Positions 1 through 64,000 of a stretch of DNA of 64,000 nt are shown piece by piece (positions within the stretch are counted from its first letter, which is position 1; every line of letters begins with the position of its first letter). The stretch spans positions 86,883,888-86,947,887 of the forward strand of contig NC_084796.1 of assembly GCF_963169125.1 (NCBI RefSeq), given 5' to 3'. The DNA comes from Humulus lupulus. Lineage: Eukaryota; Streptophyta; Magnoliopsida; Rosales; Cannabaceae. The notes beneath the pieces were generated by a model. That model had not been told where the DNA came from. It was given only the letters and a program-made list of their open reading frames with translations, and did not search any database. The position numbers and the translations under genes are program-made.

Positions 1-1066
1 GAACTGCCACAACTTATCCCGGTATCGGATCCTGATGCATTGTGGCACATTTCTAAATGAAGGAAGAAGGCACCTTTAGCCGAGCATCACTCTGACGGGG
101 GCGATGCAGAGTGGGTGCCTGAGGAGGTTTCCCCAGAACCCAGACGACCATGCCGATCATCTCCATCTCCTAGAGGGTGCCCTCCTTTGGCCCCTACGGA
201 CCATGACATGGCCTCTCACTCCCACGGTCTGCAGGCCATGCTAGGGTGCTTCGTGTGTCCCTTTTCTGAGTAATACGATACTTTTCCTCATGCTCCCCTC
301 GATCCTGGGCTCATTTTCACTGTGTTCCTGCGACCCCTTCTCCTTCGGTGAGCGGGTCATCTGTCCCTACCCATCCAGGCACCCCTGACTTGGAGGGGGC
401 ACCTTGGGTGGGTCGTATGACGACCTCTTATGGGAAACGGTATTCTTGGGTCACCGAGGGTCTTCCTGAGATTGATTGGAGAAGTCTCAAGAATTTTGCC
501 ATGTCGGAGCTTAGGGAGACTCTTGTGTGCTTGGTAACTTAGGTGAGTTCATGCGTCTTACATTGGCCTTACTCTTTTTCTTTTTTATTCTTTGTTTGCT
601 CATCATCATTATTATTATTTTTCTTGTGCAGACTTCTCTAGTGTCCCAACGCTTCGCCAACTCGGCACAAGACCTCTCCTCGTAGAATGCCGAAAGGGAC
701 CGTCTAACGGTCAAGGTTGAGGGGCTCGAGAGGGAACTCACTAATACCAAGCTTAATCTTGAGAAGGCCCTGGTGAAGGCCTCTTCATCGTCGAAAAAGA
801 AGAAGAGGGCGAATGCCAAGGCCGTGATGCTGCAGGAGAAGGTTGCTCGCCCAAAGGCCGATCTTGGGGGAGCAGAAGCTAAGGTAGGAATGTTGCAGGA
901 AAGGGTCACTCTCCTAGAGGCGAATTTGGCTGAAATCAAGTACAAATCCATAGAGTGCGCCCTCTATGGAATGTGGAGACAAAATCCTAACTTCGATTTC
1001 TCCTCCTTGGGTGAACACGTTGTTGCCAGGGTGGCTGAGTGGAATGCTCGCGGCAGGAGGCCCTGA
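1..1066 (+). pseudogene. Antisense accessory gene of element A, 3' part, degenerate
   Basis: Translated pieces match the antisense gene of element B in order. At 1-60 a segment like ELPQLIPVSDPDALW parallels B's NLHQLSPVSDPKFLW. At 348-540 a segment with RMTTSYGKR parallels B's RMATSYG. At 640-1066 there is a charged coiled-coil ending in a WRxxPNFDFSS...GEH block shared with B. The gene has a stop at 58-60, at least one frameshift near 60 and a stop near 270. A GT..AG intron is likely at about 541-630 (GTGAGTTC to TTGTGCAG), in the same place as in B. It runs opposite to gag-pol. In Tat-lineage elements such extra antisense ORFs are known, but their function is not. Here it is clearly non-functional. 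Confidence 0.7.
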
Positions 1067-2090
1067 GATTCTGCTTCTGCGATATTATCATTTAATTCGA
1101 TTTGGTTGTATGCTCACTGGGGCTTATCATTCAATTTTTTTTATTTTGTTGGAACTTTTATAAGTCCTGTTACATTATCGCGACTCCTTTTTTCTGTATA
1201 TATATATATGCAATTATTTTCTTTTGTTCCTCTATGTTTGAGGTCCTTTTGAGCCCACAAAAAGGGGTTTGATAGGTTTTTTTATGTATATATATAATTT
1301 TTTATTTATCATTCTTGAGGTCCTTTGGAGCCCATACGAAGGGGTTCGATTCGTCTCTCTTTGGTGCACCTTGATTGTATCTATAAGGATATGTTGACCC
1401 TTTGGGTTCTAGTCATCTTTTTATATACTTTTGCGCGTGCTTATTATTTCTTGTGAGAAGCATCCTTCTCGTCATTATGCATCGTACTATTTTTGCAATG
1501 GTCTCTTTTAGGACCCTTTTTGGCTAAACGGCTTGGTGGCCGCTCTAGGCTTATTGGTGGATGCTCTTCCTGAGGCCTTTCCTCTCGTGGAGGTATCAGC
1601 CTTTATTAGGAGGCTCTTCGTGAAGCCTTACCTCCCGTGGACATATCAGCCTTTATTAGGAGGCTCTTCCGGTAGGACCTTTTGACCCTCTTGATGTTCA
1701 TAAGGGTAGTTAATAATTGTGAACTCGAGAGATGTCTTGTAAGATTTTCTTCCTTATTTTTTTTTATAAGGATCTCTTTTAGAACCATTTTTGGCTGTGT
1801 ACCCTGCACCCCAAGTGGTTGGCGAGATTTATCTTGTCGAGCACTTTGGTCATTTTGCTCATGCGCTTTGATAATTCCAATTGGTGATAGGTACAAAAGT
1901 TAGATACGTGTTCACGTAAATGAGGGGTGTGACATGCCAATAAAAAACATATTCATTAAAAATAAGGAGAGTACATAGGTATTTGTGGCGACGATGTTCT
2001 TACTACATATCAGGGCATCTAAGTTACCCCTCTAATTCATAGATGTTGGGGGGCTAACTATGGTAATCCCTTTGATTTATCATACTAAAA
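1067..2090. other. Post-pol spacer of element A
   Basis: No credible gene. The stretch is homologous, in reverse orientation, to the spacer of element B at 43900-45060. For example, the piece around 1501-1555 (an all-purine/pyrimidine run reading GACCCTTTTTGGC, followed by a CGGCTTGGTGGCCGC tract) is the reverse complement of the one near 44620-44650. It includes a tandem duplication at 1563-1670. About 1916-2090 has no match elsewhere in the window and contains the deletion junction that removed the RT-integrase region. Confidence 0.6.
1563..1670. repeat. Tandem duplication, about 50 bp unit, two copies plus a partial
   Basis: The unit begins GCTCTTC and ends CAGCCTTTATTAGGAG. The first copy starts at about 1563 and the second at about 1613, and a third partial copy begins the next unit. 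It lies in the element A spacer. Confidence 0.75.
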
Positions 2091-4722
2091 GTGGAGCTTT
2101 ACCCGATGTTCCCTCTCAGGCGCATATGCACAACCATCGATTATGATCTCCTTAGTGACTTTGGGGTTGAAATCTCTCGGGTTTGTGCCCCCATGCACTA
2201 CCATCGCCATAAGTTCTGGCGATCTCATGGCTGTGTGAAGGGACGTGTTATAACATTCCCTTGCTTCTTTTTATTCCCCTTTCACGCTCGCCACCCCCCC
2301 CCCCCCCCCAGAAGTTGGGAATTTTATGGCCAAGTGTTATACTGAGGTTATCGCCTTCAATTCTCTCAGGGAGGGTCTCCCTAATACCACATTGAAGGCC
2401 GAGGAATAGTTTACTGCAACAAAGTTTGTCATTATAGTGGTATGGCTGGGCAGCTCTCTCATGGTGAGGGCTAACTCAATTGTGCCCAGGGTTGTATCGA
2501 GTCTCTTGTAAACCATACAGGGAGGTGTTACAGGGCTTTAAGTTCCTGATACCCAATCCCATCTTCTCTAAGGCTAGGCGATATAGGATGTCTACGGAGT
2601 TTCCATTGTCCACTAGGACCCGATGTACCCTCATGTTTAAAAGTTGAACAGTCAACACCAAGGGGTCATTGTGAGGGAAATGCACACCCTGCGTGTCTTC
2701 TTCGCTGAAGGTTACTGAGTCATTTTCCCCTTTAAATTTTTTTGGGGGTCGTTGTTCTAAGCTTAGCATGCATGAGGGTGGGCTTCGTCTGGCTTCCTTG
2801 GCATACCTATCTCGCCCTTTTCTCAATTCTCCTTTGAATCATGGTCCTCCGAAGATCTTCCTCACCTCTCCTTGCACTTCTAAGGCTACGTCTCGCATTC
2901 ATGGCGAGGGTGGTCTATCATCTGGTCTTTCATTTTCTCTGCGGACGTATCTACCCAAGTGTCCCCGGCGTATGAGTTCCTCTATCTCCACCTTTAAATG
3001 AGTGCATTCTGCAGTGGTGTGGCCAATGTCTTTATGATACTGACAGTACTTTCCAGGGTCTCTCTTTGACCGATCTCTCTTCATTAGTGGGGATCTTCTG
3101 AAGGGGACCTAATTCTCGTTTGCTATGAAGATATGCTCCCTAGTATGTGTCAGGTCAATGTAGAAGGTGTGGGGTGTTTGCCTAGGATTACCTCCGTGTT
3201 TGTGCTTCCTCTGGTGGTCATCTCTTGGGCCTTCATACACCCTTCTCTTTTTTTCATCATTCGAACTCTCAGGGGCTGAGGGCTTGACAAGGGATGCCTT
3301 CAAGTTCTCATGGTCGTCTTCAACACGAATGTACTTCTGTGCCCGCTCATAGAAATCATCTAAGTCTGTGACCTCCCTTTTGAGCATATTATCCCAAAGC
3401 TTACTGCCTGGGCACACTTCGGCCGTGATCACCATCTTGAGTTCTTCCCTGGTCAAGCTTCCTACTTTAGTCTCTTCCATGTTGAACCTGTGGATGTATC
3501 TCTTCAAGCTCTCTCCTTCACCTTGCTTTATATTAGCGAGGCTAGTTCTCGGTAAGGTATAATCGCGTACGGCATGATATTGTTGGAGAAACTCGTCAGA
3601 AAATTGTTTCCATGACCTAATAGACCCTGGTAGGAGTCTCTTGAACCATTTGTACGTAGGTCCTTTTAACGTGACAGCGAAGCAGTGACACCTAGCCCTG
3701 CTATTAATTCCTCTTAATTTCATCAGGTCATTGAAAGCGTCTAGATGGTATTTGGGGTCTGTATTTCCCTCATAAGGGGTCATATGAGTTTCTTTAAAGT
3801 TTTTTGGGAGCCGTTCCGACTAGATTTCTCACGTGAAGGGAGACTCGTAGTCGAACTCTTCATCGGTAATGTGCTCCCCAAACGTCGTGACGATCTTGCT
3901 CCGAAGGCTCCTCATCTCGGTGTCTAGCTCTTGTCGCCTCCTATTCAAGGAGTCCCTCAGCTCTGTAGGGTTGGCCTTTCCCTTTTCTCTACCCTTCGGA
4001 GAGGCCACATGAGGTGTTGTCCTTACTTTAGACCTCCTTCTATTGAGCTTTTCTCTTAGGTCAGGTGGCGCCTCCCTAGAGGTGACTTCGGCATCATTAT
4101 AAGGGTTAGTGTTGTTCTTCTGCTCTGGCCCCTGGGGCTGCTTCGCCTTCCCAGGGTGTTCACGCTGCTTTGTCTGAGGGGTATTACTAGTGGAGAGCTG
4201 AGTCCTCCAATCATCCACAGGGACCGTGGTTTCTCCGCCCTCTGGGCCTTTTTCCTTTCGTCTAGGAAGGGGCACGCTTGATTTTCCTTGTAGCAAGTCA
4301 TTCAACACCTCTTGCATATTTCCTAAGGTGGTTTCTATTCTTTGGTTCTTTCGGTGTAACTCGTGTATCTCCTCTTCGTAAAATTGAGTACTCAAGCTTA
4401 TAGAATGCACTTGGTGACACTTGCCCGGCTTGCGCGTTGATGGACCCGGATCTTGCAGGCCAGAGTTTGGTACCCGTGGTGGCCTTGAGGGCGGAAGCTC
4501 TCCGGCATCTCTTGTAGGAGTAGCCGCGGATCGCGGATGGTCCTCATTAGGCTGGACAGTTGGGGATGAAGCCTCCCTTTCATTCCCAGGAACCGTGGGC
4601 TCCTTTTGTGCATCCACATTTTTGGGTGGCGGAAGCATTGTCATGGAGGCTTTTAGCTGATCTCCGTTGAGGTGGACCTACACCTCTCGTGGCTCTCTCA
4701 GTCGCTTAGAGCATCTTGGCAT
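2091..4722 (-). pseudogene. gag-protease of Tat element A
   Basis: Reads from an ATG at 4722 (MPRCSKRLREPREV-like, matching element B's MPRRSKRLREPREV) down to about 2091. In order it holds a proline-rich N-terminus, a coiled-coil segment near 4320-4390, the gag core (MTPYEGNTDPKYHLDAFNDL at 3783-3724, then the WFKRL...SWKQFSDEFLQQY core), a zinc-knuckle-like YCQYHKDIGHTTAEC near 3000-3050, and a retropepsin with the site VLVDNGNSVDILY near 2575-2640. Stops and frameshifts occur at codon 15 (TAG at 4678-4680), 3109, 2899 and 2476, and a run of 16 C at 2294-2309 lies in the linker. The pol part after the protease is deleted. Strongly similar to element B, but more decayed. Confidence 0.85.
2294..2309. 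repeat. Homopolymer run of 16 C
   Basis: An uninterrupted poly-C run in the protease-RT linker remnant of element A. The matching place in element B (near 28830) has a short GC-rich stretch, so this is a local slippage expansion, or a sequencing-length uncertainty. Confidence 0.9.
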
Positions 4723-4769
4723 CTTTTATTGCTAGAATCAATGGAAGAACAATGGCTTGGAACTTATCC

Positions 4770-4787
4770 TTCCCACAGACGGTTCCA
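4770..4787 (-). promoter_or_regulatory. Primer binding site of element A
   Basis: Three bases inside the LTR end (4791), the minus strand reads TGGAACCGTCTGTGGGAA. Element B has TGGCGCCGTCTGTGGGAA at the same place, 16 of 18 identical. Priming tRNA is not certain. The B version shares its first nine bases with the Asp-type plant primer site TGGCGCCGTTGCCGGGG. Confidence 0.65.
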
Positions 4788-5419
4788 AACTGTTAACGGT
4801 GAGAACTCGTCAACGATGTTAAGTTAAAAAAATCAAAGTATATAGCTTATAAATGAAGAACTTCATGAACCTAATAAGAAACTTAGAAAATAGTTGTAAA
4901 AGGAAATGGAGAAAAGAACTTGTATTTCTCTTGATACAAAGCTACAGTGTTTTTTTCAACCGCCCTTAATTGATGAAGTGAGGTTCCCTTTATAGTGGGC
5001 TCTAATGGGCCCTAATACATTGTGGTCCCAGATGACCAGATTGTTCATAAGTACATTGCCAGGGAAGTGGCATCAGACGCAGTGGCACAGGTGGTAGTGG
5101 TGTCGGCCATGACATATGGTCAGAGACGTGCAGGTAGTGCCTCCACCATTGGTACTAACTTGTACTATCACTACCTATCTAATATGGACGTCAGAGTTAT
5201 GCCTTTGTGCTCCTCATGGTCGTACAGCCTGTTCCCATACGCGTGCCTTGTACCTGAAGGTTGCTCTCGTATATCCAAGATACACCCTTGCTCCAAGCCT
5301 TGAGTGAGATAAGCATGTGGGAGTCGTGCCTCGCTGGTGATACCTTCCTTAGAAAATAGAGAAGGGCCTCATCAGCGGAGCATATGCTTATATCATAGAG
5401 GCGTGGCCTCGCGAGATGA

Positions 5420-8360
5420 TGCACGAGCCTGGGCACCTAGGCGCGACAGAGGAGTGGCCTCGCGAGATGGGATGGTGCGTGTAACGCCTTAACTCCAGGG
5501 ACCATTATGGTGTGCCTTGTAAACAGTGCTAAACTCGCTAATCGAGTTATTTGGCCAAAATCGTGTATCTAAGTATGATTAGCAATTTAGGGGTTAAAAA
5601 TTTTGGTTAAGATATAACGTTTCATTAGAACGTTTAATATATACATTGGGATCCCAAAATATAATTTTAGAGTCTACTACAAGAAAATATTTACAACAGG
5701 CCGATCTATGCGGCAAAACAGGGTTTAACCCTAGTTCCTCTTCAAACCTCGGCCATGGTGGTTGAGCAGCTGCATATGTACACATCATCACCTAAGCTCT
5801 CCAACTCAAGGATGGTCCGGCTTTCTTTTGCCTTTACCTGAACGACATAGCACCCGTGAGTCGAAGCTCAGCAAGAAAACTTAATATGCTCATGAACAGT
5901 AATAACATGTCATCAAGTCATAAGGCACACGCCTAGCAGATATAGACCTATTCCAGCAAGCAATAGATCCACGTAATGTTGAGTATAACACATCAACCAA
6001 TGACCATAATAGTCATCCAGGGCTTTTAGCCCAAAATAGAAATGTAATGTTGAGTATAACACATCAACCAATGATCATAATAATCATCCAGGACTTTCAG
6101 TCCAAACAAATAGGTGACAGACGCAAAAGTCACTGGGTTGGGTATAGCTAGCCTTGTGACGATAGGGTCACCGGGGCTTAACAGACAAGTGAACTTTTTA
6201 TTAGTTCAAACAAGATAGGTGCATGGTGACTAGTCACCAACATAACCTTCCTCATGACCATAGCGTCATAACCTTGGAACATTGTTCCCTAGCCATGTGA
6301 CAAACAGTCACCTGGGCCTTAGGCCCTGGCTCTAGTAACTAGTCTTAGACTAGGCAAGCGCTTATAAGTTCATCGACCTTAGGGTTGGTTTAGCATTAAT
6401 GATTTAGATCCATTCAATGCTGATATCGATTAGATCTAAACTTCATTTGGCCCTGCGTTCATGACGCTATGCCATTTCTGACTCTTAGGTCAGTATCCCT
6501 GACTAGTCAGTGCCATATACAAGTAAGCAATGCCACCAAACATATATCACATATCCAATATCCAAGTACAAGTCATTAAGCATGCTTACTTAACAAATAC
6601 TAGCACAATTAGGATCATGCATAAACACAGAGGCTCAAGCTCTGAACAATATCATACTCAGTATACAAAGCATGTCCTAATCACATGTTTCTCGTGCATC
6701 ATATGCATCATATTTAACCACTTGACATGCCTCAACAATAATCATGCATGCAAAATTTAATAATCCAACATGCATCAATAATAACCATGCATGTCACATA
6801 TACACAGGGTGCAATTTTCTTACCTTAGATTCGAGCTAGATTGAATAAAAGAACGACCCTTGAGAACGATCAACTCTTAGTCCTTTAGCGGTCACCTAGT
6901 CATAACCAAATACAGGACACCATCAATAAAATGATAATCATGGGTTCCCAAACTAAGATCTAGCCTCCGGGACATCAATCCCCACTAATCCGGGTAGTAA
7001 GAACGATCCTGAGGCCTAAAAGCATGTTCCCGGGGTCAAAACGCACAAACAGGCTCAACCCTGCTCAAGGGATGTGGCCCTGGCACTTTGGGCTGCGACC
7101 CCCAGCCACTCGAGAAGCAAGGGCTGCGACACCCAACATCAAGGGCCGCGGCGCCCAGCAAGCACAAAACTGCCCCACCTGCTACTTCGAGCTAGGGCCG
7201 CAGTGCCCAAGAACAGGGTCGCGGCCCCCAACCCAGAGCCATCCCCAAACACGATTTTCAACAACCCAAAGCCTCCAAAATCATGCCTAAAAATTACCAA
7301 ATCATCAAATCAAAGTTCCCAAGCTTCCCAATGGTCCAAAACCATCAAAATCCAAAGCTCAATCGAACCACAAACTCAACGATTCACAAAATCCAATTCA
7401 AAGCTTAGAAACTCTAAAAACTCAAAACTTAAACTTAGATTACCTTCGATTGGGTTGTTTCTCATCAAATCCTTTGGTTAGGAAGCTTATAATCTTTCCT
7501 AGGATCGCTATGCCTCGATCCTCGCTTGATTCCGACTCCTAGAACTCGAGATTTCTTCAAAAAGGCTCCGAACGGTAAAATGAGCTAACGAAGGAGAGAG
7601 GAAATGTTTTCTAACGTACGTTCTATCTGACAAGCTACTTCAAGCTTAAGTAACCTCAAATAAAACCTAGTGCTCGGGGTCCCGAAAACACCCCCGGGGA
7701 CATTATAGTCAAAACTTCCAGAATTTCCTCCTGACCTCAAATACTCCCAATTTATCATCAAATAAACATTCTTATTACCCAATAATCGACCCCGTTATGA
7801 CAAAACCGCTAACTCATAATATAAGATTGTCTCATGCCGAATAGCTCGAATATATCTCCATAGTAATGAAATCTCATTCACAAATTACAATATGCACCCA
7901 AATATACAAATATGCCCTCAACAGGCCAAATGACCAAAATGCCCTTATAATTATAAATACACCCATATGAATGCATTTATTATCATATGATAATATAATT
8001 CACATAAAAATGCATATTATCATTAAATAGCATCATAATTCAATTATGGTCCTCCCGGCCTCCTAATCAAGGTCTTAACCCTTATTAGGAAATTCGGGGC
8101 ATTACAGTGCGCGTTCCTCGGCACCTAGGCGCGGCAGAGGCGTGGCCTGCGAGGCATGGCCTTGTGAGATGGGATGGTGCATATTCCTGGGAACCTAGGT
8201 GCGGCAGAGGCGTGGCCTCGCAAGATGGTGCATGGTCCTGGGCACCTAGGTGCAGCAGAGGCGTGGCCTCGCGAGACGCTACGTGGTCCTGGGCACCTAG
8301 GTGCAGCTAAGGCGAGGCCTGCGAGGCATGGCCTCGTGAGACGGTGCGCGGTCTTGGGCA
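5420..8360. repeat. GC-rich minisatellite in the element A LTR, split by the solo LTR
   Basis: Degenerate units carry GGGCACCTAGGTGCGGCAG and AGGCGTGGCCTCGCGAGA, spaced about 50-66 bp apart, at 5420-5479 and again at 8107-8360. Everything between (5480-8106) is a later insertion. The ORFs seen here in several frames are by-products of the repeat. Confidence 0.7.
5480..8106 (-). mobile_element. Solo LTR of the Tekay/Del family, 2627 bp
   Basis: On the plus strand it begins TGTAACGCC and ends GGGCATTACA. It is flanked by a perfect 5-bp target duplication GTGCG (5475-5479 and 8107-8111). Its left end is the reverse complement of the right end of the LTR at 53550-56171, so it is in minus orientation. 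It holds no coding region. The apparent ORF at 7074-7481 covers the LTR's GC-rich island. A single LTR with intact duplications indicates LTR-LTR recombination that removed the body of the element. Confidence 0.9.
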
Positions 8361-8572
8361 CGCTTATGTAGCCTCGCAAGATGGTGATGCACAGCTAGTC
8401 GCGCGAGGTGCCTGGGCACGCAGCTGGCGGTGCGAGGTGCCTAGGTGTGCGACACCTAGGCACGGGTCCATAGGACCTTCAGCGAGGTAAGCAAGGTGAA
8501 GTGAGCTTGGGCCTCACGTGGGGTGAGACAGGTCAATCTCGCGAAGGCCTTGCGTGAGGCCTGGGTCTTTCA

Positions 8573-9240
8573 GGATCATGTCCAATTTCCGATGTTCACA
8601 TCAAGTATGTCATTTCCATCATCTTCACAAATACTATCTATCATGTTAACTTCATGCACTTCCTCACACTCAACCGATTTTAGCAACATTAAATACATTC
8701 AATGCAACAGTCATATTTCCAAAAGATAATTTTGAAATACCATTATGACAATTAATGATTGCATTAGATGTAGCTAAGAATGGTCTACCTAAAATTATAG
8801 GAATTTGAGCATGCATATTTTCCACAGGTTGAGTATCAAGAACAATGAAGTCAACAGGAAAGTAAAATTTATTAACTTTTATCAAAACATCCTCTACAAT
8901 GCCTCTAGGAATTTTCACAGAACGATCGGCTAATTGAAAAGTTATAGAAATAAGTTTTAGTTCACCAAGACCAAGTTGCTTATAAATAGAATAATGCAAT
9001 AAATTCACACTAGCACCCAAATCAAATAAAGCCTTGTTAATAAAATGATCACCAATGATGCATGAAATTGTGGGACACCGAGGATCTTTATATTTAACAA
9101 GACTCTTATATTGAATAATGGAACTAGCTTGTTCAGTTAAAAATGCCTTTTTAGGAACATCAGTGTTTCTTTTTACAGTACAAAGATCCTTCAAAAATTT
9201 AGAGTAGGCAGGAATTTGTTTAATGGAATCTAAGAAGGGG
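8573..9240 (-). pseudogene. Athila-type aspartic protease region
   Basis: A 174-residue open stretch at 9194-8670 contains the retropepsin site ALFDLGASVNLLHYSIYKQL (at 9034-8975) and the second-half motif IILGRPFLATSNAIINCHNG. DLGAS in place of DTGA/DSGA is usual for Athila-type proteases. Coding continues past 8670 after a stop (in-frame NLLKSVECEEVHEV-like) to about 8573, where it meets the LTR end of element A. An upstream stop or frameshift near 9240 separates it from gag. It would have cleaved the gag-pol polyprotein. Now a fragment. Confidence 0.75.
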
Positions 9241-10172
9241 ATATTGATACTAACTTGTTTAAAAACTTCTAAGATGTCATTATATTGGCTTCCTTTTTTA
9301 ATTGGAAATAACCTTTGTGGGAATGGGCTTTTGGAATGAAAGGATGGATTGGAGTATCCACATTTGAAGAGTCATTGGCATTAGAACTAGAAGGTTGGCT
9401 CTTTTTTTTTTCTTTTTCAACCTCGGGTATGTAATCGGTTTTGACAATATTCTTTTCAGACTTAAGAGTTGAAATTAATTTGAAGTCTCCATTATGACTA
9501 GACTTTCCTATCTCATATTGACCTTTTGGATTTGGGATAGGTTGACTAGGGAATGTTCCTTTTTGTCTATCAACTAAAGCAGTAGCGAGTTGTCCTACTT
9601 GTGTCTCGAGTTTGGTAATTGATTGAGACTGATTTTGTAGGATTTGTTGAGTGGATTGCATAAATTGTTGTAAAGTATCTTCTAAGGAAGGTTTCCTTTG
9701 TTAAGGATATGGTTGATTTTGTGGGGCATGAGTTTGGTTTTGCGTGTTGTAATGATGCCCTTGATTCATTAGAGGTTGGTTTTGTCTCCGTGAAAAGTTT
9801 AGATGGTTTCTCCAATTTGGATCATAAGTGGATGAAAATGGGCTATCATTTGGTTTTCCATAAGCATGAAGAGCATTGGCCTCCTCAGAAAAAGCTTCTT
9901 GGTAGGAAGGACACGATTGGGCATTATGGCAAGGACTAGAACATATAGAACAAACATCTTTTCTTGGTTGTATTGGAGAATTTATAGTTTGACTTATAGC
10001 TAAAGCTTCTACTTTTCTCGCTAATTTGTCTAAGGATGTTCTTAAGTCTAATTCATCTTTTACTTCATACCTTCCTCCTCTTTTTGGTGAATTAGTTGAC
10101 CTAGACCTAGGATCAAAATAATTCTATTGTTGTGAATTGACAGACAAATCTTCAAGGGCGTCCCAAGCCTCT

Positions 10173-12480
10173 TGTAACGACCCAAAATCGCTAATAAGGC
10201 TTAAGGGCCTTGATTAGTGTGCCAGGAGGGCATGTTGGGATTTATGTGTGATTTTATGAGTTAAATGCATGGTTATGATTTAAAGCATGCTATATGACTA
10301 ATTGAACATTCGAGATGCATGACTACGTGGTTAGTATGCATGTTAGGTGAAATAAATATGCATGTGGACCCCGTTTGCATGATAGGGGTAAATTGGTAAT
10401 TTTAGCCCGCTGAGGGCATATATGTGATAATTGTATCCTGTGTATTGTACCACGTGAGTGTGGTGTTTTTATTGTGATGCACGTGCCGAGACGGTCCTAG
10501 AGAGCAAATTAACTTAAAAATCACAACGGGATTTCTATACCCGGCTCGGGAGGAGCCCAGGGGTACCTCGGGAATTTTATGGCTAAGTTGAGATTTAGCG
10601 GGTAATGGTTATTGGAGATTTAGTAACCTGGGTAACCATTAGTTACTGCTGAGAGTAACAAGTTCTAGGTAGAAAATGGTAGAAATGAAATAGAGGTAAA
10701 AGGACTTAAGTTCCCTTGAGGTTTAGTTAGCAAAGGGTTTCGATGAAGGGGTAAAATGGTCATTTGGCAAGGGGTTTAGACAAATTTGAGCTGTGTTATA
10801 GGGGTACACGGTTTGGGCTTGGCATATATGTTGGGTTTTGATAAAATTAGAAGAGAAGAAAGGAAAAGCTAAAGAGAAGGAAAGTTAGGGCAATGAGAAG
10901 AAGAAGAAGAAGAGAAGTGAAGGAGCTGAAATTTGGAGACTTAGGAGATGAATCAAGGGAGCTTAGGATGGGATTCTCTACTTAAGGTAAGGATTTATGC
11001 ATATTTAAGTTTGATTATGTTTAGAATTGTGAAAATTAAAGCTTGAGTTAAGTTTTTAAAGTTTGAGTTTGAAGTTCCTGATTTTTACAATCTAAGGGTG
11101 GATTGTTGGATATGTTTGTGTTTTGAGCTTGAATCTAGTGTTAATGGGTTGTTAGATGGTTTATAAGAGGTTTTGATTTGATTTTGGGGTTGAGGTATTT
11201 GTTTGGGGTGATTTGGAGAGGTTGAAGCTCGGGAAAAACGCATGGGAAAACCTAGAAAATCTGGGTTCGCGTATGAGCGCCGCGGCCTTGTTCTTGGGCG
11301 CCGCGGCCCTGTTCTTGTTTTCAGTCAGGGGAGCTTTCTGACTTCGCTGGGCTCCGCGGCCCTTGCGGGTAGCACCGCGGCGCTACGCCTTTTTCAGGAT
11401 GGGAAATTTTGCATTTTTGGGCATTTGTTCCAAGGGCTCGGGGGATGTTTCCGATGGATTGTTTTAGGAATTTGGGAGTCCCGAGAGTGTGGGATTGGTC
11501 CCGGGAAGTGGTTATGAATTGATTAGTATTAAAGGATGTTTTATGTGTGTTGTGACTAGGCTATTGGAGAGGCTCGTGCTAGAGGACCGTGCTCGCGGCT
11601 TGAGTGCATCAGGAGGCTCGGAATACAGGTAAGAAAACCGTAACACCCGAGATTAGGGCATGGCCCCACTGTGTGATTGCAGGGCATGGCCCCAGATTGT
11701 ATTATGTGCAAATGTTTAACCTTAAATGAATCATGATGTGTGTGAATGATTATTTCGAATGTACTATATGTGTGATTATACTGAAATGAACGGCAAGGGC
11801 CGAGAGCGGCGTAGGCCGGGTGCGGCAGCGGGGCCGAAAGTAACACTCAGCACATGGGATGCTTATATTCAGGGTGGGACCCAAGGCACATGGGATGCTT
11901 ATATTCAGGGTGGGACCCAAGGGATACATGAGTTATCCTCGCGGTGAGAACCGAAACCCCAGGCTTTGGTAAGGCCTCTGGGGCGGCATGGCCGTGCTTG
12001 TTTATTATGATGGTTTTCCTATTTATCAGTGAATTATGCCAGCTTTATGAATTGCATATGCTATGTATTATTTGGGTTTTCTTGCTGGGCTTCGGCTCAC
12101 GGGTGCTCTGTGTTGCAGGTAAGGGCAATGACTGAGTCGACCAACCATGAGTACGGAGAGCGTGAAGCAACGCGTACATGTTTGGCCTGCCCGACTACTT
12201 GGGTTGGGGGTTTATTCGAAAATGGCTGTAATAATCTATGATTTTTATAACTGATCAATTGTAAACTTATTTTGAGATGTAAATAGTTTTCAAACTTTAT
12301 TTTGGGATCCCAAATGTTTAATACTAGAAGTTTTATTGAAACGACGCATTTTTCTAAGATTACAGCCTTAACTTTTAATTAGTCACACTTTTGTTTAAAA
12401 ACCTCGGTTAGCGAGTTCATTGCACACTGTTTTGTCTTAAAACTCACTTAGTAACGGCTCTAAGGAAGTAGGGCGTTACA
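10173..12480 (+). mobile_element. Solo LTR of the Tekay/Del family, 2308 bp
   Basis: Begins TGTAACGACCC and ends AGGGCGTTACA, with a perfect target duplication CCTCT (10168-10172 and 12481-12485). It has the family landmarks: the AATTGGTAATTT...CCGCTGAGGGCAT block at about 10390-10420, a GC-rich island at 11275-11395, and the CTTCGGCTCACGGGTGCT block at about 12090-12108, followed by a conserved CAGGTAA at 12116-12122. It is about 300 bp shorter than the other copies and clearly diverged, so it is an older or distinct subfamily member. It interrupts the Athila gag. Confidence 0.9.
11851..11922 (+). repeat. Perfect 36-bp tandem duplication
   Basis: The unit starting CACATGGGATGCTTATATTC occurs at 11851-11886 and again, identical, at 11887-11922, inside the solo LTR. 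I do not see it in the other copies of the family in this window. Confidence 0.9.
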
Positions 12481-13110
12481 CCTCTTGTCCTTGAAATTTT
12501 AAAAAAATTTCGGTATGCATAAATTTAATCATTTGACGATTAGAGGGAGTTAAGCCATCATAAAAATATTTTACAAGTCTCCATTTTTCAAAACCATGAT
12601 GAGGACATTTTAATAATAAATATTTATATCTTTCCCAACATTCATAAAACTCTTCATTATCTTTTTGGACAAATTCGAAGATTTCTCTCCTTAGACTATT
12701 AGTTTTAGACATAGGAACAAATTTTAGCAAGAATTTATTATAAAGTTGATCCCATGTGGTTATAGACCCCGTGGAAAGGGAATTTAACCAAGCTTCTAAT
12801 TTGTTTTTTAATGAAAAAGGGAATAATCTTAGTTTGACTGACTCATCAGAAAAATTTTGAAATTTAAATGTTGAGCAAATTTCTAAGAAATCTTTGACAT
12901 GCATGTAAGGATCCTCTCTATATAACCCATAAAAAGATGGCAACAATTGAATGATTGATGGTTTAAGCTCAAAATGGGTAGCATAAGTGGTAGGAAAAAT
13001 AATACATGGAGGAGCATTAGATGAAATAGGTGAAAAATATTCAAGCAAGGTTTTTTAGACACAACATTTTCATCAACATGATTTCTAGTAATATTAGAAA
13101 TTGGTTCCAT

Positions 13111-13843
13111 GATGCTCAAATTTTTACCAACACTTTCAATTTCAAACAAAGATAAATGTATTTTTACTAATCGATTTTTAGAGTTACGTTCCCAATGATG
13201 CAAACAATTTTCACAAACAAGGCAACAAAGATAATCTCAAACAAACAATTTTGTGATGTGGAAGATCAGTTAAAACCGCAACCACAGAACATACTTAGAA
13301 TTTTTAGAGATTTCACAACAATATAATTTTTATGGTTTACTTGTCCTCAGACCTATTTGATTCCACTTACTTTGCACACTACTAACAACTCCCTGAGGCT
13401 AATTAGTAGAGGCGGAATAGGAATTTTATTCAAATTTCCTTTAAGCAAAGATTGCTTATGGTGAAATAACAAGATTTAGGTTTTTTTTTTTCTTTTCAAG
13501 TATTTTTTTCACAATTACACAATAATATGATAAGAGCCAAAAAAAAATAAAGTAAAATTAAATAATACTATCAAAAATTATGCAAGAGCATGGAGGCATA
13601 GCATGCCATCAACCATAACAAAAATAAGGTAAAAATTAGGAGGGACAAGTGTCATCAACTAAAATAAAAGATAAAAGACTAGGAGGCAAAATTTCCATCA
13701 ACTAGTAAATTGCAAAATATATATAGATATATATATATGGGTAGTAACCATTGAAAAGTATTCAATATATATATATAACATATAACATCTAACATCTTTT
13801 TAAAATGGGTATAGGTCTCTTTAGTAAAACTTAAAGAAGTTCT
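13111..13843 (-). other. Athila-type untranslated leader upstream of gag
   Basis: AT-rich and non-coding. On the minus strand three spaced copies of a TTGATGnnAnnnnTnnCnTCC motif occur at about 13700, 13655 and 13610, each able to form a short hairpin (best: GGCAT-GCT-ATGCC). The same motif series occurs on the plus strand at 17478-17600 after a primer site, which identifies both places as leader sequence. The TTACTACCCAT tract near 13735 is also shared with 17673. Confidence 0.5.
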
Positions 13844-14357
13844 ATGGTAGGGGTGCCACTTTAGCTTTTATTGGTAGGGGTGTTTCTATTTTCGGCATGT
13901 AGATAAAATTTGTTTCTATTTTGAAACTTTGTTTTATTATATACATAAAAGATGTAGCATATATAACTTTTTTGGGGAATTCTCTTATAGGGGCTTCACT
14001 TTAAGCCCTATCAGTGGGGCTCTCAGTGTTCTCAACCCATGAATAGTTTTCGGTGCACTGAGGAGGGGATCCGAGATTTTGATTGTAAGCAGTTACTCTG
14101 CTCAAACTTGTAGAAAAACTCCATTGTCAAAGGTTCCCTAAACTCTAATACAACTGTCTCGTGGACTAAGGCTGATTAACGCCCCAACCACGTAAAAACC
14201 TTGTCTTTACTCCTCAAATTTTCGACATGTAGATAAAATTTGTTTCTATTTTGAAACTTTGTTTTATTATATACATAAAAGATGTAGCATATATACTATG
14301 TTAGGGGTACCACTTTAGCTTTTATTGGTAGGGGTGTTTCTATTTTCGGCATGTAGA
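13844..14357. repeat. Tandem array of P and Q units with a foreign insert
   Basis: Unit P (TAGGGGTGCCACTTTAGC... to TTTTCGGCATGTAG) and unit Q (ATAAAATTTGTTTCTATTTT... to GATGTAGCATATATA) occur as P-Q (13844-13962), a diverged P (about 13980-14030), then part of P with Q (14214-14297), then P again (14303-14357). The series is broken at about 14050-14213 by sequence matching the inverted 15720-15885 segment. Such arrays are common in LTR/leader regions of large plant retroelements. Confidence 0.7.
14050..14213 (+). repeat. Fragment of the 15720-16642 repeat, opposite orientation
   Basis: About 160 bp match the reverse complement of 15720-15885, including GTGCACTGAGGAGGGGATC, TCTGCTCAAACTTGTAG and the terminal TTTACTCCTCA. 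Homology stops exactly at CTCCTCA/TGAGGAG, the presumed end of the repeat. No matching target duplication is visible. Confidence 0.7.
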
Positions 14358-15719
14358 GAAATTAAAACATAATTTTTTTTATATGACGTTGTACATTGTA
14401 ATTATAACAAGCATCCTACAGTTTTCGGAAAATTTTGAATAATTTACAATGCCCAAAACATAGTTCAAACAGTTAATTGCACGCATGTTTTTTTTATACG
14501 AGCGCAACTAACCATTTTGAACTCTAGTTTTCGCATTGTAAAATATTTTGAAAACTGGCATGCATACTATAACTACAATATACATCATATAAAAAAATTT
14601 TGGTTATGATAACTTTACAAAATAGAGTTATTTTACCACAATTTTTATGCTAATTATTGCTTAGTCTTTGAGTTTTTAAGTAACTTATTAAGTTTTTTAA
14701 GTAATTTTGAATTTATTAGTCTTATTGTAATTTTTTAGATTTTTATCTGTTCTTATAGATATTTTATTATAATATGTTGTAGTTTAATTATTTGAAATTA
14801 ATGTTTTTAGATTAAAAGTTAGAAATATGATTTTATTGAGCTTAAAAATGTCAAAGTAAATTAAGTTTTAATTAGTATTTTCATGAAACTTATGTTGAAT
14901 ATTTTATAATTGGGAATATTTAGTTTTAATTTAAATTGTGTTTATTTTGTAGGAATTATAATGCATTTTTGGGTTCATAATTCAAAAAAAAAAAGTAATT
15001 TGAAAACAAAAAGAAAGAAAGAAAAAAAATTGCATTATTAAAAAGGCTTGGAAAAGCCCCAGCTCCCCCAATCCCGCGCCAGCTGCCTCCAACCACCTTC
15101 CCATTCTCTTGAGCCCAAAAAATTGTCTCTTTGTCCAAAAATGCCACATTTTTACCAAAATCTTCTATTTATTTCACTACAAAATCATCATTACACCCTA
15201 TAACTTACCCTACTTGTCATTTTATTATTAATTTAATTAATCTAATCAATTTAATTAATTTAAATTGATTATTTTAATAATATCATTTTGGCTATAGATA
15301 TGTAATTTCAAGGCCATTTTAGGGGGCTTAATTTTTTGTTACCATCATCTTTTCTACCATTTCTCTCTACCATTCTCTCTTCCATTTTAGTGTTTTTCAA
15401 GAGCATTTTTCAAGTATGTCTTCTTTTTATTTTGTAATTTCTATTCTAGTTATGTGCTTCTAATCTTTTTCAAAAGATTATTAAGATCATGATGAAGCAA
15501 CTTGTAACTAGATAGTATTTATGTTGTATGTTGATTTCCCTTGTAATGCAACAAAGTTTATGGATTTTTCTTCTTCATATATGTCTTTCATCTTTAATAT
15601 CTTATATTTTTTATTGTTAGATAATATTGTTTTGTTCTTCATTTTGCAAATCATAATTGTTTACCGAGTTTTTTGAAAACTTTAATAATAGAAGATTAGA
15701 GAGCTTAAAATAAAGGGTT
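14358..15719. other. AT-rich region, probable Athila-type LTR, no gene
   Basis: More than 70 per cent A+T by eye, with no credible coding region. The 15410-15560 stretch (GATGAAGCAACTTGTAACTAG and following) looks like LTR sequence of large plant Ty3/gypsy elements. Together with 16643-17240 it probably forms one long LTR that ends at 17240 just before a primer site, broken by the insertion at 15720-16642. The start of that LTR could not be fixed. Confidence 0.4.
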
Positions 15720-16642
15720 TGAGGAGTAAAGATAAGGTTTTTATGTGGTTGGGGCGTTAATCAGCCTTAGTCCACAAGACAGTTGTATTAGAGTTTAGAG
15801 AACCTTTGACAATGGAGTTTTTCTACAAGTTTGAGCAGAGTAACTGCTTACAATCAAAATCTCAGATCCCCTCCTCAGTGCACCACTATTCGTATTTATA
15901 GGCACAGGAGTGCCCTGGGCTTGGGCCGGGCTGACCCGGGCCCAATAAAGGTGTAAATACCATTAGCTTCTCTGATGGGAACCCAATACAAAAGGTTAAA
16001 ATATGAAACGTCAATAATCAAAGCCCATTGGGCCAAACCAAATAATATCTTATTCTAAGACATGAGACAAACTGGAGTTTCAGTCTGGGTTCTCTGAGCT
16101 ACGAGGAAGATTTGGGGGACAAGATTGGTCAGAGTAGTGGCGGCGCAGGTCTGAACCAACGGCGTACAATCCCGAGGTAGCCTCTTCCGTAGGCTGAGCG
16201 TGGGGACAACCCCCACGCTTCATGGGACGATGTCAGTACCTTGGACACTTTATCTTGCCAAACTCGGACAACCGACCCGGGTTCGTTTACCAATGTCCCC
16301 CTCCGTTCACCCAGGTCCCGGACCATTTACCAGGATCCCGGACCGTTTACCAGGATCCGGGTCTATCCACAGCGATCTTGGTTCCCATCTTGGTTTTGCG
16401 AGCCGCGACCTCATTTGTCGCACCTCGAGACGTTGAGGGGAGTGGTTCCGAGCTCATACCACCTGCCCCGGCGGAGGTCCCGGTCCGCACTCCTGGACGC
16501 CCTTTAGGCCTTGCCCAGACTTGGGCTGTCAACATCTGTTTTCCTCTCGCCAAATGGGCCCGATCTGGGCCTTAACTCCAGATCGGGCGGCCCACGGGCT
16601 TAGAGTGTGGATCGGGACATCTGGAAAGAAACGGGGATAACA
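15720..16642 (-). mobile_element. Probable LTR (about 920 bp) of an unassigned element
   Basis: On the minus strand it reads TGTTATCCCC at 16642 and ends ...TTACTCCTCA at 15720 (TG...CA). A TATA box (CCTATAAATACG, minus, about 15892-15903) lies upstream of the putative transcript start, and the half upstream of it is GC-rich. Its terminal 165 bp recur inverted at 14050-14213, stopping at the same end. Flanking pentamers (GGGTT and ATAAT) do not match, so either one boundary is off or the ends were rearranged. ORFs in 16129-16575 are in several frames and look spurious. Confidence 0.5.
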
Positions 16643-17240
16643 ATAATATTCTTTGTGTAAAATGTGTCATTAAATTGTACACATCCAATGCTTAGAACAA
16701 AAATATTATGTTTTGCCTTATAAATAATGTTATTTGATTTTTTGTTGTTTCATTAGGTTGATTCACATTAAATACTTTGAAATTATATTTTTTTGCAAAG
16801 TGAAGAAAAATCCTATCTTTTTATAAATAATTTGTGCTTAAAATTATAAATCTATTTGGAAAATGATAGTTTAACTTATTTTAACTATCACTAAAACTTG
16901 GGAATCAATATACTCATAAATATTATTAAACTTACATTTTGTGGATTCTAGTATTTTAATAATATTTGTTTTACAACTTATTTTCAAATCATAATTGGTT
17001 TATTTTTATTCTCTTAAATAGTTTTATTTTAAATCTTTTATTTTATGTTCACGACATTAAATCTCATCAATCTTTGGAGATAGGTTAGAATTTATTAATT
17101 TTGGTTTAAAATAATTTTCTTTTTTATTTTAGACAACTCATTTGGATTCGACATCCTTGCTTACACAATCACTATTCTATATGAACGATTCGTGCGCTTG
17201 CGATATAAATATTTAAAACATACCCATTTTGGGTCCATCA
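16643..17240 (+). other. 3' part of an Athila-type LTR, plus orientation
   Basis: An AT-rich non-coding stretch ending GGGTCCATCA at 17240, immediately followed by an Asp-type primer site. This sets the LTR end and its plus orientation, opposite to the Athila gag at 9241-13110. The two therefore cannot be one intact element. Confidence 0.5.
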
Positions 17241-17263
17241 AGTTTTTGCCGTCGTTGCCGGGG
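17241..17263 (+). promoter_or_regulatory. Asp-type primer binding site
   Basis: TTTTTGCCGTCGTTGCCGGGG resembles the common plant Ty3/gypsy site TTTTTGGCGCCGTTGCCGGGG with a few changes. It directly follows the CA end of the LTR at 17240. Confidence 0.65.
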
Positions 17264-17700
17264 AGTTGCAAGAAAAGAATCGAACTTTTTCTCAAGGTTA
17301 TTGAATTCTTCTACTAGTTATTTTAATTTTTGCACTTAAATATATATATATACAAAAAATATAAAAAAAAAATTATATATTTAAAGCTAAACAAAAAGAT
17401 AAAAAGAAAATTTGGGACAGTTCTACCATCCATAAGAAAAAACTTATTTATATTTATATTTATTGTTTTTTTTTTTAGTTGACGGCACTTGTGCCTCCTT
17501 TCTATCTTTTCAATTTTTATAGTTGATGGCACTTGTGTCTCCTAATTTTGTTGTAGTTTTATTCCTTATATATCTTTGTTAGTTGACCCCATTTGTGCCT
17601 CCTAATATTTGTTGTAATTTTCTTTATTCATCTTGTTGTTATATATATATATATATGGAAGACTTCACAATGGTTACTACCCATAGATGAGTACTAACAA
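17264..17700 (+). other. Athila-type leader remnant with repeated hairpin motif
   Basis: No gene. Three copies of a TTGAnGGCACTTGTGCCTCC-like motif occur at about 17478, 17524 and 17582. The first folds as GGCAC-TT-GTGCC, the second keeps the stem with a G-T pair, and the third has lost it. Microsatellite AT runs are at 17340-17352 and 17641-17656. No gag follows, so this element is a truncated relic. Confidence 0.5.
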
Positions 17701-18139
17701 TTATGATGATGTGGCAACATAATGACTTGATATAGGAAGTCAACAACAGGTACATATTTTTTTTCTACATTAATTTCGAATTTAGTTATTATTTTTTTGC
17801 CATAATTAATGTTTTTTCCAACTAATGAGAGATACTAGCTATATTTAGAAATTGACATGCATTTGAAAAATTAAAAGTTTACAATATTATATTTTCATAA
17901 TAAATACATATTTTTTATCAGGTACCCCCTCAAAAAATTTGAAAAAATATTTTTAGAAATATTAATTAACAACTATAAATATGGACCATTAATCTTAATT
18001 CAATAGTTAATAAATATTTTTAGAAATACTAATTAACAACTATAAATATAAACCATTGATCTTGATTTAATCGTTAATATTAAAGAATTATGCTTTTATG
18101 TATATAATAAACAAAGTTTCAAAAGATTAAAAACTTAAA
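17701..18139. other. AT-rich stretch with a 67-bp tandem duplication
   Basis: No coding signal. At 17945-18011 and 18012-18078 a 67-bp unit beginning AAATATTTTTAGAAAT is repeated in tandem with about 10 per cent differences. Otherwise nothing recognised. Confidence 0.6.
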
Positions 18140-18212
18140 TGTCTAAGCCCGGGTTCGAACAGGGACTTCTAGTGTGTGAGACTAGCGTGATAACCGACTA
18201 CACCACCCAGAC
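18140..18212 (-). tRNA. tRNA-Val (anticodon CAC), probably a degenerate copy
   Basis: The minus strand starts GTCTGGGTGGTGTAGTCGG, with an intact D-arm/A box. The anticodon arm is CTAGT-CTCACAC-ACTAG, giving anticodon CAC. The T loop is TTCGAAC with CCGGG as its 3' stem. The acceptor pairs GTCTGGG with CTTAGAC (one extra G-T pair), then discriminator A. Compared with the plant tRNA-Val(CAC) I know, one base is missing around the 5' side of the T stem, which weakens that stem. Length is 73 nt. No T-run terminator is obvious close downstream on the minus strand. It could be a functional variant or a pseudogene. Confidence 0.7.
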
Positions 18213-18965
18213 ATATCTTATTTAGTTGGTTGCTGTCCCAAAATAATTATATCACTAAGAAATTATTAATACATTCTATTATACAATGTATCGATTTCCC
18301 TTTCTAGTTACAAGAAAATTTGAGGGTAGAAATAGAATTTTTGAGGCAACAATTTACAATTTGAGGGATCCTTGATTGGTTGGAAAATTGAGGGTATATG
18401 CTGAGAAAATATGTCTTCAACATTTATTGGAGTGATTTGAGTAGAAATTCTTTCTTTAATTTTAATAGAATGGCTTGGGAAAGTGTTTTCATTTAAATTG
18501 GTTTTTTTTTTTTTTGTGTGTGTGCCTATTTTGGGATTTTATTTTATGAACTCTTATAAATTATGGTGGTACAGTGGCTCAGCTAAAGACAGAGGAATAC
18601 AGAATTGACTCAATGTGTTTATTTCTCGTAATGTTAGTTTATGGAGGTTTTTAAGTGGTGCATCTGATTGTCTCACTCATCCCCTCAAATTTCAGCTCTA
18701 GACAACCGAGGCTGAAAATGACATGCTACAGAAACGTTTGAATTATCTTGTAAAAAAAATTACAAAACAATGGAACCCGTTTTTCGGAAGGATCCATCCG
18801 TCTTCTTTTTGCAACTCATCAATAGAACAAAAGAGATGAAATGTAAAAAAAAAAAAAAGATAGCACAAACTCTTAAATAAACACTTAATATAACTTTGTT
18901 CAGAACTAGACAAATTTGTAAGTAGGTATTTTATTTTATAGATTCCCGGGGAAGTGAGTACTCTA
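18213..18965 (-). other. 3' flank and likely 3' UTR of eIF3g
   Basis: On the minus strand this follows the eIF3g stop codon at 18966-18968. It has A/T-rich tracts, including an AAAAAAAAAAAAAAA run on the plus strand at about 18846-18859, and no coding region. A 3' UTR is expected in its first few hundred bases; I could not fix the poly(A) site. Confidence 0.45.
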
Positions 18966-19024
18966 CTAACTCGTTCTTGGGGTGGCCCATTCCACTCGGA
19001 GAATAAGATTATCATAACCATATC
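18966..19024 (-). pseudogene. TIF3G1: eIF3g last coding segment (C-terminus of the RRM), left in original orientation
   Basis: Reading the minus strand from 19019, the codons give GYDNLILRVEWATPRTS then TAG (18966-18968). This is the conserved end of plant eIF3g, the last strand of its RNA-recognition motif. It is separated from the rest of the coding sequence (now at 20543-22141 on the opposite strand) by a 1.5-kb LTR element. Bases 19020-19024 (ATATC plus, GATAT minus) are the target duplication of that element. The reading phase fits exactly the end of the coding block at 22141. Because the upstream exons are inverted, this piece can no longer be spliced or translated as part of eIF3g at this locus. 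Confidence 0.9.
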
Positions 19025-20542
19025 TATTAGACTATGAAAATACTACAGGGGCTTATTAGTAATTTGTAAGTGGTGTAAAAGCCTATAAATATGTAATTGT
19101 GTAGCTATTATGGGGAGGGAAATGAGATAGTAGAACTTCGGTTCAATTTGGAGTTTGGCACTGACTCGAAGAGTGCATCCCGATACAATTGATGTTGTAT
19201 CAATTGGTGCTTTCATTGAGAGAATTTCATTGAGAGCCCCGCAAAATGACTGACGAAGAGCTTTATGAATTCGCGAGAGCCACACTGAAATCCATAGAAT
19301 TGCGCATGGATCAATTCTTCGATGCTCAACTGAAGGCAATAAAAGTGCATCTCAAAGAGGAATTAGATGCTAGAGTTGAGGGATATTGCTCATCAACAGA
19401 GACATCGATGGCTCCCTCAAGTCCGGCACTGCCTACTTCGCCGAAGGTTGAATCGGTGAGCAACACGAAGCAATTGGAGATGCCTCTTGATCTCGTCTGC
19501 AGCAACATTTCTAATCGATCCGATCCAGGTAGATCGCAATCGATTCCGGTACGATCTACGTTGATGACAGCTTGCAGAGCACTGAAGGCAGAGAAGACGA
19601 TTGTGGCTTCATCGGACATTGTAGATCCTAGATCTGCAGCCATGAATGAAGCTCGAGGAACACCAACACTGAGGAAGATGATCTTAGCTCCAATGATCGA
19701 TGTTAGCTCCGACATTGTCTTCGTTGTTCGTGATTCGAACCAGATTTGGCACGGATCTGGTCGAGTTCATCGTTCGGAGTTTCCAAGCAAAAATGTCGGA
19801 CTCATTCGAAGATTATTAGAGGGAAGGAAAGTGGAGCTTGCCGGGGTAACAGAGTTTGACGGCGATGGACGAAACGGAGTGATTATGGATGGTCGGAGAG
19901 AAGCTTGGTCACGCCGAATAGCGGTAGCAAGTCGGAGGAGCAGCGACGACTCATCTTTGATATGGTATCTCATGAGTTTGTAGTAGAAGAAGAAATATAT
20001 ATATACATATATCTACGTATATGTGTTCATGAGTTTGCTGTAGAAGAAGAAATATATATATATATACATATATCTACGTATATGTGTATATGTTACAGAG
20101 AAATCAAGTAGACAGTCAAGACAACCAATGGAATCTACAAAGGAATTAGCATCATTACTTCAATTTCAATTGTTGAGTTGCTTCATGGTTCCAGCGGCAG
20201 CTAGGCATGTGGAGAAGAAGACCCAAGTGTTACCTAGAAGTCTTATTGAGTTTGGGCTTGGGCTTGCTAAAATGGACCAAAACATAAATAAAAGGGGTGT
20301 TTTTTTAGTTTTATTTTTCAGTTTTACCACCTTGAGGACAAGGTGATTTTGAAGGGTGGGAAAGTGTTAGACTATGAAAATACTATAGGGGCTTATTAGT
20401 AATTTGTAAGTGGTGTAAAAGCCTATAAATATGTAATTGTGTAGCTATTATGGGGAGGGAAATGAGATAGTAGAACTTCGGTTCAATTTGGAGTTTGGCA
20501 CTGATTCGAAGAGTGCATCCCGATACAATTGATGTTGTATCA
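19025..20542 (+). mobile_element. Non-autonomous LTR element (TRIM-like), copy 1, 1518 bp
   Basis: Two 178-bp LTRs (19025-19202 and 20365-20542) begin TGTTAGAC (TATTAGAC in the left one) and end TTGTATCA. A primer site TGGTGCTTTCATTGAGAG is at 19205-19222 and a purine tract TTGAAGGGTGGGAAAG sits just before 20365. Between them is one ORF (19246-19983), and near the 3' end a stretch reading HLEDKVILKGG (about 20329-20358) that resembles the C-terminus of Ty3/gypsy pol, so the element looks like an internal-deletion derivative. Left flank is ATATC and right flank GAAAC: not a matching target duplication, but exactly the reverse complements of the flanks of copy 2. See the inversion finding. Confidence 0.88.
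19246..19983 (+). CDS. Hypothetical 245-residue protein of TRIM-like copy 1
   Basis: Starts MTDEELYEFARATLKSIELR just after the primer site and ends with TAG at 19981-19983. The N-terminal 50 residues are helical and charged, like the start of some retrotransposon gag proteins; no zinc knuckle, protease or polymerase motif is present. The middle is rich in S, T and P (residues about 50-120) and the C-terminus is basic (REAWSRRIAVASRR). The same ORF is open in copy 2 with only a few changes (for example C to F near residue 48 and K to N near residue 67). I do not recognise a family. It may be a gag remnant or a captured host fragment. Confidence 0.5.
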   Translation: MTDEELYEFARATLKSIELRMDQFFDAQLKAIKVHLKEELDARVEGYCSSTETSMAPSSPALPTSPKVESVSNTKQLEMPLDLVCSNISNRSDPGRSQSIPVRSTLMTACRALKAEKTIVASSDIVDPRSAAMNEARGTPTLRKMILAPMIDVSSDIVFVVRDSNQIWHGSGRVHRSEFPSKNVGLIRRLLEGRKVELAGVTEFDGDGRNGVIMDGRREAWSRRIAVASRRSSDDSSLIWYLMSL

Positions 20543-22141
20543 GAAACTAACTTTATTATTTAGGTGAAAATCTATATGTACGCATGCACACGAAGAGCAC
20601 CACACTTCATAACCAGGGCGATGGGGATAACAGACATTGCGCAACCTGCCAAGCTTCGGTGGGGAGAGCTAAATGAAGATGAGGGTGAGGACCTTGACTT
20701 TCTCTTCCTGCCTCGTCAGTTTATTGGACCCAATGAGAATGGAATTAAGAAGGTCATTGAATATAAATTCAACAGTGAGGGTAACAAGGTTAAGATCACC
20801 ACCATCACAAGAACTCGGATGTTAGCCAATGCTCAGCTCAGCAAGCAAGCTATTGAGCGCCGCTCCTGGCCCAAGTTTGGTGATGCAGTGCATGAGAATG
20901 TTGGTAGCAGACTCACCATGGTATCCACTGAGGAGATCATCCTTGAGCGACTTAGGGCTCCTGGTATATCTTTTTCTTGCCTTTTGATTTTGGAAACCAC
21001 CTTTTGTTGTCTAATTGATTAAGGTTTCAGAAATTTGAGATTAGTTTTTTTTGCCGCTGATGAATTTTTGTTCAAGTACTTTTCTTCTGCTGTGAAATTT
21101 AATTCTTTGTGTAGATTTAAGTGGGAGTATATTCAAGGGGGAAATTTGATATTGACTGGTAAATTGAACGTCTGATTGACTTTAATGAAAAGGGTTTGAT
21201 ATTATATGGCATATGGGTTCTCCAGCTGAACTCTTGATCTTTGGATGATATGGAGCTTGAGTATATTTTGAGAATTGAACTTTAGACCATAAATCACAAT
21301 CAAAGTGTCTTGATTGCTGGATCTGTCTCACAGAGGGTTTAGCCCGAATAGCCATTTTTTTTTAACTACTACAATGCTTTACTCATGTAAAGCCTCTGAG
21401 ATTAACCAGAGACTATGAGTCGTGTCATTTATGGTTGAGTGTTTTTCCTTAAATGTTAGAACAAATTACCAATTAATTCAATGATGACATCTTTGTCTGG
21501 CAAATATACTGGATTCTGAAAGTAATGATTTTTGTTAAAATTATTTTACTATGCTAAAATTTGTATTTTGTTTAACTAGTTAAGTGATTGCAATACATGA
21601 AACGAACTATGACTTTGCATATTTAATCTTTCTGTTTTTTAACATTGGAACTATAGGTAGCAAAGCGGAAGAATCAAAGGGTTCAGATCCCCTGAGTGCA
21701 AAAGGTGGTGCTGTTCTCATGGTTTGTAGAACATGTGGTAAGAAAGGTGACCATTGGACATCAAGATGCCCTTACAAGGATCTAGCAGAACCTTCTGAAC
21801 TCTTTGTTGATAAGGGTGGTGCGTCCAAAGCTGCAGCCCCTGGTGGTGCCCCTAGTACAGGAAAGGGAGCATATGTTCCTCCTGGTATGAGAGGGGCGGC
21901 AGCAGCAGAGAGAGGCGGTACTGACATGAGACGAAGGAATGATGAGAACTCTGTTCGGGTCACAAACCTTTCAGAGGATACTCGGGAGCCTGACTTGTTT
22001 GAGCTCTTCCGGCCTTTTGGTGTGGTAAGCCGGGTTTCTGTTGCTGTGGATCAAAAGACTGGAATGAGCAGAGGATTTAGGTTTGTTAACTTTGTTAATC
22101 GGGAGGAAGCTCAGAGAGCCATTAATAAACTTAATGGATAT
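20543..22141 (+). pseudogene. TIF3G1: eIF3g exons 2 and 3, inverted block
   Basis: Encodes most of eukaryotic translation initiation factor 3 subunit G, which helps 40S scanning and reinitiation in the cytoplasm. A likely 3' splice site at 20563 (TTATTTAG) precedes the start ATG at 20621 (MGITDIAQPAKLRWGELNED). Exon 2 runs to 20963, a GT..AG intron is at 20964-21656, and exon 3 is 21657-22141; the phase joins P-G-S-K-A-E-E. Visible parts are the eIF3g N-terminal domain (GPNENGIKKVIEYKFN, SWPKFGDA), a zinc knuckle CRTCGKKGDHWTSRC (CX2CX5HX4C), and the RRM (SVRVTNLSEDTREPDL, RGFRFVNF) up to LNGY at 22141. The remaining 17 residues and stop lie on the opposite strand at 19019-18966. Total 343+485+54 nt gives 293 residues, the normal plant length, with no internal stop, so the break is recent. 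Confidence 0.92.
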
Positions 22142-23657
22142 TGATACAACATCAATTGTATCGGGATGCACTCTTCGAGTCAGTGCCAAACTCCAAATTG
22201 AACCGAAGTTCTACTATCTCATTTCCCTCCCCATAATAGCTACACAATTACATATTTATAGGCTTTTACACCACTTACAAATTACTAATAAGCCCCTGTA
22301 GTATTTTCATAGTCTAACACTTTCCCATCCTTCAAAATCACCTTGTCCTCAAGGTGGTAAAACTGAAAAATAAAACTAAAAAAACACCCCATTTATTTAT
22401 GTTTTGGTCCATTTTAGCAAGCCCAAGCCCAAACTCAATAAGACTTCTAGGTAACACTTGGGTCTTCTTCTCCACATGCCTAGCTGCCGCTGGAACCATG
22501 AAGCAACTCAACACCTGAAATTGAAGTAATGATGCTAATTCCTTTGTAGATTCCATTGGTTGTCTTGACTGTCTACTTGATTTCTCTGTAACATATACAC
22601 ATATACGTAGATATATGTATATATATATATTTCTTCTTCTACAGCAAACTCATGAACACATATACGTAGATATATGTATATATATATTTCTTCTTCTACT
22701 ACAAACTCATGAGATACCATATCAAAGATGAGTCGTCGCTGCTCCTCCGACTTGCTACCGCTATTCGGCGTGACCAAGCTTCTCTCCGACCGTCCATAAT
22801 CACTCCGTTTCGTCCATCGCCGTCAAACTCTGTTACCCCGGCAAGCTCCACTTTCCTTCCCTCTAATAATCTTCGAATGAGTCCGACATTTTTGCTTGGA
22901 AACTCCGAACGATGAACTCGACCAGATCCGTGCCAAATCTGGTTCGAATCACGAACAACGAAGACAATGTCGGAGCTAACATCGATCATTGGAGCTAAGA
23001 TCATCTTCCTCAGTGTTGGTGTTCCTCGAGCTTCATTCATGGCTGCAGATCTAGGATCTACAATGTCCGATGAAGCCACAATCGTCTTCTCCGCCTTCAG
23101 TGCTCTGCAAGCTGTCATCAACGTAGATCGTACCGGAATCGATTGCGATCTACCTGGATCGGATCGATTAGAAATGTTGCTGCAGACGAGATCAAGAGGC
23201 ATCTCCAATTGCTTCGTGTTGCTCACCGATTCAACATTCGGCGAAGTAGGCAGTGCCGGACTTGAGGGAGCCATCGATGTCTCTGTTGATGAGAAATATC
23301 CCTCAACTCTAGCATCTAATTCCTCTTTGAGATGCACTTTTATTGCCTTCAGTTGAGCATCGAAGAATTGATCCATGCGCAATTCTATGGATTTCAGTGT
23401 GGCTCTCGCGAATTCATAAAGCTCTTCGTCAGTCATTTTGCGGGGCTCTCAATGAAATTCTATCAATGATAGCACCAATTGACACAACATCAATTGTATC
23501 GGGATGCACTCTTCGAGTCAGTGCCAAACTCCAAATTGAACCGAAGTTCTACTATCTCATTTCCCTCCCCATAATAGCTACACAATTACATATTTATAGG
23601 CTTTTACACCACTTACAAATTACTAATAAGCCCCTGTAGTATTTTCATAGTCTAACA
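22142..23657 (-). mobile_element. Non-autonomous LTR element (TRIM-like), copy 2, 1516 bp
   Basis: An inverted, nearly identical copy of 19025-20542, with 178-bp LTRs at 22142-22319 (3' LTR) and 23480-23657 (5' LTR). The primer site is altered here: TGGTGCTATCATTGATAG on the minus strand against TGGTGCTTTCATTGAGAG in copy 1. Plus-strand flanks are GATAT (22137-22141) and GTTTC (23658-23662), i.e. not a duplication of each other. The two copies form 1.5-kb inverted repeats 1.6 kb apart around the eIF3g block. Confidence 0.88.
22699..23436 (-). CDS. Hypothetical 245-residue protein of TRIM-like copy 2
   Basis: The same open frame as in copy 1, full length, starting MTDEELYEFARATLKSIELR at 23436. 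Only about two residue differences from copy 1 are visible. Intactness in both copies may reflect recent insertion, or gene conversion between the inverted repeats, rather than selection. Function unknown. Confidence 0.5.
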   Translation of the reverse strand: MTDEELYEFARATLKSIELRMDQFFDAQLKAIKVHLKEELDARVEGYFSSTETSMAPSSPALPTSPNVESVSNTKQLEMPLDLVCSNISNRSDPGRSQSIPVRSTLMTACRALKAEKTIVASSDIVDPRSAAMNEARGTPTLRKMILAPMIDVSSDIVFVVRDSNQIWHGSGRVHRSEFPSKNVGLIRRLLEGRKVELAGVTEFDGDGRNGVIMDGRREAWSRRIAVASRRSSDDSSLIWYLMSL

Positions 23658-24123
23658 GTTTCAATCAATAATTAGTTTAATCATACAATTATATTCACTA
23701 ATTATAACTTAAGACACTGTAAAAACCAGAACAGAAAACTAATGCTATGCAATTACATTCAAATTATGAGCATAACGGATTATCATTACAGCACAACCAC
23801 AAATTGACAACAACAACAGATTAATATCAAATATTTCAGATTCATTAATAATACCGTGAGAGAGCAATCCAATGATAACAGACATAAGCAAAAAATTCAC
23901 AGATTAAGCAATAATTCAGATAACTAATAGCAAAGTCACAGAGCCGAGGGACACTGCAGATTAAGAAAGCTGAACAGCAATAATACCGTGATTAAGTACG
24001 TTTTAGAAATCAATAATACCGTGTGACAAACAGATTTTTTAGAAAAAAAACAAAATCAAAAGCATAGCATAACAAATAGATTATTTAATTAAATAAAAAA
24101 AATCAGATCAAATTTTCAGTTAC
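23658..24123 (-). other. Remaining part of eIF3g intron 1
   Basis: Non-coding and AT-rich, between the GTAACTG donor at 24123-24117 (minus) and the LTR element at 23657. The first five bases (GTTTC, minus GAAAC) are the target duplication whose partner now lies at 20543-20547. Small repeated AATACCGTG motifs occur at about 23851, 23985 and 24015. Nothing else recognised. Confidence 0.6.
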
Positions 24124-24290
24124 CGGATGTGGTCGAGATAGCTGGTGACTCTGAGAGTGAGAAAGAGGTCGAGATCGGAAGATGAACGGAGGAGCTGGTA
24201 GCTGCAACTGACAGTGCCAACGCCGAGGTAGCTGAGGCGAGAGTGGAGTGGAGTGGAGTGGAGTGGAGTGGAGTGTTTAAGGGTTTTTTT
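24124..24290 (-). other. TIF3G1: Probable eIF3g exon 1 (5' UTR)
   Basis: On the minus strand this is a pyrimidine-rich, ATG-free stretch (CCTCAGCTACCTCGGCGTT, then CTTTCTCACTCTCAGAGTCACC) ending CATCCG followed by a good donor GTAACTG at 24123. This is typical of a leading untranslated exon of a plant housekeeping gene, and the position fits the acceptor at 20563 before the inversion. A CACTC microsatellite (24241-24275) lies in it. The exact transcription start is not determined. Confidence 0.6.
24241..24275 (+). repeat. Microsatellite (GAGTG)7
   Basis: Seven perfect copies of GAGTG on the plus strand, CACTC on the eIF3g sense strand, in or just upstream of the predicted 5' UTR. Confidence 0.95.
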
Positions 24291-24855
24291 TCTCAAGCCC
24301 TACCCTACACTATGTGCTCGTTAACGATCACATGCGTTATAACGCTGTTATAGTATCTGAAGCACTGGCTGTTCCCTTTTTCCTCCCAAAAAAACATGGG
24401 AAATTTGAGTATTGATGTGATAAAAGGGTTCTACTCTATCCTACGTGAACATAATATTTTGCTACTATTCTCATTGTTTGCTAAAATAGATACATGAAGA
24501 CCCTCACTCAAGTTCCCCCTCTCTCTTTCATGTCCAAGCTCACCCTCACTCAAGTTCCCCTTCTAATTCCAAGATCTAAATAAAAAAAACAAGGCAGCCA
24601 CCAAGATTGAATTAATCCGGTCGAGCTTTTGAGGTTGTGTTTTATGAAAGATTGAATCCTATCAATGCAAAACAACACTAGGTTTCGGATCTAGAGGCAA
24701 AAATATTATGTGTAAGTATGTTTTCTATAAATGTGGTGAGGAAACTTGCTTATTTATATTGCTTTAACTATTTCGAACAGATCTATGTTTGTATTTTGGA
24801 TTTTTTTTACTGTTTCACAGTCGGATTAGAACTGTTTCACAAAACAGCAAGTATG
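24291..24855. other. Upstream region of eIF3g, no gene
   Basis: AT-rich, with no supported coding region. It should include the eIF3g promoter on the minus strand. A near-repeat of CTCACTCAAGTTCCCC occurs at about 24504 and 24546. Bases 24851-24855 (GTATG) are the target duplication of element B. Confidence 0.5.
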
Positions 24856-26339
24856 TGTGGACGCTCAATATTCCACGCCCATAAAAGAACCAAGACGTGT
24901 GCTAAGGTCCCTTAAAGGCCTAAATGCATGCTTGAGCCACGAGACGCTCGAGCCACCACCCTCTCGCAACGGCCTCGCGTGCCTAGGACTGTGCCTGTGA
25001 GATGACCTCGCGTGCCTAGGCTCACGCCCCAGCGCCCGTGACCTCGCGTCCAAGTCTGCGTGGCCTCGCCTGAGTATCCTCGGCCTCGCGCAACCTCGCC
25101 CGAAGCACCCTCGGCCTCGTGCCCCAGCACCGTGGCCTCGCGTCCGAGCGCGCACGGCTTCGCCCGAGTATCCTCAGCCTCGCACCCCAGCAGGCGTTCG
25201 GCCTCGCACAGCCTCGCCCGAAGCACCCTCAGCCTCGCGCCCCAGCGTCGTGGCCTTGCGTCCGAGCGCGCGCGGCTTTGCCTGAGTATCCTCGGCCTTA
25301 CGCCCCAGCAGGCATTTGGCCTCGTGCAGTCTCGCCCGAAGCACCCTCGGCCTCGCGCCCCAGCAGGCGTTCGGCCTCGCGCCCTGAGCGAACCACGCCA
25401 TCATGTGGCCATGCGAAGGGGGAGGGCCTCATGAAGGGAACTCGTGAGCAGCTAGGAAGCCACGCCATCATGTGGCCACGCGGGGGAGGCCTCGCGAAGA
25501 GGACTTGTGAGCAGCTTGGGAGCCACGCCATCGGGGGGCCACGCGAGGAAGGCCTCGCGTTAGGAGAGTCCCGCCACCGGGGGCTCGCGAGGGAGGCATC
25601 TCGCCTCGCACCCTTAGACATCTGGCGAGGCCGCGTGCTTATCACCTATGCCCGTGGGTGGCCTCAGGGTGCTTCAGGCATCTCGTGCCAAGGACCCGAG
25701 AGCCCCACCTCACGTCACGACCATTACATACACCAAGTGTCCCATTCCCTATACCTTGAGACCCCAATGCTTAGAGGCTCCGGTACGAGTCGAATGGAAC
25801 ATACTGGTACGATCTAGTACTTGGTACGGCTGTTAAGACCCTATATGTCGAGTACGGACACCCATACCAGTGGGGTAGTGGGAATGCTAGGATAAGAGTT
25901 ATGGCCCGTACGTCTACGGCCAGGAGTTAGAGTCGACACCACTACCACCTCTGCCACTATGTCTGTAACCACTCCTCTAACATGGGTAGGGACAAGTAGT
26001 GGAGACATCCTCCTGACACCTGCCCCTGGACTGGACACACAACCACAACCTCTGAAACCACTCTCCTGACAGAGTACTTATGTACCACTTGGTCTCCTGG
26101 ACCACCATGTCCCCAGGGCCATTAGAGCCTATTATAAAATGAACTCTAACTCCACCTGAAAGGGGGTTGGAAAATTTACTGTAGCAAGTGCTTGAGAGTG
26201 AATGAAAGATTGATTTCTCCATTGTTGTTCTGTCATTGTTATTGAGTTATTACATAAGTTTCTACAGCTTTTTTATTGGCTATCTTTACTTGATAATTTT
26301 TTCCAACTCAACTCAGTTGACGAGTTCTCACCGTCAACA
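24856..26339 (+). mobile_element. 5' LTR of element B, 1484 bp
   Basis: TG...CA ends. The upstream half is a CpG-rich array (25083-25390), followed by a unique part and a TATA box (ATTATAAAAT, 26131-26140). It is about 29 bp longer than the 3' LTR, partly because of an extra partial repeat unit of about 55 bp at 25319-25373. The long ORFs on both strands here (up to 232 residues) come from the GC-rich repeat. Confidence 0.93.
25083..25390 (+). repeat. 117-118 bp CpG-rich tandem repeat in the 5' LTR of B
   Basis: Units start GCCTCGCGCAACCTCGCCCG at 25083, 25201 and 25319 (the last one truncated to about 55 bp). Each contains GTGGCCTCGCGTCCGAGCGC and CCCCAGCAGGCGTTCGG. The same array is at 48415-48650 in the 3' LTR. 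Confidence 0.85.
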
Positions 26340-26342
26340 GTT

Positions 26343-26360
26343 TGGCGCCGTCTGTGGGAA
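26343..26360 (+). promoter_or_regulatory. Primer binding site of element B
   Basis: TGGCGCCGTCTGTGGGAA lies three bases after the 5' LTR end. The first nine bases equal the Asp-type plant site and the rest differ. The same site is in element A. Confidence 0.75.
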
Positions 26361-26406
26361 CGTAAGTTCCAAGCTACTGTTCTACCATTACTTCCGACAA
26401 GAAGAA

Positions 26407-28400
26407 ATGCCAAGACGTTCAAAGCGACTCAGGGAGCCACGAGAGGTAGAGGTCCACCTGAACGGAGTCCAGCTGAAGGCCTCCATGAAGGACCCTCCTC
26501 CACCCAGAGACATGGAGCCCCCGAGGGACCCTAAGGTTCACGGAGGTGATAGAGAGGCCTCGTCACCGACCGCTCCACCTGGAGAGAGTCCTCCAAGAGC
26601 ACCACCGAGAAATGCTAATGAGTTCCCTCTCCCTAAACCACCACAGGCACCGAACTCTGGCCGGCAGGACCCGGGCCCCTCTACCCGTAGGCATGATAAG
26701 CATCCCCAGGTCCATTCCGTGAGCTCGAGTTCGAAATCTCAATTCTATGAAGAGGAGATACGTGAGCTCCACCGTAAGAACCAACGGTTGGAGACCACCC
26801 TGGAGAACATGCAAGAGGTGTTGAATGGCCTATTGCAGGGTAAGTCGAGCGTGACATTGCCCAAGAGAAAAGAGAAAGGTCAGGAGGGGGTGGAGACCAC
26901 TGTACTGATAGATGATGGGAGGACCCGACACTCCACCAGTAACACTCCCCGAGCGAAGCAACGCGAACATCCCGAACCACCGAAGCAGGCCTAGAAACCA
27001 GAACCAAGGACCAACGCTGCCCCTCGCAACGAGGACGAGGTCACCTCTAAAAGAGCACCCTCGGATTTACGGGAGGAGCTCAATAAAAAGAGGGTGGGTA
27101 AAGGGACCACGCCCCCTATGGCGCCTCGAGAGGGCAAGGGAAAGGCGGATCTGAACCCGTCCGCTTTGAGGGACTCTCTAAGCAAGAGGAGGCAGGACCT
27201 GGACACAGAGATGAGGAGCCTGCGAAGCAAGATCGTCACCGCCTCAGGCGGTCAGGCTTTTGAGGAAGAGTTCGACCATGAGTCGCCCTTCGTGAGGGAG
27301 ATTCAGGCCATCCGACTCCCTGCCAATTTTAAGGAACCCAATATGACCCCCTATGAAGGAAGCACGGATCCAAAGTACCACCTGGACGCATTCAATGACC
27401 TGATGAAACTGAGAGGAATTGGTAGTGGAGCCAGATGCCACTGCTTCGCCGTCACATTGAAAGGACCCGCCTACAAATGGTTCAAAAGATTAAGGCCGGG
27501 GTCCATCAGGTCCTGGCAGCAGTTTTCTGATGAATTCCTCCAACAGCACCACGCCGTGCGGGACTACACGATGCCAAGCACCAGCCTGGCCAACGTGAAG
27601 CAAGGGGAAAATGAGAGCCTGAAGAGCTACATTCATAGGTTCAATATGGAGGGTGCGAAAGTGGGGAGCCTAACCCGCCGAGAGTTAAAAATGGCCATTA
27701 CAGCCGGGGTGTGCCCAGGAAGCAAGTTGTCGGACAACATGCTGAAGAGGGAAGTCACCAACTTAGATGACTTCTACGAGAGGGCGCAGAGACACATTCA
27801 TGTGGAGGATGGCCACACAAACCTAAAGGCAGGAAAGGAGGGGTTCAACGCGAAGCCCCCAGCTAACGACGGGTCGAATGTAGCAAAGAAGAAAAGGGCG
27901 TATGATGGGTCGAGAGATGATCAGCAGAGAAAGAGCAAGCGGGGGAGTGATCATAGGCAAGCGGCTTACACTTACTATACGAACCTTACAGATACCAAGG
28001 AGCATATTTACCTCACCAATGAGGACCGAGTTCCCTTCAAGAAGCCCCCACCAATGAGAAAGGACCGGTCCAAAAGGGATCCCAGTAGACACTGCCAGTA
28101 CCACGAGGATATCGGGCACACCACGGCGGAGTATATCCACTTGAAGGAGGAAATTGAGGAGCTCATCCGCAGGGGGCATTTAGGCCGTTACGTCAGGAGG
28201 GAAAGGCCGAAGCCCGAGGATGAGCCTGCGACACCCCAAACACAGGGGCGGGCCCCAGAAATACAGGGAGAGGTCCGAACCATTTTCGGAGGTCCAGGAT
28301 TTGGGGGGGACTCTCGGAAGGGGCGAGATAGATATGCAAGAGAGGCCCGACGAAGTCCACCACCCTGCGTCATGAGTTTGGAGCAACGACCCCAAAAAGC
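26407..28400 (+). pseudogene. gag of Tat element B
   Basis: Starts MPRRSKRLREPREVEVHLNG at 26407. Order: P-rich N-terminus, a helical FYEEEIRELHRKNQRLETTL segment (26740-26810), the gag core after MTPYEGSTDPKYHLDAFNDL (27343), with KWFKRLRPGSIRSWQQFSDE, and a knuckle-like CQYHEDIGHTTAEYIHLKEE near 28096, where the last Cys of the usual CX2H...C pattern is Tyr. One in-frame TAG at 26992-26994 splits it. Near 28395 one base is lost relative to element A, so the protease continues in another frame. This is the capsid/nucleocapsid part of the polyprotein. Gag and pol were apparently one ORF. Confidence 0.88.
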
Positions 28401-31400
28401 TTCAAGGGGGAAAATGACTCGATCACATTCATTGAGGAGGATGCGCGGGGGGTACATTTTCCCCACAACGACCCGCTGGTGTTGACAGTTCAGTTGGCAA
28501 ATATGCGAGTGCATCGGGTCCTAGTGGATAATGGGAGCTCGGTGGACATCCTGTATCGCCCCACCTTGGAAAAGATGGGACTGGGCATTCGTCATCTAAA
28601 GCCCTGCCAATCTTCCCTATACGGATTCACGGGGGACTCAGTGCAACCCCTAGGGATGATCGAATTGGCACTCACCATGGGGGAGCAACCCCGGCAGACT
28701 ACAATCATGGCTAACTTTGTCGTAGTAGATTGTGCATCAGCTTTCAATGCAGTATTGGGGAGACCATCCCTAAGAGAATTGAAAGCCATAACTTCTATAT
28801 ATCACCTGGTTTTCAAGTTCCCAACTCCAGGAGGGGTCGCTAGCATGAAGGGAGAACAGAAAGAAGCAAGGGAGTGCTACAACACCTCACTCCATGCGCC
28901 TGTGAAACCGCGGGAACCAATGGCCATGGTGATACATGAGGCACTACGTGTGCCCGCGGGGGGTCCGCAGGAGCTGGACCCTCGGGTTGTGGAGGAGTCA
29001 AGAGCGGAACCAGTAGAGGAGGTTATAGTAGTGGAAGAACCGTTGAGAAAATTGATGGTAGAAAGAAGCCTGCAGAGTGACGTGAAGAAGGAGTTGATAA
29101 GGTTTTTGAAGGATAATCTGGATGTATTCGCATGGAGTCATGAAGATATGGTGGGTATAGACCCCAGTGTTTTGTGCCACCATTTGAATATCTCCCAGGA
29201 AGCGAGGCCCGTTAGGCAGGAGAGGCAGGCGCTAGACCCAGAAAGGTACGCGGCCTTAAAGGAAGAGGTCGATAAGCTGAAGACCAATGGGTTTATCCGT
29301 GAGTCTTTTTACCCTGTGTGGGTATCGAATCCAGTACTAGTCCCAAAACCAAATGTGAAATGGAGGACCTGCGTCGATTTCTCAAACCTGAATAAAGCTT
29401 CTCCTAAGGACAGCTTCCCGCTCCCGAGGATAGATCAGTTAGTAGATGCGACGGCAGGACATGAATTACTGAGCTTCATGGACGCCTACTCGGGGTACAA
29501 CCAGATTCCAATGAACCCAGCAGATGAAGAGCATACATCATTCATTACGGATAAAGGGCTTTACTGTTACAAGGTGATGCCCTTCAGGTTGAAGAACGCG
29601 GGTGCCACCTATCAAAGGTTGGTCAATAAGATGTTCGCTAACCAGATAGGAAGGAACGTGGAGGTGTATGTTGATGATATGTTAGTAAATACCAAGAATG
29701 CAACAGAGCTCAACAAGGACCTTGGTGAGATGTTTGACACACTTAGGAAGTACCGAATGAAGTTGAATCCCGTCAAGTGCACCTTCGGTGTATCCTCAGG
29801 AAAATTCTTGGGCTTCATGGTCAACTCCAGAGGCATCGAGGCCAATCCTGACAAGATAAAGGCCCTGATAGAGATGAGCCTGCCTAAGAACAAGAAGGAA
29901 GTGCAATGCTTAACAGGAAGGGTGGTGGCCCTTAATAGATTTATTTTGAGGTCAACCAATAAGTGCCTCCCCTTCTTTAACATCCTCAAAGGAATAAAAA
30001 ACTTCGCTTGGGATGAGGAATGTGAGGAGGCATTTATCAAGCTGAAGGAGCACTTGGGGAAGCCACCCCTATTGGCAAAACCTGAGAAAGGCGAGAAGCT
30101 ATACCTCTACTTGGCAGTGTCGGAACATGCCATAAGCGCAACCTTGGTTAAAGGGGAGAAGAAACAGCAACAGCCCGTGTACTATATCAGCAAGCGTTTG
30201 GTGGACGCGGAGAACCGGTACCCAGAGATTGAAAAGTTGGCCTATGCATTGGTTGTGGCCTCAAGGAAGTTGAGGCCCTACTTCCATGCGTACGCAATTG
30301 AAGTTCTCATGGATAGTCCTTTAAGGCAGGTCCTACATAAACCTGAGACCTCAGGGAGGCTATGGTCGATTGAGTTGAGTCAATTCGATATCGTGTATAC
30401 CCCAAGAGCTTCCATCAATGGACAGGTGCTGGCAGACTTTATAGTGGAGTTCACCCGTCAGCTGAATGGAGGAAGAAGTGAAGAAGGGGAGCAGCCTGAC
30501 ATAGAGGAAGAACGAGGCGATCTTGAGGAATGGAGTCTACATGTGGACAGGGCGTCCAATGAAGGAGGATCTGAAGCCGGTATCATGATGACAGGACCCA
30601 AGGGACACAAGATGTATTGTGCTATCCGGTTCGGGTTCGAAGCCTCTAATAACGAGGCAGAGTACGAGGCGCTCCTGGCTGGCTTGCGTTTAGCCCAGGA
30701 GCTAAAAGTGACACGCCTTCATATTTTTAGCGACTCTCAGTTGGTGGTGTACCAAGTGAAGGGGGAATATCAAGCGAGAGGACCCAGGATGGCAGCCTAC
30801 TTGGAGAGGGTGAAAGGCTATCTGGGACGGTTAGCAGCTTATAGCATAGAGCAAATCCCCAGAGAAAGGAATTCCCATGCTGATGCACTCGCGAAGCTGG
30901 CTTCCACCAAGGATGGGGATATCCTGGAGTCGATACCCGTGGAGAACTTGCCCAAACCCAGCATCGTAAGCACGGACGTACATATGATTAGTATCCCAAA
31001 GGAGTCGTGGGCGGAGCCAATTAAAAGATACTTGGAGGAAGGAACCTTGCCTGTGGACAAGAAAGAGGCCCGAAGGTTGGTGTACAAGGCAGCTAGATAC
31101 ACCTTGATAGATGGGGTTCTATACAAGAGAGGGTTCTCAATGCCACTTCTGCGATGTGTAGAGAAGGAGGAGGCGTTAAAGGTACTACATGAGATACATG
31201 AAGGAGAGTGTGGTAACCATGAGAGCGGACCGTCAACGGCTAGGAAGGCCATAAGACAAGGGTATTACTGGCCTTCAATGGAAAAATATGCAAGCGACTT
31301 TGCCAAGAAATGTGACAAATGCCAGAAACACGCTAACTACACTCGGAGGCCCCCAAATGAGTTAACTAGCCTGACCAGCCCCTGGCCCTTCGCTATCTGG

Positions 31401-32071
31401 GGGATAGACTTGATCGGCGCCCTTCCTGCGGGTAGGGGAGGGGCGAAGTACGCAGTGGTAGCTGTGCACTATTTCACCAAGTGGGTTGAAGCGGATCCAC
31501 TCGTGAAGATAACTGCCAAGCACATCACCTCTTTCGTCAACAAATTCATTGTCTGCAGATACGGAGTGCCCTACAAAATTATTTCTGACAACGGCACCCA
31601 GTTTGAGGGGGGGCCTTTGAGGAATATTGTAGGGGAAGGGGGATAAAGAGGATTTTTTCAGCAGTAGTACACTCACAGGCCAATGGGCAAGTGGAGGCCA
31701 TTAACAGGGTTCTTAAAAAGAACCTGAAAACCAAGTTAGAAAGATGAAAGGAGCCTGGGTGGAAGAGCTGCTGAATGTGCTGTGGGCCTACAGAACCACC
31801 CCTCGCACGACCACTGGAGAGTCCCCATTCTCCTTAGCATATGGGTGCGAGGCTGTCCTCCCAGTGGAGATGCAGGTGAGTTCCTTCAGGGTACAGGTGT
31901 ATGGAGACGAGGCCAACCGTGTAGCTCTGGCTGAGAGCCTGAACATGCTAGAAGAGAGAAGGGAAAAAGCACAAATGAGGGTGGCGGTATACCAGCAGTG
32001 CGCAGCAAGGTACTACAACTCGAGGGTGCACGAGAGAACTTTCAGAGTTGGCGACCTGGTGCTAAGGAACG
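28400..32071 (+). pseudogene. pol of Tat element B: protease, RT, RNase H, second RNase H, integrase (N-terminal and core)
   Basis: Protease site VHRVLVDNGSSVDILY at about 28506; DNGSS replaces the usual DTGSS. RT has LPRIDQLVDATAGHELLSFM and catalytic YVDDMLV near 29666. The first RNase H is ordinary Ty3/gypsy type (30085-30440). A second, archaeal-type RNase H follows (30535-30900), with acidic residues in LHVDRAS, NNEAEYEALL, FSDSQLVV and SHADALAKLA; dual RNase H is characteristic of the Tat lineage. The integrase zinc finger is at 31180-31330 (HEIHEGECGNH...CDKCQ) and the core has WGIDLIGA and ISDNGTQF. A frameshift with stops at about 31610-31740 breaks the core before ANGQVEAINR. The 3' end is cut at 32071 by element C, with TSD GAACG. 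Confidence 0.92.
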
Positions 32072-32662
32072 TGTTGACCCAAGATTTGGCCAACTGACAC
32101 GGAGTCAAAGCGTGATTGATGTGGATGAATGTATAGAGAAGAATGCAATGACAAAAGTAAAGAAAACACAATAATTTATAGTGGTTCGGCCCCAGGATCT
32201 GGTAATGACCTACGTCCACTTAGAATGATATTGAAATAAAATCGGAAGGGTGATCAAGGAACCAGGGTTCAATGAGTTTCACTCTCCTCTAAAGAACAAT
32301 ACAAGTTTACTTGGAAAATTACTATAGTTTTGAATAAATAAAAAGCGAGAAAGGGTCCCTTCCTTTGAGCTATCTCTTGCTATTTATAGGCTCAAGGAGG
32401 GTTACAAGAGATTGTTACAGATATTCTTCCTAGAATAATCGGATATCCAAAAGATTGTATGAGATAAATTCGGGATTCATAAAGATCTTCCCATAAAAAT
32501 TGCCTTGTACATGGAACCATCGACCAGACTGGTCGCGGGTAAGACAGGCTTACCCTGCTTCTACTGTGTCTCCTCGTCGATACTCTAGCAGACGCTTCCA
32601 GGTGTCCGCCACGTGTCCAGAGAGTATTTGCCACGTCACCAATGCTAATTTATTGGATAACA
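32072..32662 (-). mobile_element. 3' LTR of element C, 591 bp
   Basis: In element orientation TGTTATCCAA at 32662 and ...TTGGGTCAACA at 32072. A TATA box (CCTATAAATA, minus) is at 32381-32390. Upstream of it are two adjacent palindromes, 32521-32535 and 32539-32553, conserved in the other LTR. Confidence 0.95.
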
Positions 32663-32676
32663 TTTGCCCCCCAAAG
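32663..32676 (-). promoter_or_regulatory. Polypurine tract of element C
   Basis: The minus strand reads CTTTGGGGGGCAAA directly upstream of the 3' LTR start, where plus-strand DNA synthesis is primed. The same G-run architecture is found in B (48151-48162) and E (60725-60740). Confidence 0.85.
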
Positions 32677-32896
32677 TTTATTTACTACGAACAGTAAATA
32701 AACTTTGAACGAACGACTCTTCGGTAACCCCTCCTGACGTGTCAGAACCCTTCGTGTGCTCTCGAAAAAAGCAACCCACCTCTATCTAATCATGCCTTTT
32801 CAGTTCCCCAGAAACGATTTCGACGGCCATCCCGTTTCCCCATACTTTGAAAAAGGAAAACTAATGATTACACTTTTTTAATATCATAGACAAACT

Positions 32897-33506
32897 TATA
32901 TAAGACCGTCGGAGCCTCTTCTTTCTTTTTACGCACGCCATTATCTTTGCAGAAAACCCTAAAAACCAGAGCTTTAACCTTCTCCGGAGACTGTTTTCCT
33001 ACACTTCCAAGACTCAGACCGCGGACTCTTTAATCTCCGAAGACCGTTCTTCCACCTTCGCGATCACTTTTCTTGGTAAGTTTTCGAAACCCCATGCTTC
33101 TAATTTCTCGTGGTGCATGCTTCTGATGGTGTACTATTTAAGTCTTTCTATTTCTGGTTTAGGATGCTTGTAGACAGAATGTTTTGTAGGCACAGTAGAG
33201 TTATGAGTTAGTTTAAAATCCAGGATCATGCTTTTTAGGACGTAAAACCGAAGTAACATTTCGATTTTTAAGCTAATTGAAAAATAAATTTTTCCCGCCC
33301 TAAGGGGAGTTGAAAAAGCTTTCACAGAAAAACTTTTTACTTTCACCCTTTGATCCATTTTTCAAACTGTTCGTGTAGAAAGATCCAGCTTTTTGTTAGA
33401 ATGTTGTTGCATAAAAGCCTAACTTTTATACTCGACCAGCGTTATTCTAAAAAGCCCTTTAAAGTTCTATATCCTCACCTCCCCATTCTTCTGTTTGCAG
33501 ATTTTA
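32897..33506 (+). promoter_or_regulatory. Putative promoter, 5' UTR and leader intron of the antisense gene of C
   Basis: A TATA box TATATAAG at 32897-32904 on the plus strand lies between the 3' LTR of C and the antisense coding region. Some 170 bp downstream a strong donor TTG/GTAAGT begins at 33076, with an acceptor TTCTGTTTGCAG ending at 33500. The ATG follows at 33507. The same order (TATA, leader, leader intron, ATG) is seen in element E at 60988-61752. This suggests transcription from a dedicated promoter, independent of the LTR. Predicted from sequence only. Confidence 0.6.
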
Positions 33507-36157
33507 ATGCCAGATTTGTGGGGAGGTGAAAGACCCATCGACGACGACCTTCTTGCCCAGCTGCTCGAGGGAGAAGAACATCCAGCTGTACACGTCCACG
33601 AGATTCCTTTCTCGCGATCTTCTTCCAAACCCCGTCCTTCCTCCCAAATGGCCTGCTCCAAGTCTTCTGGAAAGAAAAGACCCGAGTCTGAAAGCAACCC
33701 TACTTCTCCTGCCCAGCCTGATTCGCAGGTTAGGGCTCCCTCGACCAGCGGTCGAGAAAATCTCATTCCTGACCCTAATATCCAAACTAGGGCTCGCCCT
33801 CGCCATCGAAATCCGCCTGATGTCGAGTGGTATACTTCCCCAGCCAGTTCAGTGACCCTTCAAATGGTCGCTAACTGCTTCAGGAAATTCCCCCTTACGG
33901 GGATAACCATTATACGTCCTACCGCAGACCAGAGGGCTAACCGTCCAGGAGGGACGAACAGCGCCTGGTCCCGGTATCATATTGAGGCGGGCGCTTATCT
34001 CCCTCTTCATCCCTTTTTTGTGGGGGTGGCCAATTATTTCGGTGTCGCCCCCTTCCAAATAACTCCAAACGAATATAGGATGCTGGCCGCACTCTATATC
34101 CTGTATAAACTTAACAAATGGCTAGAACCTTTGCCCCACGAGGTCAACTATCTTTTTGACCTTAAGTCTAACCCACAGCACAACGGGACGGGCTTTTTCC
34201 ACTTCTGCCACCAGGAGACCGGCCGAACGTTCTTGAGTGGCACTACCCATATATCAAACTTGGGGCACTACAATAGGGAGTATTTCCTTACTCCAGACAT
34301 AACCAGCAACAACTTGGCCTTTGCCCGAGGAGGTAGGAGCTTGTCCCTGATTGGTCGATACTTTTAACCTAAAGTGTTTCCTTTCATTTTTCTCAAACTT
34401 AATCTGTTTTTCAGGCCCTTGGTTACGCCCGACCCCAACACCAGGCATGGTGTCGAGGTCTAACACTCTGGCCAGGATGTCTGATGCAACAAAATGTGTC
34501 AAGACCCTGATAACTGAAAAGAACTTGAGGTCATCTGGCCTCCTGGCTCCTCGCCATGAAAATAGAGGGTCCGTGGTGGACGAAGCCACTGCCGAGGGGG
34601 TTCCCGAGCAGCAACCTCCTGTGCCTCCTCCCAGGAGGAGGCCAACAGGAGTTACGATCAGGGAACCCACGGGTAGCCCTTCCGCAGAAAGGCCTTCTGC
34701 TCCCCAAGGCAAGGGGAAAGAAAAGGCCAAAGAGCCTATTGTTGACTTGGGAGAATCTTCCGATGACAATGGTAAAGTTATTTCGCTTTTAAATGGTTTG
34801 CCAATTCCCTGTCATATGTTTGATGGGGATGGTAACTTTACATATGCTCCAAATCTAGGGTCAGACTTCTTCATGCCAGATAATCAGTATATGACTAATA
34901 GAGTCAATAGTGTAGCGACCAGTAGTTGTAGCTCGGGTATTTACTTTATTACCTTCTTTTTGTTGTATAGCCTACTTTCACCTGCTTCTTTTTTCCTTGA
35001 CTTCTTGTGTTTACTTGCATGCAGATATGTCGACTCCCAACATCTTCGACATGTACCAGGCTGAGGACGAAGAGGAAGTTCCTCAACTCCAACGGAAGCC
35101 TAAGAAGAGAACTGGTGAATCCAGTCGAGGCCCTCCAGCCAAGAAGGGTCGATCAGAAGACCCTCCTCAGCGCACACCTACTGGGCAAAGTCCTGCGCCA
35201 ACTGGGCGAACTCCTACTCCTCCTCCAGCTCCTTCTGAACAGCAAACTACTCCTGTTCAGCCGAATCCTCCAGCTACGCCTGCCAGAGAGCAGCTTTCTC
35301 GTGAAGAGGCTCATGGGGCCAGACTCATGAGCCATGCCATTCGATCTGCAAGGGACCACCTCGATCGCATCGGCAAAGGCGATCGTGTTAGGGCCGCAAT
35401 GGTCCAAGCTGAAGAGCTGCCAGTCGACCAGATCCTGAACAGGGCTCTGAACGAAATCTCCAGCGTAAGTATTTCTTTATTCTTCGAGCTTTAGTTTTTT
35501 AGTCCTCGTGATAAGTTCTAACTCCTTTTTCTTTGTGCACAGGCCTTACTTTCTGCCACTACTGCTCGTACCCGAGCCCAGGCTTACCTCGAGCAGTCCG
35601 AGGCAAAAGCCATCGAGAGGTATCAGGTGAAGGCGGCCGAGGAGCTTTCGGCTACTGAGGCTAAGCATGCCAAGGATTTGGAGGCAGTGGTTCGAGAGAG
35701 AGATGCGGCGGTGACTAAGCTATCAGAGGCTGAAGCTACGAAGGAAGCAGCGGTCAAGTTGAGGCAGGTAAACCGAGACTTCAACAAGACCCATCTCCAC
35801 GAAATCAAGCATCTGGGGGAGGTACTCAAGGCCAAGGATGAGGCCATTCTCACTCTCGGGGGCAAGGTGAAGCAGTTGGAGCTCGACAACTCCAAAAATC
35901 TAGATAAGTACGAGAGGATGACACTCCGATGTTTCTACAATTTCTAGAAACACAATCAGGGTGCTGACTTTAGCTACCTTTCAGAGGAAGTCAGAACTGC
36001 GGAGTTGGCCCGATGTGCTGCCCAACTGGCCGAAGAGGAGGCAAGAGCCACGACCCCTGCCACTCCAAGCGTCGCTGGTGTGGAAGAAGAAGATGTTGTT
36101 GAGGACGCGACTAACCAGGATGCTGCCCAGGACCCTAAGGCCCCGAATGACTCTTGA
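33507..36157 (+). CDS. Antisense accessory gene of element C (gypsy-type transposon domain, coiled coil), four coding exons
   Basis: Predicted exons 33507-34332, 34415-34771, 35025-35464 and 35543-36157, all with GT..AG introns and compatible phase (2238 nt, 745 codons plus stop). Residues about 100-270 hold the domain known as 'putative gypsy type transposon' (Pfam PF04195): AGAYLPLHPFFVGVANYFGV, then QITPNEYRMLAALYILYKL and the NYLFDLKSNP...GFFHF block. The middle is rich in P, S, K and R (APTGRTPTPPPAPSEQQ), perhaps nuclear. The last exon is a long coiled coil (ELSATEAKHAKDLEAVVRER onwards) with an acidic tail. The only defect is one in-frame TAG at 35945-35947. It runs tail to tail with pol. 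Extra antisense ORFs are known in Tat elements; their role is unknown. Confidence 0.72.
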
Positions 36158-36856
36158 ATTCTTCTCATTTATTTTTTCTTCTTTTTGGATATATGACCCA
36201 AAGGTCGTGATGTAAAGACAATAGTTTCTTTTTTAAACTTTGCTACACGGGCAGCAAATCTTTTTACTTGAACAGTTACATCCAAGCTGCGATGCTTGCG
36301 GTGTAAAAGCTTAAATCTTGATGTTATAATATCTTTACTTATTATAACATTTGTCCGTATGACCGGACTTAGCATAGTACTTTGGCATGATTTAACAAAA
36401 CATAAATTTTGAAAAATACTCTAAGTACTGCAGCATGCTTTCACTTATTTTGTTCATGTGTTTACATACCTTGAGAGTATGCTTTGCTATCGATGTGCCT
36501 TATATGCCCCCCAAGTGATCGAGGAGCTTTAGGTCTTTGGTCACTTGCCTTGACCATAACCTGTTCGAACATTTCTGTTCGTGTGAGAAATGATACTTGT
36601 AATACAGCAAAACAACACACGTAATGAACAAATACTTGTAAATATAAATTCACAAAGGTTGGCAAGAATGACTGGCTGAGCACAGTCCCTTATAATCTCG
36701 TATTAAAAATGGACTAAACATGTCTTTACGAGTGATTCTGAAATAGAATCTTACATATACGAGTAGTTAGCCATACAACGTGGCTAACCCTCTTTGCAAA
36801 ACTTGTAAAAATTAAAAAGATAAATTTAAACAAGTCAGTCCTTTAAGAAGGACTGT
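36158..36856. other. Tail-to-tail gap between antisense gene and pol of element C
   Basis: AT-rich, no coding. It must hold the 3' UTR of the antisense gene on the plus strand, while pol (minus strand) ends at 36857. I see no repeat or clear structure. Confidence 0.5.
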
Positions 36857-39800
36857 TCATTGATAATACTTTCGCAGGTGTTCTCCATTCCAATAGCACG
36901 GAACGAGATCTCCGTTTAGGCGTGCAAGTTTGTAGGTGCCTGGGTGGACTTCTTCAATCTGGTAAGGTCCTTCCCAGTTAGGTCCGAGCACTCCAGCAGT
37001 GGGGTCGCGGGTATTTAAGAAAACTCGTCGTAGCACCAAATCTCAGACGTTGAATTTTCTTCCTTTAACTTTGGAGTTAAAGTACCGGGCGACTTTTTGC
37101 TGGTAAGCAGCAACTCGGAGTTGAGATTTTTCTCGCATTTCGTCGATCGATTCTAGGGACTCCATCATTAACTGGGTGTTCTGGTCCTGGTCGTAAGTTA
37201 AACGCCGATGTGAGGGGGGATCTAACTCGACAGGCAACATGGCCTCATATCCATAGGCCAAGGAAAATGGGGTATGGCCTGTTGCTGTTCGGTGAGATGT
37301 TCTATACGACCATAGGACTTCAGGCAGCTGCTCTGGCCACGCTCCTTTAGCTCCTTCAAGTCTTTTCTTCAGGGTGTCTTTAAGAGTTTTGTTCACGGCT
37401 TCGACTTGCCCATTCGCTTGGGGATGTGCGACTGAAGAAAAACTTTTAATGACCCCATGCCTTTCGCAGAAATCGGTGAATAAATCACTGTCAAATTGGG
37501 TCCCATTGTCTGAAATTATCTTCCTGGATAATCCATACCGGCATACAATGTTCTTGATGACGAAGTCAAGAACTTTTTTGGTCGTGATGGTCGCGAGTGG
37601 TTCAGCTTCGGCCCATTTTGTGAAGTAATCGACTGCCACAACTGCGTACTTTACTCCTCCTTTCCCTGTTGGCAGGGATCCAATCAAATCTATCCCCCAT
37701 ACTGCGAAGGGCCATGGGCTATGCATCTGTTTTAGTTCATTTGGAGCTGTTCGTGGGATCTTGGAGAACCTCTGACATTTGTCGCATCTTCGTACATACT
37801 CCATCAAATCCTCGTTCATTATTGGCCAGAAGTAACCTTGTCTTAGAATCTTTTTTGCCAAACTCTGCCCCCCGGCATGATCTCCGCAGAAGCCTTCATG
37901 CACCTCCCTCATGAGTTCCTTAGCTTTTTCTGGTGTAACGCACCTGAGTAGCGGCATTGAATATCCTCTTCGATACATAACGCCATCGACCAGTATGTAC
38001 CTAGCGACTCGCCTTTGCAGAGTTCTGGCTTTGTTTCTATCTGTTGGTAGTGCACCATTTGTTAGATACTCCAAGTAAGGCGCCATCCATGTATCCTCCA
38101 TTCGAATCTCCATACTGGACTCAGCTGCTTGTATGCTTGGCTTGTTCATTCTTTCCACTGGCACAATGTTCAAAGTGTCAGCGTCCTTCGCGCTCGCGAG
38201 TTTAGCTAAGGTGTCTGCATTTGAATTCTGGTCTCGTGGGATTTGCTGGAGGGTGTACTTTGTAAACTGGGTTAGCAAATCCTTCGTTTTATTCAGGTGG
38301 GCCATCATCTTTAAGCCTCGCGCTTGATATTCTCCTAGGACTTGATTTACGACTAGCTGAGATTCACTGTAAATATCAAGCGTCTTTATGCTCATATCTT
38401 TGGCCATTCTCAATCCAGCTAGGAGTGCTTCGTATTCTGCTTCATTGTTTGATGCCGCGAAGTCAAACCTGATTGCGCAGTGAAATCGATGCCCTTCCGG
38501 CGTTATCAATATCACTCCCGCTCTAGCGTGGGATTCGTTGGATGAACCATCCGTGAATAGCTTCCACGAAGGAGTTTTGTCTTGAGGCATGGGCGCTTCA
38601 GGCTGTTCGCACTGCTTACTGTCTGGGAGTTCGGTGAACTCCGTAACAAGATCGGCCAAGACTTGTCCCTTTATTGCTGCTCGCGGTGAATAAGTTACAT
38701 CAAACTGCCCTAGTTCGACTGCCCACTTTAACAATCTTCCAGCCGCCTCAGGTTTTTGGAGGACTTGTCGAAGAGGCTGGTCGGTTAAAACTATGATAGG
38801 ATGGGCTTGGAAGTAAGGACGCAACTTCCTGGAGGCTAGAATTAAGCAATATGCTAACCTTTCGATTGGAGGATATCTTAATTCTACACCGATCAGCCTT
38901 TTGCTGACATAGTAGACTGCTTTCTGTACGCCTTCTTCCTCCCGTACTAGTACCGCACTAGCAGCAACTTCGGTAATTGCCAGATAAATATACAAAGTCT
39001 CTCCTTAGATTGGTTTTGATAAGATGGGAGGTTGCGCCATATGAGCTTTTAAGGCCTGGAATGCTCGTTCGCAGTCTCTCGTCCATTCAAACTTCTTATT
39101 CCCCCTGAGTAGATTGAAGAATGGGATGCACTTGTCAGTTGATTTCGAGATAAATCTACTCAGGGCCGCGATCCTCCCAGTTAAACTTTGTACATCCTTA
39201 ATCCTCTCTGGCGACTTCATGTCGATCAGGGCTCTTATCTTGTCGGGGTTGGCCTCGATCCCTCTTAAATTCACTATAAAACCCAAAAACTTTCCTGATC
39301 CTACTCCAAAGGAACATTTGAGGGGATTCAACTTCATCCGGTACTTGTTTAGCACATCAAAGCATTCTTGTAGATCCCTCACATGTCCTTCTGCCTTTTT
39401 AGACTTTACCAGCATGTCATCCACATATACCTCCATGTTTGCACCGATCAGCTCCTTAAACATGTGGTTGACTAGCCGTTGGTAAGTCGCACCTGCGTTT
39501 TTCAGCCCGAAGGGCATCACTTTGTAACAGTATAAGCCCGTATCGGTCCGAAAGCTGGTGTGATCCTCGTCAGGGGGATGCATGCTGATCTGGTTGTAGC
39601 CTGAATATGCATCCATGAACGAGAGGATCTCATGTCCTGCAGTTGCATCGACCAGCTGGTCGATCCTTGGGAGCGGGAAGCAGTCCTTTGGGCAGGCTTT
39701 ATTGAGGTCCGTAAAATCCACACAGGTCCACCATTTGCCGTTAGGCTTGGGGACCAGCACCGGATTGGAGACCCACGACGGATAAAACGCCACCCTGATC

Positions 39801-40113
39801 TTTCCTTATCGAGCAACCTTCTCTTTTGTTGCACGGGTGGAAAGGTTTTATCTATGTTTAGGACATGGCTGATTATTGCAGGGTCTATCCCAACCATGTC
39901 TTTGTGCGACCAGGCGAAAACCTCCTGGTTCTTTTGCAAGAATTCCACCAGTGCTTGCTTCATAGTAGGCTCTAAGTTCTTCCCAACCTTCACGACTCTG
40001 GTCGGGTCTTCTTTGTCGAGTTGGACCTCCTCAAGGTCCTCGACGGGTCCAACATTTTCTTCAAAATCCCCAAAGCGAGGATCCAAATCTCCATCCTCAC
40101 TTTGGGCAACACC
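36857..40113 (-). pseudogene. pol of element C: RT, RNase H, second RNase H, integrase
   Basis: In minus order: a pre-RT segment (40086: MDPRFGDFEENVGPVEDLEE), a frameshift near 39800, RT with VSNPVLVPKPNGKWWTCVDF and YVDDMLV near 39420, and a TAG at 39005-39007. Next are RNase H (from 38995), an archaeal-type second RNase H at about 38580-38190 (LFTDGSSN, NNEAEYEALL, YSESQLVV, NADTLAKLAS), an integrase zinc finger (HEGFCGDH...CDKCQ, about 37880-37770) and the core (WGIDLIGS, ISDNGTQF, ANGQVEAV). A TGA at 37043 (V-stop-D) precedes the C-terminus ending HLRKYYQ at 36857. In the second RNase H the expected SDS reads SES, an acidic but unusual replacement. Nearly full length, with a few single-base lesions. 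Confidence 0.92.
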
Positions 40114-41100
40114 CTATTTGGTGACTTCACCACCGGATTGGGCTTGCATGTCTATTGCCATCTGCAATCGATCTGGGGTAGTGCTCCTCGATGTCCCACT
40201 TTTCGCCTTTGTGATCGAGGTGTTGTAGCACTCCCTGGCTTCCCTTTGGTTTCCTAAGACACGCCCTACCCCCTCGCCCGTCGGGAATTTCATGGCTAGG
40301 TGCCACATAGAGATGATGGCCCATAGATCAACCAGTATGGGCCTTCCAATAACGGCGTTGTATGCCGAAGGACAATCGACCACTACAAAAGTGGTGAGTA
40401 ATGTCCTTGTTGCGGGCGCTGCACCCGTCGTGACTGGAAGCTTGATCTTTCCGGCTGGGGCGAGTCCTTCTCCAGAGAAGCCGTATATGGTTTGATTGCA
40501 GGGCTCCAAGTCTTTTATGGACAACTTCATGCGTTCTAGTGTTGACTTATACAGGATGTTCACTGAACTCCCTGTATCGACCAGTACCCTCTTTACCATC
40601 ATATTGGCCATCTGGATGTCCACGACCAGCGGATCAGAATGTGGGAACCGAACGTGCTGGGCATCGCCATCAGAGAAGGTTATCTCACCCTCCTCTGACC
40701 GAGCCTTTTTTGGTGCACGGTCCTCCACAGTCATCATCTCGATGTCCTGGTCGTGACGTAGAGTCCGAGCGTATCGTTCCCTGGCCTTTCCGCTATTTCC
40801 CGTGAGGTGTGAGCCTCCACAGATGGTTAAGAGTGTTCCAGCCACGGGGGCAGGCTGTAATGGTGGCGAGCGTTGGCGTGTAGACGCCTGCTCGTTGCCA
40901 CCTGGAGCTTCTCGTTGGGAAGTTCCCGAGGCCCGTACGTACCTTCTCAAGTATCCTTGTCTAATAAGGAACTCGATTTCGTCTTTTAACTGGTTGCATT
41001 CATTAGTGTCTTGTCCGTAGTCGTTATGGTAACGACAGAACTTGGTAGTGTCTCTTTTCGAAACGTCCTTTCGAATGGGTCCCGGTTTCTTGTAAGGCAC
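40114..41100 (-). CDS. Gag C-terminal knuckle and protease region of element C
   Basis: 328 open codons. A knuckle-like FCRYHNDYGQDTNEC lies near 41060-41010, followed by the basic linker, then the retropepsin with VKRVLVDTGSSVNILYKSTL (about 40600-40540) and, toward the C-terminus, VVVDCPSAYNAVIGRP. The canonical DTGSS contrasts with DNGSS/DNGNS in B and A. It ends at a stop at 40114 just before the RT segment that starts near 40086. Whether that stop is a lesion or a natural boundary is unclear; in B this region is one frame. Confidence 0.8.
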   Translation of the reverse strand: MPYKKPGPIRKDVSKRDTTKFCRYHNDYGQDTNECNQLKDEIEFLIRQGYLRRYVRASGTSQREAPGGNEQASTRQRSPPLQPAPVAGTLLTICGGSHLTGNSGKARERYARTLRHDQDIEMMTVEDRAPKKARSEEGEITFSDGDAQHVRFPHSDPLVVDIQMANMMVKRVLVDTGSSVNILYKSTLERMKLSIKDLEPCNQTIYGFSGEGLAPAGKIKLPVTTGAAPATRTLLTTFVVVDCPSAYNAVIGRPILVDLWAIISMWHLAMKFPTGEGVGRVLGNQREARECYNTSITKAKSGTSRSTTPDRLQMAIDMQAQSGGEVTK

Positions 41101-43053
41101 ACTAGAGCTTGTGGCCTGATAAACCTCTCCCCGAGACTCGATGAGGGCAGTGTAGTTAGTGAACCTAGGTTCATAACGATTACCCTTGGCTCGTTTGTTG
41201 TCGGAGGTGGAAGGCTTGTTATACGGCCGTTTCCCACCATTTTTGCCATTACTGTTGCCGTTTTCATGGCCTTTGTCGTTGCCATTAGGTTTGGAACCAT
41301 TGGCGGCTTTGGCGTGTTCAGCGGCCTTCTTACCCTTGTTCGAGGGCTTTCCATCATCAGCAATGGCCTCCTTGAGCTTGATGTAATGATCAGCTCGGTC
41401 CAGGAACTCCTGGGTTGTTTTAACTCCTTCCTTTCAGAGACTTTTCCAGAGGGGAGAGCAACGTTTGACCCCCGCGGTAATGGCCATCATCTTGCCTTCG
41501 TCTCCTACTGTTTTTGCTCAAGCTGCCGCTCGCATAAAGCGCTGGACGTAATCCTTCACTGACTCTCCGTCCTGCTGGCGAATCTCGACTAGCTGGTTTG
41601 CTTCGGTTGGGTGCACACGACCCGCATAGAACTGTCCGTAGAATTCCCTTACGAACATTTCCCAGGAAACTATGCTCGCAGGTGGGAACTTAAAGAACCA
41701 CTCCTGCGCTGCTTCAGAAAGTGTTGCAGGGAAGATCCTGCACCGAGCATCTTCGGACACTTTCTGAATGTCCATCTGAATCTCAAATTTATTCACATGC
41801 GAGACTGGGTCCCCATATCCATCAAAGTTCGGGAGTGTAGGCATTTTGAACTTGCTGGGAGTTTCGGCGTTAGCTATCCTCTGGACGAAAGGAGTACCCT
41901 TCCTCCTGTCGTGGTCGATGTAAGAAGTCCTTCCTCCGACCAGCTACTGCACAGCCTGATTGAGTGCGTCTATCTGGGCTTGCACTGCGGCAGGAATTGC
42001 GGTGGCCTCTGTTGCTGGGGGGATGTTCTCGCCGTGCCTCTCGCGACGATCGTTGAGTACATCTCTCAGGTCCTCTTCTCTTCTTCGCTGCTCGCTACCT
42101 CCGAGCCGGTTGAAGACATTATTTTGTCTGGGCTGCCCCCCAGCATCTTGTCTATTTGGCTGGTCACCTTGAGGTACTTGGCTCCTGCCTTTACCTCTTT
42201 CTCCATTCCTCCCACCAGCATTTCCCTTGCCTGAGTTAGCCTCATTGTATCTGTGGCCATCTCTGAACCTTGACTGGCTATGGTGAGATTGACTGTTCCC
42301 TCTATTCCTGTCTCTGGCACAAACGCCCCGAGCGTTAGAGGGTGGCCTGCGCTGGTTGCGGTGTCCCCGTGTACTATCACGCCGTGGGGGTCCTCGGACC
42401 GCAGAGCCTAGCTCTGAGTCCCTCCTGTTACCAGGAGGGTAGTGACCTCTGTTTGCTTGGTTTGGCCCATCATTCTCATGGCGTCTAGGACTACGAGGCT
42501 GACGCTCGGCCGTATTCTGCCTTTGCTGCGGGGGATTACCCCTAGCAGCTTGGGATGGTGGATTTGCCTCAGGGTCCAACGGGACATCGTCATGGGGTGT
42601 CTGAGGCTGCTCGGGCCTTTGCGGACTTGAAGGCTGAATTGGTGGGCTAGGATTGGGACCCCTCTGGGGTGGCCCATTCGCGGGTTGGTCAGGCTGCGAG
42701 GTAGGTGCGGCCTGATTTCTAGCCAACAGCAAGGCTGCTTCGAGGGCGGCCATGGCTTCGGTCTGGCGGCGATCCACCTCCGCCTGTCTCTCGCTCAATT
42801 CCGCACGCTGCCGATCAATCTCCTGCTGCTGCCGCGCCATAACTTCTGCGGCAGTCTCTTGATTGGACCTCAGACTAGCCAATTCTTCCTGCAATGCGCC
42901 CAGGGTGATCTTCAGCGTCGCATCGTCCATTTCCTCCTCTTCAAAATCTAGTTGCGGCTCATCTTCTGCCATGCTTGCAGGGGGAGGAGGAGGTGGTGGA
43001 TTTGACGGTGCAGCGGCGGTTGCCTGCCCAGTTTTTCTTCCTGCTTTCGCCAT
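41101..43053 (-). pseudogene. gag of element C
   Basis: ATG at 43053 (MAKAGRKTGQATAAAP), 28 nt inside the primer site. Order: proline run (PPPPPPP), acidic EEEEMDD, a long helical Q/E/R-rich segment (about 42900-42740), a P/Q-rich low-complexity region and a basic RG-rich region. The gag core follows at 41844-41518 (MPTLPNFDGYGDPVSHVNKF, AAQEWFFKFPPASIVSWEMF, REFYGQFYAGR). Stops are a TAG at 41944-41946 and a TGA at 41518-41520, with a frame problem between 41518 and 41363. Different enough from the gag of B and A to be another Tat subfamily. Confidence 0.85.
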
Positions 43054-43080
43054 TGGCTTTCTTAACAGCAATAAATCAAT

Positions 43081-43098
43081 CTCTCAATGAAAGCACCA
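43081..43098 (-). promoter_or_regulatory. Primer binding site of element C
   Basis: The minus strand reads TGGTGCTTTCATTGAGAG, three bases from the 5' LTR. The identical 18-mer is the primer site of TRIM-like copy 1 at 19205-19222. It does not look like the Met or Asp sites; I do not assign the tRNA. Confidence 0.8.
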
Positions 43099-43101
43099 GA
43101 A

Positions 43102-43692
43102 TGTTGACCCAAGATTTGGCCAACTGACACGGAGTCAAAGCGTGATTGATGTGGACGAATGTATAGAGAAGAACGCAATGACAAAAGTAAAGAAAACACA
43201 ATAATTTATAGTGGTTCGGCCCCAGGATCTGGTAATGACCTACGTCCACTTAGAATGATATTGATATAAAATCGAAAGGGTGATCAAAGAACCAGGGTTC
43301 AATGAGTTTCACTCTCCTCTAAAGAACAATACAAGTTTACTTGGAAAATTACTATAGTTTTGAATGACTAAAAAGCGAGAAAGGGTCCCTTCCTTTGAGC
43401 TATCTCTTGCTATTTATAGGCTCAAGGAGGGTTACAAGAGATTGTTACAGATATTCTTCCCAGAATAATCGGATATCCAAAAGATTGTATGAGATAAATT
43501 CGGGATTCATAAAGATCTTCCCATAAAAATTGCCTTGTACACAGAACCATCGACCAGACTGGTCGCGGGTAAGACAGGCTTACCCTACTTCTACTGTGTC
43601 TCCTGATCGATACTCTAGCAGACGCTTCCAGGTGTCAGCCATGTGTCCAGAGATTATTTTCCACGTCACCAATGCTAATTTATTGGATAACA
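43102..43692 (-). mobile_element. 5' LTR of element C, 591 bp
   Basis: The same length as the 3' LTR, with about 17 substitutions. TATA box on the minus strand at 43411-43420; palindromes at 43551-43565 and 43569-43583. It is followed by the GAACG target duplication at 43693-43697. Confidence 0.95.
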
Positions 43693-43867
43693 GAACGTAC
43701 TCCCCAACACGCGAGACCCAGGGACAGGAGTGCTTGGGGCGAACTGGGAGGGGCCATACCAGGTTGCTCAGTGCATACCCCTGAACACTTATAAGCTGGC
43801 GCGCATGGACGACACCATCATACCTCGAGCATGGAACGTGGAGCACCTTAGGAAGTACTACCAGTAA
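43693..43867 (+). pseudogene. Integrase C-terminus of element B, displaced by element C
   Basis: After the target duplication GAACG the frame continues with NTRDPGTGVLGANWEGPYQV and ends HLRKYY-Q with TAA at 43865-43867. It is the counterpart of the integrase end of element C (NTRDPTAGVLGPNWEGPYQI, HLRKYYQ). Together with 28400-32071 it completes the pol of B. Confidence 0.92.
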
Positions 43868-45116
43868 GGCACCCACGCCCAGTGCTAGAAGGATGGGTTC
43901 TCAAAAATGTTGCATGTGTATCTTAGTATGGTAGAGAAGAATCAAAGAGGTTACTTAGATAACCTCCTGAGTAGGTGTAAGTTTTTTTATTATTATTTTC
44001 TATGAGAATCTAATATGTATCGTTGTAGCTAGAACTCTACGAATGAAACTATTTGCAACTTCATGTGTTACTTTTCTTCGCTACGTGGGTGTCAGCCTAA
44101 GTGCCTGCTGAAATAACTTTCACCAAACACTTGGGGGGAAGGACAGGAGGCAAAAACACACAGCTAGCAGGAGGAACCTAAAAAGGGCTCCTAAAAAGGA
44201 CCCCCCAGCAGAGGATCCTAGAAAGGACCCCTTGCCCTCCTAAAACGGAGGATCCTAAAAAGGACCCCTTGCCCTCCTAAAAAGGAGGCTCCTAAAGGGG
44301 ACCCTCTACCAAGAGGATCCTAAAGGCAACCCCCTATCAGGAGGACCCTATGCACTAGGAGGATCCTAAAAAGGGCCCTCCATCAGGAGGAAGTGGCCCG
44401 TGAAAATAAAGCAAGCAACGAGCAGGAGGACTCAAAAGGGACCATGACCCTAAAAAAGGACCCTTTAACGGGGGATCCCAGAGGGACCCCCTATACCAGG
44501 GCCTTAAACGAAGTTCTTACAAGGCATCCCCTGGGATCACAAGGATTAGCTACCCTTGTGAACACCAAGGAGCCCATAGGGACTTACAAAAAAAAAAGAT
44601 GGTAACGACAATAATAAGTCTAGAGCGGCCACTAAGCCGTCTAGCCAAAAAGGGTCCTAAAAGAGACCCTTGCAAAAATAGTACTATGAATAACGACGAG
44701 AAGGATGCTTCTCGCAAAGAAATAATAAGCGCGCGCAAGAATATATAAAAGGATAGCTAGGACCCAAGGGGTCAAAATGTCCTTATAAAAGTAATCAAGA
44801 GGCACCAAAAGAGGTCCCAGTGAACCCTTTCACATGGGCTCCAAAGGACCTCCAGCCTGGAAAATAAAAGAGGGGAACCAACCAAACCCCACCATGCAGG
44901 CTCAAAAGGACCTCAAATGTAGTAGAATAAAAGATAAATAGCAACACATGTATATATACATTGAAAAAGAAAGTTTTGAAGACAGTACAAGAGCTACCAA
45001 AGAAAAGTAGTAATGACAGTCATATTACAAAGGCCCAAAATACAAAAAAAAAAGTAAGAGAGCGTACACCCATGGAGGGATAGCTGGCAAATGTTATGAA
45101 ATAACTACTTCAGGGC
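43868..45116 (+). other. Post-pol spacer of element B
   Basis: No credible gene. From about 44160 to 44480 it is a degenerate tandem array built on AGGATCCTAAAAAGGACCCC and its inverted form, so it can fold on itself. From 44480 to 45060 it is the reverse-complement homologue of 1067-1915 in element A. The antisense gene ends just beyond, at 45117. Confidence 0.6.
44160..44480. repeat. Degenerate array of GGATCCTAAAAAGGACCCC units
   Basis: About ten units of roughly 25-45 bp. Many contain AGGATCCT, GGATCCTAAAA and GGACCCC side by side. GGATCC is its own reverse complement and AGGA/TCCT segments pair, so each unit is potentially a small hairpin. Confidence 0.7.
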
Positions 45117-47563
45117 CTCCTACCGCGGGCACTCAACATGGCCGCTCGAGCGACGGTGTGCTCGCCGAAAGAAGAGAAATCGAAATTAGGATCCTGCCTC
45201 CACACGTTGTAAAGGGCACGGTCTATGGACCTGTGCTCGGTGGTAGTCTTCTCCGCCTCCAAGGAAGCATTTCTCTCCTGCAACGTCTGGAGTTAGGCCC
45301 TGATAGCCTCGACTTCGGCCTCCAACTGGGTAACTCTCTGCTGCGACGCGGCCGCAATGGCCTTGGCCCCCTGGAGTTCACTCTCCAAGCTGGTAACTTG
45401 GCCCTGTAGCTCCTTGGCCTGGGCAACCACTTTCTTCCTCTTTAGCAACGAGTTGGAAAGTTTGGTCCGAACCCTTAACAACTTAGCCTTGGTTTCATTG
45501 AGCTCCCTCTCAAGCTCCTGAGCCCGTGCTGCACGACGGTCCCTCTCGGCGCACGACGCGGAAAGATTGCCAGCCGAGTCGGCAAACCGCAGAGCCACTG
45601 TATAGGCATGCACAAGAAAGTTAACAACAACAACAATAAGTGACAAAAATATATATATATGCATAAACACCTATACATAATAGGGCCGACGAGAGGTGCG
45701 GGAACTCACCCAAGTCATGGTGCGCCTTAGGTTCTCCCCAAGGTCCGACTAAGTCACATTCCTAAGGCCATTCCAGTCGGATACGGGGAGGCTCAAGGCA
45801 AGTTGGGTGTATCGCTATCCGTAAGACGTTGCCATTCGAGCCACCCAGGGCTCCCCATCCGCACCAGGGGCGCCTGGCTGGATGAGGACAGATGACCCGC
45901 TCGCCGAAGCGAGAGGGGGCGCGGTGAAAATGGAAAACTGAGGCTCTGGTAGATCAGAGGGAGGCTCCGCAAGGTCGGCGTAGTAAGCCCCCGATGGTCC
46001 AGGATCAAGAGGAGCCTGAGGGAAGGCATCGTAGCCCTCAGGGTCAGGGGAAACATAACACCCCGGTGCGACATGCTGGTCTCGAGGTTGGAAGGCCATG
46101 TCCTGGTCATAGGAGTCATAAGGGGGGCATCCCCCGGGGGACAAGGATCGTTGGTGAGGTCCCCCGCGTTCAAGGGGGGCTTCCCACGACTCCTCCTCAG
46201 CCTCACCATCGCCTGGGAAAGGCTCAGCCGACGCAGCCATTGTCTTCTTAGACCCAGAAATCGACCACAGGAACTTGGGGTCCGAGACCGGGGACAACTG
46301 GTGGAGGTTAAGGTTTTCAATGGTGAATAAGAATGCCGCCCTCTTCATGGAAGGGTCAGCATTAATGAGGTCCTTCACGGCGTTCGCCTCCGACCCAACA
46401 ACTGAGGGAACAACAAATTGCTCTGCATGATCCACGCCATTGTCAATGCAAACATAAGTACAAAACAGTAAGTTCTAACAAGAAGAAAAGGAGGACCAGG
46501 GTACTTACTGGGGGTGGTGCGGAAGTGTTCACGGACAGAGAGAGGGCCCTCTACGAAGAAAAATTCTTGTTTCCAAGACCCCGTATTGGACTCTGAGCCC
46601 TCTATCAAGGGGAGCTCGTTATTGGCCTTTTGCAAGTAGTAGAAGCCCTTGGACTTGGGAGAGGCCATGAGGTTGTACAGGAAGTGCACCTCCTGCGCCG
46701 TAGGAGCACGTTTAGCCAGTTCCTTGAACACCACAAAAAGGCAGCTCAGGGTCAACCAACTATTGGGTGACACCTGAAGGGGGGTCAGGTCAAAATAGTT
46801 AAGGACCGCTACGAAAAACGGGTGCAAGGGGATGGTGCCACCCGCCTTCAAAATGTGCTCGCTCAAAGCCACAAGGCCAGCCCTAGGGCGGTCAGCCCGG
46901 CAGGTCTCTAGAGGAGCGTATAAGGCGTATTCTGGGGGACCACGATAGTGCTTCACAATTTCTTTCAATTTATTCTCGAACACATGCGACACCAGCTCAG
47001 ACGCCAGTAAAGGAGCGTCGTCCTGCTCCTGGATAGATACCTGTCGACGTGCCCTCGGCATATCTGCAAAATCAAAAGAAAAATGTGAGGAAGAGACAGA
47101 ACACTTGACCCTCCATTTTTTTCTTCCTAGCAAGAGTCTTCCATCGAGGGAGCGACCACGGAAGCGCTGAGCTAGGAAAAACTGAGACTAGGGGCTGAGG
47201 AGAAGCGGGGGCAGCCCCATGACAGTCATCAGGCAAGGATGGGCTGGAAGGCTCGGGCGGAAGGTGTCCCTCCATAAACTCCAACTCCCTCTACAATTCT
47301 AAAAGAGTCATCCTAAGGCTCGCCACATGGTCACTAAGGTCTGGGGGGAAAGGTGCTCCGTCTCCTCTTGACACCGAGTCAATTTTTCTCTCCACCACCC
47401 AAATTTTATGCCTAAGTTCATCCATGTACTCGAGGTGACGGATACGGGCCTGCCTTAAGGAGTCATAGTCCTGGCAGGGGTTTTCCTCAGGGGACTCTGA
47501 GTCTGAGGACAGGTCAATAAATTCAACCCCCGGAGGTATGTCGGACGGGCCGTCACTGGCCAT
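45117..47563 (-). CDS. Antisense accessory gene of element B, multi-exon, damaged
   Basis: Minus strand. The upstream part starts MASDGPSDIPPGVEFIDLSS at 47563 and has a stop at 47291. A main start is at 47061 (MPRARRQVSIQEQDDAPLLA), after an acceptor TTTTGCAG. Residues about 30-180 carry the 'putative gypsy type transposon' domain: EYALYAPLETCRADRPRAGL, then TIPLHPFFVAVLNYF and NSWLTLSCLFVVFKELA. An intron is likely at about 46501 to 46429, then a P/G-rich acidic segment (46320-45820), an intron near 45720-45600 and a coiled coil (45600-45150). It ends with DPNFDFSSFGEH and a stop near 45117. Exon joins are approximate. Homologous to the remnant at 1-1066 and, more distantly, to the genes in C and E. 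Confidence 0.65.
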
Positions 47564-48150
47564 GAGACCTCGTCGTTCACATATAAATGAGGGGATGGCT
47601 ACAAAACACAAAGGAATAGGCTTAATATCTCTTGATGCAAACGCCCTAAATGGCCCACTACAGGGTATAAAAAAGAGGGGCATGCATATGGTCAAACTTA
47701 CTACAAGCTCAGGCCAAGGTACCCCATCTTGAGTAATGCTAATTTGGACCCAATGAACGTGAGGGAAAAAAGAAAATATACCTTAAGTAGATAAGATGGA
47801 GTGTTGTCGAGGTCGAAAGGAGGTCGAGGGCCAAAAGCACCAAAAGGTTGAATTTACGCGTCTGCAAAAATAGACCAAAAGGATGTGTTAGCCTTCAAAT
47901 AGATACCCCAAGAAATTAGCTCATATGTAAAAAAAAATGAAAAATGAAATGAAAAAATAAAATAAAATAAAGAAAACTATGGCAAAAGTGGAGTTGTAAG
48001 GGATTGAACCCCTTACCTCTTGAAAGAGGAAGGATTCTCCAAACCACTAAGCCAAGGAAGTAAGGTGAAAATAATAGGCCATGCATGAAGGCCTATTTAT
48101 AATAATTAAGGAGAATAGTCTACAAGAGCACCTAAAGGTCCTCTCCTAGA
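47564..48150 (-). promoter_or_regulatory. Putative promoter and leader of the antisense gene of B
   Basis: A TATA box TATAAATA on the minus strand at 48101-48094 lies close to the 3' LTR. A leader follows with a tRNA-like segment (47994-48062) and a possible acceptor TCTATTTTTGCAG ending near 47876. The position relative to the 3' LTR is the same as for the TATA boxes in C and E. No other coding region. Confidence 0.5.
47994..48062 (-). ncRNA. tRNA-like segment with pol III A and B boxes
   Basis: On the minus strand: an A box TGGCTTAGTGG (48054-48044), an anticodon-like hairpin CCTCT-TTCA-AGAGG, and a T-arm-like hairpin GTAAGGG-GTTCAAT-CCCTTAC (7-bp stem, 48016-47996) containing a B box GGTTCAATCC. 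The acceptor arms do not pair, so it is not a functional tRNA by sequence. It could be a tRNA relic or an internal pol III promoter. Confidence 0.45.
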
Positions 48151-48162
48151 CTGGGGGGCAAG
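48151..48162 (+). promoter_or_regulatory. Polypurine tract of element B
   Basis: CTGGGGGGCAAG abuts the 3' LTR start TGTGGACG at 48163. Confidence 0.85.
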
Positions 48163-49617
48163 TGTGGACGCTCAATATTCCACGCCCATAAAAGAACCAA
48201 GACGTGTGCTAAGGTCTCTTAAAGGCCTAAATGCATGCTTGAGCCACGAGACGCTCGAGCCACCACCCTCTTGGAACGGCCTTGCGTGCCTAAGACTGTG
48301 CCCCATGAGATGACCTCGCGTGCCCAGGCTCACGCCCCAGCGCCCGTGGCCTCGCGTCTAAGTCCGCGTGGCCTCGTCCGAGTTTCCTGAGCCTCGCTCC
48401 CCAACAGGCGTTCGGCCTCGCGCAGCCTCGCCCGAAGCACCCTCGGCCTCTCGCCCCAGCGCCGTGGCCTCGCGTCCGAGCGCATGTGGCTTTGCCCGAG
48501 TATCCTCGGCCTCGCGCCCCAGCAGGCGTTCGGCCTCGCGCAGCCTCGCCCGAAGCACCCTCGACCTCGCGCCCCGGTGCCGTGGCCTCGCGTCCGAGCG
48601 CGTGCGGCTTCGCCCAAGTATCCTCGGCCTTGCGCCCCAGCAGGCGTTCGGCCTCGCACCCCGAGCGAACCACGCCATCATGTGGCCACGCGAGGGGGAA
48701 GGGCCTCGTGAAGGGAACTCGTGAGCAGCTAGGAAGCCACGCCATCATGTGGCCACGCGGGGGAGGCCTCGCGAAGAGGACTCGTGAGAAGCTTGGGAGC
48801 CACGCCATCGGGGGGCCATGCGAGGAAGGCCACGCGTTAGGAGAGTCCCGCCACCAAGGGGCTCGCGAGGGAGGCATCTCGCCTCGCACCCTTAGACATC
48901 TGGTGAGGCCGCGTGCTTATCACCTATGCCCGTGGGTGGCCTCGGAGTGCTTTAAGCATCTCGTGCCAAGGACCCGAGAGCCCCACCTCACATCACGACC
49001 ATTACATACACCAAGTGTCCCATTCCCTATACCTTGAGATCCCAATGCTTAGAGGCTCCGGTACTAGTCGAATGGAACATACTGGTACGATCTAGTACTG
49101 GGTATGGCCGTTAAGACCCTATATGTCGAGTACGGACACCCGTACCAGTGGGGTAGTGGGAATGCTAGGATAAGAGTTATGGCCCGTACGTCTACGGCCA
49201 GGAGTCAGAGTCGACACCACTACCACCTGCGCCACTATGTCTGTAACCACTCCTCTGACATGGGTACGGACAAGTAGTGGAGACATCCTCCTAACGCCTG
49301 CCCCTGTACTGGACGCACGACCACAACCGCTGAAACCACTCTCCTGACAGAGTACTTATGTACCACTTGGTCTCCTGGACGACCATGTACCCAGGGCCAT
49401 TAGAGCCTATTATAAAATGAACTCTAACTCCACCTGAAAGGGGGTTGGAAAATTTACTGTAGCAAGTGCTTGAGAGTGAATGAAATATTGATTTCTCCAT
49501 TGTTGTTCTGTCATTGTTCTTGAGTTATTACTTAAGTTTCTACAACTTTTTTATTGGCTATCTTTACTTGATAATTTTTTCCAACTCAACTCAGTTGACG
49601 AGTTCTCACCGTCAACA
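48163..49617 (+). mobile_element. 3' LTR of element B, 1455 bp
   Basis: Matches the 5' LTR throughout, with scattered substitutions and one repeat-unit length difference. Two 117-bp CpG-rich units start at about 48415 and 48532. TATA at about 49411-49420. Ends CACCGTCAACA followed by the target duplication GTATG. Confidence 0.93.
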
Positions 49618-49818
49618 GTATGTATTTTGTATGTTTACTGTTTGTATAAATGGGTTTTTTTTTCTAGGTTATTTGTCTACCTCAATGAGTTTCGATGAAA
49701 CTCGACATGCCTCGATGGTCCTCGATGTACCTCAACATGCCTCAATGTAGATTAAGAATGGAACACCTCGATTAGCCTCGATTGTCCTCGATGGACCACG
49801 ATAGGGACCCGTACTATC
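49618..49818. other. Short host spacer between elements B and D
   Basis: About 200 bp with no coding. At 49675-49800 there is a degenerate series of CCTCGATG/CCTCAACATG octamers (CTCGATGAAACTCGACATG and similar). The recognisable D LTR begins at about 49819. Confidence 0.5.
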
Positions 49819-52261
49819 CCTAATGAGGTTTAATGGTTTGATTAGTAGGCGGGGTGGGTTATAATTGATTTATTATGCCATTAAATGATTATATGCATGT
49901 TTATGTGAATTATATTATTATATGATGATAAATGCATGCATGTGGGTCCACATTTCATTATAAGGGAAATTTGGTAATTTGGCCCGTTGAGGGCATAATT
50001 GTATATTTTCATGCATGTTGGTGAATTATTGATGAGGCCACATTATAATGTGGATTTGTTCAAGTTGTTCGGCATGAGACGATCTTTTAATGCAAGTTAG
50101 CGGTTTGGTCATAACGAGGTTAATTTCGAGGCTCGGGGTGAGTCTCGGAGTAATTTGGTGATTAGATCATTACCGGGAATTAAAGGGTAATGAGATGTGA
50201 TTTATTAGTATTTGAGAATAACGGGAATTAGAGGGCGTTAATTATGATTAACGAGATAGAGGAGAAATGACGATTTTTCCCTTGGTGGCTGTTAAGGGTT
50301 TTATTTAAGCTTGGGGGTATTTTGGTCTTTTGACCTTAAGGATAGATATAAACCATTGAAGCTGTAGAAAGCTTAAGAAAACAGAGTTTCTTTCTTTCTT
50401 CTCCCGTTCATCTTTTTTCCATCTTTTCTCTTTGAATTTTTGAGCTCCATTTGAGGAATCAAGCTAGGGAATTAAGCCTTGAGGGTCTAGGGTTGTGTTC
50501 CACCATTGAAGGGGGTTCTATACTAAGCTTGAGGTAAGATTTTCGCCATAGAAACTCTGGTTCTTGCTCTGTTTTCCTTTTGATGTTCAGTTGGGATTTT
50601 GATTTGGATAGTGAGAAGTGATGGGAGTTTTGGCAATGATTGATTGGGTTATGATGCCTAGGACTTGTAGAGTGGATATTTGGGCTCATTTGGGAGTTTG
50701 AATGAAGTTTGGGATCAATACTTGAAGGTTGAAAATGGAGAAGTCAAAGGAGGGAAAAACCAAGGCTGAAAACCCTGGTTGTAGCGCTACAGCGCCCAGG
50801 TATGGGCACTACAACGCTATCCAGGGATATCCATCCATGCTTGTAGTGCTATGGCGCTAGGGGGGCAGCGCTACCCTATTTTTCCTGGTTCCTATTTTGG
50901 GCACTTTTGAGGGTTTTTGGCTCGGAGTTTCAATTCTTAAGGCTTGGGATCGAATCTACTAACCGTTTGGGTACGATTCGAGGTCCCGGGAGTGAGGTTT
51001 AGATCATGAACGTTTTATTGTTGATTTTCATTGATGGAAGTTATATTTGGTTATGACTAGGTGACCGCTAAGGAATCAAATGATCGATCATTCTCAAGGG
51101 TCGTGCTTTTATTATTTCTCGCTCGAACCAGAGGTAAGAAAATTGCACCCAGTATGTGACATGCATGGTTATTCATGAGGCATGTTGAGTGCTCTATATG
51201 TGGACATTTATTGCATATGAAATTCTTAGCAATCTTGCTTATCTGTGAATGGCACTGACCTATGAGTCAAGAATTGGCAATAGTGTCAGTATTGATTGTG
51301 AAGCTGTGACTCTATAGTCAAGTTAGGCAGTAGTACTGAGCACCGGTCGTATGGTATTGGCTTATGAGTCAAGAATGGTATTAGCGTGTTTAACGCAAGT
51401 CGAAAAGATTAGATCTAATCAACATAAGCATTATCGTCATAAGCATGAAATGCTTGACCGATCTTAAGTTCGATGAAAAAAAAGCGCTTGTCTAGTCTAA
51501 TGGCTAGTTACTTAGAGTCGGAGCCAGAAAGCCTAGGTGATTGCATTGTCACACGGCTATGGGTGCGAAGCCCAAGTTCGTGACTCACACATGAGTCACT
51601 TATCAGATTCAAGTTTGTGACTCTATGGTCATTCATCTGGTTTAAGTTTGTGACTTACTCATCACTCACCATCTGATTAGGGCTACACGCCCTAGCATGA
51701 TTATTAGAATCTCAATATTATCTGATTAGGGCTACAAGCCCCAACATGGTTACTAGAGTCTTGAAGTGATATTCACTTATCTGTTTAGAGCTATAAGCCC
51801 AGTATGATTATCATAATCATCAATTGATATTGAATACATGCAGTAATGAGTTTTCCTACTGAACCTTGGCTCACGGGTGCTATGTGGTAAAGAAAAGCTC
51901 ACCCAACCTTGAATGGAGAGCTTATATGGCGATGTGTACATATGCGGCCGCTTGACCACCACGGGCAAGGTGTTTCTCAGAGGAACTAGGGGTTAACCCT
52001 ATATTTTGCCGCTTAGGTCAACAGGTTGTAATTTTTACACTGTAATGACCATTTTGAATTGTAAATAACTTGCAAACGCTTTTATGGGCCCATGTACAGT
52101 TTTATGTTTTAAATAAAATATATCATTTCCTTTTGATCGAGATTTTCACCTTAGCCTATTAATAACACCTAGATGCATGTTTATAACCAAATGACTCGGT
52201 TAGCGAGTTAAGCATGGTTTAAAGCTCACAGTAATGGTCTTGGAGTAACCAGGGCGTTACA
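49819..52261 (+). mobile_element. 5' LTR of element D
   Basis: Ends AGGGCGTTACA at 52261. It aligns with the 3' LTR (59642 on) and the solo copies from ATCCCTAATGAGG onward. The terminal TGTAATGCCCC is not recognisable here (the sequence reads GGGACCCGTACT instead), so about 16 bp at the outer edge are lost or mutated. GC-rich island at about 50776-50872. Confidence 0.8.
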
Positions 52262-52264
52262 ACT

Positions 52265-52275
52265 TGGTATCAGAG
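52265..52275 (+). promoter_or_regulatory. Initiator-Met tRNA primer binding site of element D
   Basis: TGGTATCAGAG lies three bases after the 5' LTR, the standard site complementary to the 3' end of plant initiator tRNA-Met (the next base is T instead of C). Confidence 0.9.
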
Positions 52276-52704
52276 TGTGCCAAGGTTTAGGGTTCTTGTA
52301 GACTGGCTGGGCATGTACACTCGCCAATGAAGACAAGCTCGACTCATGGTTTGGTAACTATTTATGTAGTTATATATTTAATTGCTTAAATAAAGTATCA
52401 ATTGCTTTACGTGTCTACATGAAATACATTGATAAGGTTGGGCCTTGACTACTGCATCATCAGCAAGAATATGCTTATTAGTACTGATATTGCTAGAACA
52501 TACTTATTAGTATTGTGAATTATTAATTGATACATGTTAAATGCTAAATGCTAAATGCTATGATCATGTATCCATTTGTATATCTGTATAATTGTGGAAT
52601 ATGGGTGATTATTTGTTGATCTTAGATCGTGAGGCGGCAAGAGGTTTAGTTATCACTGCCTAACTAGTCGCATTGACTATTGCAGTAAGGTTTAAGTTGT
52701 AAGA

Positions 52705-55700
52705 ATGATTCCAAGATAGACAGATTCATCAGGTGGCCAGGATGATCAAGGCCAGAATAATAGACTGGGTCAAGAGAATGACCAGAATCTGATTCCACGA
52801 CCAGCTCCTGATAATTGGCAGCAGTTGTTTAATGACTTGCAGGCCAGAGTATTGAGGCAGGAAAAAAAAAATCTGCCTCCTGAGACAACAACAAGTTCTT
52901 GCAAGGAACGTTTTACTCGAGGCACCACCTGTAGCGGTGCCAACAGTTGAGCAGCTGCCTAAGGCTGGAAGCAAATGGGAGCCTCTTTATGAAAGGTTCA
53001 GGAAACAACAACCTCTAGTATTTGAGGGCATTGCAGATACAACTAACGTTGAGCAGTGGATGAGTATGATTACCACCATCCTTGACTTCATGAGGGTGTC
53101 TGGTAATGAAAGGGTGGCCTGTGTCACATTCTTGTTTCGGGAGGATGCCCGAATTTGGTGGGAAGTCATATCCCAAACCAGAAACATCAATGCACTGAGT
53201 TGGGAAGAGTTTCAGACTCTGTTCAACGAAAAGTATTACAATGATGCCATCAGGGCTGCTAAGGCTGAGGGTTTATTAGGTTACTTCAGGGGAGTTTATC
53301 AGTGATTGAATATGCTCTGAAGTTTGATAGATTGGCAAAGTTTGCCATGGAGCTGGTGCCCACTGATGGGACTAGAAGGGAGAGGTTTCTCCAGGGGCTA
53401 CAGCCTAGAGTAGCCCGGGACATTTGTATCACCACTGTGGTTGGAGTTACTACTTATGCATAGGTGGTGGAGAAGGCGCTCACAACTGAGAGCGCAAAGA
53501 AATGGATCTGGCGGGATAATGCAGCCAGAAGAGAGTTGAGGAGGACAGGTGTAATGACCCAAATTTCCTAATAAGGTTTAGGACCTTGATTAGGAGGTCG
53601 AGAGAGTCATAATTGATTTTTTATGCCATTAAATGATTATATGCATGTTTATGTGAATTATATTATTATATGATGATAAATGCATGCATTTGGGTCCACT
53701 TTTAATTATAAGGGCATTTTGGTAATTTGGCCCGCTGAGGGCATAATTGTGTATTTTCATGCATGTTGGTGAATTATGAATACTACCACATGATAATGTG
53801 GATTTGTTCAAGCCATTCGGCATGAGACGATCTTTAAAGACAAGTTATCGGTCTAGTCATAACGGGGTTAATTTCGGGGCTCGAGGTGAGTCTCGGGGTA
53901 ATTTGGTGATTAGAACATTACCGGGAATTAAAGGGTAATGGGATATGATTTATTAGCATTTGAGAATATTGGAAATGACTGGAATTGGAGGGTGCTAATT
54001 ATGATTAACGAGATAGGCGAGAAATGATGATTTTGCCCTTGGTGGCTGTTAAGGGTTTAAAATAGGCTTGGGGCATTTTAGTCTTTTCACCTAAGGATAT
54101 ATATGAACTAAGAAGGCTGTAGAATTGAACTGAAATAGAGCATAGCTCCTTCTTCAGCCGTTCATCATTTTCCCTTCCTTTCTCTTTGAATTTTGAAGCT
54201 CTTTTTGAAGATTCAAGCTAGGGAGTTGAGCCTTGATGATCTAGGGTTATGTTCCACCATTGAAGATGGTGTGATATTGAGCTTGAGGTAAGTTTCTAGC
54301 CATTAGAACTCTAGTTTTGCTCTGTTTTCCTTTTGGTTTTCAGCTTGATTTCTAGTTTGGATAGATGGGAATTAATAGGAGATTTTAGCAAAGTTTGCTT
54401 GGGTTATGATGCCTAGGACATGCAGAGTAGATATTTGGGTTCATTTGGGGGTTTGGATGGAGTTTGGGATCATGTTCTTCAGGTTGGAAATGGAAAACTT
54501 GAAGGAGGAGGAACCAGGGCTATTCCACCCTGGTCCTAGCGCTATAGCGCCCAAGGGAGGACGCTACAGCGCTGTCTAGGGCCAGACTGCCTTGGTTGTA
54601 GTGCTAGGGCGCTAGGGGGGCAGTGTTGTAGTAGTACCCTGCTTTTCCTGATTCATATTTTGGGCACTTTTGAGGGTTTTAGCTCGAGGTTTCAATTCCT
54701 AACGCTCGGGATCAAATCTACTCACCGTTTGGGTACTATTCGGTGTCCCGGGAATGAGGTTTAGGTCAAGAACCTTTTATGGTTGGTTTTCATTGATGGA
54801 GGTTATATTTGGTTATGACTAGGTGACCGCTAAGGAATCAAAGGATTGATCGTTCTCAAGGGTCATTCTTAACGTATTTCTAGCTCGAACCAGAGGTAAG
54901 AAAACTGCACCCAGTATGTGATGCATGTGATGCATGAGAAACATGTGATTAGGGCATGACATGAATGTTAAATATGAGTTTGATCAGAGCTTGAGTCTCT
55001 ACATTTGTGCATGATCATAATTATGCTAGTGATTGTTAAGTAAGCATGTTGAATGCCCTACATTTAGATATTTGACATATGATATATGCTTGGTTGCATT
55101 GCTTACTTATGCATGGCACTGACTCATTAGTCAGAATCAACAATAGTGTCAGTATTAACTGTGAAGCTGTGACTTACTAGTCAAGTTCGACAGTAGTACT
55201 GAGCACTGATCATATGTTATTGGCTTAAGAGTCAAGAATGGTTTTAGCGTGTTTAACGCAAGCCGAAAAGATTAGATCTAATCGACATAAGCATTGAATG
55301 ACTCATCGTGAGCATTAATGCTTGATCAACCTCAAGTTCAATGAAAACTAAAAGCTCTTGTCTAGTCTCATGACTAGTCACTCAGAGCTAGGGCCAGAAG
55401 GCCTAGGGACTGCATCGTCACATGGCTAAGGATGTAGAACCCATGTTAGTGACTCACTCATCAGTCACTCATTTGGTTTGAGTTAGTGACTTGCTCATCA
55501 GTCACTCATCTAAGGGTGCGGAACCCATGTCAGTGACTTACTCCTCAGTCACTCATTTGATTAGGGCTATAAGCCCCAGCATGGTTATCGGAACCTCCAG
55601 TGTTAATCACTCATCTGTTTAGGATTGACTTGATAGTCATCCATACAGGAGGGCATGGCCCACAACCATAATTATTTGGACTTATTTGCATGCTTGAATA

Positions 55701-56480
55701 GGGCTATTATTGCTAGGCATGCCTGTTATGATTTGGTAATATGTTATTACTGTTCATGAGCATATTAATTTTTCTTGCTGAGCTTCGGCTCACGGGTGCT
55801 ATGTGGTGCAGGTAAAGGCAAAAGAAATTTGGATCATCCTTGAGTTGGAGAGCTTAGGTGACAATGTGTAAATATGTGGCTGCTCGACCGCCACGGTCGA
55901 GGGTTGAAAGAGGAACTAGGGTTAAACCCTATTTTGCCGCTTAGGTCGGCTGCTTGTAAATATTTTGTTGTAATTAACATTTAAATTATATTTTTGGGAT
56001 CCCAATGTATATGGTAAATGCTTTAGTGAAACGTTGTATCTTAACCAAAAAATTTAACCCTAAATCGCTAATCATACTTAGTTACACGATTATGGCCAAA
56101 TGACTCGATTAGCGAGTTTAGCACTGTTTAAAATGCACACCGTAATGGTCCCTAGAGTTTAGGGCATTACAACAGGTCCTCCATTTGTGGGTTCTGGTAG
56201 GGGTGGAGGCCCTAGTGATCAGAAGAGGAAGGTTCCTGATACCTTCCAAGCTCCAGGTCCTGACAGGTGACCACATGGTATTACAATGGGTCATCAGGGT
56301 GGCTGTGAGGCCTGGAAGACTTATCCTGAGTGCCCTAGGTATAAGAGGCACCATTTGGAGGAGGGTAGGGCAAAGGCATGCTTCTTATGTGGAGCAGTGG
56401 GTCATTTCAAGAAAGACTGCCCAAAAGCAAGAAAGAAAGAACCCAGAAAAGTGGACAGCTCGGCCCCAGCTCGAGTGTTC
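52705..56480 (+). pseudogene. gag of element D, split by a solo LTR
   Basis: ATG at 52705 with a stop four codons later; then the QDDQGQNNRLGQENDQ-type N-terminus. The gag core is at 52937-53305 (WEPLYERFRKQQPLVFEGIA, NVEQWMSMITTILDFM, FREDARIWWEVISQTR, FNEKYYN). A frameshift follows near 53300, the frame resumes (EYALKFDRLAKFA), and a TAG is near 53462. The gene is cut at 53549 by the solo LTR and continues at 56177 with GPPFVGSGRGGGPSDQ, a stop near 56268, and a perfect knuckle [14 protein letters not shown] (56380-56421). Many lesions. Confidence 0.88.
53550..56171 (+). mobile_element. Solo LTR of the Tekay/Del family, 2622 bp, inside gag of element D
   Basis: Begins TGTAATGACCC and ends GGGCATTACA, with a perfect target duplication ACAGG (53545-53549 and 56172-56176). 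Same family and orientation as the LTRs of D. Contains the GC-rich island (54528-54640), a series of AGTCACTCAT repeats (55440-55560), and the conserved CTTCGGCTCACGGGTGCTAT block at about 55782-55801. Confidence 0.93.
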
Positions 56481-59400
56481 GCATTGACACAAGCAGAAGC
56501 TGAGGCTTCACCCTCAGTAGTTACAGGTCAGCTTCTTAGTGCTGGAACCCCTTATACTGTTTTTATTGATTCTGGTGCTACACATTCTTTTGTTGCTAGT
56601 AGAATTATTGATAGACTGTGTAGACCATGTGATTATTATGTTGTGGGGTTCGGGACATTATTACCCACTGGGGAGTTAGTAGTATCGAGGAGATGGGTCA
56701 AATCTTTACTAGTGATAGTGGATTTGATAGAGTTAGTTATGACTGACTTTAACATGATTCTGGGTATGGACTGGTTGGTGAAGTATGGGGCAACCATAGA
56801 TTGCAGAAGGAATATGGTCACCTTTGAGCCTGAAGGTGAGGATCCTTTTGTGTTTGTTGGTACTGTGCATGGACCTCGTATACCTATGATTTCTATTTTG
56901 AGGGCTAGAGACATATTGCAAGAAGGTTGCATCTCACCTTGGGGTGCGCCAATTCTATTTATGAAGAAGAAAGATGGTTCCCTGAGGATGTGTATTGATT
57001 ACAAAGAACTGAATAAGTTAACAATTAAGAATAAGTATCCTCTGCCAAGGATAGATGATCTGTTTGATCAGTTGTAAGGTAAAAGGATATTCTCAAAGAT
57101 AGACCTTCGTTCTGGTTATCATCAGTTAAGGGTCAAGGAGGGAGACATACCAAAGACTACTTTTTGCACTAGATATGGGCATTATGAGTTCTTAGTCATG
57201 TCTTTTGGATTGACTAATGCCCTAGCTGCTTTTATGGATTTAATGAACAAAGTGTTCAAGGATTATCTGGACCAGTTTGTGATCGTCTTCATCGATGATA
57301 TTCTGGTTTATTCTTAGTCAGAGTCAGAACATGAACAGCATTTGAGATTGGTACTACAGAGACTGAGGGAACATAGATTATTTGCAAAGTTCAAGAAGTG
57401 TGAGTTCTGGTTATCTCAAGTATCTTTCCTTGGGCACATTGTCAGTAAGGAGGGGATTAAAGTAGATCCATCCAAGATTGAGGTAGTCAGAGATTGTCCA
57501 AGGCTAAAGAATGCTTCTGAGGTTAGAAGCTTCCTTGGATTGGCAGGTTATTACAGAAGTTTTGTGGAAGGGTTCTCAAAGATTGCCACTTCATTGACTG
57601 AGCTGACACGGAAGAATTAGAAGTTTGTGTGGTCAGAAAGGTGTGAGAACAACTTCCAGGAAATGAAGCAAAAGTTGATTACAGCTCTAGTTCTGAGTCT
57701 CCCAACAGATCAGGAGAAGTTTGTAATATACTGTGATGCCTCACATCAGGGCTTGGGTTGTGTTTTGATGCAGGTAGGAAAGGTGATTGTTTATGCTTCA
57801 CGTCAGCTAAAGGAGTATGAACAGAGATATCCCTTTCATGGTTTAGAGTTGGTGGTTGTGGTCTTTGCTTTGAAGGTATGGAGGCATTACCTTTATGGGG
57901 AGAAGTGTGAGATTTACACTGACCGCAAGAGCCTGAAATACTTCTTCACACAGAAAGACTTGAATATGAGACAAAGGCGTTGGCTGGAGTTAGTAAAAGA
58001 TTATGACTGTGAGATTTTGTATCATCCAGGAAAGGCCAACGTGGTAGCTGATGCTTTAAGCTGGAAGGGTCTGGGATAGATTTATAGTGCGAGGCTGATA
58101 GCCAGAGAGTTAGCAGAGGATATGACTAGAGCTGGTATAGAGTTGCTGGTGGGCCAGTTGGCCAATATTATGCTACAGTCTACACTGTTGGAGAGAATCA
58201 AGGAGGGTCAGTTGGGTGATCCACAACTGATCAAGATCAGAGATGATGTTTTGGCTGGAGTATCCAGAGATTATACAGTGTTTGATTTGGGCTTTTTGAG
58301 GTACAAGGGTCAGATATATCTTCCGTTAGACACTGCTTTGAGGCGAGAGATTCTGGATGAATCTCATACTACTCCTTACTCTTTGCATCCAGGCACCACG
58401 AAGATGTATCAGGATGTGAGATCATTGTATTGGTGGCCTGGAATGAAGAAGGATGTAGTGGAATATGTGGCTAAGTGATTGACATGTCAATAGGTCAAGG
58501 CTGAGCATCAGAGGCTAGTAGGGTTATTGCAGCCTCTAGACATCCCAAAGTGGAAATGGGAGGACTTCACAATGGATTTCGTGGTAGGGTTACCCAGGAC
58601 TATTGGTCAACATGATTTAGTTTGGGTTATTGTGGATCGCTACACCAAGTCAGCTCACTTCTTGCCAATGAGGACTACATATACAGTTGACCAGTATGCA
58701 TATCTCTATGTGAGAGAGATCATGCGCCTCCATGGAGCACCGAGGTCAATCGTGTCAGATCGGGACCCCACTTTCACTTCCAAGTTATGGGGGAGTTTAC
58801 AGAGGAACACAGTTAAAAGTTCAGTACTTCTTATCATACTCAGATAGATGGACAATCTGAGAGGATGATTCAGATATTAGAGGACATGCTGCGAGCATGT
58901 GTGCTGGACTTTGGTGGATCCTGGAGTAAGTATCTACCTTTGATAGAGTTTTCCTACAACAACAGTTATCAGTCTACCATTGGTGTGGCACCTTATGAGA
59001 TGATGTATGGTAGGAAATACAAATCTCCCATTCATTGGGATGAGATAGGGGAAATGAGATACTTGGGTCCTGAGGCAGTTCAGAGGACTAGTGAGGCCAT
59101 TGAGAAGATTAGAGCTCAAATGCTCGCTTCTCAAAGCAGACAGAAAAGTTATGCAGATCCCAAGCGCGTGAACGTGGAATTCCAAGTGGGAGACTATGTT
59201 TTCCTTAGATTCTCGCCATGGAAATGGGTGAGAAGGTTTGGGAAGAAGGGCAAGCTCAGCCTTAGATTTGTAGGTCCATTTGAAATCCTGGAGAGGATTG
59301 GTCAGGTGGCTTACAAGTTGGCCTTACAACCGGCATTTTCGGCCGTGCATAACGTATTTCATGTGTTAAGCTCTTCGGAGGTATGTATCTGATGTGACTC

Positions 59401-59605
59401 ACTTTTTAGTTATGAAGATCTGGAGCTTGAGGCAGATCTCTCCTATGAGGAATAGCCAGTCTAGATACTTGACAGAAAGGACAAGGTCCCCGGGAATAAA
59501 ACTATACCTTTGGTTAAGGTATTATGGAGGAACAGTAAGGTCGAGGAAGTGACCTGGGAGCTGGAATCAGATATGCAGAATCAGTATCCCGAGCTGTTTA
59601 GGTAA
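56481..59605 (+). pseudogene. pol of element D: protease, RT, RNase H, integrase, chromodomain
   Basis: Protease [20 protein letters not shown] near 56559 and [20 protein letters not shown]. The frame then passes directly from ARDILQEGC to [16 protein letters not shown] (about 56930), so the usual pre-RT segment of about 70-80 residues is missing. [22 protein letters not shown], a stop at 57076, FIDDILVYS near 57290, stop. RNase H 57627-58079 ([25 protein letters not shown]). Integrase 58122-59392 (zinc finger with LTCQ; MDFVVGLP, SDRDPTFTS; a frameshift near 58800; YNNSYQSTIGVAPYEMMYGR). Chromodomain at about 59450-59600 (ILDRKDKVPGNKTIPLVKVL, WRNSKVEEVTWE), ending TAA at 59603-59605. The chromodomain would bind modified histone tails to guide integration. 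Confidence 0.9.
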
Positions 59606-59628
59606 ATTTTGAGGATGAAATTTCTGTA

Positions 59629-59641
59629 AGGAAGGGATAGT
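59629..59641 (+). promoter_or_regulatory. Polypurine tract of element D
   Basis: AGGAAGGGATAGT directly precedes the 3' LTR start TGTAATGCC at 59642. Confidence 0.8.
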
Positions 59642-60001
59642 TGTAATGCCCCAAAATCCCTAATGAGGTTTAATGGTTTAATTAGTAGGTCGGGAGGGCC
59701 ATAATTGATTTATTACGCCATTAAATTATTATATGCATGTTTATGTGAATTATATTATTATATGATGATAAATGCATGTTTGTGGGTCCACATTTCATTA
59801 TAAGGGCAATTTGGTAATTTGGCCCCTTGAGGGCATAATTGTATATTTTCATGCATGTTGGTGAATTATTGATGAAGCCACATTATAATGTGGATTTTTT
59901 CGAGCTGTTCAGCATGAGACGATCTCTTAATGCAAGTTAGCGGTTTGGTCATAACGGGGTTAATTTTGGGGCTCGGGGTGAGTCTCGGGGCAATTTGGTG
60001 A
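59642..60001 (+). mobile_element. 3' LTR of element D, first 360 bp
   Basis: Starts TGTAATGCCCCAAAATCCC and aligns with the 5' LTR and the solo LTRs until CAATTTGGTGA at 60001, where the LTR of element E begins. The rest must lie to the right of the window. Confidence 0.9.
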
Positions 60002-60724
60002 TGTTGACGCAGTTCTTCGGCAACAGATAATTAATAGAATAAAGAGTGGGATTAGTGTTAAATAATGAACCGTAATAGATGAATGATCTCAAAGTAAAAT
60101 GATAACACGAATGCTTTTTTAGGTGGTTCAAAGGTTAAAATCCTTCTAGTCCACCAACCAATATTATTGATATCTCTCTGATATTCTTTACAGGGTATTT
60201 CCTTACATATTAGAATCCAACCCCTTGCAACTCCCAGGGTCTCCATATTTATAGGGAGAGGGCACCTGGGGGTTGGCAAGGGAGGTCATCCCGTGACCTT
60301 CTTACCCATCATGTCACTTCTGTGACATTCATGATTAATTCCTAAAACCTGACAATGAAGTGTGGTCTAATCAATAGGAAAGGGGGATAATGGGCCGCAC
60401 GACCTAACCCAATCATGGATGCCTGAACACGCACGTTTATGCTGCGTGTCTGAAAATTCAAGGATGGATTAGACACGTGATGTCTGATATATGCACGTTT
60501 ACATTGCGTGGTTGAATTTATAAAAGGTCAGAGGTGCCAACTCAAGCTCGTACCCCGAGCTTGACGTAGCCCGACTCCTTAGTAATCTCATTAAGCCTTT
60601 GGTTACCTTGAGCTAAAGAGGTAGGATCTTGTAACAGTAGCTCCGGGTACATGGCATCCACGTGGCTGATATAATTATGCCCTCTCTCAGCTCTCTAATA
60701 GCCCGTGGATAATTAGGGCGTACA
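60002..60724 (-). mobile_element. 3' LTR of element E, 723 bp
   Basis: Plus strand TGTTGACGCAG...GGGCGTACA, i.e. TG...CA in both senses. TATA box on the minus strand (CCTATAAATATGG) at about 60246-60258. Boundaries come from the junction with the LTR of D and from the adjoining purine tract; no second LTR is in the window to confirm them. Confidence 0.75.
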
Positions 60725-60740
60725 TTTTCCCCCCAAGCCC
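60725..60740 (-). promoter_or_regulatory. Polypurine tract of element E
   Basis: The minus strand reads GCTTGGGGGGAAAA directly upstream of the LTR start, as in elements C and B. Confidence 0.8.
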
Positions 60741-60987
60741 CTACTCGTGGCACATGACATCACCTAGGGCCACAGTGGGGGCTTTTAGGCTTCTTTGTGG
60801 ACTCTTCACGTTCTGCCCATTACGCTGGTATCGAATACGTGGAGCATCGTGGTTGGTGACGATCCGTCTTCCGAGAACCGCATTAAATGGCCTAGCCTAT
60901 CTTCGACTGTCGTTTTGTCTTTTGAGTAGTGATCCTCGTATCCTACATCAAGACAATCGAACGACCCTCATCCTTTGGCCTTTTATG

Positions 60988-61751
60988 TATATAAAAGGGC
61001 TGGCCACCTTTCGCATGGGCTACCCTCTCATTTGAAAATTTTCTCATTTCTTCTCTCTTACCAGTCTCAAAAACCTTTCTTTCTTCCGGTCACTGTTCCC
61101 AGCGTTCCAGAAGTTCAGACACGAGAGCTCCTTTGAGACTTCGGTACCAACAATCCCAACAGGATTTCAACCCAGACGACCCTTTCAGTCTCTTCATAGC
61201 AAAACAATTCTGTAAGTCCTCCGTTTGTGCATGTTTTAAATGTTTTCCTTCACTGTTGCTTAGGTAAACTTTCTCTTTAATCGCATGCGGTAGGTTGCTT
61301 GTCTTCTGCTCTTTTTTGCTAGTATTTTATGCGTAGGTTTTTATCCTAGGGGTGTCGACCGTAGAAAAAACCACTTAGGAGCATGACTCATAGGATACAA
61401 TTTCTGGGGTGATTTTCTGGGTAAACGTTTTATGCCTGTTTGGAATAACCAGTTCTTAGGGTGCAAAAACCGGGTAGCTTAGGGGACACGCTTCACAGGC
61501 GGTTTTGCCTACTATTGCCTACTGAAACTTTCCTTCTAAGGCAAACTTTTACCCTGACCCTCCTGACACACGGAGTCCAAGTAATCGGGGACCCGTTGGG
61601 AGCACAGGCGCGTGTTCATAGAACCGCGTGGTCTCACTCGCCACGGGCTGAGATTACCTCAGCCCGTGTAAAGAAAACACTTCGTGCTAGATTCTTTCTT
61701 ATGCTTAGGTCACCCTTTCTAAATTTTCTTCTTTGTTCGTCAGGCGACCAG
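60988..61751 (+). promoter_or_regulatory. Putative promoter, 5' UTR and leader intron of the antisense gene of E
   Basis: A strong TATA box TATATAAAAG is at 60988-60997, plus strand. About 215 bp downstream comes a donor ATTCT/GTAAGTCC at 61212 and an acceptor TTTGTTCGTCAG ending at 61743, then the ATG at 61752. Same architecture as in element C (32897-33506), although the sequences are clearly different. No other coding signal in 60741-61751 survives comparison. Confidence 0.6.
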
Positions 61752-64000
61752 ATGGGACCAAAGAAGAGCGCACCCAAGAAGAGTGCTGGTAGCTCATCTT
61801 CCCAGCAAACCAACAAAGGAAAGGAGGTGGCCATGGACTCCCCGATCCCCGACTTCGATCCAACTGTGGAGAAGGAGGTCGAGGTGGGGCCCGACGCTTT
61901 TTTCGAGGCCGAGAGGATCGCCTCGAAGGTCACCACTCTGGGGAAAGTGAATAAAATCTTGCTTTCCCATAACATTGAGATAGGGAGGGGCGCCCTGGAC
62001 GCTCGACCTCCCCTCCGCTTGATGAGGAGTATGCCGCCTGGAGCGCCGAGCATCTCAAGGCCGGGGCTTTCCTCCCACTAGACCAGTACTTCGCGGATTT
62101 TTTAAATTATGTGAAGTTGCCTCCCTTCCAGCTCCCCCCTTACTCATATCGTCTGTTAGCGGGGTTGAAGTATCTATTCCTGAAGCAGGAATGGGAGGTC
62201 CCCACGCCAACGGACATCCTCTACTTCTTCTGCCTCAAAGCCAGCCCGGAGTAGCGGGGGCGAGGCGACGGGTTCTACTACCTGACCCGTTTTCCAAATT
62301 TGGCTGCGATCATCGAGCTGCCCAGCCACCCCAATGACTTTAAGGACCAGTTCTTTATGTCAAAGGGGTTTCAAAACTGTGAGCACCATTATTTCAACCG
62401 TCCTCGTAAGTACCTCCTACTCTCAGCTCGTAAGTTGACTGCTAATTAGCCTCTTTTTATTCGTTCTTGACTTAGAAACTATCATGCATCTATTTTTGCG
62501 AGGACGGCCAAGTTAGTGACCCTTGGGGGTCAATATGAGACCTTGGCGGGGCTCCCCCCAAGTGAAAAGGATTATCGCCAGCTCGTGTCCGACGAGACGA
62601 TGCTGGCGTGCAAGTTAATCTCTCCAGGCCAGACTTTGGCCTTGAGGAGACTGCGGACCCTCCCCCCTGCTTGCGAGATGGCGCCCATCCCCGAGGAGGA
62701 GGTCGCGGGCGAGGATGAGGAAGAGGTGCCCCTCTTGTGGCAGAAGCGGGCTTTGGAGGTCGTCCAAGAAGTAAATATGGAGAGGGCCTAGTCCGGGGCA
62801 GCAGCCGGCCCCTCCAGCCAAGGTAATCCTTATTTATTTAGGGATTTAGATAGGGCCACTGCAGACTTAAGGCTTGCTAGGTTTAATCTCGGCCAACTCG
62901 TTCACCGCCACCGAACAGACCCAGACCGCAACATCACTTTACTCCAGTGTGTTGACCAGCTCGTGTTGCGTAATGACATGGGCCGCCCTAGGGGAACTGT
63001 AGTAGTAGCAACACCCTAGCCTTTAGGTTGGCCTTATTTGAGGAGTATGGGACCAATCTTAGGTCGTGGCCCTCCCTTCTGGAGGATGTATTAGCTCCGG
63101 GTATTAGGCAGTACGTAAAGGAGTCTAGCCCTGAGGCGGATCCAGATCCAGAACCTCTTCTCACTCGCGAGGTCATTACCTTAGACTCTCCCGTAGAAGC
63201 TCCGGGGCCAGAGGTCGTGACAATAGATTCCTCCTCTAGCTCGGAGGGTAGGACCTTTTTCTATATACTAGTTTTTTTTCTATCAAAGTATTTTTACATG
63301 TATATTAATACTTTGCTGTCTTTGTTTCAGCCGAGGAGATGTCGCAGGCCAGGGATGATAACTTGCGGGCCATGTTCCAGGGGGGAAATCCTCCCTCCGG
63401 GCCCTTGGTGAAGAGGGTCCGGTTGACGAAGAAGGTTGTTGGGACATCCTCCAAGTCCTCGGCTAAGGGGAAAAACCCAGGCCCTTCTGCCACTGAAAAG
63501 GTGCCTCCACCTCCTCTTGCTACAGAGAAGATGGTTCCACCTCCCCCGCGACCTCCCGTTTCTGCTCGGGAAAAGGAGGCGGCCGCTGGGACCTTGTCAA
63601 CTACGACCCCCGAGGTGCGCGTCCCAGTCAACCCTCGAGCCTTGGAGAAAATCCCCGATATCTTTCGGGGGACGGTCTACGAGACTGCAAGCTACATAGT
63701 GGACCACTATTACAACGCCACCCCGAGGGACCTGCGGGAGATCGAGACGAGGAGTCCTGAGAACGTGATGGAGTCTTCATTGGGAATGACCCTCACGGTA
63801 AGTAAGCTCTACCATTCATTTCTTTTCATTTGCTTTATTTCTAAGGCATCCGCCTTACACATTTTTTCTTTCTTGCAGGCAGCTTTGGCTCTTCTCCGGA
63901 GCATATCCCGATCAGGGGCCAGGCTCGAGGAGATGAGGAGCGAGCACCAGACTGCCCTGGCTGCCCTTGCGACTACCCAGAAACAGGAGCAGGACGCCAA
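61752..64000 (+). pseudogene. Antisense accessory gene of element E, multi-exon, runs off the window
   Basis: Starts MGPKKSAPKKSAGSSSSQQT at 61752, a very basic N-terminus. A one-base frame change near 62000 leads into the gypsy-type transposon domain: EHLKAGAFLPLDQYFADFLN, LPPYSYRLLAGLKYLFLKQ, ILYFFCLKASPE with a TAG at about 62252. Exon end 62405, intron 62406-62475, next exon with NYHASIFARTAKLVTLGGQY to about 62822. Later coding pieces are at 63028-63247, then a GT..AG intron to 63330, exon 63331-63797 (EEMSQARDDNLRAMFQGGNP) and intron 63798-63878. A coiled-coil part starts at 63879 and continues past 64000. The exon structure between 62823 and 63028 is unclear. Confidence 0.65.

Follow-up and report, generated by a model that had tools for sequence, protein, structure and literature searches.

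The window (the whole 64-kb stretch of DNA that was analysed) contains, at about 18.9-24.3 kb, a minus-strand eIF3g gene whose 1,599-bp middle part, 20543-22141, is flipped. In window orientation exons 2 and 3 lie on the plus strand, and exon 1 and the tail of the gene lie on the minus strand. As far as the sequence can tell, this arrangement is probably the joint result of three things: the decay of a duplicated gene, two insertions of a TRIM-like element, and an inversion between the two inserted copies. The parts of the locus are as follows.

18966-19019, minus strand: last 17 eIF3g codons and stop, original orientation kept
19020-19024, plus strand: target-site copy ATATC of the exon insertion (gene sense GATAT)
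19025-20542, plus strand: element A, 1,518 bp; LTRs 19025-19202 and 20365-20542; ORF 19246-19983
20543-20563, plus strand: last (3') part of intron 1, including the target-site copy GAAAC at 20543-20547, 16 nt before the exon
20564-20963, plus strand: eIF3g exon 2, coding from ATG 20621
20964-21656, plus strand: eIF3g intron 2, GT...AG
21657-22141, plus strand: eIF3g exon 3 as far as the insertion, in opposite orientation to exon 1
22137-22141, plus strand: exon-insertion target-site copy GATAT, which is also part of the eIF3g coding sequence
22142-23657, minus strand: element B, 1,516 bp, non-autonomous; LTRs 22142-22319 and 23480-23657; ORF 22699-23436
23658-24123, minus strand: 5' part of intron 1, ending with target-site copy GTTTC (gene sense GAAAC) at 23658-23662
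24124-24290, minus strand: candidate eIF3g exon 1, promoter side, with a GT donor and without an assigned coding frame

The gene parts were placed by tblastn of the 293-aa product against the window. Residues 1-115 correspond to 20621-20965 on the plus strand (100%), residues 115-279 to 21656-22150 on the same strand (E 1.8e-107), and residues 274-293 to 19028-18969 on the minus strand (E 1.9e-07); the remaining three matches had E 6.1 or worse. When 20543-22141 is turned back, the exon order, the phase of intron 2 (20964-21656) and a stop-free frame of 293 codons are restored, and the gene reads 24290-24124, intron 1, 20564-20963, intron 2, 21657-22141, 19019-18966. In the product of this gene order Pfam finds both parts that define an eIF3g protein, the eIF3g domain (PF12353, E 9.1e-33) and a C-terminal RRM (RRM_1, E 1.3e-18). 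The flipped block is bounded exactly by the two inverted LTR elements A and B. A preliminary description of this DNA had proposed a gene in two orientations, its repair by a flip that restores order, phase and frame, and exact bounding by two near-identical inverted 1.5-kb elements, and all of this is borne out here.

The same description had taken exon 1 as coding. Its place on the promoter side and on the minus strand stands, but the exon is probably 5' untranslated, with the 293-codon frame starting at ATG 20621 in exon 2; an alternative in-frame ATG at 20576 would give a 308-residue product. We infer exon 1 from a plausible GT splice donor (ACATCCG/GTAACTG in gene sense), the sole basis of this call. 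At the other end of the gene, about 0.75 kb past the 3' end of the eIF3g coding sequence, lies a tRNA-Val gene (anticodon CAC) at 18139-18213 on the minus strand.

Elements A and B are about 99% identical: 14 substitutions and one 2-bp indel separate them over about 1.5 kb. Their longest common exact run is 299 bp, and adjacent differences are at most 300 bp apart. The 178-bp LTRs start with TGTTAG and end with TATCA or a one-base variant of it; at the left end of element A the terminal TG reads TA. Before the 3' LTR of A there is a purine tract, GAAGGGTGGGAAAG, whose version in B differs by one base. Both elements carry an internal ORF of 245 codons, and that of A had no Pfam match at E 0.001 or at E 1. 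Nine protein relatives of this ORF were found, seven of them from Cannabis sativa. Its identity to the five best C. sativa relatives is 37-42%, and the closest relative, the protein P0121, is 98% identical and is the only close one among the nine.

A rule given in PMC6022998 assigns to TRIM those LTR elements that are shorter than 2,000 bases and have no recognisable domain. By this rule the sequences of A and B class them as TRIM elements. The structural features agree: TG...CA LTR ends (one TG being TA), 5-bp target-site duplications, the purine tract and a putative primer-binding region. The elements share with other TRIMs a size below 2 kb, short LTRs (178 bp), the lack of a recognisable retrotransposon domain and the 5-bp duplications, but they differ in carrying a 245-codon ORF whose protein relatives are mostly (7 of 9) from Cannabis sativa. 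We also considered TR-GAG elements, which are likewise non-autonomous with a single ORF between short LTRs. This identity is not supported: the Pfam hits at E 1 of 11 aligned members, nine relatives together with the ORFs of A and B, include no Gag family. Apart from the dehydrin domain of P0129, all Pfam matches of these 11 members had E 0.035 or worse. P0129 itself, an annotated C. sativa protein, joins an element-type ORF start to a dehydrin domain; it may be a host gene whose first exon is driven by an element, or else the product of an annotation merger.

The flanks of the two elements carry the record of what happened between them. Element A is flanked by ATATC and GAAAC, and element B by GATAT and GTTTC. 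Compared in place and in direct orientation, the flanks of A match at two of five positions and so do those of B. Compared across the elements, ATATC with GATAT and GAAAC with GTTTC, both pairs match as reverse complements at five positions of five; assuming equal bases, the chance of both matching is about 1e-6. Since the full matches occur across the elements only, the flanks point to two insertions in opposite orientation, one in intron 1 and one in the last exon, followed by an inversion between them. Element B is then a hybrid, its left flank coming from the exon element and its right flank from the intron element. Highly similar inverted repeats at both breakpoints and flanks exchanged between the repeats, with duplications that match fully only across the elements, are seen here and are features expected of a NAHR inversion. 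Because the target-site duplications are swapped, an exchange between inverted A and B is strongly supported, and recombination between the elements, suggested earlier as the simple explanation, gains backing from these flanks. The crossover point within the elements is not placeable from two copies, the one close relative, P0121, being a protein. LTR similarity was tried as a second witness of the exchange and rejected: each internal difference occurs in one of the LTRs only.

The history that we propose would have begun with a decaying duplicate of plant eIF3g, which received two small, non-autonomous, TRIM-like LTR elements of a single family. One copy would have entered intron 1 in gene-sense orientation, at target site GAAAC, 16 nt before the exon. 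The other would have entered the last exon in antisense orientation, at target site GATAT, where its LTR supplied a stop after Y276. The two copies, 1.5 kb long, inverted and about 99% identical, would then have undergone homologous recombination, which flipped the 1.6 kb between them and left each element a hybrid with one target-site copy from each insertion.

A wrong join made inside the repeats during assembly would equally produce swapped target-site duplications, and the near-identity of A and B over 1.5 kb favours such a misjoin. Both insertions would then be real and the middle part would stand in its original orientation in the plant, the wrong halves of A and B having been connected. 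The assembly flip had been listed among the explanations from the beginning and it stays as a rival, but weakened: with a longest exact run of 299 bp and differences no more than 300 bp apart, accurate reads longer than about 300 bp separate the copies along their whole length, and the 64-kb window has no N. We regard this explanation as unlikely. We rank a true inversion, whether fixed or polymorphic, clearly higher, though short of proof, and the inversion presumably took place in the plant and not in the assembly.

Should the inversion be polymorphic, both orientations would occur, within the species or as a pair of haplotypes, and the window would show one of them. Inversions mediated by repeats are often recurrent, and a human study reports a high degree of recurrence (PMC3961182). 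A single assembled haplotype, however, shows nothing of a second orientation, and the persistence of 14 substitutions between A and B speaks against complete recent homogenisation. In the flip/flop region of yeast, about 53,800 mitoses and 950 meioses are reported to have passed without a change of orientation (PMC9731477). Such a flip-flop state of the locus seems to us quite improbable.

If an inversion between two inserted elements explains the two orientations, then we can ask: Which event broke the gene? The inversion came last, because it needs both elements in place, and it is not the first lesion: the exon insertion had already truncated the frame. This insertion ends the frame after Y276 (LNGY-TGA), where the TGA stop consists of the first bases of the inverted LTR, the end of element B, read in frame. 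Seventeen residues are lost in this way, and the first 16 of them are present in all 120 listed relatives. In its assembled form the locus is thereby unable to encode the complete protein. From RRM topology, the last 17 residues presumably hold the last strand of the RRM. The preliminary description had named the inversion as the cause of breakage, a role that passes to the insertion in the last exon.

The LTRs of the exon element (left of A and left of B) differ at the terminal dinucleotide only. If the crossover lay inside the elements, these LTRs would indicate a recent exon insertion, and about 2.5 substitutions would be expected in the coding sequence since then (95% upper value about 14). 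LTR dating can be disturbed by gene conversion (PMC7251063).

How much change has accumulated in this copy of eIF3g in comparison with its relatives? A protein search gave 1,421 matches at E 0.001 or better and a second one 862 matches; in the best 120 listed of each, none exceeded 82% identity. The four best-scoring relatives (Morus, Senna, Ulmus and Trema) are 80-82% identical to the window protein. Columns were called conserved at 97% or more over the alignment with the best 120 relatives listed. In the window protein 9 of these 159 columns are changed; across the 121 rows the median is 1, and the row with the next most changes has 6. Morus P0001 has 5 changed columns and Trema P0004 has 4. 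Six of the nine changes (L29F, P30L, K67M, G196A, Y242S and G256R) hit residues that are invariant in 120 of 120 listed relatives. G256R alters a glycine of the motif RGFGFV, which we take to be the RNP1 motif of the RRM. Once its exons are ordered, the window copy has the full domain set of plant eIF3g (PF12353 and RRM), but it differs from plant eIF3g in lacking the last 17 residues and in the change of the RNP1 glycine and other invariant residues.

Because so many conserved columns are changed against a median of 1, the RNP1 glycine included, the comparison favours a duplicate, and the window copy is probably a decaying duplicate and not the sole essential copy. This makes doubtful, for the window copy, the earlier view of an essential translation factor broken cleanly. 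Given a recent exon insertion, part of the decay probably predates it, which again favours a duplicate under relaxed constraint. The strength of this argument is moderate: Morus P0001 and Trema P0004 also have several changed columns, the long branch of the window protein is equalled or approached by others in one of the two trees described below, and at the 95% upper value of about 14 substitutions most of the nine changes could in principle postdate the break. An intact eIF3g is presumably present elsewhere in the genome.

The same data bear on another possibility, namely that the plant has no other functional eIF3g and that this one is a heterozygous null, disrupted in a single haplotype. 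Outside the insertion the 293-codon frame has neither stop nor frameshift, and the gene was thus probably under selection until recently. Against this stand the changes at six residues invariant in all 120 listed relatives, among them the RNP1 glycine, and the roughly 2.5 substitutions expected since the insertion (95% upper value about 14): nine conserved-site changes are hard, though not impossible, to place wholly after the break. We consider a heterozygous null very unlikely.

Phylogenetic placement was evaluated in two trees, which had different topologies. In the 28-row tree (27 of the 120 listed relatives) the window protein grouped with Trema (support 93/70) and then with Morus (83/85), neither group being starred. 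Two constrained placements were not rejected in this tree, one with only Morus (p-AU 0.49) and one with five rows of other Rosales (p-AU 0.341). Its branch here is 0.25, close to that of Trema (0.20) and equal to that of Ipomoea (0.25). The 46-row tree (44 of the 120, one entered twice) lacked the Trema grouping: Trema fell among the legumes (84/90), and no starred group holds the window protein, whose branch was the longest (0.32, Trema 0.28). The grouping with Trema and Morus on rather long branches would fit a fast-evolving second copy in that group, although its support is not strong. With the Cannabis sativa relatives of the element ORF, these placements make a source plant close to Cannabaceae likely.

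One more consequence of the arrangement may be imagined. The promoter of exon 1 would now read antisense through exons 3 and 2 and through the 1.5-kb inverted arms, and the hairpin or antisense RNA might silence the element family or a sister eIF3g gene, the orientation toggling by repeated recombination. We mention this idea as highly speculative.

We take the window to be nuclear DNA of a plant. Its eIF3g matches proteins of named plants, and of 48 ORFs of at least 120 aa listed in the window, 10 were scanned and all 10 gave retrotransposon-type Pfam hits. Direct repeats at 24855-25879 and 48162-49157, about 23.3 kb apart, are 94-96% identical in three blocks and contain arrays with 118-bp units; retrotransposon polyproteins lie between them at 28479-31646 on the plus strand and 37043-38995 on the minus strand. 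These repeats resemble the termini of one very large element. Inverted repeat blocks at 5487-5963 and 55686-56163, about 50 kb apart and 83-90% complementary, probably represent two related, oppositely oriented members of a single retrotransposon family. An Rfam match to the plant snoRNA R71 (12591-12697, plus strand, 44.8 bits with a cutoff of 40) lies antisense in a retrotransposon gag ORF (12476-13048, minus strand). Either the R71 family contains sequence of transposon origin, or a transposon here harbours a stretch that resembles a snoRNA.

A literature search found no published report of this locus; the process, inversion between inverted repeats, is well known. A human study examined 22 predicted polymorphic inversions, whose inverted repeats measure 1.6-24 kb, and validated 17 of them; at least one inversion in that study disrupts a potential coding gene (PMC3961182). 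Toggling by inversion is discussed for the flip/flop region of Saccharomyces chromosome XIV (PMC9731477). What is unusual about the case described here is how legible the route is from two insertions of the same element to an inversion: the events can be read from the exchanged 5-bp duplications, and no other genome is needed. The locus also carries two cautions: a gene whose exons point both ways in an assembly is not necessarily misassembled, and such a gene does not have to imply the loss of an essential function. As in the NAHR inversions reported from human (PMC3961182) and Saccharomyces (PMC9731477), the breakpoints lie in near-identical inverted repeats and the intervening segment alone is turned. 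In comparison with the human cases, the repeats here are 1.5 kb, just under the range of 1.6-24 kb, and the segment of 1.6 kb is smaller than the 5.1-226 kb given there (PMC3961182). Unlike in the human and yeast cases, the part of the repeats is played by two small plant LTR elements that inserted independently and whose target sites can still be read. The locus adds a clean case to those known of this process.
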